From positions 2,790,001 through 2,854,000 of the forward strand of contig JAFFJZ010000012.1 of assembly GCA_018340375.1 (NCBI GenBank): DNA of 64,000 nt. The letters run 5' to 3'. The DNA is from Gonatopus flavifemur. Its lineage: Eukaryota > Arthropoda > Insecta > Hymenoptera > Dryinidae. Positions 1 to 64,000 of this stretch are shown in pieces (positions within the stretch are counted from its first letter, which is position 1; every line of letters begins with the position of its first letter). A model generated the notes under the pieces. That model was not told where the DNA came from. It saw only the letters and a program-made list of their open reading frames with translations, and made no database searches. Both the position numbers and the translations under genes were made by a program.

Positions 1-487
1 ATGAAAAGCAAAATTTCAGTAATGTTTCTTGAAGTTTCATGAAAGATTGCTGAAAGTTCAGTAATATTCAGATTCATCGAACAAATATAGTACTGTTTAC
101 TGAACTTCCAAATGCCTCTTCTCTCAGTGTGGACGATTTCAAAAAATAGTTCAAGCTACCACAATTTTAGTTGATTTCACAGGGGGGGAATGTAACATTT
201 ACGCCAGCTGTTGTAAAATCAACTCAAATTGTGGTAGCTCGAACTATTTTTTCAATCGTTGGAATATTATTGACTTTGCAAGGTATAAATTTTACAACTT
301 CTTTCTTTCTCAGTGTGGACGAGTTTCAACGCCATTGTACACTGAGAATCCAATTTCTTAGACTTGAGGAAAATCCCTTTGCCCTCATCCTGATAAATCT
401 TGTTTCCAATGGAAAGAATAATTCATCTCAATGGGAAAATTTCATATTGAATTGAGATCGCATTCTGCGAATTCAAGAAGGAATATA
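1..487. repeat. Left-edge repeat with hairpin 137-255
   Basis: Arms at about 137-180 and 212-255 are inverted copies (AAATAGTTCAAGCTACCACA against its complement) around a short loop with a G run. A direct repeat, CAGTGTGGACGA, occurs near 126 and 312. No gene is visible. Confidence 0.7.
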
Positions 488-1180
488 CAGGGTGTCTACT
501 ACTCTTTGAATATCCTTAAATCCTGGGAAACCAGAATCTCTCCTTGAATCCTAGAAAAGACCTGGAATCATTTTTTTTTATCCTGGAAGAGTTGAAATTG
601 CATTTTTTATTAAAAACTGCTATATTCATATTTTGACCCATCAAGTCCTGACAGGACTCATTTTGTCAAGTTTTTTCAATCTACATAAGCTCGACGGAAA
701 TTGGTTCAGGAAAATTTTAGGCTGGTTAATATCAATGTGGAATTTAATGATCTCTCCGAATCTGGTATTCGTTTTCGATAGAGATTCAATTTGGACAAGT
801 TGTGGTTGCTTTTTTTTTTTATTAAAAACTCGTGTTTTCTTGAATATTCTTTTCGAAAAATCAAACTTTCTGCATTGAAATCAATGAAGACTATGGCCAG
901 AGAGTGAATATATCGCGTCCTCGAAACCTTTCCCTGAATGTACGTGCAAATATGTATAGAACGGTTTTCAGGGTCGCTAATTACGAATCGAAGGTTAGAT
1001 TTGGTAAATCCAAAATGAGGGATCCAAGATGGTGGTCAAACAAATGAAAACCTCATGGAATTGAGCAAAAATGAGCTTCATCATTTTTTCCGGGGTCGCT
1101 AGTTACAAGACGGAAATGAAACTTGAAGAATTTAAGTCGCATAAATTAATTGATACGTTTCTTAGCCGACGAAATCCATA

Positions 1181-2735
1181 CACAGAGAAAAAAATTCATT
1201 AACGGGACACTAGCGTCGGTAACGGACCTCTCTTTCTATCATATGATTCTGTCCCTTTCTAACCAATGACCTGAGTTACCGACGCTAGTAGCCCGTTAAA
1301 ACAAAGAATATTTCCTTGATTCTAAGAAATACTTTCATTCAATGGTATCTATAAAATTATTTCATTAAATCATCAAAATAAACAAGCATGTCGTGAAACT
1401 TGGGTCAGAAAAATTGGATTCTTTGTGTTAATGTCATGGGCATTGGTACTGGAATTATATTATTTTGGATTGAAAAAATATTTCATTCACGGAATGAACA
1501 TTTCATGGAAAACAATAAGAGATTACTTTGAGTCAAATGAATATTTTTTCCATTCAAAGAAATGGATTCATTCAACAGTGACAATCAAGTAATGTATTCA
1601 AATCCGCAATTCTTGAGATTTGTTTTATAAAAAAAATTGTATTATTTGTCAATATTTCATAGTCCATTTTAGTGCTTCTGAACTTTTTGATAAACGGAAA
1701 TTCTGCGCACTTTGAATCATCTGAGACTTGATTGAATGGTTGAGGAGTCATGCCATCTTGCCGGTTGAACAATGTTGTCACTTCGGGTAAGGATCTGTAA
1801 TTCACCGTCATAATCTGAAAGAACTATTTATTTGGATCAAGTATTACTTCCTGGGAGGACAGCAACATTAATTCTTTATATACAAACCGTACAATCAGGC
1901 CAGAGCTTGTGAGAAAGTGGCGACACCTTGCGAAAACTAATCACAGTTTGTGAAAGTGAATAAAATTTTGAATGATTCCAAAAATCGATTTCTTCGTTTC
2001 AATGAATTATGCGGTTCAATCAATCCATGGATTGTATTGATTCAGTTCAACGTTTGTTTTTGAAAAGACATTGCGTTGAGAAAATATTCCTTCGATTTGA
2101 TGAAATGAAATTTTCCATTCAACGACGTAATCCATTATTCCTATCAAATGATCATCTTTGAATGAACATTGTATATTCGTTCAATAAAAGTTGAACCCGA
2201 AAAGATTTAGTTCTTTGATGCAATGACTATTATTCTCAGTATATTGATTCCCATATCTTTCTGTGGATGATGAAAACTCTTTGGATACATATATCATTTT
2301 TCTTAATCCAAAGAAATCATTAGTTATCACTGATGAAGAAACATTTGTTTCCTTTCAAGAAGTAAAATATCATATCAAAGATTATATGATACAAAATTTT
2401 TGAATAATCAAGATGATAATCTTATACTTATATCTAAAAAGCTAAGTAATAGAAATAAAAGCATTATTCATAAATCAAGAATTGAAGTTTTAATGAAATT
2501 GGAAATTTCATTCTCAATGAATGGAATGATTGAAACAAGGTCTTAGATATCTCTTCAAAGAAATATTTCTTTGGTTTGAAGAAGAAGACTCTAATGAAAT
2601 CGTTTATTAAATTCTATGATATAACTCATAGAAAAGATGAATTCATCATTGCCATGAATATCAGTTATTCAACTCAAAAAACTCAAAATCCGAAGAAGTG
2701 TATTTCTTTGGGCTAATGAATTTTTCGTCTCAGTG
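1181..2735. mobile_element. TA-flanked element tiled with TTTCATTGAATGAA-like motifs
   Basis: Ends CACAGAGAAAAAAATTCATT and its near complement ending CTCAGTG are each flanked by TA (1179-1180, 2736-2737). The interior repeats short palindromic TTTCATTcaATGAAA-like words many times. A smaller TTAA element sits near the left end (1203-1295). No coding frame with support. Confidence 0.65.
1203..1295. mobile_element. 93-base hairpin MITE with TTAA duplication
   Basis: CGGGACACTAGCGTCGGTAAC is mirrored by GTTACCGACGCTAGTAGCCCG. TTAA occurs on both sides (1199-1202 and 1296-1299). This is a minimal piggyBac-type MITE. Confidence 0.8.
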
Positions 2736-3536
2736 TACAAGGAAAACCATTCATCATGCGAAGAGGTGAAGCAAGAGATACAATAGAAAATTTCACATTG
2801 TTTACACATATGCTTGAGTGCTGAAACCACATTTCTGAAAGTTTTTACAGTTTTTTTTCGAAACCAATGTTTATTGTTTCTTGTGAGTGGTCATCGAGGG
2901 GTCAATATGCAGTCATATCCATATACACGGATACTTATACATGCGATCCTTAGTTCCACCTAAGTTTCAGATAGCGCTACTGAATGTAGTATTTATGGGA
3001 CCTTGGGTACCATGCTACGAACTATTGCTCAGGTAGATATAATTTTTCTTTTTCTATCCGCCATCTTGGATCCTCCATTTTCAATTTCTCAAATATAACT
3101 TCAAATTCGTAATCAGCGACCCTGAAAACCGTTCTATACAAATTTGCACTTGAACCCATCAGAATTGAATTTTTGTATAAAAACAGTACCTGTATTGCAT
3201 CAAATTATCGACTTTGAGATAACATATTGAATTTCTATATGCAATTCCGTGTAGATTTAGGGAAGGGGTTCGAGGACGCGATATATGCGATTTCGATGCA
3301 TAAGGTTTGATCTTTTGTAAAGAATATTTAAGAAAACACAGGTTTTTAATAAAACAAAGTAATCACAACTTTTCCAAATCAAATTTTTATCGAAAACAAA
3401 TAACCAGATTCGAGAAGATCATTGAGTTTCACATTGATATTGACCAGCCTAAAATTTTTCTGAGCCAATTTCCGTCGAACTTATGTAGATTGAAAAAACT
3501 TGACAGAATGTGTCCTGCCAGGACTTGATGGGTTAA

Positions 3537-4838
3537 TAGGTCCATGAACCTGGACCCGCCACAAACGATTTTGAGGGAGGTGATTATTGGATAATCTAGA
3601 GCCAATTTAGAGCTAATTAAGTGCTGCATTCAAAAATTTAGAGCTCCGCTGGAAATGCTAGAAACTGTGGCGGTTCCAGGTTCATGAGAAGCTGGAACCG
3701 CCACAAAGTAGAATGAGGTGTTTTCGAAAAATTGGACATATGAGAATTTAGAGCTAATTAGGGCTCTAAGAATCCCATATGAGGATTGTTTAAAAACCGC
3801 CCTGGACCATGGGGGGTGGGGGAGCTGGGAAGGAATGAGAGGGGATTGATCGGACAAATGAGAAATGAGAAAAAAAATGGAATTCCAGTCGAAGGATAAT
3901 GAAACTGAACCTAGTGGACCATATCTAGACACATACGAAGAGGGAAACCAATTAGACACACATACGAGGATATGTTGAACTGGAACTGCCACAGGGGAAA
4001 ATCAAAGTTTTTCTGTGAAAATGACATATGAGAATTTAGAGCTATTTTGGAGCTCTTAGAATTCCGAGTGAACATTCCCGATAAATCAGCCCCAATATCA
4101 TAAAATTAGAAAAACGTGGGAAAAATGGGAAATTCGATCGATTGATTCGTGCATTGGGGAGAATTCATAATTCTAGGCAGTGAGCAGTGGAATTCTAACC
4201 CCACAGTCTATATCCAAGCTGCTACAGCCGGTGAAAAAAATTTCATCCTCATGAGATGATATGCTGACCTGGTACCGCCACAAGGAAATATCAAAGTTTT
4301 TCGGGCAAAATGATGTATGGAAATTGAGAGCTATTTTATGGCTCTCAGAATTCCACATGAACATGCTTGATGAATCAGCCCGAGTATGATAAAATTGAAA
4401 ACACGTGGAAAAAATGGGAAATTCGATGGATTGATTTGTGAATTACAGAGAATTCATAATTCTAGGCAGTGAGCAGTGGAATTCGAACTCCACAGTCTAT
4501 ATCCAAGCTGCTACAGCCGGTGAAAAAAATGGATCCTCAAGAGATGATATGCCAACCTGGAACCGTCATAAGGAAGAATCAAAGTTTTTCGGGGGAAATG
4601 ATGTATGGAAATTAAAAGCTATTTTAGAGCTCTTAGAATCCCGAGTGAACATTCCGAATGAATCAGCCCGAATATCATAAAATTGAAAAAACTTGGTAAA
4701 AGTGGGAAATTCGATGGGTTGATTTGTGAATTAGAGAGAATCCATAATCTTAGGCAGTGAGCAGTGGAATTCCACAAATAGCAGAAGTTCCAAAAATCAG
4801 ATCTCATTGAATTCTCTTGGAATTACAAAATGAACTAC
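3537..4838. repeat. GGAACCGCCACAA motif region with 288-base tandem array
   Basis: The motif CTGGAACCGCCACAA and its complement recur near 3550, 3670, 3693, 3981, 4268 and 4557. From about 3985 to 4790 a 288-289-base unit repeats about 2.8 times, with TCAAAGTTTTTC anchors at 4002, 4291 and 4579 and AATCAGCC anchors at 4084, 4373 and 4661. Terminal repeats were not identified. No gene is seen; the frame at 3630-3992 has no support. Confidence 0.75.
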
Positions 4839-4840
4839 TG

Positions 4841-7413
4841 CCCGACTGGAAATTGTCATCAGGTTAACCCAACATATGATGAGGACCTGACAAGGTCATC
4901 CGAAATAAGGAATACCCGTTACGGTCCTGATCGGGATTAGGTGTGGATGACTCACGTATGGATGACCTCATTTGGTCCTAGTCAGGATTTCCTCAAATTA
5001 TCCTGAACAGGTCGAAGTAGGTTTTCCTCGCTGTATCAGGACCTCCGCATCAGGACCTCGTTCGGTCATCCTAAGATCATGGACATAGTTTGATAAACTG
5101 AATACAAGAATGTACAGACTTGATTTCAGATTGTACACTCTTTGATTAAACAAATTTTCCTTCAATAAGAAGAACATGTTTGAACGATTTTCAACTGTGC
5201 CTGTTTTTAAATTCAATCCCTTCATTCCGAACACATTACCTACTTCTGAAAACTGTTGAACAATTTGTTGCATCTATTCTCAATGTGAATTGAAAACTAA
5301 CTATTTGGGTTTTAATTAGGCGGAACTTATGAAAATTTCACAAGATTTTCCACGTTATGTATACAGCGAAAAAAACTTAGCAAACGTTCAACCATCACCA
5401 GCGAAATAAGTATTTCATTTAACTTATCACAATTCTCATAAGGTTGATTTATTGACTATTCAGCATCATTTTTCTTTCCTACACATCGCATCATCTGAGT
5501 ATTATTCAAAGAGTATATATGAACTGAATGAATATGTGTTTCGTCATAATCAAATATAAGTTTGGAACAAGTACTCTTCTTTCGTTATTTCTTGATTAAT
5601 ACGCATAAAAAAATCTGTTATTGAGTGCAAAATGAATTATTGAATCAGTTATCACTGCTGTGATATGTAAAAAATCATAAGTTGCTGATGTGGTGACAAT
5701 TAATTCTATTCAAATATACGATAATATCAACAACGGCAATATCTATATCAATATTAATTTACATCAGTATTTCTCGGAAAAAACTCAGAAATCCCAATCA
5801 TTTTGTAATAATAAAGGTCATGAAGAACTCATTCAATCAAAAATATTTCAAGCGAATGTTCAAAATGAAATGCAAAAAACTTGAATTATTCACTTTCAGC
5901 TCGACGGATGGTTTTACTTTTCAAATTAAAGAGTACTCTTGAATTTGAAATTTGTTAATTTCAGAAAAAAGCCTCATTTTCTGAGTTGAATTTGTTGTTA
6001 GGGTGATGATAAACTTGTAAGAAGAGTGTGAAAGTTGAGTGGAAACTATATTGATCAGGAAAGTCCAAATCGTGTGGCAAAAGTTAGAAAATCTGTCAAC
6101 TCAGCTCACGGCGCATGGGCTTTTCTTCACTAAACCAAATGCTGGCAGGAGAAATTCATCAAAATACAGTGGATTCAAAGTGATGTGAAGTAAGAGAGGA
6201 CCGAAATATTCATTAGATTTTATTCGTTCTTATAAACGTTCTAAAAAATAAGAAAAGACTATAGAAGATCCAAAGTGTCGTCTTCCCATATTTTTGTTCC
6301 AATAATGTTGTGTCATGTTCCTACAAATGAATGTTATTATATTTATGAAACAGGTTCAATACACATGTTTTCTCAACCTAACACTAGTTACTGGTGAAAA
6401 GATACGAAAATGCACACTCAAAAATGCAAATCATTGAAACAAAAATATTGAGAGACGATACATTGAGTCATACATAGCCTTACCATATTTATCAACATTT
6501 TTATAATAACTAATAAAATTCAATGCATGTATCTGTCCTCTCTTACTTCACATCACTTTGAATTCACTATATTTTGATGAATTTCTCCTGCCAGCATTTG
6601 GTTTAGTAAAGAAAAGCTGATAGAATACCCATGCGCTGTCAGCTAAGTTGACAGATTTTCTAACTTTTGCCACACGATTTGGACTTTCCTGATCAATATA
6701 GATTCCACTCAACTTTCAAACTCTTCCTACAAGTTTATTATCACCCTAACAACAAATTCAACCCAGAAGATAAGGCTTTTTTCTCAAATTTGAAAATTTC
6801 AACTCCAAGAGTGCTCTTCAATTTGAAAAATAAAACCATCCGACGAGCTGCAAGTGAATAATTCAAGTTTTTTGTTATTCATTTTGAACATTCTTTTGAC
6901 ATATTTTTGATCAAATGAGTTCTTCATGACTCATATTTCTTACAAAATCAATATGATCTCTGAGTTTTTGCCTAGAAGTGCTGATGTAAGTATTTGAAGA
7001 AAATTCATTTTCACTGCATCAACAAATTACGATTTTTTGACACGTTACAACAGCTATGACTGATTTACTTAATCATTTTGCACTTACTAACAGACTTTTT
7101 GATACACATTATTCAAGAAATAACCACCACACATTTCACAAAAATAATTCATCCATTTGTTGATCACATAAATTTAACCTCACATCTGTCAACCGAACTG
7201 CAATTTTCACACAGGCTCATAGATTAGTTTTGATTTATTTTTGAGGTTTTAGTAAGGAATTCCTCACAAAATCCTAATTAGTCTTTCCTGATGGGGTCCT
7301 TATAATAGTACAGCGTGACATGACTTGTTAGATCCTGATGAGGTTGCCTTATCAGGACCTGATCTGGATCAAGGTTTACCTGATCTGGTCCATGGGGTAA
7401 ATTTCTAGTCGGG
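4841..7413. mobile_element. CCCGACTrGAAATT-ended element
   Basis: CCCGACTGGAAATT at 4841 is mirrored by AATTTCTAGTCGGG ending 7413. TA follows on the right and TG precedes on the left. Subterminal zones (4860-5060, 7270-7400) hold repeated CAGGACCTGATCAGG-like words. The ends match the elements at 15891, 55631 and 59570. The interior is a very long palindrome (about 5290-7255). Confidence 0.6.
5290..7255. repeat. Giant imperfect palindrome, about 2 kb
   Basis: Inverted arms can be followed from about 5290-6245 to 6490-7255, best at 5998-6200 against 6530-6760 (for example CAAATGCTGGCAGGAGAAAT against its complement). The centre lies near 6365. Arm identity is moderate, so it is old or not conserved by conversion. 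No coding frame is supported. Confidence 0.8.
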
Positions 7414-8595
7414 TAAAATGTCAGCAAAATAGAGTCCTTGGAGAATTCAATTTGCCTCCTGTCATATTATATATAGCACTGTATACTCGATGAAATGAAA
7501 ATGAATAAGTGAAAATTTTGTCCCTTTTGGAACAGATGTCTTATAAAACGTATATGACGATCACTTGGCATAATGCGATTGAATTATCATAAGATTTTGG
7601 ATCTAGTTTCGTTGGACATCGAAGAATTGGAGAATATGATTTGAATGATGGAAAAATTCCATCGATAGATAATATCCAATCACAAGTTGATATCAAAATC
7701 CGAGCTGGTCGAACTTCGAAGAGAAGAAGTATCGAAAAAGGTTAAAAATTGAAAATGTATTCCCCTGTGTCGAAGAAAAACATGATAAAATTGTGTAAAT
7801 ACGTGAAATCAATGAAAAATTGGGAATGCTTTCCATTTTATTAGGTTCAAAGACTAAAAGGTGATATGGAATAATATTCGAACAACCTGCGAAGAGTGGA
7901 AAATAAGACAGATATTGTCTTTTTACGTTGTTCACACGTTGTATTATTGCCGGGGTTTGTCGATTTTACCAAGTGCTGGTTCGGGCCTTTGAAAAATTTG
8001 CGAAAATTTGTTTTCGTAAGGTATAGACCAGTCGATTCGCAATTTTCTGAAATGAAAAATGAATAGCTCACGAGAGTAAAGATTTTTTCAAACTTCACTC
8101 GCAACTTTTACCAAGTGCTGGAGCAAATTGATGAAAAACTTGCAAAAATTCGTCTCCGTGGGATGTAGACCAATCGATTAGGAATTTTCTGAATTAAAAA
8201 ATAAATAGGACTCGAGAAGAACCTTTCTCAAAAAGTGCACTTGCAAATTTACAACCCTTTATACACGTTGATATGTCGCTATCTCTTTATTCGACGTCCA
8301 ACGAGCTCATCTCATCCTCAAAGATGCATAACGGAACAAAAGTCATCACATTCCTAGAACTTTTCAACCGATTGTTCTCCTGGAAACTCCTGGAAAAGTC
8401 CGAGAATCAAATTCTTCCATAACAGTAGACACCCTATAAATATATTAAATATATTATTTAGATTTCTTTAACGAGACATACAGATTTGTCACTTGATCAC
8501 AGATGAATGATTTTCCTTTTGTATCAAAGACTTTTCTCGCTAAGATGTTTTGTTTACTTTTTTTCTGAGTTTAAGACCCATTTTACAAGCTCCTG

Positions 8596-8846
8596 CACTG
8601 TAAAACATAATCGGATTTTTTCTACACGCATCTAAGGGAAAATTCCGGTCATGCGATGGGAAATCAATTTCCAATACATGTTTTTGAAATTTCCCATAAA
8701 TTTAACTGAGAATTCTGAACTTCATGGGATTTTTATTATCATTTTGCCGTAAATTTCCGGTAAAATACGGAAAATTCCTAACGCATGTATGTGTTAATTA
8801 CTTCCGAACATTTATGTGAAGTTTCCCATAGAAATTTTTTACAGTG
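8596..8846. mobile_element. CACTGTAAAA MITE tiled with TTCCC/GGGAA motifs
   Basis: CACTGTAAAA at 8596 is mirrored by TTTTTTACAGTG ending 8846; TA on the right, TG on the left. The interior repeats GGGAAATTtCC/TTTCCCAT words. Confidence 0.7.
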
Positions 8847-9060
8847 TACTTATTCGAGGACATGAAAATTGAAACCAAATATTTCTGAAATGAAAGAAGA
8901 GTTTCCGATGAAATGTTTTTAGAAGAAGAAAGTCTTCTCAATATAATCTTATTTGCATAAGTATACAATTCGCGACAAAACTGTGACCGGAGCGAGCAAA
9001 TTATTGTATAACGTAAGAGAAATTGTGACGAACCGATAACTTTGATTCTTAATTATGCAG

Positions 9061-9102
9061 GACGTTGATTCCGAATATCCGGTGATTTATGGTACGAATT
9101 TT
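9061..9102 (+). other. Possible 14-codon micro-exon
   Basis: The sequence TTGATTCTTAATTATGCAG precedes it and GTAAGT follows. The 42 bases are open in one frame only, giving DVDSEYPVIYGTNF. Both ends are phase 0, which fits the phase-0 start of the exon at 24195. There is no homology evidence, and chance AG..GTAAGT pairs are expected in 64 kb. Confidence 0.2.
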
Positions 9103-9521
9103 GTAAGTTATTCAGGAAGCTCTTACGTAATTGTCGAACTTTCATAGATGCGCGCGGTAATGATTTTAAACACTTCTATCCAACATTTGACGAAACTACT
9201 CATCGATTCAACGAGAATTCAATATTCGAACCCCCCGCATACGCGTATAATAACGTATTTTCATGTTGGTGCAAGATGAATTAACGTTCATCCGTTATTT
9301 ATTTATTGCAAATATATTGATACGCGTGTATAAATGAGAGTCGCGGAGAGTTCAAAAAGGTGATGGCGTAAATGAGGTATAATACAACTCTGACAAAAAT
9401 GCGTAGGTATGTTGTGTTGTGCGTTTAATACATCGAACGCCCGCGCGCAACGCATCTGTTGACGAAGACGACGTCAAGGAAGGTCTTCTTACCTCCGCAA
9501 GGTCCTTCTTCCTTTGCTTCA

Positions 9522-9551
9522 TCGTCGTTGTCGTCGTCGTCGTCGTCGTCG
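9522..9551. repeat. GTC/TCG microsatellite
   Basis: Imperfect trinucleotide run in host-like sequence. It gives the poly-valine and poly-serine frames around 9419-9721, which are not genes. Confidence 0.95.
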
Positions 9552-12500
9552 CTTGCCTCATATATCCAGCCGCGTATTATGCATCCTATCGGCGCTCGTT
9601 GCACTTACCAGCATTTTTATGCAAATCCATTTCCCATTGTTCATCGCTTATACGCTTATACGCTTATACAGTCGCTAATTGTCGAGGAACGGTTAGTAAC
9701 TTGGCTGTTATAATACGTTAATGTTGTCCTTGCGCTAAGCAGAGGAGAGAAAATTCCTCCGCGTCGTTAAATCATTCATAAACCAATTGAATATTTGATT
9801 TACGGTCGGGAGGGAACGAAGCGCTACTACACGAAGTTTCGAAGTATCTCAAGAGTGTTTGTTTCATAAGAACAATCTCTCGAGAGTCGACATTAGACTT
9901 TTTGGAATTTTGATACCAATACTGGTACTGAAAGTAGGTGTTCCAATCAACTAGATTCCGTGAAACGATAGTAGAATATCGAGACACAACGCCATACCAT
10001 GTCTGGATCCTACGAGTAAGCGTGTGTCGTTTGTGTCGTTGTGACTCATTTTTCCTTTCTCGTTCGCTACTCGAAAGTTCATTATTTTCCCGATATCTCT
10101 CTATAAATATATATCGCTACATAGATTTCTTGTCGCACGGAGAAGTTTTTCTTTTCTTCATTGATTCTTCTTGATCCGCTCCAATCCAACCCAATTGTAA
10201 AAAATAAAATTACAATATCGATTTATTCATCGCGAGGGAATATTATATTGCATAATTGTATCCGTGGATGATTTAATTGAGTATTATATTATATCGGAAA
10301 CCCGGGTTCAAATTCGATTACTCTCACGATAATATAGGACGAATAATGATTCACGAAAAGAGCATTGAAACGTTATATAACAACGCGTCACATAATATTC
10401 CTTTGCGTTTAACATTTCTTTCCTTCAGAAATCTTTCTCTTCCTTTATTAAAAACTTGTTCTACCGATAACCTTTGGCAATCAAATTCCTGTTCGGAATC
10501 TCCAATTCGCTATATAACAAGAGACCATGTAGCTCTGGGCAATTGAAATGTACCTACCGTCGATTCACATCCAAACTCGTACAACAACAAAGATTACTAA
10601 TAAGATATATGGTTACAAAACAGAAAGCGAATACACGGTGATATTGAAACTTGTTCTTGTAACATGTACGTGTCCTATAAAAAAGAAAGAGCTATTGTTA
10701 CTACTGTAACTGTTCTACATTTTTATCGTAAGTGATATTACAATATATTTATAGCCAAGTTTCTTTTTCAGTTCGAATATCGATGGGATAGGAGATTTCT
10801 CGGTTCGCTTGGTCAACGCTCGATAGGAGGATGAAGAAAAAGATATAAAATCTTCTAATTCTTCTATCGTGTATGAAAAATGTACAATCAGCTCGCGAAG
10901 TACGCACGAGTATATGATCTAATGATATCTAATTGGAAGATTAAAAGGGGAGTTGGCGACGATAACAACTTGGGATAATTTTCACGTCGTATTTATTAAC
11001 GATACCACCGATATGACTCTCTTACATCCACGCTTGGTCGATCATCGTATCGATATGTGTATAAATATGCAACACGATACATCCGAGATGACTAACTTAC
11101 GACCTTGTAATCGTAAATGAAAATGGAACGTCGTTTAGAAACCTTTAAAGCCGTGGTTTAAGTATTCGCGTCTGCGGTTTGAAATCGTGGTTTACTTATC
11201 CGCGTGTATAGTGGATCCAAAGACCACAAAACTGATGTGAATAGTTAACAACTGTAAAATTAATACTCGAATTTATAAATTATGCAAAGAAAAATGACAG
11301 AAATTCGAGTAGTTTTGAATGGGGTGAGGAAAGCGGAATCATTTATTTTCCGTTCTTTTCAAATCGGGGAGGGTCAAAGCAACATTCGCTGAAAGAATTT
11401 TATTACATGTTACACTGTAACTTCTCACAAGAAAATTCTTCCAGCTTTGAGATTAGAGTTCATCGATGCCTCAGGGTCGATAACTCCTTTTGGGACAATC
11501 TTTGCTGAGATTAAGGCACCAGAATTTGAGGTTGTTTACCTTGAGTTTGCATGCTTGAAGTTTGGTCTTAACATTCCTTGTCGCGGATGATAAAAAATGT
11601 ATATTCTTTACAATTCTTTTCTAACATTGAATGTTTTTACCGTACTGAAAACTTATGCAACGGTATTTCTCATCTTGTATTTTTCATACACAAATTGCTT
11701 TCCCAAGAGAGGACGGAGATAATTTTTCCATTTATGAACAATGATTTTGGTTATCGTTCTTCCCGAGGCAACCAAGAAGGTTCTGTCACAGTTTTTCGTA
11801 ATTGTTAATTAGTAATTCAGAGTTTGTCACCGACTGTCTCGCTTTCTTTCTCGCTCTCTCGCGGTATGCATCGTTGAACTTGATGGCAATGCGCCGACGA
11901 CAATCATTTGTATCATCATAATCATGATCATCATTATTATATACAGCGAAGAAACAAGTCACTCTGGGTAGACAAAATGGTATAATTACCTCAACGACAC
12001 ACGTCTTCGAGGTGTTAAGAATTATATACCCTCGTCTTTGGATTCGCGTCATTACACGTTTCTTTTTCTTCTTCTTCATCTTATTCTCCTCCTCGAGAAG
12101 TGGTTTATATCTTCTTTCATCCGTGAACCCAGATTTCAGATGGAACATGAAAAATGAATCCAAGAGAGAGACTTTCAGGCAGGGGAAATAATAAACAATT
12201 TATCGAAACGTCAACTTATCGTTCCTCTAATCTGAATTCAAACAATGTATTCTATGCGCATCTGTCGTCTGTCAACATCGGTATTCGTTTCGTCATTATT
12301 GGATGCTTATTGTCATGCAGCTGTCGTGTACATCGTGTATACATTTTCTTACAGGAATCTAATCGGCATGAAGATATTCGGATTCCCCAAGGTATAATAT
12401 GGGAGGTGCTGCTCGTCGTAAGTAGTACTTGCGATCTCCTCGCGAAAATAATGCGCATATATACTGTGTAGAATCGACGAATATCAACCGATTTTAACAG

Positions 12501-13915
12501 CGAAATCTCCCTGATTCTCTCTGATTCCACTGATTTAAATTTAGAGGATAATTCGCCGTCTTGCTCATCATATTACCACCGGTATATTTATTATATTTCA
12601 CCAGTTGCAAACTTTTCTCCCCGCCTTGTCACGTGGATGAATTATGACAATGACTCTCCTCTCTTCTCATTCGAGGAAAGGTTTTTCAGCGTTACTTCGA
12701 GTCGAGAAGAAAATAACATGATTCGTTGGATATTACACACTGAAATTTCTCACTTGCATGCTTTACGTTCAGGTTCACGCACCACCTAACACTCGTTGGC
12801 ATATGTACCGTTAATATTAGTTTATTTACGATTATATCTCTTATTCGCGAATGTGTATGCACGAGCGAACGATGTGTACAATTGATAAGAGGATACAAGA
12901 AGATTTATTTTCCAGAGAAAAAGAGAAAGAGAGAGAGAAAGAGGAGCAACTCCAATAATTTGGGGTAGGGTTAGGACGATGCAAATAGAAACAATCTTTG
13001 TCTCCTCGTTCATCTTTGCGCTAATTCGATGGATAATTAAATTTCACACCGTCGGAATCAATTTGAAATATTTTTCTGATGATAGATACAGATTTTAAAA
13101 AGTAGGTGCCGACTGGCTCTACGCGTATTCCCTACTTTCACCATTATATCTCCTGTAACGGTATATTCTAATTCGACTTTTTGTTTCGCTTTGCTTGTCA
13201 CCAGCTTGTTTCGTATCGTGTTTGCTCCATATATACATAATGTATTACTATTTTCAAGTTTACGTACATATTTCTTTTAACGTGAATTGAAAACATGATG
13301 CATAGGTATAACATATCTCTCTGTTTCTTCTCGTGTCGCAAATATTTGAAAGTATACATCAAATACTCAATCGATAGTCATGTTTTGGGTCATTTCAGGT
13401 GGGTGAAATTGAAAAGACTCGACCAAGTATCGCCTATTCCAAGTAAGGGATTCAATATTCTTGACTTCTCGGTTCAGCTTTGTCAGGAAAAAAAGTGTTG
13501 TTAAAAACACATTCATCACAAATGAAATACAAAAACGATGACGAAGTCAGAATATGATACTTGGACGTAGTTTGTGCATGCACACAATTTCAAATGACTT
13601 TGAATTGACTTTCGATAAACTTTAAATTCATGTATGCGAGTATCGCGAGGAGTCTCCAAATTTTGCATTTATGTAAATCAGTATAGAGTTCAAAATGCAA
13701 CAGAAAAGAACGACTGCGTCGAGATGAAAGAAGTGCAATTGTACGGATAGGCGAAAGATATTTTCGTTCATTCGGTCTTTTTTTTTATAAAACCTGAATT
13801 TATCCATGATTTGTAAAGAGCGTGAACAAATTCATTCAACGTATTGGATCGACTTCATGAAAACTCTACACCATACAACCTGACAGGGCTCTGGCTGCGA
13901 ACTACACTGAGAGAA

Positions 13916-13983
13916 AAGAAAGCGTGAAGCATAATCCACTCCACGTTAGTTCAATAATTTTTACCCTCTTTTTCTCTCAGTGT
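13916..13983. mobile_element. 68-base MITE, CACTGAGAGAAAA ends
   Basis: CACTGAGAGAAAAGA and its complement TTTTTCTCTCAGTG, with TA at 13914-13915 and 13984-13985. One of the smallest elements in the window. Confidence 0.8.
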
Positions 13984-14150
13984 AGTCGGTAAATTGAGTT
14001 GAAGTCAGTGTTTCACATTAAACACTTCTAGAATATGAAAATTTGTGTGAGATCCTGTGGGATCTTTGGTGTTTTTAACTCAAGGTGATATTAGTGGCGT
14101 GGCAGCAGCCAAATCATTGATAACAAACTACGGACAAACAATTCATATTA

Positions 14151-15253
14151 CACTGTAAAAAAAAACTGGAAATTTACTGTGCAACTGGACTGGAAATTTC
14201 CAGTGCTAGTACTGGAATATGGATATTCCAGTACATGTACAGAGATTTTGTTGTTACGTTACTGAAAATTTACCAAGCATAACTGAAAATTCAGTCATTG
14301 TACTGGAATTTTCAAGTTTGAGATGATGTACTGAAATTTTGCCATGATTTCGCGAAAATTTTACCGGCTCGTACTACAATTTTATAGTTCTTGTGCGCCA
14401 AAAAAAAATATTCCCTCAAAAAGGATTTGAGAAAAAATTTGGAATTTAGAAAAAAAAACCTAATCGTTGGTATACTGGAATTATACAGGTTTTTAACTGC
14501 AATTCTCAGGTTTTGTGATGGAATTTTCCAGTTACTATGCAATTGAATTATACAGGTTTTGAACTGCAATTTTCAGGTCGTGTGATGGAATTTTCCAGTT
14601 GCTATGCAACGGAATTTAATCACTGTTGCACTGAAATTTTCCACTTCTATTGGACTTCGTCATTTCTGGCAGGAAAAATTTCAAGTCTTTATATTAAAAA
14701 TTTCCTGATTGAGATTTTGAATAATAATTGTAATTGTAGCCAATGAAATTGATATATGAGGTTTTTCCAAGACTTATCCTCTTGTGTTCTAGATATGAAG
14801 CATATGTAGTAACCCAAGCTGGCCTTCCAACATGTCGCGCTATAGCTCATCGGTTAGGTCTTAGGTTTCAGTTGGTAGGCAGGTAGAAAAGTGTGGGTTC
14901 AAATCCTGTTAGGTAGACATGAGTTTCTGTCCATCCAAATGAACGATCAAAAGTTTCTCAATCATCTTGGAACACAAGGACCCTGCAAAATCACTTTGCG
15001 TGAGCAATTTTTTTTCAATTTTCATGGATATTTTCAGCATTAATTTTCCAGTACATGTCCTGGAAAAGTCCAGCTCGTGTACTGAAAAATTCCAGTACCG
15101 AGGCTCAGAAAATTTCCAGTTTTGATGCGGAAATTCCATAACGTTTGCACTGAATTTTTGCAGTACAAATGTGCTGAAATTTTCCGGTACATGTACAGGT
15201 TAATGACTTCCAGTACATGTACTGGAATTTTCCGGTGAAATTTTTTTACAGTG
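14151..15253. mobile_element. CACTGTAAAAAA element tiled with ACTGGAAATTTCCAGT
   Basis: CACTGTAAAAAAAAACTGG at 14151 is mirrored at 15253 with TA on both sides. The interior carries many copies of the self-complementary ACTGGAAwTTTCCAGT word and halves of it in both orientations. The motif next to each terminal repeat is the same word. A tRNA-like stretch (14830-14925) interrupts the array. Frames at 14312-14746 and 14909-15139 are translations of the repeats. Confidence 0.8.
14830..14925 (+). repeat. tRNA-like A and B boxes, probable SINE fragment
   Basis: TAGCTCATCGGTTAGG at 14843 resembles an A box and GGGTTCAAATCC at 14895 a B box, 52 bases apart. No cloverleaf acceptor stem was found, so it is read as a tRNA-derived repeat fragment and not a tRNA gene. 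Confidence 0.45.
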
Positions 15254-15328
15254 TAATTAAAATATCGCTCTGTACAGCACTTCTACTTGAATCAGAGAAA
15301 TGCTCTACAGAGCGGTATTTTGATTAAG
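15254..15328. repeat. Short hairpin
   Basis: Arms TAATTAAAATATCGCTCTG and CAGAGCGGTATTTTGATTA enclose about 25 bases. It abuts the end of the preceding element and may be a very small MITE. Confidence 0.5.
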
Positions 15329-15605
15329 GGCCATGGAGCATTCAAGAACGGACAAAATTTCGCTCCAAAGCTCAAAACACATTTCTCAACATGAGGGAAT
15401 AAGTTGAAAAATTATTTACATTTGTAAGTTAATATGTTTATAATCGTTTGAATAATTTTAAGCAATCATTTGCAGTGCCAATTCCATATCCAAAGGTCAA
15501 TTTAAGTAATTTACTCCATCATTGTGGATGAAAAATTTTAATTCATTGCTCAATTGATCCGAAAGTACGTGGTAAAATTTTGTCCATTTCTTGAAATACT
15601 CCATG

Positions 15606-15770
15606 GTTAGAGATAAGAACTTCATGCTTGAAGCATAAAAGCATAAATTCAAATAGTGGATTTAAGCTTAATATTGCTATTATCCTGGTCTACGCAATTG
15701 AATTGAGACCAAAATTCGCAAGCATAATGAAGAATAATTTCTCCGACTCGAAGCAGCATAATGTACTTTC
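15606..15770. repeat. Interspersed repeat shared with 54839 and 57964
   Basis: GTTAGAGATAAGAACTT followed by AATTCGCAAGCATAATGAAG matches two pieces at about 54839-54897 and 57964-58065. It is contiguous here and split there by an insertion, so this copy gives the empty-site form. Confidence 0.7.
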
Positions 15771-15890
15771 AATATATATGTTGTATAATCATCTGAAAAG
15801 TGGCAGAAGGGTCGCAAAATTTTGCAATTTTCAGTTAATCCCATAATTTGAAGAATTTTGTCATATTTTCCAGCGATTAGGAATTGTTTA

Positions 15891-17040
15891 CCCATATAGA
15901 AATTCACAATTGGCGCTAGCATGGTGCAACGTAGATAAAGTATGGCCGAGGCTTGACAACCAAGCATGGCGCAAACCTGGAATGATAACATCATTTTATG
16001 ATTTACCTACGTGTTTTTCCAATGAATTCCCACTATCGATGCAACAATGGCAATTAAATATACCATCATTGGTAAACAATTGGAAATTTCGTTTGTCAAT
16101 GCTGCGCCAATGATCAAAGTAAAAAATATTTCACCCAGAAATATATAAAAAGTATGCGCATTTTGCAATTTCTGACATATGTTGTTGGAAGTCTTATTGT
16201 TTTCCCCTCATTTGTTTGTGAACAACTCGGCGTCTTTTGTCGGTAAATTTTGCCATGAGAAGTAGACACAATGTATGTTAGCTCAGCGGTAGGAGTCCTC
16301 TAGTGTTACTCATAGTGAAGAGCGATTTAGTAAGATTTACTTACGCTTTATATATTCTTCGTATACGCGTTTCACCACTCGCGAGAAACACGTACTCTCT
16401 AAATCTGAATCAGTGGAATCTCACTGATTCCGCAGTTATAAGTATACCACTAATTTCAATCAGTTGCATTCCACTGCATAATCAGTGGATAGTCACTGAT
16501 TCCGCAGTTGGATGTTATTTTCACTGATCACAATTAGTCACATTTCACTATGAAAATCAGCGAATATTCACTGATTCGCAGTGTATATGCACTGGTTTGC
16601 AGTGGTATACTTATCACTGTAATCCAGTGGAATTCCACTGATTCAGTTTTAGAGAGTAGCAAAAATATTATATAGGTTGCCAATATTGAGCCATGCTATT
16701 ACCAATGATCGGCGCTACATTGGAAGCTAATTTCTACCGAAACTAGGCCAAAGTTTGGGGCAATATTGAACCACATTCTAAATGATCCTGGCGTTGAATG
16801 GAATCTATAGTTTGGTCAATGTTGGGCCAAGGAGGAGCCAAGCAAGAGCCAAGCTTGGCACAATTGTACCACAATAATACGCTGACAAACGAAACCCGTC
16901 GAACACCGACATCGGTGCAACATTGTATTTATTGTTAATCAACATTGAAGATTTATAGATTGCCAAGCCTTGTCTGTCAACATTGCGCCAAGCTATATTT
17001 CATTGTCAGCATTGGCGGAGCCCAAAAATTTTTGTATGGG
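15891..17040. mobile_element. TA-flanked CCCATAyAGAAATT element tiled with TTGGCGCAATrTTGGGCCAA
   Basis: CCCATATAGAAATT at 15891 and AAATTTTTGTATGGG ending 17040, with TA on both sides (15889-15890, 17041-17042). The interior repeats GGCGC, CAATGTTGGGCC and GAGCCAAGC words in both orientations. A smaller element (16395-16656) is nested in it. Ends resemble those at 4841, 55631 and 59570. Confidence 0.7.
16395..16656. mobile_element. CTCTCTAAA MITE tiled with AATCAGTGGAATTCCACTG
   Basis: CTCTCTAAATCTGAATCAG is mirrored by CTGATTCAGTTTTAGAGAG, with TA on both sides. Its 262 bases are almost wholly copies of a CAGTGGAATtCCACTGATT palindromic word. The ends match the larger element 30323-37163. 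Confidence 0.8.
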
Positions 17041-17042
17041 TA

Positions 17043-18380
17043 GTGATGACTTCTTTCATATCTGCGTACATTATCGTGATTCAGGAGGATTCAGAGACAG
17101 GTGTATTGGAGAAGATTGTGCGTTAAACTTTTCAGAGGGATTTGAAAGAATTCAAGAAGATTCAGAGAGGAAAAATTTAAGTAAAATCTTTCATCTCTGA
17201 ATTCTTGGAAATATTGAGAAAATTCAAAGTGGTCTAGAGATGTTCAGAAAATCCCAGAGGAATTTTTGAAAACTTTTTGTAACTCAGTCCGACTGATTTA
17301 TAAAGAAATCAAAGGAACTCAGACAAATTCAGAGAGCTTCGAAGTCTAAATGAATGAAATTTTGAGGGAGCCAGGATAATTTAGGGAAATTCAGAGGAAT
17401 GTGAGGAGATTCAAACAAATTCAGAGAAAACTGTGAAATTTTTGTAAACAGAATTCTGAGCCATTTAGAGGAATTTACAGAAACTCAGACGAATCCAAAG
17501 AAAGCTTTGAATTCTACATACTTGGAATTCTGAGAGATTCAGAATAATTCACAAAGATTACGAGGAATTCCAAAAGAAATCCTTGAATCTTATTGAGAAA
17601 AATTCAAAGGAAGTTGAAGGAATAGAGATTCCGAATTCACGACTATGTAACAAGCTTTTAACTTCCTCTGACGCACTCTAAATCTCTCAAAACAATGTCC
17701 TGAAATATCGAGAAATTCAGAGAGATTTTTCCATCAGGAATGTCAAAGGGATTCAGGGAGAATCAGTGTGAGTCACAGACAAGTGAATTGGAGAAAGTTG
17801 TGTGAGTTGATCTTCGGCAAGGCATTCAAAGAGATTGAGATAAATTCCAGGAACATTTTAGCAACTTAGTTTGAATGATTCAAAGAAACTTACAGGAATT
17901 CAGGAAGATGAGATTCAGCAGAACTTGTAGAAATCTTGGAAATTTGAATGAAATGAAATTTTGAAGCGTTCAGACCGATTTAAAGAGATTCAGGGAAATT
18001 CACAAGGATTCGACAAGACTCAAATAGATTTGGAGAGTGCTTTGGATTCTAAATAAATCAAATTCTGAGGGGCTTGGATGGATTCAAAGAAATTCAGAAG
18101 GATTCAGAAAAATTCGGAGAAATCTTTGGAATCGAAATCATTGAAATTCTGAGCAATTCAGAGAGATTTTTGAGAAATTTCGAAGAATTCCGAGGAATTT
18201 TTAAATCTCACCATAAATTCAGAGAGAATCAGAATACCTGACAGGACTCTAAATTTCTCTGAATTAATTGAAATTCCTCTGAATCTCTCAAAAAAATTCC
18301 AAAGAGATTCAGGACGATTTTTTTTTCCTTTGGCATTAATATCAGCCTTTTGCCTGGAAAGCTTCAAACAAAGTAAAGTT
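17043..18380. repeat. ATTCAGAGAGATTC word array with about 680-base duplication
   Basis: About 1.3 kb made of degenerate ATTCAGAGAAATTC words, mostly in one orientation at the left and both orientations at the right. Two related halves are visible: GTATTGGAGAAGATTGTG at 17102 resembles GAATTGGAGAAAGTTGTG at about 17784. Ends were not identified. Frames at 16970-17200 and 18158-18367 derive from it. Confidence 0.6.
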
Positions 18381-19398
18381 GGGGGTGAATGAAATAGGTG
18401 ATGATATGCCGTGACAATTCGTATATTGGTATAACTGAAAATTACACCATCGCTTGAATACTATGGAATGAAAATACTATTGTGATCGAAAATTACAGAA
18501 CAAGTATGCGCAAGCATAAAAGATGGTATTTTTAAAGCATAAAGTTCCCATCTCTATCCAGGGTCCTTAAAATGAGGCGTTTCGCCGTAGTTTGTCATAA
18601 ACGACTTGACTGCCGCTAGTATCCCCTTAAGAATAATCGATTTATCGATGGTATTTCAAATGATCGCATATCGATATATTCATCGAATTAGATTTCACGT
18701 ACAGCAATAAATACTATATGTGAGACAGTTATTCATGACATCACATCAGCTCATGTCTTCTCATGTTTTATTTATTTCGTTTTCATTCATCCATAATAAT
18801 TGCGATGATCAAATAAATCGGACAGTAAAATGCAAGACAACGGAGGAACGAACAAAGGACGCGTACTAAAAAATTGATTTTGTTTTGTCAAACGAGGCTC
18901 GATGGGATGTTTCTTGTATACGAAAAAGGTGAGAACGAAGAAGCGACTGAGGCGTGTGTGGGTAGATTCGTGATTCTTTTTCGTTCATTCGAGTAGGTGT
19001 TATTACGATCGCGCGTTGATTTAATGGTTGAACAAGAAATTGTCAAATAATTCATATCATTCGTTGATTCCTTTTCATCATTTACTCCATATAAAGACTT
19101 ACTCACCTTGAAAGTAATAATCTTCACGATAAACGTTCCTCCGATGACGTGTTATCGTACAAATCTTAGTTACGCACATGTACTGTACAATTGTAAATCG
19201 AGTTTCCTGTAATGAATACGTATTCAAGGTTGAAAGAGGATATGACAGAAATTTAGATCAAATTATTATACTGAAAAAATTGAATTAAAATTCTTCGAAC
19301 GTGCAGCGAGTGTTTGTGTTGGTGCAACAATATTTTCGGCTATCCAAATATCGAATGGAGTAAATCAGGGTAAGATGACGCACCTTCCCATCTCGCTA
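18381..19398. other. Host-like non-coding sequence, no gene seen
   Basis: CpG-containing sequence without repeats that I can resolve. The minus frame 18888-19127 has no recognisable domain. Confidence 0.5.
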
Positions 19399-19444
19399 CA
19401 GCATAAAATGATGGATGAAACCTCGTTCGCTCAAGAAAGATATA

Positions 19445-20710
19445 CTTTCTGATCAAAAAGTACCCGGAATTCTCTATTCGAACAAGCCGCGCTTGAGATA
19501 TTGTCGAAATCTTTTGTTTTCCATGTTATTTCATCTGTTATTTAGCGCTCAAATGTCTGTTTGCGCCTCACTCGTCAGAAGTTAGTGCGTGTTGCCTTGT
19601 AAACGAGTCGGGGTTTGTTGTGTTCTGCGAATTTCGCAATGTCGAATTTGGTTGAGCAAAGAGTTTGTCTAAAATTTTGTGTTTTTAACAAAATTTCATG
19701 TGCGGAAGCGTTGAAGATGTTAACAGAAACCTACGGGGACTCGACGATGACGAAAACACAAGCGTACGAGTGGTACAAAGAGTTTAAAGCAGGTCGTATC
19801 GTGGTTGATGATTTGCCTCGTTCCGGTCGTCCATTCACCAGTATCACTGGCGAAAATATTGATAAAATTGAAGAAATCGTCCTCGCAAATCGTCGTGTGA
19901 GCATTAGGGACATAGCATCCTATCTTGATGTCTCGTTCGGATCGGTGCAGAACGTTATGCACAATATTTTGGCCACGAGACGAGTTGAAGCACGGCTTGT
20001 GCCGAGAGTGTTGAATTTGTTGCAGAAACAGCATCGCATTGATGTTGCTAAAGAAATGCTTTCTTTTGGCCAAAATGTTACCGGTGACGAAACATGGGTC
20101 TATGAATATGACATCGAAACTAACCAACGATCATCGGAATGGCGCTTTTCAGACGAGTCAAAACCTCAAAAACCGCGACAGAGTCGATCTAGAATCAAGG
20201 TTTTGTTGACTGTTTTCTTTGATTGCCGTGGTGTGGTCCACTCCGAATTTCTCCCACCAGGTCAGACAGTGAATAAGGAATATTACGTGAGCGTATTGAA
20301 GCGTTTGAGGGAAAACATTCGTCATAAGAGACCAGAATTGTGGAGAGATAACTCGTGGTTTCTTCATCACGATAACGCACCGGCACACACATCTCATCTT
20401 GTACGCGATTATTTGACTAAAAACAATGTTCATACCGTTCCTCAAGCTCCGTATTCACCTGATATGGCTCCTTGTGATTTTTTCCTATTCCCACGACTCA
20501 AGTTACCCCTTCGCGGAAAGCGTTTTGAGACGATTGAAGCAATAAAGTACAATTCGCAGAAGGAACTGAAGGCGATTCCGAAATCGGCCTATGCAAAACG
20601 TTTTGAAGATTGGAAGACGCGTTGGAATATGTGTATTGCTTGCAATGGAGATGAGTACTTGAACCGTTTTCGTTTCATTAAGAAATTCCGGGTACTTTTT
20701 GATCAGAAGG
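19445..20710 (+). mobile_element. mariner-family transposon, near complete
   Basis: Inverted ends CTTTCTGATCAAAAAGTACC at 19445 and its complement ending 20710, flanked by TA at 19443-19444 and 20711-20712. The 1266-base length and TA target are those of mariner elements. The ends differ by few bases. The single gene is described separately. Confidence 0.9.
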
Positions 20711-20742
20711 TAAAGATTCGAAGTGAATTTCCATATGTTTGA
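19639..20742 (+). CDS. mariner transposase, D,D34D, small internal deletion
   Basis: The frame encodes 367 residues from the ATG at 19639 (MSNLVEQRVC). Residues 1-130 form the paired helix-turn-helix DNA-binding half, with YEWYKEFKAG and RSGRPFTS motifs between the two helical units. The catalytic half keeps D150 in VTGDETW, D245 in HHDNAPAH and D280 in PYSPDMAPCDFFLF, with 34 residues between the last two. The WVPHxL-type linker reads RLVPRVL. About 12 residues seem to be missing between RIDVAKEMLS and VTGDETW, where the family normally has a longer stretch, so activity is doubtful. The frame has no stop inside the element: it runs through the right terminal repeat and stops 32 bases into flanking DNA. 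It resembles the GVQW3-like mariner proteins common in arthropods; subfamily not assigned. Confidence 0.9.
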   Translation: MSNLVEQRVCLKFCVFNKISCAEALKMLTETYGDSTMTKTQAYEWYKEFKAGRIVVDDLPRSGRPFTSITGENIDKIEEIVLANRRVSIRDIASYLDVSFGSVQNVMHNILATRRVEARLVPRVLNLLQKQHRIDVAKEMLSFGQNVTGDETWVYEYDIETNQRSSEWRFSDESKPQKPRQSRSRIKVLLTVFFDCRGVVHSEFLPPGQTVNKEYYVSVLKRLRENIRHKRPELWRDNSWFLHHDNAPAHTSHLVRDYLTKNNVHTVPQAPYSPDMAPCDFFLFPRLKLPLRGKRFETIEAIKYNSQKELKAIPKSAYAKRFEDWKTRWNMCIACNGDEYLNRFRFIKKFRVLFDQKVKIRSEFPYV

Positions 20743-20781
20743 TCCTTGAGCGAACGAGATTTTATGTATCATTTCAAGCTG

Positions 20782-23700
20782 TATTCTCACTTAACTCTAC
20801 ACCATAGCGAATTATGTTCCTTTTTTCAGTGTGTGGAGGGAATTTTATGAAATTCTGCTGAGGGATCAAGAATCGAGACATCGCCCAACATACGCCTCCA
20901 AATCGTTGAACAGAATCAATTGTTCGCCCCTTTGAGCATACGATGTACTACAGTTCCTATACGATTGCTAGACTTTCCTCCACATTTCGTTGAACAATTA
21001 CCTATCGGAATGTTGAAAATTATGCAGAGGAATATTCTTACCCTTCCGTAAACTGGCGTAAGTTCAATGATACGTTAAGAGAAGAGGCTCCTTCTTTCGC
21101 ACGTAGATTGCGTAGCACGTAGACAACAACAACAACAGAAGTCCCTTTTCTACTTCTTTTGAATATGCCCGGTGCATCGCGGGTTTTGATTCGCGTCTTG
21201 AATGACGATTCTTCTCATTCTTGCTCTTTCGTTCCCACGATATTTAATCTCAAAGTGAGAATCGCCAAGAACGTAGATACTTTTTCCGATAGCGTGGTGC
21301 CGCATTGCGCCGCGAACGCATAAAACAATAAACAAGAATTATACATTCGTTTTGTCATACACGAATCATGTAGTCGGTAAAACGATATTCGATATTCTTA
21401 CACTGATTTGCGTGTACGTAGAGAGTTAGTATTATAGCGTTATAGGCGAAAGGTGTTGCGGTTCGATGAATTATACTTGGCTTATTTTCAGCGGTATTAT
21501 ATGGGCGAGGCAACACGTGCACGCGTCGTCGTCAATACGCGTACACACGCTTTTTTTTTTTGCCTCTCGTTTATTTCTTCGATGGAACCAAAACAAAATC
21601 GAACCAACCAACGACGAAGAAGAAATTGTTGAAATTATAAGTCGAAATACATAATTTCGCGTTAAAAATAGAACTCCAGGGAAATTAAGAAGAATTTTTG
21701 TCGTAATTGACTCATTTGAGGAAATTATTTATTCTTTGTCAATATTGATGATTGAACGTTGTTGTGAGACTTCGAGTTTACACATAGGTGTAGAATATTC
21801 ACGATGAATACCAACTAGATGGAGTGCAAGCTAAATTTGCATGACCCAATGAAAGGCCAGTGATCTCCAACACCGTCGAGAGTGAATTTCCTAGAAACAT
21901 CTGGTATATACCGACTTGACTTGGTTTGCCTCTTGGAGTTTGAAAATAGATTTTTGCTCAAGACTGATAGACCGATCATCAAATTGGTTTGATATCGTAT
22001 ATCGCTATTTTTCAATGACAGGATTTGCCGGCAGAAGAAAGAAAGATTGATCGGTAGACTAAAAAGACTACAATTTTTGAGGATTTTATTTCTAGAATCT
22101 CTGAACTTTTGAATCTTCTCTAAGGAATAGTTGGTTGAAAAAAGTGGGATCAACCCTTCTCCCGTTAATTCCACGATTAATATTTGGATATATATTTTGA
22201 GTTATAATTACTTGCCAAGCATAAGTTTCATTGATCACCGGTGAACTCTCCCATTATAACCATGATTGGATATTTATGTCTGTCGTGAATGTGTTGTGCT
22301 AAAGCACACGTACTCGCGAATAAATATATTTTAAAGGCGTGTACGTGTGTCCACACAGCCGGAGAACATCCTGTCCCTCCCAGTCTCATTTACGAGACAA
22401 TGAGCTCGTCGTTACATCGATCACAAACTGTCCTATTCTCTCTAATATCCTATTCTGAACTTCGAATAGAATAACGAGAAGAGGGAAAAGAGAAGGAAGA
22501 GAAGGAGGAGGAAGAAGAATGGATAGAATAATACTGATATAAAGAGCCCATCTTTCTCTTCTTATTCCGTACGCGGTGGTTTCGTTTAATTCAATCCAGC
22601 GCAGCAGCCTACGACCAGTAAACCCCGTAGAGAAAATTGCACCCTACTCGCTCTCTCATTTTGTAATCATCAGCAGTCGTTGTTCTCGTAGTTTCGGAAT
22701 TCCTTGATGAATTTCCACTCGAAACCGTGAATGCCGAAAAACAAAATCATTGGCAATTTTTACAACGGCATGGAAAACCATATTATCACGCTAAGATTGA
22801 ACAATGTGAAAAACGAAGAATAAGAAGAATGAGGAGAAGAACAAGAAGGAATGTACCCAACGGGAGAACGATCGAGACGAATCGAGTCTCCGGCGACGCG
22901 GTTCATTTGATTCTATACCCGGCAAATCGAGCGGAAATGATTGGCGATTGCCAATCCCTTCCCACAAGCTCATCCATGTTTTATCTTTCTTTACACGTAT
23001 AATTATATATAGACGACAATAATGGTTTATTGAAAATTTTGCAATCCTCTGCTTCGAAATTTGAAATTTCGCCCAAAGAATTGTCTCTTCTTTTCTTTCG
23101 ATTTATAATCTGGTTACTTGTTGTTGTTGCTGCTGCTGCTGCTGCTGCTACATGCAAAAATGAGCAATACAAAAGCGAGTTGAGCGAAGATGAGTGAAAG
23201 AGATAGCAGAAAGAATCATCGGCTCTCTGTCTCCCTTGGCTGAACGTGGAGAAAGAGAGAGAGAGAGAGAGAGAGGGAGGGGGGGGGGGCATGGTATAAT
23301 TATGCAATTTAGATTCAACATTACGATTCTGGTTTGGCTTTATTAAAAGCGAGAGTGGACGTGTTGCACTTTTTCCCCTTTTTTTTTAGATATCTCATCT
23401 CATTTTAATCGAGAGTAACGTCCGTCGTATGGTGTTACATGTATTATTCGAGTTGCAGTTGTCCAACGCTGTCGTGTAGTCAGGGGTTGAGCATCATTCT
23501 TTTCTCTCGATTGACAGAACGTTTAATGTAATTGAATGTAATTCGTGGGTAATTGTTCCTCGCATTCTTCACAGTTCTTCACAGACTCGTGAGTGAACTT
23601 ATTTAATTCGGAAGACATATTATATCTCGGTATCTTATTTTTTTGGAAATTAAAATAACATGCTTATGAAATTATTTCCCTCCGGGAAAACCGAGTACCA

Positions 23701-24194
23701 AATTCATTCCTTCTCGTCGTATATTTTTGAACCGTTATCTCCGGTGCAATAAAAAGACACGCGAGAAGAATTAGGGGGAGATTTACAAGATTTTTCGTGA
23801 AGAATAATGTTTGGCCAAGGAGTATGTTCAGTGATTACTATATCCTCTTTTTATACTCTTTTTCTGTTGGATCATCAAGTACGAAGATGCGAACCGACGC
23901 GATACCTACGGTATCACGATCAACAAGCCCAATCCTTGTCTTAGAAAATTGAGAAATAAAAAACAAAAAGAGAGAAGATGTTTTTTCTCCTGTTCGCTTT
24001 GAATGTAATGTCTGTTCGCAAAGTTATCTGATTCAACTGGTGTTGGAGTTGCGTCTGTTCATAAATATCGTACATAATGTTATGCGCGCGTTCCTTTGAA
24101 TCTCCAATGCATGGAATTCTTGAAATTTGTTACCAAGTATTCGCTGAAGTTATAATATAATAATTAATGGTATAATTTGTTCACGTGATTACAG
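20782..24194. other. Host-like non-coding sequence upstream of the RhoGEF exons
   Basis: CpG-containing sequence with a GCT microsatellite (23119-23149) and a GA/G run (23251-23290). Open frames at 21815-22174, 22727-23002 and 22981-23307 show no domain; the last includes the microsatellite. Promoter or 5' exons of the RhoGEF gene may be here but cannot be recognised. Confidence 0.5.
23119..23290. repeat. Microsatellites: TGC run and GA/G run
   Basis: TTGTTGTTGCTGCTGCTG-type run at 23119-23149 and GAGAGA followed by a run of about 11 G at 23251-23290. Confidence 0.95.
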
Positions 24195-24384
24195 TTATCG
24201 GCTCTTTCTCCTGGAACGATTTCTTCCATGGTTGCACCAGTTCTTTTAAAATATCGAGTCTGCAGACCGAGGCTCCTCCTCGCCGGTTCCAGAGCAGAAA
24301 TTGATTTAGCCGCTGACGTTTCTTTGCTCAACGGCGAGATTTTACTCATCGAGGATTCCGCTCAGCAGTACAATTCGATCGGAG
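24195..24384 (+). CDS. RhoGEF gene, exon upstream of the DH domain
   Basis: The exon encodes 63 codons plus one base and ends at a strong GTGAGT donor. The frame is closed by a TGA just upstream of the AG at 24193-24194, so either the exon begins at that acceptor or translation begins at the in-frame ATG at 24228. The peptide includes VAPVLLKYRVCRPRLL and AEIDLAADVSLLNGEI, which I do not recognise as a domain. Support comes from the phase: the leftover G joins the next exon across a 73-base intron (24385-24457) without a stop. GC at third positions is higher than in the neighbouring intron. No convincing exon was found upstream, so the N-terminus may be incomplete. A minus-strand frame over the same bases is judged a shadow. 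Confidence 0.6.
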
Positions 24385-24457
24385 GTGAGTAGATACATCA
24401 TCATCATCATCATTATGTAGATCATGTATAAACAAAAACAAATTGTATCTTTTACAG

Positions 24458-24642
24458 ATATCGATCGAAAGTACAGAGCAACGGAAAAATTATTACACGC
24501 GGAGGAAGAATATTGTACAGCTTTGTGTAGCGCGAAAGAGTTATACGCACGACCCTTGGCGCGAAATTATCCTGAATTCCACGATGTGATTTTCCAACCC
24601 TTGTCGGATCTTTCAGAAGTTTCCGCGGAACATTGCAAAAGG
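24458..24642 (+). CDS. RhoGEF (Dbl-homology) exon with conserved region 1
   Basis: The exon starts after TTTTACAG and ends before GTGAGT. It reads in one frame for 61 codons after two phase bases. The peptide contains ATEKLLHAEEEYCTALCSAK, then ELYARPLARNYPEF, then a helix-like FHDVIFQPLSDLSEVSAEHC. This matches the first conserved helix of Dbl-homology domains (LLxTExxYxxxL followed by xxPL), which builds half of the Rho-GTPase contact surface. The family catalyses GDP release from Rho, Rac or Cdc42 in the cytosol or at the membrane. The particular RhoGEF subfamily and the target GTPase cannot be assigned from this fragment. No PH, SH3 or other partner domain is visible in the window. Confidence 0.85.
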
Positions 24643-27600
24643 GTGAGTTTTTCTGTTATTCGCTTTTATATTTCAAATAGTCACATTCCAGATTTTATAT
24701 GATCTACAGAGTTTTTTTTACTGATGAATGATAATGGGAAAGTAGATTCCTTTTTACCGACGGTATGAGATATATATGGAATGGTGGTTGACATTACCCA
24801 CGAGAGATGGCAGCCAGATATCGAATAGCTCTTCTCGGAGTCGCGTTATCAATCCTATCAACGACGGAACCCGAGTGACGATTCTATAACAGAGATGCAT
24901 TCAAGATTTTGGATTTGATTTCATCGAGATTCATAATAATTCACTTCTACAAACTCGAATATCGTAGAACAACAACAATTCTTATCTTTACGTTTGAAAA
25001 ATAACGAAGGAAAAACCAGCAGGGTGAAGAAAGATCTTTTTTGTTTTTTCATTCATTTCTAAGTACAACGGAAGAAGATCAAGCTTGTTTGGTGCTTCTA
25101 CAACGCGTTCTTCAAGCTACGTACGTAGTAGTAAGGTTTTGTATTTGGTAGAAATCAATATTTATGAGGGTGCTAACCACCGTCATCGCTCATCCAGACT
25201 CGTTAACTCTCTTAGGTCCATCTTTTCCTATCTTTTTTTGCCTCTCATGCTCCGCGCCTCATCTTTCTCCCGTCGTCCCGTCGTCTTCTGGTCGTTGCAC
25301 ATTGTATATTTTCATCCGAAGGACATATAGGAGGAGTCCAGAACTAAGTAGGGATTTACATCCTTCCTTCAGCCTTCTCTAAGAAAATATACATCCACGT
25401 AAGATCGGTAATTCGTGATGTTGCTCGACAACGCTCGATACAAGAAAGAGAGAAGATTGAAAACAAGCTGTATGGTTATATGGCTAGGTCTATGGGTAGA
25501 TGAGTAGGTAGAGTAGTAGGGGAGGACGTGTTTGGCTTCCAGGCAAATCCGAGATATCGTTCTTTATCCGCGTACTTTTCTGAATTTCACCGATTCGTAT
25601 CGATAAAGTTGCGTCGAATGATCATCGATTTCAAATATATAATCATTTTCTTCATCCTCCTGTTCGCTAATGACCTTTTCTATTTCGATGGTCTTTTTAT
25701 TTGTCATTTTCTCACGATGGCTTGGTGGTACTTATCAAGCTGTGGTATAGTAGTGGTTGTCGTGGTAAGTGGCAGCGCCATCAGGGTTTCTCGAGGAACA
25801 GCGGCAGCAATTTCACTTTGGAGCACCTCGGGGCCACCGCGATAATTAGAAGCAATTGCGCATCTGGAAGACGGCCGGGAGAGGCACAACAGACTCTTAC
25901 CACGTATACACATCCTAGATTAATTATTCCCTTGTTTTACTTTTGCCTCCATTTTTCTTCATGTTATTCAATTATATTTTCACAAATCTCATTTGAATTC
26001 CTGCGATGCTATATACTAAACATCATGATTGTTTTATTACATGATGATTTATCAACAATAAAGGAAGGTTTCTCTCTTTCTTCCTTTTCACGTATATCTC
26101 TTAAAACAGGAAGGGCAAAAATATCTGAAGAAAGGGAAAATACATAAAATGGAAAGTGGAACATATGCTACGAGACATGACACGAGTACAAAAGGAAAAA
26201 AAGACAATGAATGAAGAAAGAATAACATCTCAAATGTCTCATGAAAGTGGATGGATGAAATCGAAGTCGTTGCCTTCTCATTATTTTGTTGGGAAAGTAG
26301 AGTGGATACTGAATTGGCTCGGATCGAAGTCAAAAGTGGTTTCAATTTCATCAAGGAGGTTTGAGAGAAGAGGAGGAAGAGGAGGAGAAGAATAATCGAA
26401 CATGCTTTTGATTATCGGTCAAGCAATTTAATTGTCAACTCGATGAAGGAATATTATGAACCCGAATACACTCGGATACCAGAAAAATTCGAAATATCGT
26501 TTTGTACGATTGATTTGGATGAAACGTTTATGGAAGTATGGAGCGGTAGTCGGTATCGCACGACATTCTAAAAATGTTGACCGGATTTTTATTACCACAT
26601 GTTGCGGCATGCCTTTATTACCGAGAGGAGAAAGTGCGTTTTGCGGTATATACGTGTGTGTACTTTGTTTCTCTTTTGCCGCATATACGCGATGCAAAGA
26701 TCCAAACGTTGTGTGGTACCGGGTCGTTTAAAATATATCGCCGATTATCAAGTAGCAAGACCATTCTCTTTTTCTTCTTCGCTAAAATTGTGTCGCATTC
26801 ATGGTGATATCATTCGAGTCGGTTTATCGACCTTTCTCTCTCTTTTTTTTTTTTGTTCTTCTTAAATGGTCCAGCGAGTAAATCATTAAACTTTGAATCC
26901 GATAGGAAGGATCGGAGCACCTAGAACAGGAATTTATATTAATCACAGGGATGAAGAAACCTTCTAAAAATATACAAATATTAATAGCTTAGGTTTTAAA
27001 CATTGATTTGTGGTTGATAAATCAAATGATATTACTCACACTTTTTCTTCTTCTCCTTCTTCGGCTCGTTTCTATTCCTCTTTTTTCAATCACGGTAGAA
27101 ATGTTGGAGAGGTGTTTGATAAATGCACACAATGCTTCAGTCCCCAAATCCTAGTAGTAACAGCAGCATCAGCCGTAGAAATACGAATAGGGGTGACAAG
27201 GTCTTCCGCGAATTTTTCTTTTACGCAAAAAGATATGATTTATTTGTGAAGGGGATCATATTTTATTGTAGGTGTGATATTTTTCTTTCCGATAAGAGAT
27301 GCTCCGTCGTTGAATCGAAAAGATATTATGTTCCGAAGAAATGCCATTCTCTTGGTATATCGTGTGACGAAGATTAGAAAAGGAACTTTTATTTTTCGTT
27401 TGGATAGCCCAAAGAGAAGAAGAAAAAAATCAAAGGGAGAGGAGGAGGAGGGCAGTATTTTAGGACGTTGAATATCTTTGCACCAGGGTTTGGGATTTAT
27501 CGAGCGTATAAATCATTGGCAGAAGCTGTCTTTAGAGCTGTTTCGGTAGTTCGAAGATAACTCAATTGTGATGATTAATAAAACGAAAACTTATTTTCTG

Positions 27601-30239
27601 TATTATTAAACTTCCTCCGTGCACGGACGAAGGCAGGATGAACAATTATAGTTGTCTACAATGATGCTTCTCCTCGCGTTCTTCATTTTCTTTCTCGAGA
27701 AATTAATTTAGCAATTATTGTTATATTATTTTTCATCGTATATCATTTTTACGACGCTGCTGTTGTAGGTTGAAAAGGAATTCCTTCCAAGTGAATTTAT
27801 AGGACGTTTAACGAGATTCTTTTCATCGATGCTTTGATTTTGTTATTGTCGTGAATCGAAAATTGTAACACCACAAGATTCGACGAAGTTTCATTCTTCC
27901 AGTAGAATACTTGGGGTGATCCGTTGGAAGTTGTCAGTTTCGATTCACAATATCAAGTCGATTGATGAATGGAGAAGAAAAAGGAGGATTTATGATTATA
28001 AAGAAGAGATTATTATCATTAGCATGACAAGAGACAAATCCCCTTCGAGGTGTGTGAGAAATCAGTCGAGAATATAAACCTTCGTTTCGGTTGAAATATT
28101 CAACAATTGGGTTGCAAATCGCGTTACAGGAATAGCAGAGATATAATGTGATTTCGATAATTCCTTACGATTCCTAGAAATAGGATCAAAAATTATAATA
28201 CATCGTTTATTCGAAATTGAAATTTCATTAATTCTCGAAGAATCTCGTTCGGGATTGCGAATATTCACTTTCTTCGACGTTATCGTGTAATAGAATATAT
28301 GTATAATATTCGAGTACTCACGGAGGATACAAAGCATACGAATGGCCGACAAAAGAGATTAACCGGCAAGCAAGTATTCAGGGGCAATCAGGTTTCGTTT
28401 CCGATGATTCGAAAAGAATGAAGAAAAAGCAGTCATTACGAGTTAACGATCGAGTTGAAAATTGTACTCGAGCTGCTCGTAGTCATCCCAGTAAAGATTC
28501 AGTTACTTATAATCCAATATTAATCAAATATAAGTTTTTGATACTCGAATGAAAACACGGGATGATCAATTCTGGAAGACCTTGTATAACTATAAGTAAG
28601 TAACGATCCCTGAGATTCTTTGGTTTAAAAGATCCAACTCATCGCTAACTCGATTGATCCAATAAGCATTAAGCGAGGAGAGAATAAAGATGAAGAAAAG
28701 AGAAGAGAGGAAGAAAGAAGTGAATCTTGGATTAACTGGATGGACACGAATGCAAGTGATGGCGTATAGAGAAGCGGTGGCTGGCTGGAGGCACCTTGAG
28801 TACGATCAAATGACAAATGACCTGCTATATGGTGTTGCTGCAGTGTATATAAACCCCATATGGAATGATGACACGAAGAAAAGGATTGGGCTACAAGCAA
28901 GGGAGTAATATCGAGCCTCTCTTCCATGACCTATCACGAGATTCACCGATAACGCGAAAGGAGGAGAGGGGAAAAAAGCTAACGAGTTGTGTCTAGAAAA
29001 AAGATAAAGAAGAAGGAGGATACGACGAAGGGGGTTAATAATACTAAAGAACAAGAAATAATTCTTTATTTTTGTTTTTCTTTCATCAGATTAAAGTGAT
29101 TTATCATCAATTTTTGTTTCGACCCTGTTTTTCTACTTCCACTTTTCCCCTTCCTCTCTCCTCCCATGGAAAGAAGACTTCGAGGTCTCCTTAGAGGTCT
29201 TCAAGGCCACATACGTGAAGTAAGCAACAACCGCGCACGGGATGAAAATTATCGACGAGAGTCAATCAGCCTGCCTTGGAGCTATGAATACATATCTATC
29301 GAAGGCACCGTGTAATCACAATAAAACTTGCCTCGCTCTGGCCTGCTTGCTCGCTCGCTCGCTCGTCCGATCCTTTAGAATAACTTAGTGCACGTGCATA
29401 AGTATGTTTGTACGTGTGTAAAACCAACGATTAGTCTCTATTTAATTGCCACGTTCACCATATTGGAAAATCTTCTTCCAGAGCTTATTATTCATAGTCA
29501 AATTTATATATCAGAGAGCTTGAAAAATTCAATACCATACTATTATTTTACGATGACTCGATCTTTCATCGATCTCGAGAATTGATTGAGCGACGAGAGG
29601 GGTAGTAGAAGATGGAACGAATGAGAGAAAAGGTACACGAAGAAATGATTGTAAGTAATTCCAACAACACAGAGTTCAAGATTTCTTAGGAGAAGGAGGA
29701 GAAGTATAGAAGCTCTCAGAACGGAACTATAGAAATGAAGATATATTAAGAATAATATTTTATTCTAGATTGATGATACAGTTTTAAAAATGATGAGCGT
29801 TTTTTCAAGAGAATGATGAATAACGGCGTGGGATGTACTCGACTTCTTGTAACCACGACGTTCTCGATATTATTTAGCATAAATAAAAATTTGACAACAA
29901 GAACCGTATCGCTTTGCATTGACGCGAACGTGTAATAAATCATACACCGTATATGGTTTTATTTCATTGATACTTCTACTTTTCTCCCCCTCCCTCCCAC
30001 CCTCCCGCCCCTTTTTTCTCTTTCAATCGATTAATCTGTATTTGAAAGAAGAAAAGTCTCCGTCATACATTTCTTCTATATTTTCCGCATAAAATTGATT
30101 ACAAATTCAATTTGAATATTATGAAATGAAAGCACGTGGTTTTAGGTTTAGACGATATTGAGAAATGAAAATTGGATGAAATAAAATGATTCCGTGGTCA
30201 ACGCGAGGATTGATAAATTTTATCAGGTTCGACAAAGGG
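24643..30239 (+). other. Second RhoGEF intron, host-like part
   Basis: This is intronic sequence with CpG-containing text, homopurine and homopyrimidine runs and no supported exon. Open frames at 25528-26147 and 26456-26865 have no splice or domain support. A GC-rich patch at about 25760-25900 stands out and is listed as a finding. Confidence 0.6.
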
Positions 30240-31199
30240 TTCTTGTTCAAGGTTGGTCCGGAAAAACCCGACCCGGGTTTTATCCACTGGGTTTTTTCAG
30301 ATAAAACCCAATCAAAAACCCACTCTCTAAATTTCTAAGAGTAAAATTCCCACTCCCAATTTGGGGTGGATTTTGCTTTCACTCTTTAAGAGTGATAAAA
30401 TCACTCTAATAGAGTGAATCTCTTCACTTTTTCAACTAGAGTGAAAAGTGTCACTCGTGATTGGAGAGTGATTTGTACTTCCCCCGTTTGAAGATTGAAA
30501 TACCACCTTGTGAAATACTCAGAGTGAAATATCCAAGTTAATTTATATTCAATCGACGCTTCAAAATTATTTGAAAACTCAACGTCTTTTGAGTGACGAC
30601 GTGAGGAATATATAAATCGAATAAAAAAATTTATTCAAGACGTGATTAATAATTGAGTTTACGTTTTTTTATTCTGATGTAGATACGTATATATTGATAA
30701 CATAACCTCAATTTTTATATGGAATTATAATTATAATCTTGAATAACCCTGACAAAAAATGATGGAAAACTATTGAAGTTCAATCGGTTTCTATCGTTTT
30801 GCTTTACCAGGGAAGGCCGTGTTTAGACAAAAAAAATTAGGTACTCGGATCCTATGCACTTAGACACAACAATTTCAAATAATTTATTCAATCATGAAAA
30901 ATTTTAAACTGATAATCATATTCATTTATTAAAGATATAATACTTCATATCTTTCAATATATTTTAATATTCCACATGTATGTATTATTTATTCTGTTGG
31001 TATTCTATAGGAAACACTCACTATAGGAATGACTCAGATGTGTTGATGAAATTTTTCACTCTTCAAGGAATCAATAAAGAAGCTATCAATATTCTCAAAA
31101 GTCAGAAAATGTGTTTTAGTAAAAAATATTCCAATGTTTCATACAATCACAAAGATTTCAATGCTTGGATTTGAATTTTTATCAAGGGCTTTGTTTACT

Positions 31200-31880
31200 T
31201 TTGAGATAGTTATTTCATCTTCTTGAGAATTTATAGAATTTTCATATTAAAAGTGATGGTATAGATCTGAAATACCTTTGGTTCTACGATACCAGTAATG
31301 CTAAGTGTAATTAGTCGATATCTCATATCCGTGTGCGCTAGAACTATTCTCTGATTCCATGTATCGATAAAGAGTACTGGATGTAGTTGATCGATACCAT
31401 GTATCGATGAACAATATTGGAAATAGTTGACTGATGCCATGCATCGATAGACAATATTGGATGACTATGTATTGCTGAACAGTTTTGAGTATAGTTACTC
31501 AGGTAGCACAAGGGTTCTAGGAGAGCTCATAATCAATACAATGTGTTCATGAAGAGCTCTTTCAGAACTCTTGTGCTACCTGGGTAACTATACTCAAAAC
31601 TATTCAGCAATACATGGTCATCCAATATTGTTCATGGATACATGGTATCGATCAACTATATCCAGTATCATTCATCGATGGATGGTATCGATTAACTACA
31701 TCTAGTACTCTCCATCGATACATGGAATCAGATGATAGTTCTAGTGCACACGGATATGTGGTATTGAGTAATTACACTAAGCATTACTGATATCGTAGAA
31801 CCAAAAGTATTCCAGATCTATACCATCACTTTTAATATGAAAATTCTATAAATCCTCAAGAGGACGAAATAATTATTTTA
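31200..31880. repeat. 680-base palindrome with GATACCATGTATCGAT subrepeats
   Basis: Arms 31200-31530 and 31545-31880 are mirror images (AATTTTCATATTAAAAGTGA against its complement). Each arm holds several copies of a GATACCATGTATCGATgaACAAT word. The loop sequence GAGAGCTCATAATCAATAC is repeated at about 31881-31950. Confidence 0.8.
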
Positions 31881-32690
31881 GAAGAGCTCATAAGCAATAC
31901 AATATGTACATAAAGAGCTCTTTCAAAACTCTTGGGCTATCTGGGTAATGGATACTACATATCCTTGTGGAAGACTACATTCAAGTAGTGTTGGACTGCA
32001 TATATACACCTCAATGTTCAATTTAATTACAGAATTGAGTAACTGTAGATCTTTCAATTTCATAAAATTATTTTTAATTCAATCTTTCAAAAAAACCTTT
32101 TTGTAATTTCTCAACATTTGACTTCATTCAAAATTGGACAAGTCCAATGATAATTTTGAATTAATTTCGTAATAAAACGTAATCCAACAGTATTGAGGTT
32201 AGAAAATTACATAGGTTGCAAATTTTTCAAAGTCAAACTTGAATTCTACTCACTGGCATATGATTGATAAAATATTCAATATTTTATTCATTCATTACTG
32301 ATGTTAGATTGATTCAAACATTCATTGGGTCTCATTTGGTCATTATTCTCACATACTGGTCCATAGGAAATCAAACGAGGTAGGGGAGAGTGGGGACACT
32401 TGCACCACTTTTATTTTACATTGTTATAACTTTCGTGGTTAACTTCATTCGATATATTATTTATGGGATTTTGACAGAGCAAACATTTCTTTCTAAGTTG
32501 CAAATGATAGCAAGGTCGAATCTAACATCCGATCAATGATATAAGTGTTCTTCAAAAACATTGCGTTTGGTGCAACTCTCCCCACATGGCGGGAGACTTG
32601 CACCACCCTGTGGGGATATTTGCACCACCCTGCGAATTAGCTCTTTCTCCCTCTCTCTCTCTTTCTCTCTCCCTGAGTAATTGATCCTCT

Positions 32691-33124
32691 CCCTGCTAAA
32701 TTTTCCCAATAAGGACCGATACAAAACGATAAATGTTTTCTATAGTTTTCAATGAGGTTTCTGGATACGGAATTTACGAAGTTATATCGTTATCAAACAA
32801 TAGAACTCTATCGTTCTTTATCGTTTTCTATAAAAATTTAACAGATTGTATAGGGTTTTATCGTGAAATTCGTATAGGAGAAGTATCAGTTATTTGGAAA
32901 AAAATAGTTATGTGTTCTAGAATAAGTAGTACTTTTCCAATACGAATTTCACGATAAAACCCTATACAATCTGTTAAATTTTTATAGAAAACGGTAAGGA
33001 ACGATAGAGTTCTATCGTTTGATAACGATATAACTTCGTAAATTCCGTATTCAGAAACCTCATTGAAAACTATAGAAAAAATTTATCGTTTTGTATCGTT
33101 CTTTATGGGGATAATTTAGCAGGG
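32691..33124. mobile_element. 434-base hairpin MITE, CCCTGCTAAATTTTCC ends
   Basis: Arms of about 185 bases mirror each other closely (AACGATAAATGTTTTCTATAG against its complement; ACAGATTGTATAGGGTTTTA likewise). The loop is near 32890-32930. The chance frame 32733-32957 lies inside. Confidence 0.8.
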
Positions 33125-33329
33125 CTAATTGGAATAATAACCACTATTTTCAAATCTATTTATCAGTATTTATTTGAAATGAATAATCAGATATACAAGT
33201 GAATAGCTGAACTTACGATCAAGATGGACTTTATGCAGTTTAGAGTTTGATACTAGCAACAACCTTTTATTGAAAACTAATTGCACAAGAGTGTTTGCTA
33301 TGAACGGAGGAAACAAGTGAAATTTGTCA

Positions 33330-33602
33330 CTCCTACCAACTCATATCAGGAGGCATAAACTCAATTGAACGTTCTTGAGACTGATTTCAGCGTCGCCAAG
33401 AGGAAGGGTACTTGAACTAATCTCACATGAAGGCACTGATACTGTGTCACAAACTTTTATGATTTGTTGAGCATTTGTGTAAATGTATCCATGTGAGGTT
33501 AGTTCCAGTAGCCTTCCCCTTGGCGGCGCTGAAGTTCATTATGAAAATTCTCTCATTGAGTTTATCCCCCCTGACTTATATGAAGTGAGATCATTCATGG
33601 AA
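33330..33602. repeat. Inverted repeat with GCGCCGCCAAG arms
   Basis: Left arm TTTCAGCGTCGCCAAGAGGA and right arm TCCCCTTGGCGGCGCTGAAG lie in a larger imperfect hairpin centred near 33465. Confidence 0.6.
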
Positions 33603-34214
33603 ATAGCAAAGAGTTTCACAGAGTATTTTATCAAACAAAAGAATCTTTCTCTCTCTCTCTCCTTCCTCTCCTTCTCTCTTCTGTTCTTCGGAAGAACATT
33701 CAGATTCGAACATCCGAGTGTACGGATCATTCTGAATACCTGTTTCTATAAAAAAAATGAAACATCGGAAGTGGTGCAAGTATCCCCGCAATTTGTGGTG
33801 CATTGCACCCCTCACGGCATCAACAGACTACTGATGCTCGCAAAAAAATTCCAGATATTTTCAGTCAAAAAGTGGATCATGAAAATATTCTGCAACGATT
33901 GTACTTTCGATTGAGATTGGTTTCGTGGTGTTTGGGATCACTTACAGATCATGGGAAACTTTTTCTGAAAAACTAAGGAGACACAAATCAAACGATTTTG
34001 AGAGTGCCAAACCTTTTGATATCAATAAAAAAACAGAGATTCATTCCACATTCCTGTGAACTCGTGTGGAGTTAGGTCATCCTTTCAGCAAACGCCACGT
34101 GCAAGAACAGTTCAGAAATTTTGAAAAATTAAGAGATATCTGCTGTGGTGCATATCACCCCATGGTGCAAGTGTCCCCACTCTCCCCTACCCCACATACA
34201 CACTTGTTACAACT

Positions 34215-34300
34215 TTGTCGGTTTAGCTCAGGTCGGTTAGGCATAGGTTATGTAGGTCAGAATTATAGGTAGGTTCTCTAGCGGTTCGATTCCCTCAAAG
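34215..34300 (+). repeat. tRNA-like A and B boxes, probable SINE fragment
   Basis: TTAGCTCAGGTCGGTTAGG at about 34224 and GCGGTTCGATTCCC at about 34279. Spacing is within the range of long-arm tRNAs, but no stem closes, so it is called a tRNA-derived repeat and not a gene. Confidence 0.45.
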
Positions 34301-34413
34301 GTGGTGCATAATTTCTCTCACTGCAATAAGTGATTCAGGAACATGCGAAGTTAAGAATGTAGTCAGATACACACAAATTCTTTTTTTTTTATTCTCTCCA
34401 AAAAAGTAATGAA

Positions 34414-36895
34414 CAGGGTGGCCACTTTTTGGAAAACAGGGAAAACCGGGAAAAGTCAGGGAATTTCTATAAGATTTTGAGGGACACTTTTCAAAAAACG
34501 TTCCTCTCAAGTCCGTTTCATTTTTCATCTCAAAAGATTCTGAATCGACTGGTCTATGTCCTACGGAGACCAATTTTTGACATTTTCTTCATCAATTTGC
34601 TTGGATCACCACTTGGTAATGTATGCAAGTGCACTTTTAAAAAGTTGTTCCTCTAAAGTGCATTCCATTTTTCATTTCAGAAGATTTTCAATCGATTAGC
34701 CTATATCCCACGGATACCAATTTCTGAAAGTTCTTCGTCAATTTGCTTCACCACTTGGTGAATTTTTTTTTGGTCGAAATTCAAAACTCCAGCTCTGTAC
34801 AGACCTAGATGAACCTTCGATGATTCATCCCTGAAAGTTTCAGACTTTTTTATGCGTTGTTTCGAGTATTTTGGGCGGAAAAAAACGCCACCGGATGGAG
34901 CCAACCCTCTGACTGCACACATGGGTTAGCGTAACCCGGAAAGTATTTGGAACATGCAGAATTTGAAAATAGTACGAGTTTTTATCATCAACATCTTCGA
35001 AGTGGAAACTTGGGTGTGAATTGATGAATTAGTACCAGGGTATCCAAGCCCTTTCGTGTTCGCCATCTGAAACTGTAGAGTGCAATACTGTAGCCACTAA
35101 CACATACCGCTTTTCACATTCATGTGCACACAAAAAAGAAGTATGTGTTGGTGGCTGTAGTATTGCCTTCTACAGTTTCATATGGCGAACATGTTGGCTT
35201 GGGTACCCCGATTAGTATCACTTCATTATGGGGAGGTTCTCATAAAAGAATATACTAATTAACAATCGATTTCAACAAATTTTGCCAACATCATTGTTTT
35301 TGTTAGTCTGACGAATCAGAGTGTGCAAGGTTGATTTCGATATGTCGAAAAATGAGATACTTTGAACGAGTTCAATGTTGAGAAACATTGGTTTTTAAAT
35401 AAAAAGATTGGTGGTCTTAATTTTTTTTTTACTCGAAAATTGAGGCTACGGATGCAATAACAGCCTGAGTGCTCGAACGTCTCTCGGAAATCAATCCAGT
35501 CTATCAGTGGAACAAGAAAAACAAGTTCGTCAAAATGAAAAGAAAAGTAAATATAGCCTATTAAAACTCATAAACACATATTTTTGCTATGAAAATTTTT
35601 TTCTATCATTGATAGTTTGTGAGATAAGAATTGAAAAGTTGAAATTCCCATTTCCTCAAATTTAATTCAATTTAAATAGTAGAAAGAAAATTTTATAACA
35701 AGAATGTGCCATCTTTGAGATCTTCAAGAATTGGTGAAACTTTAGATATTTTTGTAAAGAATAATTGGATCTCTGGGTCTCAAGCGGATAAAATTAAAAG
35801 GTCTTTCACGAATATTTGTGATGGACCACTGTTTTCGGAAACAATATCAAGTTTCTCCATAGAAAATGATAGACTTGACGACTAATGGATGACCTTCATT
35901 CCCAAATCCGTTCAATTTGAAGATCTACGTTCTCTTTTGAAAATGATTTTCATTTTGTATCATGGCAATGCTTTCTGTGAGAGAGGTTTTTCAATTGATA
36001 AAGAAATTTTGATAAAGGATCTTTTGGAAATGTCATTGATAGCCCACTGACAAGTGTATGATGCAGTTATGTTCCATGGCGAGATGAGAAAAATTGAAAT
36101 AAGTAAAGGCCTAATACAGGCTGTGCGAAATTCACGTGATCAGTACAAGAAGCTTTAAAAAGGAACAGAGAAAAAGAGAATGTAATACCGGAACAAAAAG
36201 CAGAAAAACGTAAAGGTTTAGAAAAATGGAAGGAACTTGAGAAGAAGAAGAAGAAAATTTTTGATGATGCTCGTCAAAAAACGGAAGAATTAGATTCAGA
36301 AATGAAACAGTGGCCATAGAATTCTAATGATATATTGAATGGAATCATGATTTGTTATAATACATGCCTTTTTTTTCAATTTCTTATACATTTTATTAAT
36401 ATATCAATTATATATCGAGCTCTGTTCAGATTAGGTTTTGTTTTGAATTACAGATTCGTTTTGAGTAATGTTCATACGTTACATTATTTTATAAAAGTTT
36501 TGATTAAACCAAATATTTATAAAATTACATAATTATTCGAATAAAAAGATGTTTATTTAATATTCAAAACATATTATTTCCAATTTAACATCGTTTTTCA
36601 AGGCATTACCTATCGCAGAAATGAGGTGCTCCCAATATAGAAACTTAAACGACGATATTCACTGGAATGAATCAATTGTTACATTTCATCACCGTCTCTC
36701 TTCCGAAGACGATGAGGAATCTACAATATGTTGGTGTTTCTATTGCAGAACTATGCTATTGATTGAATTATAGTATGGAACTTTTTCAGATCAAGTGATG
36801 AATACTTTTTATGAAGTCAGGGAAAAATTCGAAAACCACCTGGAGAACCGGGAAAAGTTAGGGAATTTTCTTTCAGAAAAATAGTGACCACCCTG
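34414..36895 (+). mobile_element. CAGGGTGGCCAC-ended hAT-like transposon with dead transposase
   Basis: CAGGGTGGCCACTTTTT at 34414 and AAAAATAGTGACCACCCTG ending 36895, each followed inward by GGGAAAAgTcAGGGAATT text. A 140-base unit around CACTTGGTGAA is repeated twice near the left end (34510-34760). The target duplication is unclear (AATGAA and AATAAA outside). The transposase remnant is described separately. Confidence 0.75.
35720..36319 (+). pseudogene. hAT transposase C-terminal remnant
   Basis: The frame contains LRSLLKMIFILYHGNAFCER then GFSIDKEIL. This is the hAT dimerisation-domain signature: a short helix, a small-residue turn, then ERGFS. It is broken by stops after SFSIENDRLDD and after MSLIAH, and at TAA 36156-36158. 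In another frame a charged lysine-rich tail (QKAEKRKGLEKWKELEKKK) continues to TAG at 36317-36319, implying a frameshift. The upstream zinc-finger and catalytic regions are not recognisable. The element cannot make a working protein. Confidence 0.75.
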
Positions 36896-37851
36896 AATAA
36901 AAATTCGCAACAGATTTCACCTGAAAAACATTAAAAAATCACTCGCATTGGGAGTGAGACTTTTCACTCTTGAATACGCGGTGAATATTGTCAGTCTAAT
37001 TCAGAGTTGATGAAATCACTCTTTCCAGAGTGAAAAATCACTCCAACATAGAGATATGTAATATCACTCTTCACAAGAGTGAAGTTTCACTCTAATAGAA
37101 CAGGCTCACTTCTGGCTGGCTAATGGAGTGATAGTTCACTCTTAAAGAGTGAAATTTAGAGAGTATAAACTGACGAAATCAGTGAAATTTCACTGATAGA
37201 GTTCTAATGAATCTTTACTGTTCAAAAATTAAGATTCATAGAGTAGAATTGATATTCTCCAATTCTTTCACCGTTTCCTCTATAGTATATTATTTGTATC
37301 TTACGTACTGTATGTATTATTATGTTATAATTTTATGTTTATAAATATACAAATTTCATTAGATTTTATTCTATATGTGTTAATGGAATGTTATCACATA
37401 TTTTGTTTTTCGGAATTCATAAGAAGAGTTCCAACAATCTACGTGAACGAATGTTTGGGAACACACATGTCCTAGTATTTGATGTTGCTGAAATTTGAAT
37501 TGTTCATTGAAACGAATTAATAATCGAATAACGAAATACTCAGATCCAACCTCAGTTCAAGTCTCAAAATCTCGCAGCATATTCTCTCAATAATGTCTTC
37601 ACTTTCAACAAGTCAATAACGATAGTTTATCATATTGAGTTGAAAATAACAATAAAAAATTGAAAAAATCTGAAAAACCCGGAAAAATTAGAAAAAAAAA
37701 CCCACAAAAGAAATTTCGAAAGAATCCAAGTGGGTCGGGTTTTATCCAACTCTGTTCTTGTTGTTTTCAAACAACCAGTCAACCTCTCCTCTTGTTTTAA
37801 AATTGTTCCTTTGAATACGAATTAAAATTTTGTTTCTTTTTTTTGTTCCAG

Positions 37852-37897
37852 ATCCGCATGGCGTTGGAAAATTGGAACATGGATACGTTTACGTCAA
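37852..37897 (+). CDS. RhoGEF (Dbl-homology) small exon
   Basis: This 46-base exon lies between a long pyrimidine tract ending TTCCAG and a GTAAGT donor. It encodes IRMALENWNMDTFTS plus one base. It joins the preceding exon in phase 0 and the following exon in phase 1, keeping the frame open. The peptide fits the DH helix between conserved regions 1 and 2. The exon sits only 97 bases after the end of a 7.5-kb hAT insertion (30248-37754), so branch point and polypyrimidine tract must lie in that short remnant. Confidence 0.8.
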
Positions 37898-39041
37898 GTA
37901 AGTGATACACTTGATGCATTGTTTTGTCTTTCCGATTGATTCTCATGACAGTAAAATTCCATTCCGTTCGGATATCCAAGGGAGAAAGAGAATCGAAAGT
38001 CGAAGAATTTTGTAACTAGATACATCCAATCGAATATTATACACCTAACACCTGGTTGGTCAATACATTACTGAAATTGCTCGTTTCTCATTACACGTTC
38101 TATCTGTGCGTCAAGATATCGAATCCTTTTTTTTTTCTCTCCTCTCCATTTTGTTTTTTGTTTCCCTTCCTTCTCTTCCTCCTCGGTTCGGTTCGATTAT
38201 TTCAAGGTAGAGAAAGAGGAAAAATAAAAATTCACGCCTCTTGTCATACAAGTGTAATCTACACATTTTCAACGCATGATTCATCGCGGACGATGAGCAA
38301 CAACGAGAAGAGAGGCTTCATAACTCGAGATGTATAATTGCGAGAGATGCGTTTTTCATCGATACAAGAATAATACTCTTGAATTATAATTTCCCAAGTT
38401 AGTTCTTTTGTTTTTTGTTTTTTTTTTCAATAAGTGTACGAATGTGAACGATTCGAATGGAGCATACATACATTTCGTATGGAACAGTTAGAGAACGAGA
38501 ATGCAATTCTATACTCGCGTGTCTTTTATGTATATTCAAACCCCCTCGCGCGATCCAGCAATATATCTTTCTAATAAACATTAAGTGAACTCGTCTTACG
38601 ATTCAACCACGTAACCCACGAAACTCGTTTCTAACTGTTCGAGGACTCTTTCTCTACGTTTCTTCTTCTTCAGCTGAATATGGGTTCTTATAACCACCAA
38701 CCGTCGAGGAAGAGAGTCTTGGAAAGACTTACAAGCTCCACACGTGTGCGGAGTTTGTACGTATAATAATCCGCGCATAGTACTTACCTACATCGAGAAT
38801 TTATGATTTACAATCGATTCTTCCGTCTCCTAACCGACTCCATTATCGATAATGTCGTGTGCAGAAGCCCCGAAAGCAACTACTTCCTCGATCGTCCTCG
38901 TCCTCGTTCTCGTCCTCGTCTTCATCCTCGTCTTCATCCTCGTCTTCGTCGAAGTGAAATTCGTGACGTTAGCCAAACTTTTATTTATTTCTTCGTTGCA
39001 TAAACAGATATAACATATAAGTACAGTCGGTTGTTATAATA
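37898..39041 (+). other. Third RhoGEF intron, host-like 5' part
   Basis: CpG-containing intron with a TCCTCG minisatellite at 38884-38951, which gives an Asp/Glu-rich frame on the minus strand. No exon is seen. Confidence 0.6.
38884..38951. repeat. TCCTCG / TCTTCA minisatellite
   Basis: Imperfect six-base run, about 11 units. Confidence 0.9.
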
Positions 39042-39387
39042 CAGGGTTCAGACAGAACTGGAATTCCGGGAAATTCGGGAAAACTCAGGGAAATAAAAAT
39101 TGGACTCAAAACACCGGGAATTCTCAGGGAAATTATCAAAAACTTCCAAAAACCTGGAAATCTTAGGGAAATCACTAAAATTTCATCAGCATAAAAATTT
39201 GTTCATCAATTCTATTTTTCATTTTTTACAACATATTTTCTTAATTTTTAATCGTGGAATCTTAGAAATTATACACTGAGGAAAAAATTCCTCTGAAACA
39301 ATCAAATGCTTCTTCTAATGGTATTGAATCAATCATCGGTCATTGATCAAATCTAATTAAATATTGACTTGGTTTAATAGTCGTTCA

Positions 39388-39925
39388 TCTCAAATCTTAT
39401 GTCGTACCATTTATCATGAATCATGAGAGAATTATTTTTCTTTCGTTTCAAGATTGTGCTTTAAAAAATAAGTAGCTTCATTTATGAATACATCATTTAC
39501 AGTATACAGAAGAAATTATTATCTGAACAAATAAATATGTTTTTATGGAAACAAAACTCATCATTCAACAGCAATAAATCTCCTTCTGTTCAAATAAATT
39601 TTTTATTTAAATAGGGCGAAATCAATATTCATAAATATTAATATGAAAATAACAAATTCATTTAAATCGAAGAGGATTTATTTCAGTCAAATGAATCTCG
39701 TTTCCATTAAATAAAGAATGATTCAAGCGAAATAAAATTTTTATTTTGCCCTATTGGAATAATATATTTATTTGAATCAAAAACTACTTTCTTTTGTGTA
39801 CAGAAAATAATGTATTGATAAATAAAATTACTTGTTTCTTGTGTAAAAGTACAATCTTGAAAGAGAAAAAAAGGATTCTCTCATGATGAATGTAAATGGT
39901 ACGACATAAGATTAGAGTGACATTA
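39388..39925. repeat. Foldback with AATCTTATGTCGTACCATTT arms
   Basis: Arms of about 150 bases near 39390-39540 and 39780-39925 mirror each other; AT-rich AAATAAATTTATTT words fill the middle. A CACTGAGGAAAAAATTCC end with TA lies just outside at 39274, but its partner was not found. Confidence 0.65.
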
Positions 39926-40072
39926 AATTAGAAAGAAACAATGTATTAGAATACATTGAAAAAATAACTCACTTTCACAAGAATTGAACATGAGTTGCCG
40001 AGACTCAAGACCGAGGCTCTACACGGAGAGAAAATTCATGCGTTCCGTGCATGAACTATACCATGCTTCTTT

Positions 40073-41755
40073 CAGGGCTCCCACTGGTCCTACTTTTCCT
40101 ACTTTTCCTACTTTTTGGTGAAATGTCCTACTTTGTTCTACTATTCTGCACTTTATCCTACTATTCCTACTTTTTCGTAGAGTCGCTGACGAAAATTATC
40201 TTATAATCAGGGACGTTTTTACATTTTTGCCACTCAGGGCCTAATAATACTTTGCCGCTCCCAACCTGAACTGGATTAATATTTTCAATTATTTCATCAG
40301 GTATATCATAACGGAATTCTTATAATTTCTCTAAGAATTGTGGCTTTATCAAAAATTCTGAAAAAATATGAGTTTTGTGACGAATTATAAAGACTTATGG
40401 GAATATTTTCGTCATGGGTGTCATAATTTGTTCCATTCTTTTGCCATTTAGTCAGCATTTTTATTTTTTGAAGTTCACTCACATCGTATACTGTTCTTCT
40501 TGCTGCGATAATCAAACGTCAATCCTCAGATTATATGTTTGGAAGAATAAATAGACCAAGTCAGTGATTTTATGATGTTGATTTCAAAGTTCAAACCAGA
40601 CAATCACACGGAAAGTTGGTTATAACAGCTATTTAAATAGTTGATTTACTATATACCGGATGATTGCTGTAGTTGTTGATTAGTCGCTACATCTATTTTG
40701 GTAAACGATTGAAATACGTGATCAATCTCTAAATTTGAAAGAATAAGAAGTCTATGGCTCCACTCCATTAAATTTCAGAAGTGAACTTGTCCAGTTTGAG
40801 TGATATTTTCAACTGTTTCGAGGGAAATTCCTCTTCAAAAGTGAAAAATTCCCTTCCAAATCGAAGTGATCTAAGGAGTCCAACTTCACACCTCAGACTA
40901 TCACTCTCAAAGAGTGAAGATTCTACTAAAAAAATTGATAAGCTCACTTTTGGCTGGCTAAAAAGTGGAATCTAATTACAAATTTAAAGAAATAATTCGA
41001 TTAATAAGACCACAATTGATCCTGCTTTCTGTAATGCTATAATTGAAGGTTCATGAGATCAGACAATGTGATTGTTTGTTGATAATTTTTCAATTTAATT
41101 ATTATCTGAGAAAGTGCAATACATAAAGTAGCACGTCAACTCAATTGAAATATCAAATCAACGATTTTTTGCAGACATCATATTTTTATATGCAAAAAAC
41201 GTCAAATTGACAATTCACAATGAACATGAGCCTCATTCAAACCAGTTAATCGAATAACGAATGAAATCCTGAACTAGAGAAGTATCACAAATGTTGCGAA
41301 ATTTCAATATTTTCAATGTGGTTGATGAACTTTTGAACGGCATTAATTTTTTCACATGCCAAAGCAACAAAATTGGATATTTTGGACTACTGAAAAAAAT
41401 TTGAAGAATCTGATTAACGAGAGAATTGAAAAGAAAAAACGATTTTATAATTGTTGCTTATTTTTTAAAATATATTTTATATCAAATTTTCTATTAATTC
41501 TATTAGACTATTGAAGGAAATAATCTATGATAATTGCAAATTTTTATTTTAATAATTGTGATATAGATGTAACGTTTAATAAAACTATCGATTTTATTTC
41601 ATATTCTTTGTTAATTTCGCAATTCTGTCATAAAATTTCTTTATATAAATGTTTCATTTCTATTTTGAGAATTATTTACCTTTTTTTCGGGTCGTCCTAC
41701 TTTTTTTTTTTTTTTAAATGTCCTGCTTTTTTATGGAAGCTCAGTGGGAGCCCTG
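40073..41755. mobile_element. CAGGGCTCCCACTG-ended element
   Basis: CAGGGCTCCCACTGG at 40073 and CTCAGTGGGAGCCCTG ending 41755. Repeated TTTTCCTACTTTTCCTAC words lie at the left subterminal region and TCCTACTTTTT at the right. No transposase is seen. A second copy of the left end, CAGGGCTCCCATCGG, lies at 58181. Confidence 0.7.
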
Positions 41756-42238
41756 ATTTTTTCATTCTTCTATACATAATATACGGAGTATAATTTAATG
41801 TTGAAATTGTTTTGTATTCAATTTTTGATTTTTACATTCGAAAAAATATTCGATTGCCTCAATCACAACGAGGTTGAATGCGCCAAAACTTGTTATGTAG
41901 TTGGATGAACTCCGCATTAGAGTCAACTGCTGTGCAGTTGAGTGAACCTGATGCAATTTTCTAATCTGTAAAAACATTGATTCAACTACACGGCGAGTTA
42001 CATCGTATTCAACCTCGCCGTGGTTCAGTCGATCGAATCTTTCTGACAGTGTATTCTACAAGAAATCAAAATCAATTTATATATAGTATATAGTATAAAT
42101 ATGCATCATATACACATTCATGATCCAACGATTTTTGGAAATTAGAATTTTACTCAGGGAAATTGATTGAACAAAACTTGTCTGAACCCTGAAATTCTAC
42201 AGAGTTGAAAATTAACTATGAAGTGTCTGTTGTCGCAG

Positions 42239-42411
42239 GTGATTTATTTCCAAAGGCATTTTGGGATTCTTATTGGAAGTATTTGGAGAGCTACGTCGAG
42301 GCGAAGAGAACGCTGGACGAGTTGAGGGCTTCACAGGACCCCCTACTGCACTTCCTCATCCTGAGGCAGGCCGCGGCTAGGCATTCACCCTCGTCCCTGC
42401 TCCTGTTACCG
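42239..42411 (+). CDS. RhoGEF (Dbl-homology) exon reaching conserved region 2
   Basis: The exon follows TTGTCGCAG and ends at CCG|GTAAGT. After the split serine codon it encodes DLFPKAFWDSYWKYLESYVE, then AKRTLDELRASQDPLLHFLI and ends HSPSSLLLLP. In DH domains this covers the aromatic YxxYxxxYxxA helix and the start of conserved region 2. The next residues in the family would be a QRxxRY-type helix. None is found in the host-like sequence to 46033, so the 3' part lies beyond a long intron or outside the window. GC content is clearly above the intron. The acceptor lies 47 bases downstream of a transposon end (42191), so the branch point is probably the TTAACTAT at about 42212. Confidence 0.85.
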
Positions 42412-45400
42412 GTAAGTGATATAGCAGCATATAGTTTGTTCTTTCAACTGTTTTTTTTTCTTTTTCATCTCGGGGAGTCGAGTGGAACAATATCGAGCAG
42501 CGTCCCAACGAGCATCGTCTCTCATCGATCTTTATCTCTCTTCTGTTTGCAAATGTTATTTCCAACCCTTATTGCGGCTAATCGGTTTGCATAAAATCAA
42601 CGTGTCAAAGAATAATAGAAGACGAAGAATTCTGAGCTTGATAAAACTCGTTCATAATAGAACGAAAGAATGAAGCAAAAAAAGAAAAAAAGGAACTGAG
42701 GAAGGGGGGAGAAGTGAAGTTTAATTTGAGAATGACCTCGTGCTTCGACTCGAGACAAGATCGCTATACACAATCTTATTTACATATGCCTTCTTTGTGA
42801 GTCTCGTTCTTCTGTGTATATAATAGTGAAAGTCCTATCTCTCGAGATGAGGTGTAGGTGATGCAACAACGTACCACTCGTCGTTGCCTTAAGGAACATC
42901 ATCTTCGGCTAACCTTTAAAGATTTTAAACATATATATACATATCGTCCAACGGATTACGCTAGAGTAATCGAGAGAATACCCGTTGGATTCTTTATTCG
43001 ATCACCTGTCGTCGTCGTCGTCGTCGATTTGCACTTGTACAACCTTATCGAAGGATACATTTAAATGCCAGGAAACACAGATTATTTTGCAAACTCAATG
43101 AAATTAGAAAAGTTTCTAATGTATTTGTTTTCTTTTTTTCTTTCTCCGCAACTTTCACTCGCGCGACTTACTTTTTTTCTTTCTAATTATTTTGCAAATT
43201 GTGCAAAAAGAAATAGAATTCTGCGAATAAGAATGATAAATATTTATGTTTCCGAATTTAGGATTCGATGGAAATGATTTTTATCGGTTTAAAAATGAGG
43301 GGTGTGTGTGTATATATATATATATTTTGACCCACTTTCCATCTCACTCGTGCCTTTGAACTTTTTCTTCGACTCCTACCCACGCTAAATATTCCCTTGA
43401 TTAGTCAGAATCCGATGCTTTACGTGGGGAGCGAAGCTGAGAGCGTTTCTATCCACCGTATAGTTTCCAGTTTGGTGTAACCAAATCGCATACCACCGTG
43501 TATCGACTCTTCTTTCATTTACTACATCTTATATTCGATTTGAATGACCATCGGTGGAGTTTGTTATGCAGTTCCGTAACGAACGTAACGGGAAATATCC
43601 GATATTTCCTCATGACGCGCTGCAGCGTTATTCAATCCGAACGAGAAGGAATATGAAAATATTTCATTGAATTTACGATATTGATATTTTTATAAATCAT
43701 CGGATGTGAAAGGTGGCACGAAAGGCTGTCTCCTTTCCTTCCAACCGCTATTAAATTATAGTCGTTGTTTTCGGTTATTACCATTGTTGAATCGTTTTAT
43801 ACAAAAGGTACAGTCGGTCGAGCCGTTGGCGTTTATATGGAACCTCCTTCGCACGAGCGGAAAAATCGTAACGATATTGGAAATGCGTTGCAACTTTTCG
43901 AGGACCACTGATGGTTGTTCTTCTCTTTCTTGCTTTTTATTTTTTTTCTTCCTTTTCTTTTCCGCATTTTCAATTCCTTCTCTCAGGGCACGAATGATAA
44001 TCATCTCCTTAACGTATATCCACTCGCTCACTCACTTACTTACTTGGAGGATATATGCATTGCGGGTACACAGCGATAACTGTTATTAAAGGTACATACC
44101 CTCGTATACTTTTGTACGTTCTCTCGTATCAAGAATATCAAATCTGAGAACGTGCAACGTGTCTCACCTAAATTCGTTCCATAGACAATGCACGACGAGT
44201 TCCTGTGGGAAACGAAAGAATATAGATCTCCGATAGCGTGAAAGAGTTTATTGTCGCAAAATGGTATTTCTCGTTATTGCATCGGGCCAAGTCTCTTTTA
44301 TGCGCGTTACATCGATGGCTGCGCAAACTCTGTTATATTCCGATCTATGTTTTGTAGACGCGAGAACAGGTTGAAAAACAACGTCAACGAGGGGTGGGGA
44401 CAGGGGGAAGAAAACACGTCTATTTCTACAGGTTGCTGACACTCCTCGCGCAAGTATCGGATCGAGTCTCCTCCCTCCGTTGGGGCAACCTGCGCGTGAC
44501 GTTGCTTTCGCTAGCCGCAGTTTGTTCCTCCATCTCTCTGCTGTGTACACAGACTTTTGTCACACAACGTCCAGCTTTCATTCCCTTTTCTCATTTTTCC
44601 CGGTTTCCTCTTTTTGTACCCTAGATATCAGGCGCAAAAGACTTATTTCCAGTTGCATTCTTCACAATTAATTTTGTTGTCATTGGATGAGAGGACGAGG
44701 AACCTTGATTCGAGATGTCATATACTTTTGAATCGAGATCCGTATAAGGTTACGTACTTACGAACTTGAAAAGAGGAAGTACCTAATTCTCTTGTGATCA
44801 AAAGAGTACCGTAAATAACCCATTTACACACGACCCAATCATCTTGCGCAAAGGTGCGGCAAAGAGTTCATTTCCGGTGAAAACAGAGTTGAAAAATGTC
44901 TTTCGAAACTCTCGAGCGAGTGTTTGTTCCTCATTGATTACTTTGTCGAAAAGACAATATACGTTGGAAAGGGTACCACCCACTTCACCTCGTAATAGTT
45001 TGTATTCAAATATTCCTTACGAATATTGAAAATAAACATGTCCCCAATTGGTTGTCCCCGGTCAAATCCCACATCACGTCGCATAGACTTATCGACGCTC
45101 GAATAAATATATCGAATATACAATGTGACCATATAATTATGACAGTGCCACACGTAAAAGTGAGTACGTATAAGCCTACTCCGTCCAGCTGGAATGCATT
45201 CTCGCAAACATGTAAGCAGACGAGATATATTCCTTGGATCGACCTTGAATGTATCACGATAATCATCTTTTCGAATGAGAAGAATGCGAAACCAATCATT
45301 TATCCGTCGATGCATCGTCGATCGATCGTCTCCCCTGAATTCGTAATACTCTCAGGATTATAAAATCATATTTCGAATTCTCATCTTTTCCATGGCGTTG

Positions 45401-46033
45401 TTGTTGCTGTTCTTATTATTATCATCATCGTCCACCTTTCCACAGATTCTAGCGCCTAAAACTCTTTGAAATTTTTATAATCCCTTTTTCATTCTTTTCC
45501 ATTATTTTCATTTCCTCCTCCCTCTTCTCCATCCTCTTTCATTCTTCTTCTCTTCCTCCTTCTTCCAAGTAAGAAATTATTCTCAAGGGCACAGAAGAAG
45601 GTGTATTCCGCAGTCGATGATGCATGACTTATAAATCTACCATGTTATACACGCAATCCAGACACCCACTGTGGTAGGAGCAAGTGAGAAGATCAATTCC
45701 TTTCGCGCTGGTAAATCACTAGACGATTAATTGCGCTCCACTAGACATACCCAATAGGCTTGTCGATTAATTTATGAAGTTGAAAATGTTATTCTTATGC
45801 GAATATACGTGCAATAATCGACTGTGGTACGGAGGGATCGATGGGGCTTGGATGGGGCATTACCGAGTTCGGATGAGGAAAAATTGTTCACTTGAAATTC
45901 ATCCACCGGTATCACAATGTAAATACAAATAATCATAATATTGTAAAATTGATTATAGGGATTCACGGGGAAGAGTTGATTTATCAAACTTGAATGTGGA
46001 TTCATTCGGAATTCTACAACAAAGACTTTTATA
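42412..46033 (+). other. Host-like sequence after the last visible RhoGEF exon
   Basis: CpG-containing sequence with TCG (43008-43027) and GT/TA (43301-43325) microsatellites. I looked for the QRxxRY helix that should follow conserved region 2 and found none. Frames at 43706-44089, 44248-44550 and 44938-45363 have no recognisable domain. Confidence 0.5.
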
Positions 46034-46112
46034 TATTGGGTTTGTGAATATGACTCCGCCCTTTTTTTCTTAAATAAAACACATTTGCTTGTTTAGAAAA
46101 TTGAAGAACAGT

Positions 46113-47112
46113 TTATCCAAAGTATGCTCCAACTGCAGCTACAACCTTTGCCCATCTTTCAGGTAATTCACGTATTCCTTGCTTGAGGAAATCCTGATCT
46201 TTCGAGCTGATCCAATTATCAAGCCAAATTTTGATACTTTCGTATGAAGTGAACCGTTCTCCTGTAAGATCTGACTACATTGTCCGAAATAAGTGGTAAT
46301 CCGACGGAGCTATGTCTGGCGAATATGGCGGCTGGAATAGTGCTTTCCAGTCCTGTCCATCTAAATATTTTTTCACGACTCGTGCGATGTGCGGTTTGGC
46401 ATTGTCATGTTGCAGGATTAATTTACTGTGTCTATTCACCCATTCTGGTCGTTTGTTCTCCTATGGCTCGCTTTAAATGCATTAGTTGTCGTCGGTGAAG
46501 TTCTTCATCAATAATTTGAGAGGGTTCGAGCAACTCATACTATATAACACTTCTCTGATCCCACCAAATGCAGAACGTAACCTTGGCACAGTGAATATTT
46601 CTCTTTGGCTGTAATGGGCCCGGTTTACCTGGCTTCAACCAAGATTTTTGGCGTTTTAGATTCTCATAGTATATCCATTTCCCATCTCCTGTGACTATCC
46701 GATGCAAAGATCCTTTTTGTTGCTGTCTTTGAAATAGCATTTCACAAGTTGTTTTTCGACGTTCCATGTCTCTTTCTTTGAATTCATGTGGAACCCAGTT
46801 ATTGAGTTTTTGAACCATTCCCATTGCTTTTAAACGCTTCGTAACAGTTGATCGTTCAACATTCAATATCAATAATGTTTCCAAATCAGCATCTTCAAAT
46901 TTTTTTGGTGGTTTTCCATGTTCTTTGTCCCCAGAGCCAAAATCATTATTTCGAAATCGTCGAAAGCATTTTTCGCAAGTTGTATTAGATGGAGCATGCT
47001 CACCGTAAATTCCCACAATCAAACGATACGTTTCCGCTGCACTTTTCTTTGCAACAAAATAGTGTAACAACACTTCCCGCAAATGATGTTCACTTGGAAG
47101 GAAAACTGACAT
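46113..47112 (-). pseudogene. Mos1-like mariner transposase pseudogene
   Basis: Reading from the ATG at 47112 (MSVFLPSEHHLREVLLHYF), the protein resembles Mos1/mauritiana-type mariner transposases: DKEHGKPPKKFEDADLE, NWVPHEFKERDMERRKTTCE, LHRIVTGDGKWIYYENLKR and CIWWDQ. It is broken in four ways. About 14 residues are missing after ETLL. A stop follows WWDQRSVI. A frameshift comes before LQHDNAKPHIARV. A stop falls in FRTM*SDL. The catalytic aspartates remain in separate frames: TGDGK, HDNAKPH and PPYSPDIAPSDYHLF, with 34 residues between the last two. The usual E of TGDEKW is G. The C-terminal end, ERWAKVVAAVGAYFG, is recognisable. Confidence 0.9.
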
Positions 47113-47163
47113 GTTCAAGGAGGTAAAAACTTGTTGCTCACAACCCAAACCAAATGTCGCGTA

Positions 47164-47463
47164 CACTGTTAGAAAAGTTTTGAAATTTAATACGAGATTC
47201 TTTACGAAATATCATATTTTAATAATAAATTCAATACTGATTCTTAAATTTAATGTGAGTGATGAAATTTCACAATTTCTTACTGAAATGTAATGATTAT
47301 TTATTGAATATCACAAATATGTTATTAAAATTAAGAAGAAAATTCTCAACATTAGGAATAAAATTCTTAGCATTAAGAATTATGATATTGAATTCAACAT
47401 TTTATTATGAATTCTGTTTAATAAAGTGTTGATGAAAAAAACTTCATAACTTTTCTAACAGTG
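47164..47463. mobile_element. CACTGTTAGAAAAGTT MITE in the mariner leader
   Basis: CACTGTTAGAAAAGTTTTGAA at 47164 and TTCATAACTTTTCTAACAGTG ending 47463, with TA on both sides. The interior repeats GAATTTAATA and AAGAATT words. It sits in the 5' leader of the Mos1-like gene, so it arrived later. Confidence 0.85.
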
Positions 47464-47588
47464 TAGTGCGTTTGACAGCTGACAAAAAGTAATATCGAAT
47501 ACAAATGTTGCCATCTATTAGTACACGTAAGCAATATTAACAACGACGTGTGTTATGAAAGGACGGAGTCATATTCACACACCCAATA

Positions 47589-47848
47589 CAAGGTAAAAGT
47601 TGAAGGAGCGAGATTTATTGAATTTGAAGTAACGAAATGCGTGGTTCGATGGGCACTGAAAATCTGTCGATTTGACAATTTTACATATTGTTTTCAACGC
47701 AAACTCCGAATGGACCGTCGATGATGCAAAAATTTTAGCTGTGTTGACGCGAGGAGTAACTTTGTACAATTTTTACAGGGTAGTCTTCGGAAGAATCATC
47801 CAACGACGTTGTTTTTCGTAAGAACCCCTGTTGTTCTATTCTATTCTG
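47589..47848. other. Short unassigned stretch
   Basis: No supported gene or repeat ends. The minus frame 47575-47769 has no recognisable domain. Confidence 0.4.
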
Positions 47849-47850
47849 TA

Positions 47851-48408
47851 CACGGAAAAAAATAATTAGCTGTCATTTGAATAGCTAAAAATTAGGTACG
47901 GGAGCTATTTTTTTGACTGTCACAATTACTCACTACCTGAGTCGAAAAATTTGGACGGTTTTTGTCCTCTTATTTCATTTTTAAACTGATTTTGTCCTGA
48001 TGGTTGATTAATGCGGACACAAACAGTACTTTTTCAAGATTTTAGTCTGGATTTCTCTTCAATCACTTTTATTCGCTGGAGGGGTGATTCGGACTAAAAT
48101 TTTGAAAAAGTACTGTTTTTGTCCGCATGAATTAACCATCAGGACAAAATCAATCTGAAAATGAGATGAGAGGACAGAAACCGTCCAAATGTTTCGACTC
48201 GGGTTAGTGATAGCAGCGAGGAATATAGCTAACGCAGCGGAAATTCAACAGCTCATTTATTCAGCTATCTAAATACCGACCACAAAACCCGTGCAGTTAC
48301 AGCTACGATTTTCTACTGCGGCAGCTAAAAATAGTTACAGCTGCAGCGGTGAAACAAGGGTGCTAAAAAAGTGAGTATCTGCTACAGCTATTTCCTTTTT
48401 TTTCCGTG
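47851..48408. mobile_element. CACGGAAAAAAA MITE tiled with TAGCTATTT/CAGCTA
   Basis: CACGGAAAAAAATAATTAGC at 47851 and its complement ending CCGTG at 48408, TA on both sides. Outside the nested hairpin the text repeats AGCTATTT, GCAGCTA and ACAGCTA words. Confidence 0.75.
47936..48203. mobile_element. Nested hairpin MITE, CCTGAGTCGAAAAATTTGG ends
   Basis: Arms of about 120 bases mirror each other (TTTGGACGGTTTTTGTCCTC against GAGGACAGAAACCGTCCAAA; ATGCGGACACAAACAGTACT likewise). It interrupts the AGCTA array of 47851-48408. Confidence 0.8.
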
Positions 48409-50011
48409 TATAAGATGCATCGAATAGTCTCGTCAACTCTAATTCTTTAGCAGGGTTCCCACCAATCAGGGAAATCAGCGAAAAGTCAGGGAAATATCAG
48501 GGAATCCTGTGAGGAGAAACACAAATTTTTGATTTTTTCATTTTTCTAAGAAAACATTGGAGTAAATGATTCTCTTCCACACTTTTTTCAAAACAACCTA
48601 AATTTTCAGCAATGTTCAAGAAACAAAATAGATATTCAAAGTGAAACAAAATTATGATGATTTATGAATTTTTCATGTCAATCGGAACAGGTGATTCACA
48701 TTGCAAAAATAATCATAAAACGAAATGATATCGATAAGAAACACTGAGAAAAGAATTTGGTTACATGAAATAAATACATTTATTCGTCACTTAGTGAGAA
48801 ATATTCATTTACTGTCAACAAATATAGTAACTATTGACAAATATCACAGTTGGGACACGTAGGATCTATTTTATACAGCATTTAGAATGAAAAAACCACT
48901 CATTTTCATTTCATATTAGGAATTCCATACTTTTTTCAAGTAACGAATGATTCTTATTCCATAACGAAGTGATTTGATATCTCTAACTTTTTCATAAGAT
49001 AAATCACAGTTGAATATGAGTCCACACAAAATACAAATCATTCAAATCGAATTTGAGAAATAGTTGGATGTAAGTAATTAGTTTCCGATCAATACGAGAT
49101 TTATTTTGCTGGCATGCAGATTTGTTAATAGTTAATGAATCTGATTTGTGACAAACATTATATAAGTTTGGCATGACTCTTCACATATGTGGATGTGGCG
49201 GTCTCAGTGTTGGCGCACGCGCGATAACCGTTATGTTAGCCACCACAACACGATAACACTTATAACACTTATAATTTCGCTGGTTCAAAAATCCATAGAA
49301 TCTGACAGAATGAAATTGAATGGGATTTGGTCAGAGCATTGCGCGGGACTCAATCAGATTCGGCGAGATTCGATCAGAATTACATTGAGAAAACATATTC
49401 ATCTAATTAAATCTCATTGAAAATAGTTAAATAAGATTTGGTCGGAACATTGTGTGAGATCCAATGAGATTTGGCGAGAATCAATGGATTTGTTTTACCA
49501 GGGTTACCTTTGAATCTATAATTTTTGATGATTTATATAGTTTTGAATGAGAAGAGGACTGTGTTGGGATAACAGCTTGTAATAACATCAATTAAAATCC
49601 ACCATATGAAACTATTCAGAGCCATTGTAGAATACCAGTTTCTGATATTCAACTGTTTTTTTAATTAAGGCTATTACGAACTATCATTTCGATACAGTTC
49701 CTGATTCAAAACTATATAAACTAATAATAATCAGAACGGTAGAGTCAATAATAAATTATAGGTTCAAAACACTCATTCGAAACTATTCCCATTTACAATG
49801 GTTTTTTACACTGAGAAAAGTATTTATTTATAGTGAACAAGATTTGTTAATAGTTAACAAATCCTATATTTGCTTATGCGGAAATAAATATTGAGTTGTT
49901 ATCATCCAGCGTCATATTTGAGATCATTTTTTATATCAAATCCATATTTGTTAACTATTAACTAACCGTGTTTTTGCGCGACATGTCACATAAAATCAAC
50001 CAGGTTGGTTA

Positions 50012-51302
50012 CAGGTTGGTTGAAAAGTTCCTGCGCTCACCAAGAGATAGCACTGCTAGCTCAAAACTTTTTTTTTCTCAAGTTGGTATATCTGTCCTGA
50101 GAACACATGCAAAGTTACAAGTCATTCTGTCAATTCATTCTTTGTTTACAAGCCATTTGAAGTTGACATGTCATTGATTTTTCTTAATATGGAAAAAATT
50201 GAATATCGTGCAGTCATTAGATTCTTTGTTTTGAAGGGTTTAAAAGCAAAGGAAATTTATGAACAATTGTTAGAAGTGTATGAAGAGTCCTCACCTTCAA
50301 AACGCACCGTTGAATTTTGGACTGGTGAATTTAAACGTGGTTGTACTAGCCTTGAAGACGATCCACGCGAAGGACGACCAAAAACTGCAACCACAGCAGA
50401 AATCATTGAGCATGTACATAATATGGTTAGTGAAGATCCAAGTTTGACTAAGCGTGAAATTGCTAATGCCATAGGCATCTCAGACGAACGAGTACTCCAT
50501 ATTTTACATGAAGAATTACGTATGAAAAAACTGTTTGGAAAGTTAGTGCCGCACACGTTAATAATTCAACAAAAACTGGATCGAAAACAAATTTCTCAGC
50601 GTAATTTGGAGCGTTTTAAGCAGAATAAAACCGACTTCTTGCGTCGTTTTATAACTATGGATGAGACTTGGATCTACCACCATGATCCTAAATTGAAACA
50701 AGAACGTTTACAGTGGACTGAAGCTGGTTGTTCAGCTCCAAAGCAGGTGAAGTCACAACGATCAGCAAAGAAGGTTATGGCATCAGTTTTTTGGGATGCA
50801 AAAGGAATTTTGTTCATTGATTATCTTCAGAAAGGCAAAACAATCAACTCCGAATATTACTGCAGCCTTTTGGATCAGCTGGATGAAAAAATTCGTGAGA
50901 AAAGACCTGGTTTAAAGGAGAAAAAAATCATTTTTCATCAAGATAATGCATCTGCTCACAAAAGTGTTTTGACGATGGCTAAATTCAAAGAACTCGAGTA
51001 CGAATTGCTTGAACATCCACCGTATTCGCCAGATTTGGCTCCTAGCGACTACTATCTCTTCAGAAATCTCAAACAATTCTTTCGTGGAAAGCATTTTTCG
51101 CCGAATGAAGAGGCCATAGCAGCCGTAGACGGTTATTTTGCAGAGCTTCCGGAAAACCATTATAAGGATGGGATAAAATTATTGGAAAATCATTGGAACA
51201 AGTGTATTGAGCTTCTAGGAGATTATATTGAATAAAAAAATATATTTCGTAACAAAAACATTATTCTTTCATTTCGAGCGCAGAAAGTTTTAAACCAACC
51301 TG
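50012..51302 (+). mobile_element. Apparently intact irritans-like mariner
   Basis: Inverted ends CAGGTTGGTTGAAAAGTTCC (50012) and the complement CAGGTTGGTTTAAAACTTTC (51302), with TA at 50010-50011 and 51303-51304. The length of 1291 bases is that of a full mariner, and the single gene is open. CAGGTTGG also occurs just outside at 50001-50008. Confidence 0.95.
50189..51235 (+). CDS. mariner transposase, full length, irritans-like
   Basis: The ATG at 50189 gives 348 residues (MEKIEYRAVIRFFVLKGLKA), the same length as Himar1-type transposases; an ATG 21 bases upstream adds only MSLIFLN. The N-terminal half carries two helix-turn-helix units with PREGRPKTATT as the hook-like GRP linker between them. 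The WVPHxL linker reads KLVPHTL, so W is replaced by L. Catalytic residues are D158 in FITMDETWIYHH, D252 in FHQDNASAH and D287 in PPYSPDLAPSDYYLF, giving D,D34D. Further family text is KVMASVFWDAKGI and KGKTINSEYY. The protein binds the terminal repeats and cuts and pastes into TA. No stop or frameshift is present, so this is the best candidate for an active element in the window. It stops at TAA just inside the right repeat. Confidence 0.95.
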   Translation: MEKIEYRAVIRFFVLKGLKAKEIYEQLLEVYEESSPSKRTVEFWTGEFKRGCTSLEDDPREGRPKTATTAEIIEHVHNMVSEDPSLTKREIANAIGISDERVLHILHEELRMKKLFGKLVPHTLIIQQKLDRKQISQRNLERFKQNKTDFLRRFITMDETWIYHHDPKLKQERLQWTEAGCSAPKQVKSQRSAKKVMASVFWDAKGILFIDYLQKGKTINSEYYCSLLDQLDEKIREKRPGLKEKKIIFHQDNASAHKSVLTMAKFKELEYELLEHPPYSPDLAPSDYYLFRNLKQFFRGKHFSPNEEAIAAVDGYFAELPENHYKDGIKLLENHWNKCIELLGDYIE

Positions 51303-51318
51303 TATTAATTGACAATTG

Positions 51319-52717
51319 CAGGGTGTCTAGCAGTCGGGAATTCCGGGAAAGTCGGGAATTAGTCAGGAATTGTACTTTCGTCGGGAAAAGTCGTGAAAAC
51401 GTCAGGAAATGAAAAAAATTCCGGGAAATTTTCAATTATATTTTTATTTTTATGTGTGCAGAATTTTTGAACTTAGAAAAGTTTTCCCCATCGACGAATA
51501 ATTGATTATATTGAATATTGATTATTTTAAATCTTAATATAAAATGAATATTGATTATATTAAATATTGATATTTTTTGTTATAATTTTGAAAGTTATGC
51601 AAAGATTCTCAGATTAATTTCTTCCAGAAACCTTACACAACTCAAGAAGTCTTATTTCACGGCCCTGTTACAAATGATCTATAAAATCTCATTGACGAAT
51701 GGGAAAATGAATAGGTTTCAATGGAATTCAATGATATTTAATCAGAAATTTCACCATTTGTGATGGGATTTAATAGAATATTTCTACCTGGGGCAGATTT
51801 GAGAGTTGTTTCAAATATTCTCTCAGAGGTCTTGCGACTGTTTCAAGAATTTTCGAAAGAATTCCCAAATGTTCGTGAAATAGTCTGTTTCTGACTTCTT
51901 TAAGATGTCTATAATTGAATTCACAATAGTGAATTCATAAGAATTGAATTTTGTGCTCAATAATTCAAAATTATGTGAATTCATTTCTGCATTAATTCAT
52001 ATATTAAATATAAAGTAGAGCATGAAAATGAATTTCACGATATACATTCAATGAATACAAGTGAATACGATAATTAATGTAATTATATCTATTCATAAAT
52101 GCTGAAAATGATTATTTAATACTTTTTATTAATTTCAAGTATTCATGAACATTCTAATTGGATGAATGATTGTATTTACTTGTAATTGGATGCTTCCGAC
52201 ATTCGTGCAAACTTCAATACTTGTGTCCTTCTTCTTCTCATTGAGTTTGCAAAATTTGCACAAATGTCGGAAGCATCCATTGTTGAATATACATCGTGAA
52301 ATTAATTTTTCATGCTTCAATTTAGATTCAATATATGACTTACGCAAAAAGTAATTATTTTTTCATTCAACTAAGTCAATCGAGAAAGCCATGTTATATG
52401 CCTATGTATTGGTAGAATATTTTCAATGTGTCATATATACTTGATTTTATTTTCAAAACGCGTTATAATCAAATGGAGCCGAGTTGGATATAAATGATTT
52501 GGATTATTGATTAAAAACATGTCCATTTAAAATGATCGATATTTGAATATTCAACTTCGAATTGATTTTTCTTATTAGATTGTATTATGCCATCGGAAAT
52601 GTTAATTGAAATTGATGTGTGTGCATTTTATTCTCGATCCGGGAATTTCCCAAAAAATCCTGGAAAAAGTCGGGAATTGGTCGGGAATCCCAAAATCATA
52701 TTTTGCTAGACACCCTG
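51319..52717. mobile_element. CAGGGTGTCTAGCA element, 5-base duplication AATTG
   Basis: CAGGGTGTCTAGCAG at 51319 and TTTGCTAGACACCCTG ending 52717, each followed inward by AAAGTCGGGAATTgGTCgGGAA text. AATTG lies directly outside both ends (51314-51318, 52718-52722). No transposase is seen. An internal hairpin (52163-52290, GGATGCTTCCGACATTtGTGC arms) is present. Confidence 0.85.
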
Positions 52718-54362
52718 AATTGCCATATTCATTCATAATTGATGAATATTTTTGAACAGACGCCAAATGAATATATTCATTTAATATAAGTAAACTCTCC
52801 TCTCAGTGTACAGAAAATTTTGAGCAAGCAATGATGTGTATCAACTGAGTCAAATGGTTATATCAATGAATCGTGATGTTAGTTCAACTTCATTATATAT
52901 ATATAATCTTCCTCCAAATCACATTATTCTCCAATTGATTAATTCTTCAATATTGGCCCGAATAATATGAAAATATTCTAAAATTTATATTGTACTCAGA
53001 GAATTTCATAGTAGTTTTGAATTCAATTGTTCAATTTTTCAACCAACTGAAAATCAATTCCATACAAAAATATGATTTGTTAATAGTTAACGAATGTTAA
53101 AGTTATCTAAAGAGCATCGCACAAATATGCGGCTTGGTGATAATAATTTTATATTTATTTCGCCATAAGCAGATATAGGGTTCGTTGACTGTAACTAATC
53201 TTGTCAACTATAAATCAATCTTTTTCTCAGTGTAAGGAATTTTGTAGCTTTCGAAATTATGATTTGACATATTTTTGTATCCCCTATGTTGTTGGTTTCC
53301 ATTTTGAAATCCCAAAAATAATCATCTGTGACAGCAAATTTCGCACAAACCCTTGACATTGTACTCTGCAAAATATATACCATCATATGGAATCAGTAAC
53401 GACCCATTTGCATAAGATTGTCTTGAATTAGACGATTCAAAGCTTGAGATTTGAATTCCTTCAAATTTGCAATGTTTTTCAATTCCTATTCAATGATTGG
53501 GAATGTGAAGAGTGTATCCCTAATAGTAATTGATAACTTTCAATTCCCACAATATAATAGACTCATAAACTAATCTGTAACATATGCAAGCACCTAAATT
53601 ATATCAGTCATATACAAACAACATCGTATCGATTCAAAACTGATTGTGATTGAAATCACCCATTCCATTCAATTGTTTTGAATGAAATGTTTTTTTCAAG
53701 GTATGTTACAAAATTTTGAATATTATTAGAATACAGGAAAAGCTTTTGAAATCAACATCTAAGTAGCAATTAAATATCATATCTTTATCTGAAAATAAAG
53801 GAATGAAATGAATGATCCAGATTCCAACAAGAGTTGGAATAATTTTAGGAATCACAACGATTCTAATAATTTTCACACCTTTGTAGAGCGTGTTTAGAAC
53901 TTATATAACAATTGATAAGAACAGAAAAATGCACATTTTCTCTTATTTTCTAATCATCAGGGAAAAGTGTGAATTCCATCAGGGAAAAATCAGGGAATTT
54001 TGAAAAGGCATTCCAGCGGGAACCCTGTTTAGGAACAATATGTGTTTTTCTTAGTCGTACTCAGAAAATACATACTATAGAAAATAATTGTGCGATTTCC
54101 CTCCAAAGGATGGTGACAGCGAAATTCCTAGATTTTTCCTCATTCGTAGAAGATTCAACGCCTAAAACTCCAAATAGTTCCTCGAATTGTAGCTGGAAAA
54201 TCCCTTATTTTTTTTAATGAGAAAAAACAATTTCCCCGCGATAGTAGAAAAACTCTCCATAGTTTATACAGTGCGATGTAAACGTGCTTCATGCTTCGAT
54301 GAAAAAGGATTAATTGAAAATGTGGATAGTAGAATTGATAATTTTTCACATGAACGAAAATA

Positions 54363-54661
54363 CACGGAAAGACCAGGTCTATTAATGTTTAGAAAGAATT
54401 TATCAACGTTTAGAAAAATGACTGTCAATTTAGGGAAAAAGAGGATCGTTGAAAAATATTCGTAGTGAGTCTACCAAAAATTCGTCGTCAAAATATTGAC
54501 AGTTGATAGTTTCATTGGTATTTTTCACAGTGAAACTATCAATTGTCAATACATCGACTACGCATTTTTGGTAGACTCACTACGAATATTTTTCAGCGAT
54601 CCTCTTTTTCCCTAAATTGACAGTCATTTTTCTAAATATTAATAGACTCGGTCTTTCCGTG
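54363..54661. mobile_element. 299-base hairpin MITE, CACGGAAAGACC ends
   Basis: Arms of about 130 bases (GGTCTATTAATGTTTAGAAA against its near complement; CTACGAATATTTTTC likewise), TA at 54361-54362 and 54662-54663. Confidence 0.85.
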
Positions 54662-54945
54662 TATAGTGTATGAAACAAAGAGGATTTGATCGTTCATTAA
54701 AGAAACACTCAATGCGATGCGGCCAACGTCCCTGAATGTTGTATGTTTTATTGAAACGAAACGACAATTCAAACTCATGAAATTTGAGAAATTATGAATG
54801 TTTATCTTCTCCAATCAACTCCTTGGACCTAGAAACATCGTTAGAGATAAGAACTTTATGCTAGGAGCATGAAAGCATTAATTTTAGATAATGCGATTCA
54901 ACCCTTGACTGCCACACCTCACCTAGGCCACATAATGGCCACATG

Positions 54946-55197
54946 CACTGAAAAAAAAATTTATTCCAGTCAAATAAATATTTATTTGTCCTGTACCAAA
55001 GAAATATTTATTAGAATTAACAAAGTATTCTTTGGAACCAAAATAATTTATTGGAATCAAATAGATGGTTTTAATCGTTTATTTGATTCCAATAAATTAT
55101 TTTGGTTCCAAAGAATACTTTGTTAATTCTAATAAATATTTCTTTGGTACAGGACAAATAAATATTTATTTGACTGGAATAAATTTTTTTTTCAGTG
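54946..55197. mobile_element. Perfect hairpin MITE, 118-base arms, 16-base loop
   Basis: Left arm 54946-55063 and right arm 55080-55197 are exact reverse complements over all 118 bases by my reading, around a 16-base loop. Ends are CACTGAAAAAAAAATTTATT. TG lies outside on both sides. The two strands carry the same chance peptide (EKKIYSSQINIYLSCTKEIF). Confidence 0.9.
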
Positions 55198-55630
55198 TGG
55201 GGTAACTCATTACCCCACGCTGAAAAACCCGGTCGGACAAGATGTGTAGATGTTTTGAGACTTTTAACTGATTGTGTCATGTCCGTTGAGTAGTCCTTCA
55301 ATATTTCTAATGGTTTAACTTGGTCAATTTATAGATGGCGTTCTAAAAACTGGTCATATAAGCCAAAATTCAGGAAAAATTGCAAAAAAAATTCACTACT
55401 CCGCCATTTTACAATATTAAAGACTAAAACTCCAGGGTCGTCTGCACCATATGTACCACTCCCACAAAAAAAAAAATCACAGTATCCACCAATTATTCAC
55501 AGAGTATCTTTATTTTGCAAAATTACTGGGAAGAAAAATGAAAAAAAATTACAAATCATGAAAATGGCTTTTTTTGCATTTTATTAGATTTTAAATACAT
55601 TTTCATGATGAGGAACGTGAAAATACTATG

Positions 55631-57810
55631 TCCCTAGTAGAAATTTGACAGGGAATTCGCTATCAGAAGCATGGCCCTCGTAAGGCTGCAATAGGGAACT
55701 CCTAATTAACGAAAACTTTTAATTACCTTATCAGGTCCTGACATGGCATCCTGTTTAGGACTTCAGAACATCGTAACGCAAGGTTGTTGACAGGTCCCAG
55801 TCAGATTTTCCCTTTCAGTAACTCAGACATGGTATTCCCTAGTGAAAATCGAGAATAGAAATAGATAGAAAAATTCTTATTCGCTTCTATCCACTTTCAA
55901 CGTCATTTTCTGCACCACTTTTGGACATTGTGTTCGTATGATTGCCATACCGTGATCCATTGGTTGGATATATAATGAAAAGAACACGTATATATATATT
56001 ATATATGACAAAAAAATATTTTATTTATTTTTACGGTCGCACAACTGTTCGGCTCGGAAGACGAGAAAGTTTAATACACAATGTCGCGATGCGACTTGAC
56101 TAAATCCGATGAATACCGACGGTATCCGAAGGAACACGAACTCATCCCAAATTGAAAAGAAAATCGTACACATTGACCTGGATAGAAATTTGGTTTATCC
56201 ATTTCAATCCATAAAAATGGATTAAGAAAAGTGAGGATCGAGAATAGAAATGGATAGGGAAATTTGTATTCATTCCTACCCACTTTCAATGTCATTTTCT
56301 GCACCGCTTTTTAACATCGGGCCTGAATAGGGATTTGTTATATCCGCTTTAATGCATGAAAATGAACTATAGTTTATATTTCACTTTATATTCCAATTGT
56401 AATGAGATTCCTTTATCTTTTTCAATCCCAAAAAATGGATTCAAGTGTACATCTGTTGATTTACTCTGATCTCCAATAAAATATGAATCCGCTCAATCCA
56501 TTTCAATACATGAAAATGAATTGGAGGGAATTATAATTTTCAATGAGGATTAAATACCATTCTGAATGTCACTTAATCTTTCGATTGTAATAAGATGCCT
56601 TTACCTTATTCAATCCCAAAAAATGTATTTCAGTGTACATCTGTTGATTTATTCTGATCTCAAATAAAATATGAATCCGCTCAATCCATTTCAATACATG
56701 AAAATGAATTGGAGTCAATTATAATTTTCAATGAGGATTAAATACCATTCTGAATGTCACTTAATCTTGGGATTGTAATGGAATATTTTTATTCTGTCCA
56801 ATCCCAGAAGATGAATTCAACAAAATATATGTGGATTCATTCTGATTATCAATTTAGAGATTGGAATGGATAGGGGATGGGAAACGATTGAAATTCGGAT
56901 TCAATGTCTATACTTTGATCATTATAAAAATGGATTGAATTATCGCAACTTGAAAATTCATTACATGCAATAGAAATTATATCCCAAATTTAGCATTGAA
57001 AAGGATTAAAAATTCAAAATTAGATTAGAAATTCAAAAATTAAATGTTTTTACACTTTCATGAATACAATTATATTGGAATTGAATTCGGAATGCATTGG
57101 ATAAACTTCCTGCTTGCACTTCTCTTGGAATAGACGTCATAGAAATAGATTCGAATGGATTCAGATGCATAGAATCCCAATCCATTCCAATCCATTCCTA
57201 TTCTCCATTTTCACTAGGGTCCCTATCAGAACCTGATCAGGATTGCCTTGACTCATCCGTATTTGAATTGTGAGGTAACTGTCAAGATATCTTGATCAGG
57301 ACCTGATCAGGATTGCCTTGGCTCATCCGTATTTCAATCATGTGATAACCGACAAGACAGCCGAATCAGGACCTGATCAATTCAGAACGATGAATGTATC
57401 AAATTTTTCAGAATTTCCACAGGACTCACTAGAAATTTACCTGTCTTTTTTGAATGTTCAACTGAGGTCTATTTGGATCATCAGTAAAATTTCTTCTGTT
57501 AGGGGAGTTTCAAAAAATTTTATGAAAAGTGAATTCCATGAAAATCAAATTGAATGTTGGTATAAGGCTTAGATGAGGTCGTGATTGGGAATTCCGCTAC
57601 CACCCGGATCAGGTCTTGATTGGGAACTCAATTACTACCCCAATCAGATCCTGATTGGGAAACGTTTGGTTTTCCTGACCAGTACCTTGTCTTTTCCCTG
57701 CGTTACATTTTTGTCAAGACCTCATCAGATACTCAAGTCAGGCCCTGAACAGAAAGCAGGGATGCCTGATCTGGACCTGATGTTTTCCATATCAAAATTT
57801 CTACTAGGGG
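55631..57810. mobile_element. CCCTAGTAGAAATTT-ended element with CAGGACCTGATCAGGA words
   Basis: CCCTAGTAGAAATTTGA at the left (55632) and TCAAAATTTCTACTAGGG at the right, TA after the right end and TG before the left. Subterminal zones (55670-55830, 57220-57790) repeat CAGGACCTGATCAGGA. Ends and words match the element at 4841-7413. Chance frames at 57318-57956 lie in it. Confidence 0.7.
55837..57219. mobile_element. CCCTAGTGAAAATsGAGAATAG element tiled with AATCCATTTCAATCCAT
   Basis: CCCTAGTGAAAATCGAGAAT at 55837 and ATTCTCCATTTTCACTAGGG ending 57219. The interior is made of AATCCATTTCAATcCATgAAAATGgATTG words. From about 56400 to 56830 a 188-base unit is repeated (ATCTGTTGATTTA at 56451 and 56639). 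Confidence 0.75.
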
Positions 57811-58065
57811 TAGGCTTACTATGTAGTGAAGTCACACCTTATACATGTCTGTCACCGGCAAATGCTGTTTGTTGTATTCATTTGAAAGGTTTGAGACCTC
57901 TGATTCCACTTTTTTTGTTAAATCTGGGGTCACTAGTCACCCGGTGTAGCCGGTAAGGGTTAAGCTTAAAGTTTTTATTATACTGGACTATGGTAATTGA
58001 AATTAACTTGAAATTCGCAAGCATAATGAAGCATAATTTCCCACTCGGAGCAGCATAAGAGAATT

Positions 58066-58890
58066 ACAGCATATTTCCGTGTAGAAATTCCATCAGTCAC
58101 GCCATCATGATAATCGGGACCTAACAAGGATTAAATGGTAAATGTGACGAAAAAATCATTACAACCTACTTGGGTATCAACAGGGCTCCCATCGGGGCCG
58201 GAATAATTCCATTTTATACCTGTTTTTTTTTTTTTTTCATTAATCATGGAGAAAATCTGATGAAATATGAATAAAATTGAAGAAAAACAATTTGATTCCT
58301 TAGTTGAAGAGTAATTCATAGTTTTATTTACAATTCAAACTCATTCAAATTTGTGAATAATACGAATGGAGGTTATGAGTCATTAAGCTAAAACCAGCAA
58401 CCTAAAGCTAGCAGCTAATTGTTGTAACTTTTGATTCAACGTGGTTCCAGCTGTGTTCACACCAAAAATCAATTAAGTAGCATTCTACTAAATGTCTCAG
58501 ATACTTAAATCTTTGATAAAAGTTTTGTGGAAAAAGTTATGATAATCGGCCGCTAACTTCACGGGTGCCAGTTTCAGTTTCATTTATGAGTCAGATTCCA
58601 TTTCAAAAAACAAATCTCATTATCAAAAATATACATCTAACAATGAGTATTTCCATCATTCATACTTCTAATACTAATAATTGCGTCTATTTCTTCTTGC
58701 GGAGCTAGCGAATGTTACGTCATTATCGAAAGCATGGAATTTTCATCGGTGAATCAATTCAACAAGTACCTACAATTGTAGTAGGGATCAAAAATATTAC
58801 TTTTTCAAACATTTCCAAGTTAAAATGATCTTGGGATTTAAGTTTTGTAAAGCTTGACTAGCCTAAAACTAGACACTTGCAAACGCTTCG
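58066..58890. other. Unassigned stretch with a lone CAGGG end
   Basis: CAGGGCTCCCATCGGGGCC at 58181 resembles the left end of 40073-41755, but no partner was found. The rest is AT-rich with no supported gene. Confidence 0.4.
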
Positions 58891-58892
58891 TA

Positions 58893-59219
58893 CATTGAAA
58901 AAAATGGTAGAGCGTCGCAGTTCCGAAGGCCCATTTCCCCGAAAGTTCGATGTACCGAAGTATTCCTAGATGTTACTAGCCGTCTACCTATTATATTTTA
59001 AGGTACTGAAATTTCGTCGTGACATTGCAGCTTCCACCGTGTGTTCAATATCTATGAAAACAATGGATTTCTAACGTTATTTGCACGTTTTCTGGACGTC
59101 TAAAAGACCTTTCGGTGCTTATGGGTAATACCAGGATTTGTAGATGTTCAACACACAACAGGATTTTGCATTTCGGTGTATCGGACTTTCGGGACTGAGA
59201 CACTCTACCGAAAAAAGTG
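58893..59219. mobile_element. CATTGAAAAAAATGGTAGAG MITE tiled with TTCCGAAAGT words
   Basis: CATTGAAAAAAATGGTAGAG at 58893 and CACTCTACCGAAAAAAGTG ending 59219; TA on the left, TG on the right. The interior repeats CCGAA/TTCGG words such as CCGAAAGTTCGATGTACCGA. Confidence 0.65.
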
Positions 59220-59567
59220 TGTGGTTATCCGAACAATCTGAAGGATGGATTTTTCTATGAATTCAAATTGGAGTATTTTGGTAGAAAGAAAGCATGCTCG
59301 GATGGTAACATTCGTATTCTTTAGGGTGTCTATCGGCTGGAAATTCTGTGCGTCTCATTGGTTATTCTATTCAACGTGAATTTTTGGTGAGTTGATTTCG
59401 TTAGAAATTTCTAGGCAAGACACTTTGTACTCTCAAGATTTTCGCACTAGAATGGTTTGACTGAAATTGAACACTAGAGATGTGACCCATGAACAGATTT
59501 GAGAAACGCTGTTGAAATGAAAATGAATTCATGATGAATGATACATACACATATCCATGTTTACATC
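59220..59567. other. Unassigned stretch, no gene seen
   Basis: AT-rich, with no resolved repeats. The minus frame 59401-59640 has no domain and runs into the next element. Confidence 0.4.
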
Positions 59568-59569
59568 TA

Positions 59570-60912
59570 CCCGTGTGGAAATTTGTCCAGGCGTCCTGTA
59601 TTGAATATAGGCCCTGTATGGGCTTAAATCGGGTATCCAAACTTAGGATGGCCTAGCCTTAACCACTAAGGGGCCTAGTCGGGTTTCTGATATTCGGCCT
59701 GATTTTTCTAACTCAGGGCCACCCATACAAGGCCCATGTGGGGTCAAGATGCATTTCCAATGTTTCCCCCTGTTTGAAAAATTCAGGCGCACCCTACTAA
59801 AGCCCGTATAGGGCCTTGCTGTGTTTCCCGTATTCTCCCAAAGATTTTATTTTAGGCGCACCCTACTACAGCCCGTATAGGGCCTTGCTAGGCTTTCCAT
59901 ATTCTCCCAAAGATTTTAATTCAGGCGCACTCTACTACAGCCCGTATAGGGCCTTGCTAGGCTTTCAATATTCTCCCAAAGATTTTAATTTAGGCGCACC
60001 CTACTACAGCCCGTATAGGGCCTTGCTAGGCTTTCAATATTCTCCCAAAGATTTTAATTTAGGCGCACCCTACTACAGCCCGTATAGGGCCTTGCTAGGC
60101 TTCCCATATTCTCCCAAAGATTTTAATTTAAGCACACCTGTTCACAACCCTCGTAAGGCCGACCTGCATTACCAATATTCCCGTTGTTTTGAAAAGTTAG
60201 GCGCACCCAACCTTGGTTGAAAACAGCAATATATAACCTCTTTATTCAACTAAAGTTTTGAGCTATTTACAATTCGAAGTCTTTACATAGATCCATTATT
60301 ATAGCCAAATTTTTGTCGTTTTGATCGAGCACAGCAATGAAATGCAAGAAATTTTCCATTTGATATTAGATAAAAGTCAATAGTTTCGGTTTCACTGAAT
60401 AAATTCAATGAGATAAAAATTTTATAATCAATGAATTGATGGAAAATCATAATGATAATTAATACCTTATACTCGTAGACATAACAATAAAAAAGGGAAC
60501 GTTGTATGAACTGAAAGGTACTTGATTCATTAAGAAACAATCAAAATAATCATTTTAATATATCAAATGATCAAATCTGATCAGGCCCTGACCAGGCCAA
60601 GAATAGAACTGGGGAATGTCATGAATCATTTCTACCCGGGTGGGAATTTTATTCTCTCCTTGCGATATTCATCTAATTTGATAATCTATGCAAAAATTTA
60701 TTACACATTCAAAGGCCCTAGTTTCAGAGCCTGCGTTGGCCCCATCATGGGTGTCCTACATAGGCCCAAGTTAGGAATACAGTACAGGCCCTGGAAATGA
60801 GAGCGTGACAATCCTGTCTAGGCCCTATAAAGGTAACCAAAACAGGGCCTGGAATAAAGTAAGGACGCCTAGTTTGGCCCTAACTGGCGCCAAGAATTAA
60901 TTTCCACACGGG
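59570..60912. mobile_element. TA-flanked CCCGTGTGGAAATT element with GGCCC words
   Basis: CCCGTGTGGAAATT at 59570 and AATTTCCACACGGG ending 60912, TA on both sides. The interior is rich in AGGCCCTGTATGGGC and CAGGGCC words, including the 69-base array. A second internal end-like text, CCCGGGTGGGAATTTT, lies near 60633, perhaps a relic copy. Confidence 0.75.
59723..60230 (+). repeat. 69-base minisatellite, about six units, open frame
   Basis: Units begin AGGCGCACCCTACTACAGCC at 59785, 59854, 59923, 59992, 60061 and 60130 (the last degenerate), exactly 69 bases apart, with worn copies on each side. Because 69 is a multiple of three, a 134-codon frame repeats YYSPYRALLGFPYSPKDFN. There is no sign that it is translated; the open frame is expected if one unit lacks stops. 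Confidence 0.95.
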
Positions 60913-60923
60913 TATATACCGAG

Positions 60924-61318
60924 TGTCTTAGTTTTTGAGATATGAGCATTTTTAGAATTTTTTTTCAAATCCAAATCATTCAAAAGCACTGTGTGTTACA
61001 TACTTGAGCTTGACGCGATTCGTCAAGTTGGAAAACGGCGGATCTCTGAGAAAAAAATCAAACTATCCCGTGTCATCCCATGTTTTGGTGCTATAATAAC
61101 TCAAAGTTGCTGGATTCTGATCGGCTGGAAGCCAAAAAGTTTTAAATTGCTGTAATCTTGAATCCAAAAATGACAGAATAGTACATTTCTTTCCAGAGAT
61201 CCGCCGTTTCCTAACTTAGCCAGTGGTGTCAAGCTCAAGTATGCAGCACACAGTGCTTTTGAATGATGTGGATTCGGAAAAAAAAATCCAAAAGTTCCAA
61301 TCTCTCAAAAACTAGACC
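60924..61318. mobile_element. Foldback with GTCTTAGTTTTTGAGA arms
   Basis: Arms of about 150 bases: ATCATTCAAAAGCACTGTGT against ACACAGTGCTTTTGAATGAT near 60970 and 61250, and GGCGGATCTCTG against CAGAGATCCGCC. Target duplication not resolved. Confidence 0.7.
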
Positions 61319-61361
61319 TCAAACAAATTTTGCCAAATGGGAAATTATTACATTCTGACTG

Positions 61362-61673
61362 AAAAAGCGGCTTCATGGCTGACTGGTTAGCGCACTAACT
61401 TTCAGACATGGATGTCCGTCAGGCTTGGGGGTTCGAATCCCTGACCAATCAGTTGCCTTTCTCGCTAGCGGTAATGCCGCGACAGGAGAAATGGCGGTTG
61501 GTGCGTCAACCACAGTTACCCCGAAAGCGGATACCACACCGTATAGGGGAGACAGCGGTTGATAGGTCAAGGAATCTTACTTCCGCCGCGTAGGTTAGGT
61601 TGGAGGTTTCCTCCCCCGGTCCAATTGGCCCTGGCAGCGTAAGGTGACCGGGTTAACAAAATTGAACAAACAA
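61362..61673 (+). mobile_element. tRNA-derived SINE with 12-base target duplication
   Basis: The head has an A box, TGGCTGACTGGTTAGCGCAC, at about 61377 and a perfect B box, GGTTCGAATCC, at 61430-61440. They are separated by a long variable-arm-like segment, as in Leu or Ser tRNAs. A unique GC-rich body follows, and the 3' end is AACAAACAAA. ACATTCTGACTG lies on both sides (61350-61361, 61674-61685), the mark of LINE-driven retroposition. It is 312 bases long. The LINE that mobilises it is not in the window. Frames at 61373-61593 are translations of it. Confidence 0.9.
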
Positions 61674-61816
61674 ACATTCTGACTGCAGAATAACGGCTGT
61701 GAAGTTTTCTCAGTGAATTATGAAACATCCAACTTGACTCATACTTCAGAGACTTGGAATAACCTCCCTCTTCTTTCGGAAAAAATAGAATTGATTGTTT
61801 ATGAATCAATCAACTA

Positions 61817-62052
61817 CACGCAGAAAACAGATGTGTTGAAAAGTCCCATAATTTATTGAGGATTAGCGCCAGTCTGTGATGAATGAAATTATTTACCTGA
61901 ATATAGCTTCAAAAGTACCATAATTTCTTGTAAAAATACATCTAATTATGGGAGTTTTCGAAAGTAAATTCAAGTCAAAACTCTATCTGTCACAGACTGG
62001 CGCTGATCCTCAATAAATTATGGGACTTTTCAACACATTTGTTTTCTGCGTG
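61817..62052. mobile_element. 236-base MITE, CACGCAGAAAACAgATGTG ends
   Basis: TIRs of about 60 bases (AAAAGTCCCATAATTTATTG and GCGCCAGTCTGTGA against complements), with TA at 61815-61816 and 62053-62054. Confidence 0.9.
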
Positions 62053-62054
62053 TA

Positions 62055-62667
62055 CATCTGCTTTGATAATATTCGAGAATTTGAAGTGATTTCAAGATTC
62101 ATTCATCAATTATGTTAGCTAGGACACTATATTTAGATTTAAGATGATAATTATGGGCCTGGCTGTACCCTCATGGGCACCCGATTAGGACCTGATCGTT
62201 TATGCGTCACATTCCACATCGATTCCTCACTTGGCCCTGATTTGTTTGGATTGGGCCCTAATTGAATCCTGATCAATTTTTCCACATATTGCTGCATAAT
62301 CATTTAAGAAATCGCGAATGTCAAATTTCCAACAAATTTTTTTCCCAAAACTTCATTGAAAAAAATTTGTTTCTTGAAATTTTGTGTTTGAAATTGGAAA
62401 AAAATCTCATGATAAATGAATCAACCAGAATTCATCAATTCAATTCAATATCAAGACTTTTGTTTTAACTTTGATTCAAATTTTTCTCAGAATGAGTGAA
62501 GTATTACAAAAATGGTGCAGTAATCCATCGAACTGAAACTCATCTAAGTTTTCAAAAACATAATTAATTAACGTCGGATGAGAATTGAGTCGAAGGTGGA
62601 TTCTTGTCTATGAATTTATCAAAATTTCCCACTGCAAAACAATCGACTTGTTTTTATCACTGAAAAT
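62055..62667. other. Unassigned stretch, no gene seen
   Basis: It includes GGACCTGATCG and GGGCCCTAATTGAATCCTG words near 62190-62275, like those in the CCC..GAAATT elements, so it may be a relic of one. The frame 62262-62468 has no domain. Confidence 0.4.
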
Positions 62668-62912
62668 AGTGAACCCTTAACGGCATTCATCAGAGGCAAA
62701 GTTACTAGATCTCTCCCCCCCAGTTTTCTCAACGATTAATGAATATAATCGATTTTAATGAGCAGGTGCATCTTCTTAGCATATCAAAGAAAGTGCAGCT
62801 ACTCTTTATTCTTGATTTTATTTGTTCGTTTCTGAGAAAACTGGGGGGGGGGGGGCGATTTTGGAATCTAGTAACTTTTTGGAAAGGTAGTGAAAATGCC
62901 GTTAATACTTGG
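62668..62912. repeat. Hairpin with poly-C/poly-G arms
   Basis: TTAACGGCATT and AAAGTTACTAGAT, then a C run, then CAGTTTTCTCA on the left are mirrored by TGAGAAAACTG, a G run of about 13, ATCTAGTAACTTT and AATGCCGTTAA on the right. Confidence 0.75.
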
Positions 62913-62995
62913 AGCGGTTTGAGGAACCTCTGAGTGCACCCAATGAACTCAACTGTTGAATATTTTGTATGATTACGACTGTATGGGATCATATA

Positions 62996-63242
62996 CACTG
63001 TAAAAAATTTCTTTGTAAAATTCCAAATAAAGTTTGGCAGTTTTTTACACAAACTTTTTTTGTAAATTACCGAACAAAATTTTGTAAATATTCAAAAAAA
63101 ATTGTGATTTTACGAAGATTTTCGAAAATTTACCAACTTTTGTTTGTAAATTTACACAAAAGTTCGAAAATCATTTTTCCAAAACTAATTTGTAAATTTT
63201 CGAACATTTTTGTTTGGAATTCAACAAATTTTTCTTACAGTG
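62996..63242. mobile_element. CACTGTAAAAAATTT MITE tiled with TTTGTAAATTTTCGAAC
   Basis: CACTGTAAAAAATTTCTTTG at 62996 and CAAATTTTTCTTACAGTG ending 63242, TA on both sides. The interior repeats TTTGTAAATTtnCGAAnA words in both orientations. Confidence 0.85.
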
Positions 63243-63244
63243 TA

Positions 63245-64000
63245 ATATACATATATTCATTAAAAAATGAATTATCAAGTATTGGATGAGAATAAAAGAA
63301 AATAAAAATGAAAATTCGCGTATAATCTGATATCTTGGGGTCATTCTTTTAGTTCCCTTGAAATTGTAGAAAAGTGTGGCTAGCACAAACAGAGGCCATG
63401 ATTCATTCATGTGAATTTCAGTTTCAGAATATGAGCTTCCAAATTTACTGAAATGATGAAACTTCACATTTCAGTTATTAAACTCTGAATTGCGTATGTT
63501 CAAAAACTGAAAATTCATTGTTTATGGGTATTTTACGTCGCTTCGACTCACATGAATCATTCAAAATCAACAGGAAAAGCATTTTGATAATCAATAAGCA
63601 AATATAAATAAATAATTCTGGCAGCAAATATGAGCAGAATTTTGAAAAACGAAGAGCATAACTGAAACATAAATTACTGATTTCTGCAAGCATAAATCGC
63701 TCTACAAAGAAGCAGAAAGTTTCTTCTCTCAAAATATCGTTTAGAAAATGTACCACAAGATTTCAAATTGAAACAACAGCTGAAGATTTTGTTATCTATT
63801 TACCAATTCGTTCCGATAAACGATTCAAATTTCAGCCACATGTGCGGCCAACGTACACACCAATGTTTGGACATTACTTTTCCGATCGAGAAAAGCATTT
63901 CCAATTCATAGAATGATTAATTCATTATTCAACTTATGTCCACGCGTTGTTTGATGTACCAAGACAAAGTATAAGAACACGATTACGTGACATCCTGTGT
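63245..64000. other. Right-edge stretch, no gene seen
   Basis: AT-rich; CpG reappears after about 63840, so host-like sequence may resume. Frames at 63171-63467 and 63478-63756 (minus) lack recognisable domains. Confidence 0.4.

What the first reader, a model, noticed from the sequence alone, without database searches (positions are those of the whole stretch)
14151..15253. Elements tiled with private self-complementary words (motif-tiling MITEs)
At least a dozen elements have simple ends but are filled with many copies of one short palindromic word, different in each. Examples: ACTGGAAATTTCCAGT (14151-15253), CAGTGGAATTCCACTG (16395-16656), TTCACTCTTTAAGAGTG (30323/37163), TTGTTAATAGTTAACAA (49809/53236), TTTGTAAATTTnCGAA (62996-63242), AATCCATTTCAATCCAT (55837-57219), CAGGACCTGATCAGG (4841-7413, 55631-57810), TTGGCGCAATnTTGGGCC (15891-17040), TAGCTATTT (47851-48408), TTTCATTGAATGAA (1181-2735). 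The word beside the terminal repeat is usually the same one. The arrays may be multiplied transposase or host-protein binding sites, or products of hairpin-template slippage during transposition. I know of no standard name for this class.
Basis: partly seen in the sequence, partly recalled or inferred. Interest (0 to 1): 0.75.

Follow-up and report, generated by a model that had tools for sequence, protein, structure and literature searches.

The report
Transposon remnants carrying private binding-site arrays
Many small non-coding transposons in this insect-like DNA are filled with copies of their own short palindromic word, most likely docking sites for a mobility protein like those known from plant CACTA transposons.

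Summary
Each of the 10 listed words exceeds shuffled controls. A best-word search run equally on shuffles confirms arrays in most regions tested, and control windows are mostly null. In 8 of 11 elements the word is commonest in its own element. Word centres prefer 20-26 bp spacing (32 of 91; random mean 12.1), spacers are near noise in several elements, and arm changes are not mirrored. This fits arrays of dimeric protein sites better than satellite growth or hairpin slippage. Of 12 elements with two ends, 9 have identical 2-bp flanks. One (55632-57809) ends in CCCTAGTAGAAA, 11 of 12 with published plant CACTA ends, with GT/GT flanks. CACTA elements are known for family-specific direct and inverted subterminal repeats, so 'no standard name' is only partly right. 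The mostly TA-flanked groups stay unassigned: no transposase or genome copy was seen (genome search did not complete). Some listed words (AATCCATTTCAATCCAT, TAGCTATTT, the 15891-17040 word) are not clear palindromic arrays. Verdict: new variant of a known kind, moderate interest.

The parts
14151..15253 (.). A1: CACTGTAAAAAA ends, TA/TA flanks, word (G)TACTGGAAATTTCCAGTA(C) mostly in two blocks, about 14163-14705 and 15021-15240; word-poor middle
8596..8846 (.). A8 (not in the finding): CACTGTAAAA ends, flanks TG/TA, word CATGGGAAATTTCCCATG
   Evidence: (6 words, shuffles mean 0.4, max 1)
62996..63242 (.). A2: CACTGTAA(A/G)AAA ends, TA/TA, word TTTTGTAAATTTACAAAA
49809..49976 (.). A3: CACTGAGAAAA left end after TA, right end unclear; word GATTTGTTAAnnnTTAACAAATC
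53065..53232 (.). A3b: inverted second copy of A3 (76% identical); its own best-word score does not exceed shuffles
47851..48408 (.). A4: CACGGAAAAAAA ends, TA/TA, few AAATAGCTG words at both ends around an inserted hairpin
54946..55197 (.). A5: CACTGAAAAAAA ends, TG/TG flanks, near-perfect fold-back of TTCAAATAAATATTTATTTGAA-like words
1181..2735 (.). A6: CACAGAGAAAAA and CACTGAGACGAA ends, TA/TA, loose array of ATTTCATTnAATGAAAT
61817..62052 (.). A7: CACGCAGAAAAC ends, TA/TA, long fold-back
16395..16656 (.). B1: CTCTCTAAA ends, TA/TA, word AATCAGTGGAATTCCACTGATT
30323..30480 (.). B2b: CTCTCTAAATTTC left end, word TTTCACTCTTnAAGAGTGAAA, right end not found
36930..37163 (-). B2: same end (at 37163) and word as B2b, different number and arrangement of words; other end not found
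55632..57809 (.). C1: CCCTAGTAGAAATTT ends, GT/GT flanks, word TGATCAGGACCTGATCA near the ends, best at the right; CACTA/TRC-like
55837..57219 (.). C2: CCCTAGTGAAAAT ends, flanks TT/TC, nested in C1; repeated but not self-complementary word AATCCATTTCAATCCA
4841..7413 (.). C3: CCCGACTGGAAATT and CCCGACTAGAAATT ends, flanks TG/TA, same word as C1
32691..33124 (.). D1: CCCTGCTAAATT ends, CT/CT flanks, fold-back with AACGATAGAnnTCTATCGTT words
31250..31830 (.). E1: fold-back with ATCGATACCATGTATCGAT words in a unit of about 40 bp, another hairpin nested at its centre; ends not delimited

Best explanation
These are non-autonomous cut-and-paste DNA transposons (many MITE-sized) whose bodies carry subterminal arrays of a family-specific, dyad-symmetric DNA word. 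The word is most likely the site for a dimeric DNA-binding protein made by the autonomous partner (the transposase, or an accessory protein like TnpA of maize Spm), repeated about every two helical turns so that many dimers coat the ends and help to pair them. Ends are shared by several families because the catalytic protein reads them; words differ because the binding protein and its sites change together. Shown here: ends, 2-bp flanks, word arrays, preferred spacing, partial privacy, weak spacers, no mirrored changes. Inferred: the protein, its dimeric binding and its role in transposition. The CCCTAGT family is best placed in the CACTA superfamily (animal TRC branch); the CACNG and CTCTCTAAA groups look alike in layout but are unassigned.
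For: Arrays beyond chance. Word centres 20-26 bp apart: 32 of 91 spacings in 11 word lists, 5000 random placements mean 12.1, max 24; without the loose A6, 25 of 64 vs 8.8, max 19 (A3b and C1 were left out of these lists, and the range was chosen, where 32 of 83 spacings below 60 bp from all 13 elements fell in it, against 13.8% in shuffles). In A1 the arms carry up to 1.44 bits, positions 11-15 from the centre 0.11-0.18 against a noise level of 0.13, and signal returns at 16-18. Right arms reshuffled among words of one set give the same number of complementary pairs (939 of 1955 observed, 938.2 expected). Identical 2-bp flanks in 9 of 12 elements with two ends: six TA, and TG (A5), GT (C1), CT (D1). 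C1 ends CCCTAGTAGAAA: 11 of 12 with a Jozin CACTA end; of 127,978 window 12-mers only 3 do as well, two of them C1's own ends. The Tribolium TRC end begins CCCTAGTAG, and the animal TRC elements with known ends start with CCC and have 2-bp flanking repeats (passages). CACTA subterminal repeats: 10-20 bp, direct and inverted, bound by TnpA-like proteins, divergent between families of one species; in soybean Tgmt 24 right-border repeats can form 12 palindromes (passages).
Against: No transposase, no genome copies and no binding data. TA in 6 of the 7 type A and B elements with matching flanks is more like Tc1/mariner than CACTA. C2 (TT/TC), C3 (TG/TA) and A8 (TG/TA) lack an exact 2-bp repeat. 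A resultant-length test over periods 15-40 bp was not significant (158 of 2000 random sets as good). Some spacer positions are above noise in A2 (A-rich), A8 and B1. A3, A5 and A8 words are no commoner at home than in another element. Fold-backs (A5, A7, D1, E1) may owe much of their repetition to one long inverted repeat. Tgmt palindromes are sparser (12 in 732 bp).
Confidence: 0.55

Rival explanations
1. Hairpin-template slippage or gap-repair copying during transposition builds and renews the words; they have no binding function.
For: Fold-backs exist beside them (A5, A7, D1, E1); 4 of 7 folded 145-150-base pieces are more stable than shuffles (z -4.8 to -5.6; the other three -0.5, -1.1, -2.6); A5 (z 2.3, 5 words; 4 of 4 double changes complementary) and weakly B1 (7 of 11) show some mirrored change.
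Against: Pooled arm-shuffle z 0.05 over 13 word sets and 195 words; of 262 positions changed in both arms 94 are complementary, with no excess over shuffles in most sets. The test is weakened by lax word thresholds, by choosing words on total mismatches, and by old neutral decay, which would also hide mirrored change.
Confidence: 0.15
2. Old satellite-like tandem arrays: a palindromic unit multiplied by unequal exchange inside the element and then decayed neutrally.
For: Some true tandem units exist: 67 bp in A1 (14477-14641), 188 bp in C2, 35 and 70 bp in C1; preferred spacing of 20-26 bp.
Against: Spacing is uneven and spacers in A1, A6 and B2 are near noise while words are not, which a duplicated unit would give only if very old; but words were chosen by match, so this contrast is partly built in.
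Confidence: 0.15
3. The TA-flanked groups (A, B) are Tc1/mariner-superfamily MITEs whose words are extra transposase or host-factor sites, unrelated to CACTA. (This concerns class, and can hold together with the binding-site reading.)
For: TA/TA in A1, A2, A4, A6, A7 and B1; mariner genes are present in the window.
Against: A5 has TG/TG and A8 TG on one side; ends of A1, A2, A4, A5, A8 match a recalled En/Spm end in 8-10 of 12 positions, but A6 in 7, A7 in 6 and B1 in 5-6, which is weak in A/T-rich DNA.
Confidence: 0.3
4. Host-protein arrays or chance assemblies in A/T-rich DNA.
For: Two of 24 control windows also score z>4, and A/T-rich words match loosely 79-119 times in the window (A2 105, A5 119, A6 79).
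Against: Shuffled controls, shared ends and spacing.
Confidence: 0.05

Closest known systems
CACTA (En/Spm) subterminal repeats, e.g. Tgmt of soybean and Jozin of Chenopodium (PMC2613891, PMC8978399; passages seen)
   Same: Conserved short ends; many direct and inverted copies of a 10-20-bp motif beside them; motif differs between families of one species; motif pairs can form palindromes
   Different: Here many are MITE-sized, with mostly TA 2-bp flanks (those papers give 3-bp TSDs), and words about 20-26 bp apart, often through the whole body
Animal CACTA-related TRC elements: SmTRC1, Tribolium and Aedes TRC, Spongebob (PMC1636069, PMC4298943; passages seen)
   Same: CCC start, 2-bp flanking repeat, Tribolium end CCCTAGTAG as in C1
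   Different: Passages seen report no palindromic arrays ('subterminal' occurs 0 times in PMC1636069, though its TIR has an internal repeat); no transposase seen here
ATon MITEs of Aedes aegypti (PMC3422177; passages seen)
   Same: Many insect families with similar extreme ends, unique interiors and an A/T dinucleotide target; ATon-I has subterminal stem-loops; partner not identified
   Different: Ends ATAGGCC in ATon-I and II; no word arrays in the passages seen
hAT subterminal repeats, e.g. Buster1 (PMC4298943; passage seen)
   Same: Repeated short motif (TGGGTCGCG) near the ends
   Different: hAT elements have 8-bp TSDs (recalled); here 2-bp

Membership tests
CACTA superfamily (TRC branch), for C1 | End begins like known CACTA/TRC ends | tested here: met
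   11 of 12 with Jozin, first 9 bases with Tribolium TRC
CACTA superfamily (TRC branch), for C1 | 2-bp TSD (TRC) | tested here: met
   GT/GT. No empty site seen
CACTA superfamily (TRC branch), for C2 and C3 | 2-bp TSD (TRC) | tested here: inconclusive
   TT/TC and TG/TA, one mismatch each
CACTA superfamily (TRC branch), for C1 | Subterminal direct and inverted 10-20-bp repeats | tested here: met
CACTA superfamily | Transposase_21/tnp2 transposase in the element or its partner | not testable with these tools
   no such frame sought beyond 8 ORFs; genome search unanswered in 15 tries
CACTA superfamily, for type A | CACTA-like start | tested here: inconclusive
   CACTG in A1, A2, A3, A5, A8 and one end of A6; CACGG, CACAG, CACGC otherwise
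Tc1/mariner MITE, for types A and B | TA target duplication | tested here: inconclusive
   TA/TA in six; TG/TG in A5, TG/TA in A8
Tc1/mariner MITE, for types A and B | Ends match a Tc1/mariner transposon | not tested
   no autonomous copy with these ends examined
MITE | Short, inverted ends, small TSD, no coding capacity | tested here: met
   A2, A4, A5, A7, A8, B1, D1 are 236-558 bp with inverted ends (A8 without an exact TSD); no ORF of 120 aa or more in them
MITE | High copy number of similar copies | not testable with these tools
   genome search unanswered; only pairs A3/A3b and B2/B2b seen

The most novel reading that the evidence does not exclude
Types A and B are an undescribed insect transposon group in which the same ends are combined with rapidly changing private palindromic words packed about every two helical turns through the whole element, so that the DNA-binding partner and its lattice of sites co-evolve and split one lineage into many non-cross-reacting families.
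Probability: 0.2. Interest if true: 0.65.

Novelty: new variant of a known kind. Interest (0 to 1): 0.42.

Why it matters
If the words are partner-protein sites, each family carries a readable record of its protein's DNA specificity many times over, and side-by-side families with equal ends and different words would show how transposon recognition codes change. It would also extend the CACTA-type subterminal array, described in the plant papers seen here, to insect MITEs and give a simple signature for finding them.

Tried and rejected
Tried without result: genome copies of A1 (genome search 'own', 15 unanswered calls); end-plus-word pattern in IMG/VR (0 hits); mariner relatives in IMG/VR (3 stretches matched a pattern, none confirmed); end pattern in IMG/VR (70 stretches; none with a partner end within 2 kb and either equal 2-bp flanks or 15 of 20 inverted matches); phage records with the mariner gene (no match); Rfam (0 at gathering score); ARAGORN (0). 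Papers holding CACTGTAAAAA: 8, none on transposons by title, none opened; papers holding two of five end words or 'transposon' plus one: 4, not opened. Resultant-length periodicity test not significant. Rejected: one element for 30323-37163; palindromy of AATCCATTTCAATCCAT; hairpin copying as the main process; simple chance.

Limits: words were defined from the same DNA they are counted in (only correct for this, the control z values with 8 shuffles each); the 20-26-bp range was chosen after looking; A3b and C1 were left out of the spacing lists; word thresholds are lax (up to 10 mismatches of 20), and A5, D1 and E1 entered it with their left halves only. Ends of A3, A3b, B2, B2b, E1 and the 15891-17040 region are incomplete or uncertain, and these are left out of the flank count. 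One search shifted some ends because TA is self-complementary; flanks are given as, with elements starting at CAC, CTC or CCC. In one search the left end of A7 was taken one base off; one search gives it right.

Full report
What the window is. A 64-kb A/T-rich (36% GC) eukaryotic stretch with mariner transposase frames (50168-51235, 19615-20742, 46540-47166; Pfam Transposase_1 and HTH_48). Named relatives of the first among the 120 listed hits include ant, bee, fly and cricket proteins, so an insect host is likely; the species is unknown to me.

Check of the words. Each of 12 word/interval rows exceeds the maximum of 200 dinucleotide shuffles at one mismatch level or more. Scores against null maximum: A1 208.7 vs 52.8 (25 sites), B1 74.1 vs 34.2 (7), B2 80.4 vs 36.1 (7), A2 71.2 vs 39.1 (8), A6 90.2 vs 57.2 (21), C1 right part 136.8 vs 44.7 (10). 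The six that failed: 53060-53240 (A3b), 15650-15900, 39380-39920 and three controls. In one search, 10 of 10 element windows had z 5.4-13.9; 24 control windows had a median of 0.58, with 2 above 4. The cross table of the same call (words with at most 6 mismatches of 20, 11 elements) shows the word commonest at home in 8 of 11: A1 14 at home, 2 in A8, 0 in the other nine; B1 6 at home, 2 elsewhere; B2 3 and 2; C1 3 and 0; E1 6 and 0; D1 4 and 5 spread over four elements; A2 8 and A6 15 with more leakage. A8's word is as common in A1 (3 and 3; both share the core GGAAATTTCC), A3's in A5 and A6 (2 each), A5's in A6 (8 and 8). Loose matches elsewhere in the window exist too (A1 23 in all, B1 18, B2 29, E1 15, A5 119). 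So 'private' holds for the G/C-bearing words better than for the A/T-rich ones.

Layout. With a threshold of 7 mismatches of 20, word centres of 13 elements were listed. In the 11 lists used for (A3b and C1 left out), 32 of 91 neighbour distances are 20-26 bp (random placement with the same minimum distance: mean 12.1, largest of 5000 is 24); with 40-51 bp added, 49 of 91 (22.0, largest 37). Without A6: 25 of 64 (8.8, 19). A6 alone: 7 of 27 (p 0.035). A resultant-length test over periods 15-40 was not significant (158 of 2000 random sets as good), so this is a preferred distance with jitter, not a strict period. Half-words often alternate in direction: convergent starts mostly 7-11 bp apart and divergent ones mostly 12-17, with longer ones too. 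In A1, information is confined to about 10 bases on each side of the centre, falls to 0.11-0.18 bits (noise 0.13) at positions 11-15 and returns at 16-18; A6 and B2 look similar, B1, A8 and above all A2 have some spacer positions above noise. Words were chosen by match, so conservation inside them is expected; the informative part is the weak spacer. In A1 the words form two blocks next to the ends with a word-poor middle; in elements of about 250 bp there is no room for a middle, which may be why the small ones look wholly tiled (inference).

Mirrored changes. If hairpin copying kept the arms alike, a change in one arm should appear in the other. I reshuffled right arms among the words of each set: 939 of 1955 position pairs complementary, 938.2 expected, pooled z 0.05 over 13 sets and 195 words; single sets range from -1.94 (C1 right) to 2.32 (A5, five words). 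This argues against ongoing hairpin copying, with limited power because weak words were included and because old neutral decay would look the same.

Ends and targets. Three kinds of ends recur: CAC[T/G/A].. followed by A-rich DNA (A1-A8), CTCTCTAAA (B1, B2, B2b) and CCC.. (C1-C3, D1). Of 12 elements with both ends, 9 have identical 2-bp flanks: TA in A1, A2, A4, A6, A7, B1; TG in A5; GT in C1; CT in D1. A8 and C3 have TG/TA, C2 TT/TC. As TA is self-complementary it could be part of the ends in types A and B. Same ends go with different words (A1 versus A2; B1 versus B2), and the same word goes with different ends (C1 and C3). The pair B2/B2b shares a 14-base end and the word, but B2 has about 78 bp more, with further words, directly inside the end; beyond it the alignment is poor. 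A3/A3b are 76% identical over 173 aligned positions.

What it is. C1's end CCCTAGTAGAAA matches published Jozin CACTA ends in 11 of 12 positions; of 127,978 window 12-mers only 3 do so well, C1's two ends and one unrelated at 26181. The Tribolium CACTA-related element begins CCCTAGTAG, and the animal TRC elements with known ends start with CCC and have 2-bp flanking repeats (passages of PMC1636069 and PMC4298943). CACTA elements carry 10-20-bp subterminal motifs in direct and inverted orientation (PMC8978399, passages), bound by TnpA-like proteins, variable between families even within one species, and able to form palindromes (12 in the right border of Tgmt; PMC2613891, passages; similar for TgmR, PMC4219821, passages). 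D1 shares only the CCC start and a 2-bp repeat. Types A and B show a similar anatomy, but their target is mostly TA and their ends are only weakly like a recalled En/Spm end (9-10 of 12 for A1, A2, A5 and one end of A8; 8 or less for the rest); they are not assigned.

How it most likely works. Shown: arrays, preferred spacing, partial privacy, ends, flanks. Inferred: each word is a two-fold symmetric site for a protein dimer; many dimers gather at both ends, help bring the ends together and mark them for the catalytic protein, which reads the shared end. Change of the binding protein selects for change of all words, giving different vocabularies on shared ends. The soybean authors suggested such co-divergence of subterminal repeats and their binding proteins. 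Rivals are listed with their tests.

Novelty. Ten text searches of an open-licence library that lacks most subscription journals listed no paper whose title or abstract start describes palindrome-tiled insect MITEs; one search listed 15 of 27, and most listed papers were not opened. Of ten papers fetched I saw passages of nine and the abstract and outline of one (PMC2872659). This is weak evidence of novelty. Dense packing through MITE-sized bodies with mostly TA flanks appears to be a variant of the known subterminal array, not a new kind.

Noticed in passing
14880-14990: tRNA-like (SINE-like) piece with A-box-like and B-box-like (GGGTTCAAATCC) stretches in the middle of A1; a similar A-box-like stretch near 16280. 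Seen by eye; ARAGORN found no tRNA.
   Followed up: no
50168-51235: Open mariner transposase frame of 355 aa next to A3; its best full-length relatives are 77-81% identical unnamed proteins, one partial one 93% over 66% of it
   Followed up: partly
59780-60138: 69-bp tandem array, 5.2 copies, 93% matches; also a 289-bp array at 3969-4772 and a 188-bp array at 56381-56846 inside C2
   Followed up: no
31485-31590: Separate hairpin with GAGCTC and CCAGGTAGCACAAG-like ends nested at the centre of E1; a related piece lies at 31876-31948
   Followed up: no
42205-42594: Possible RhoGEF exon (Pfam RhoGEF E 0.00095, 19.8 bits, below the curated cut-off of 27.6)
   Followed up: no
39274-39960: TA-CACTGAGGAAAAAA end followed by A5-like TTCAAATAAA words and a 79% inverted repeat; right end not found; best-word score not above shuffles
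   Followed up: partly
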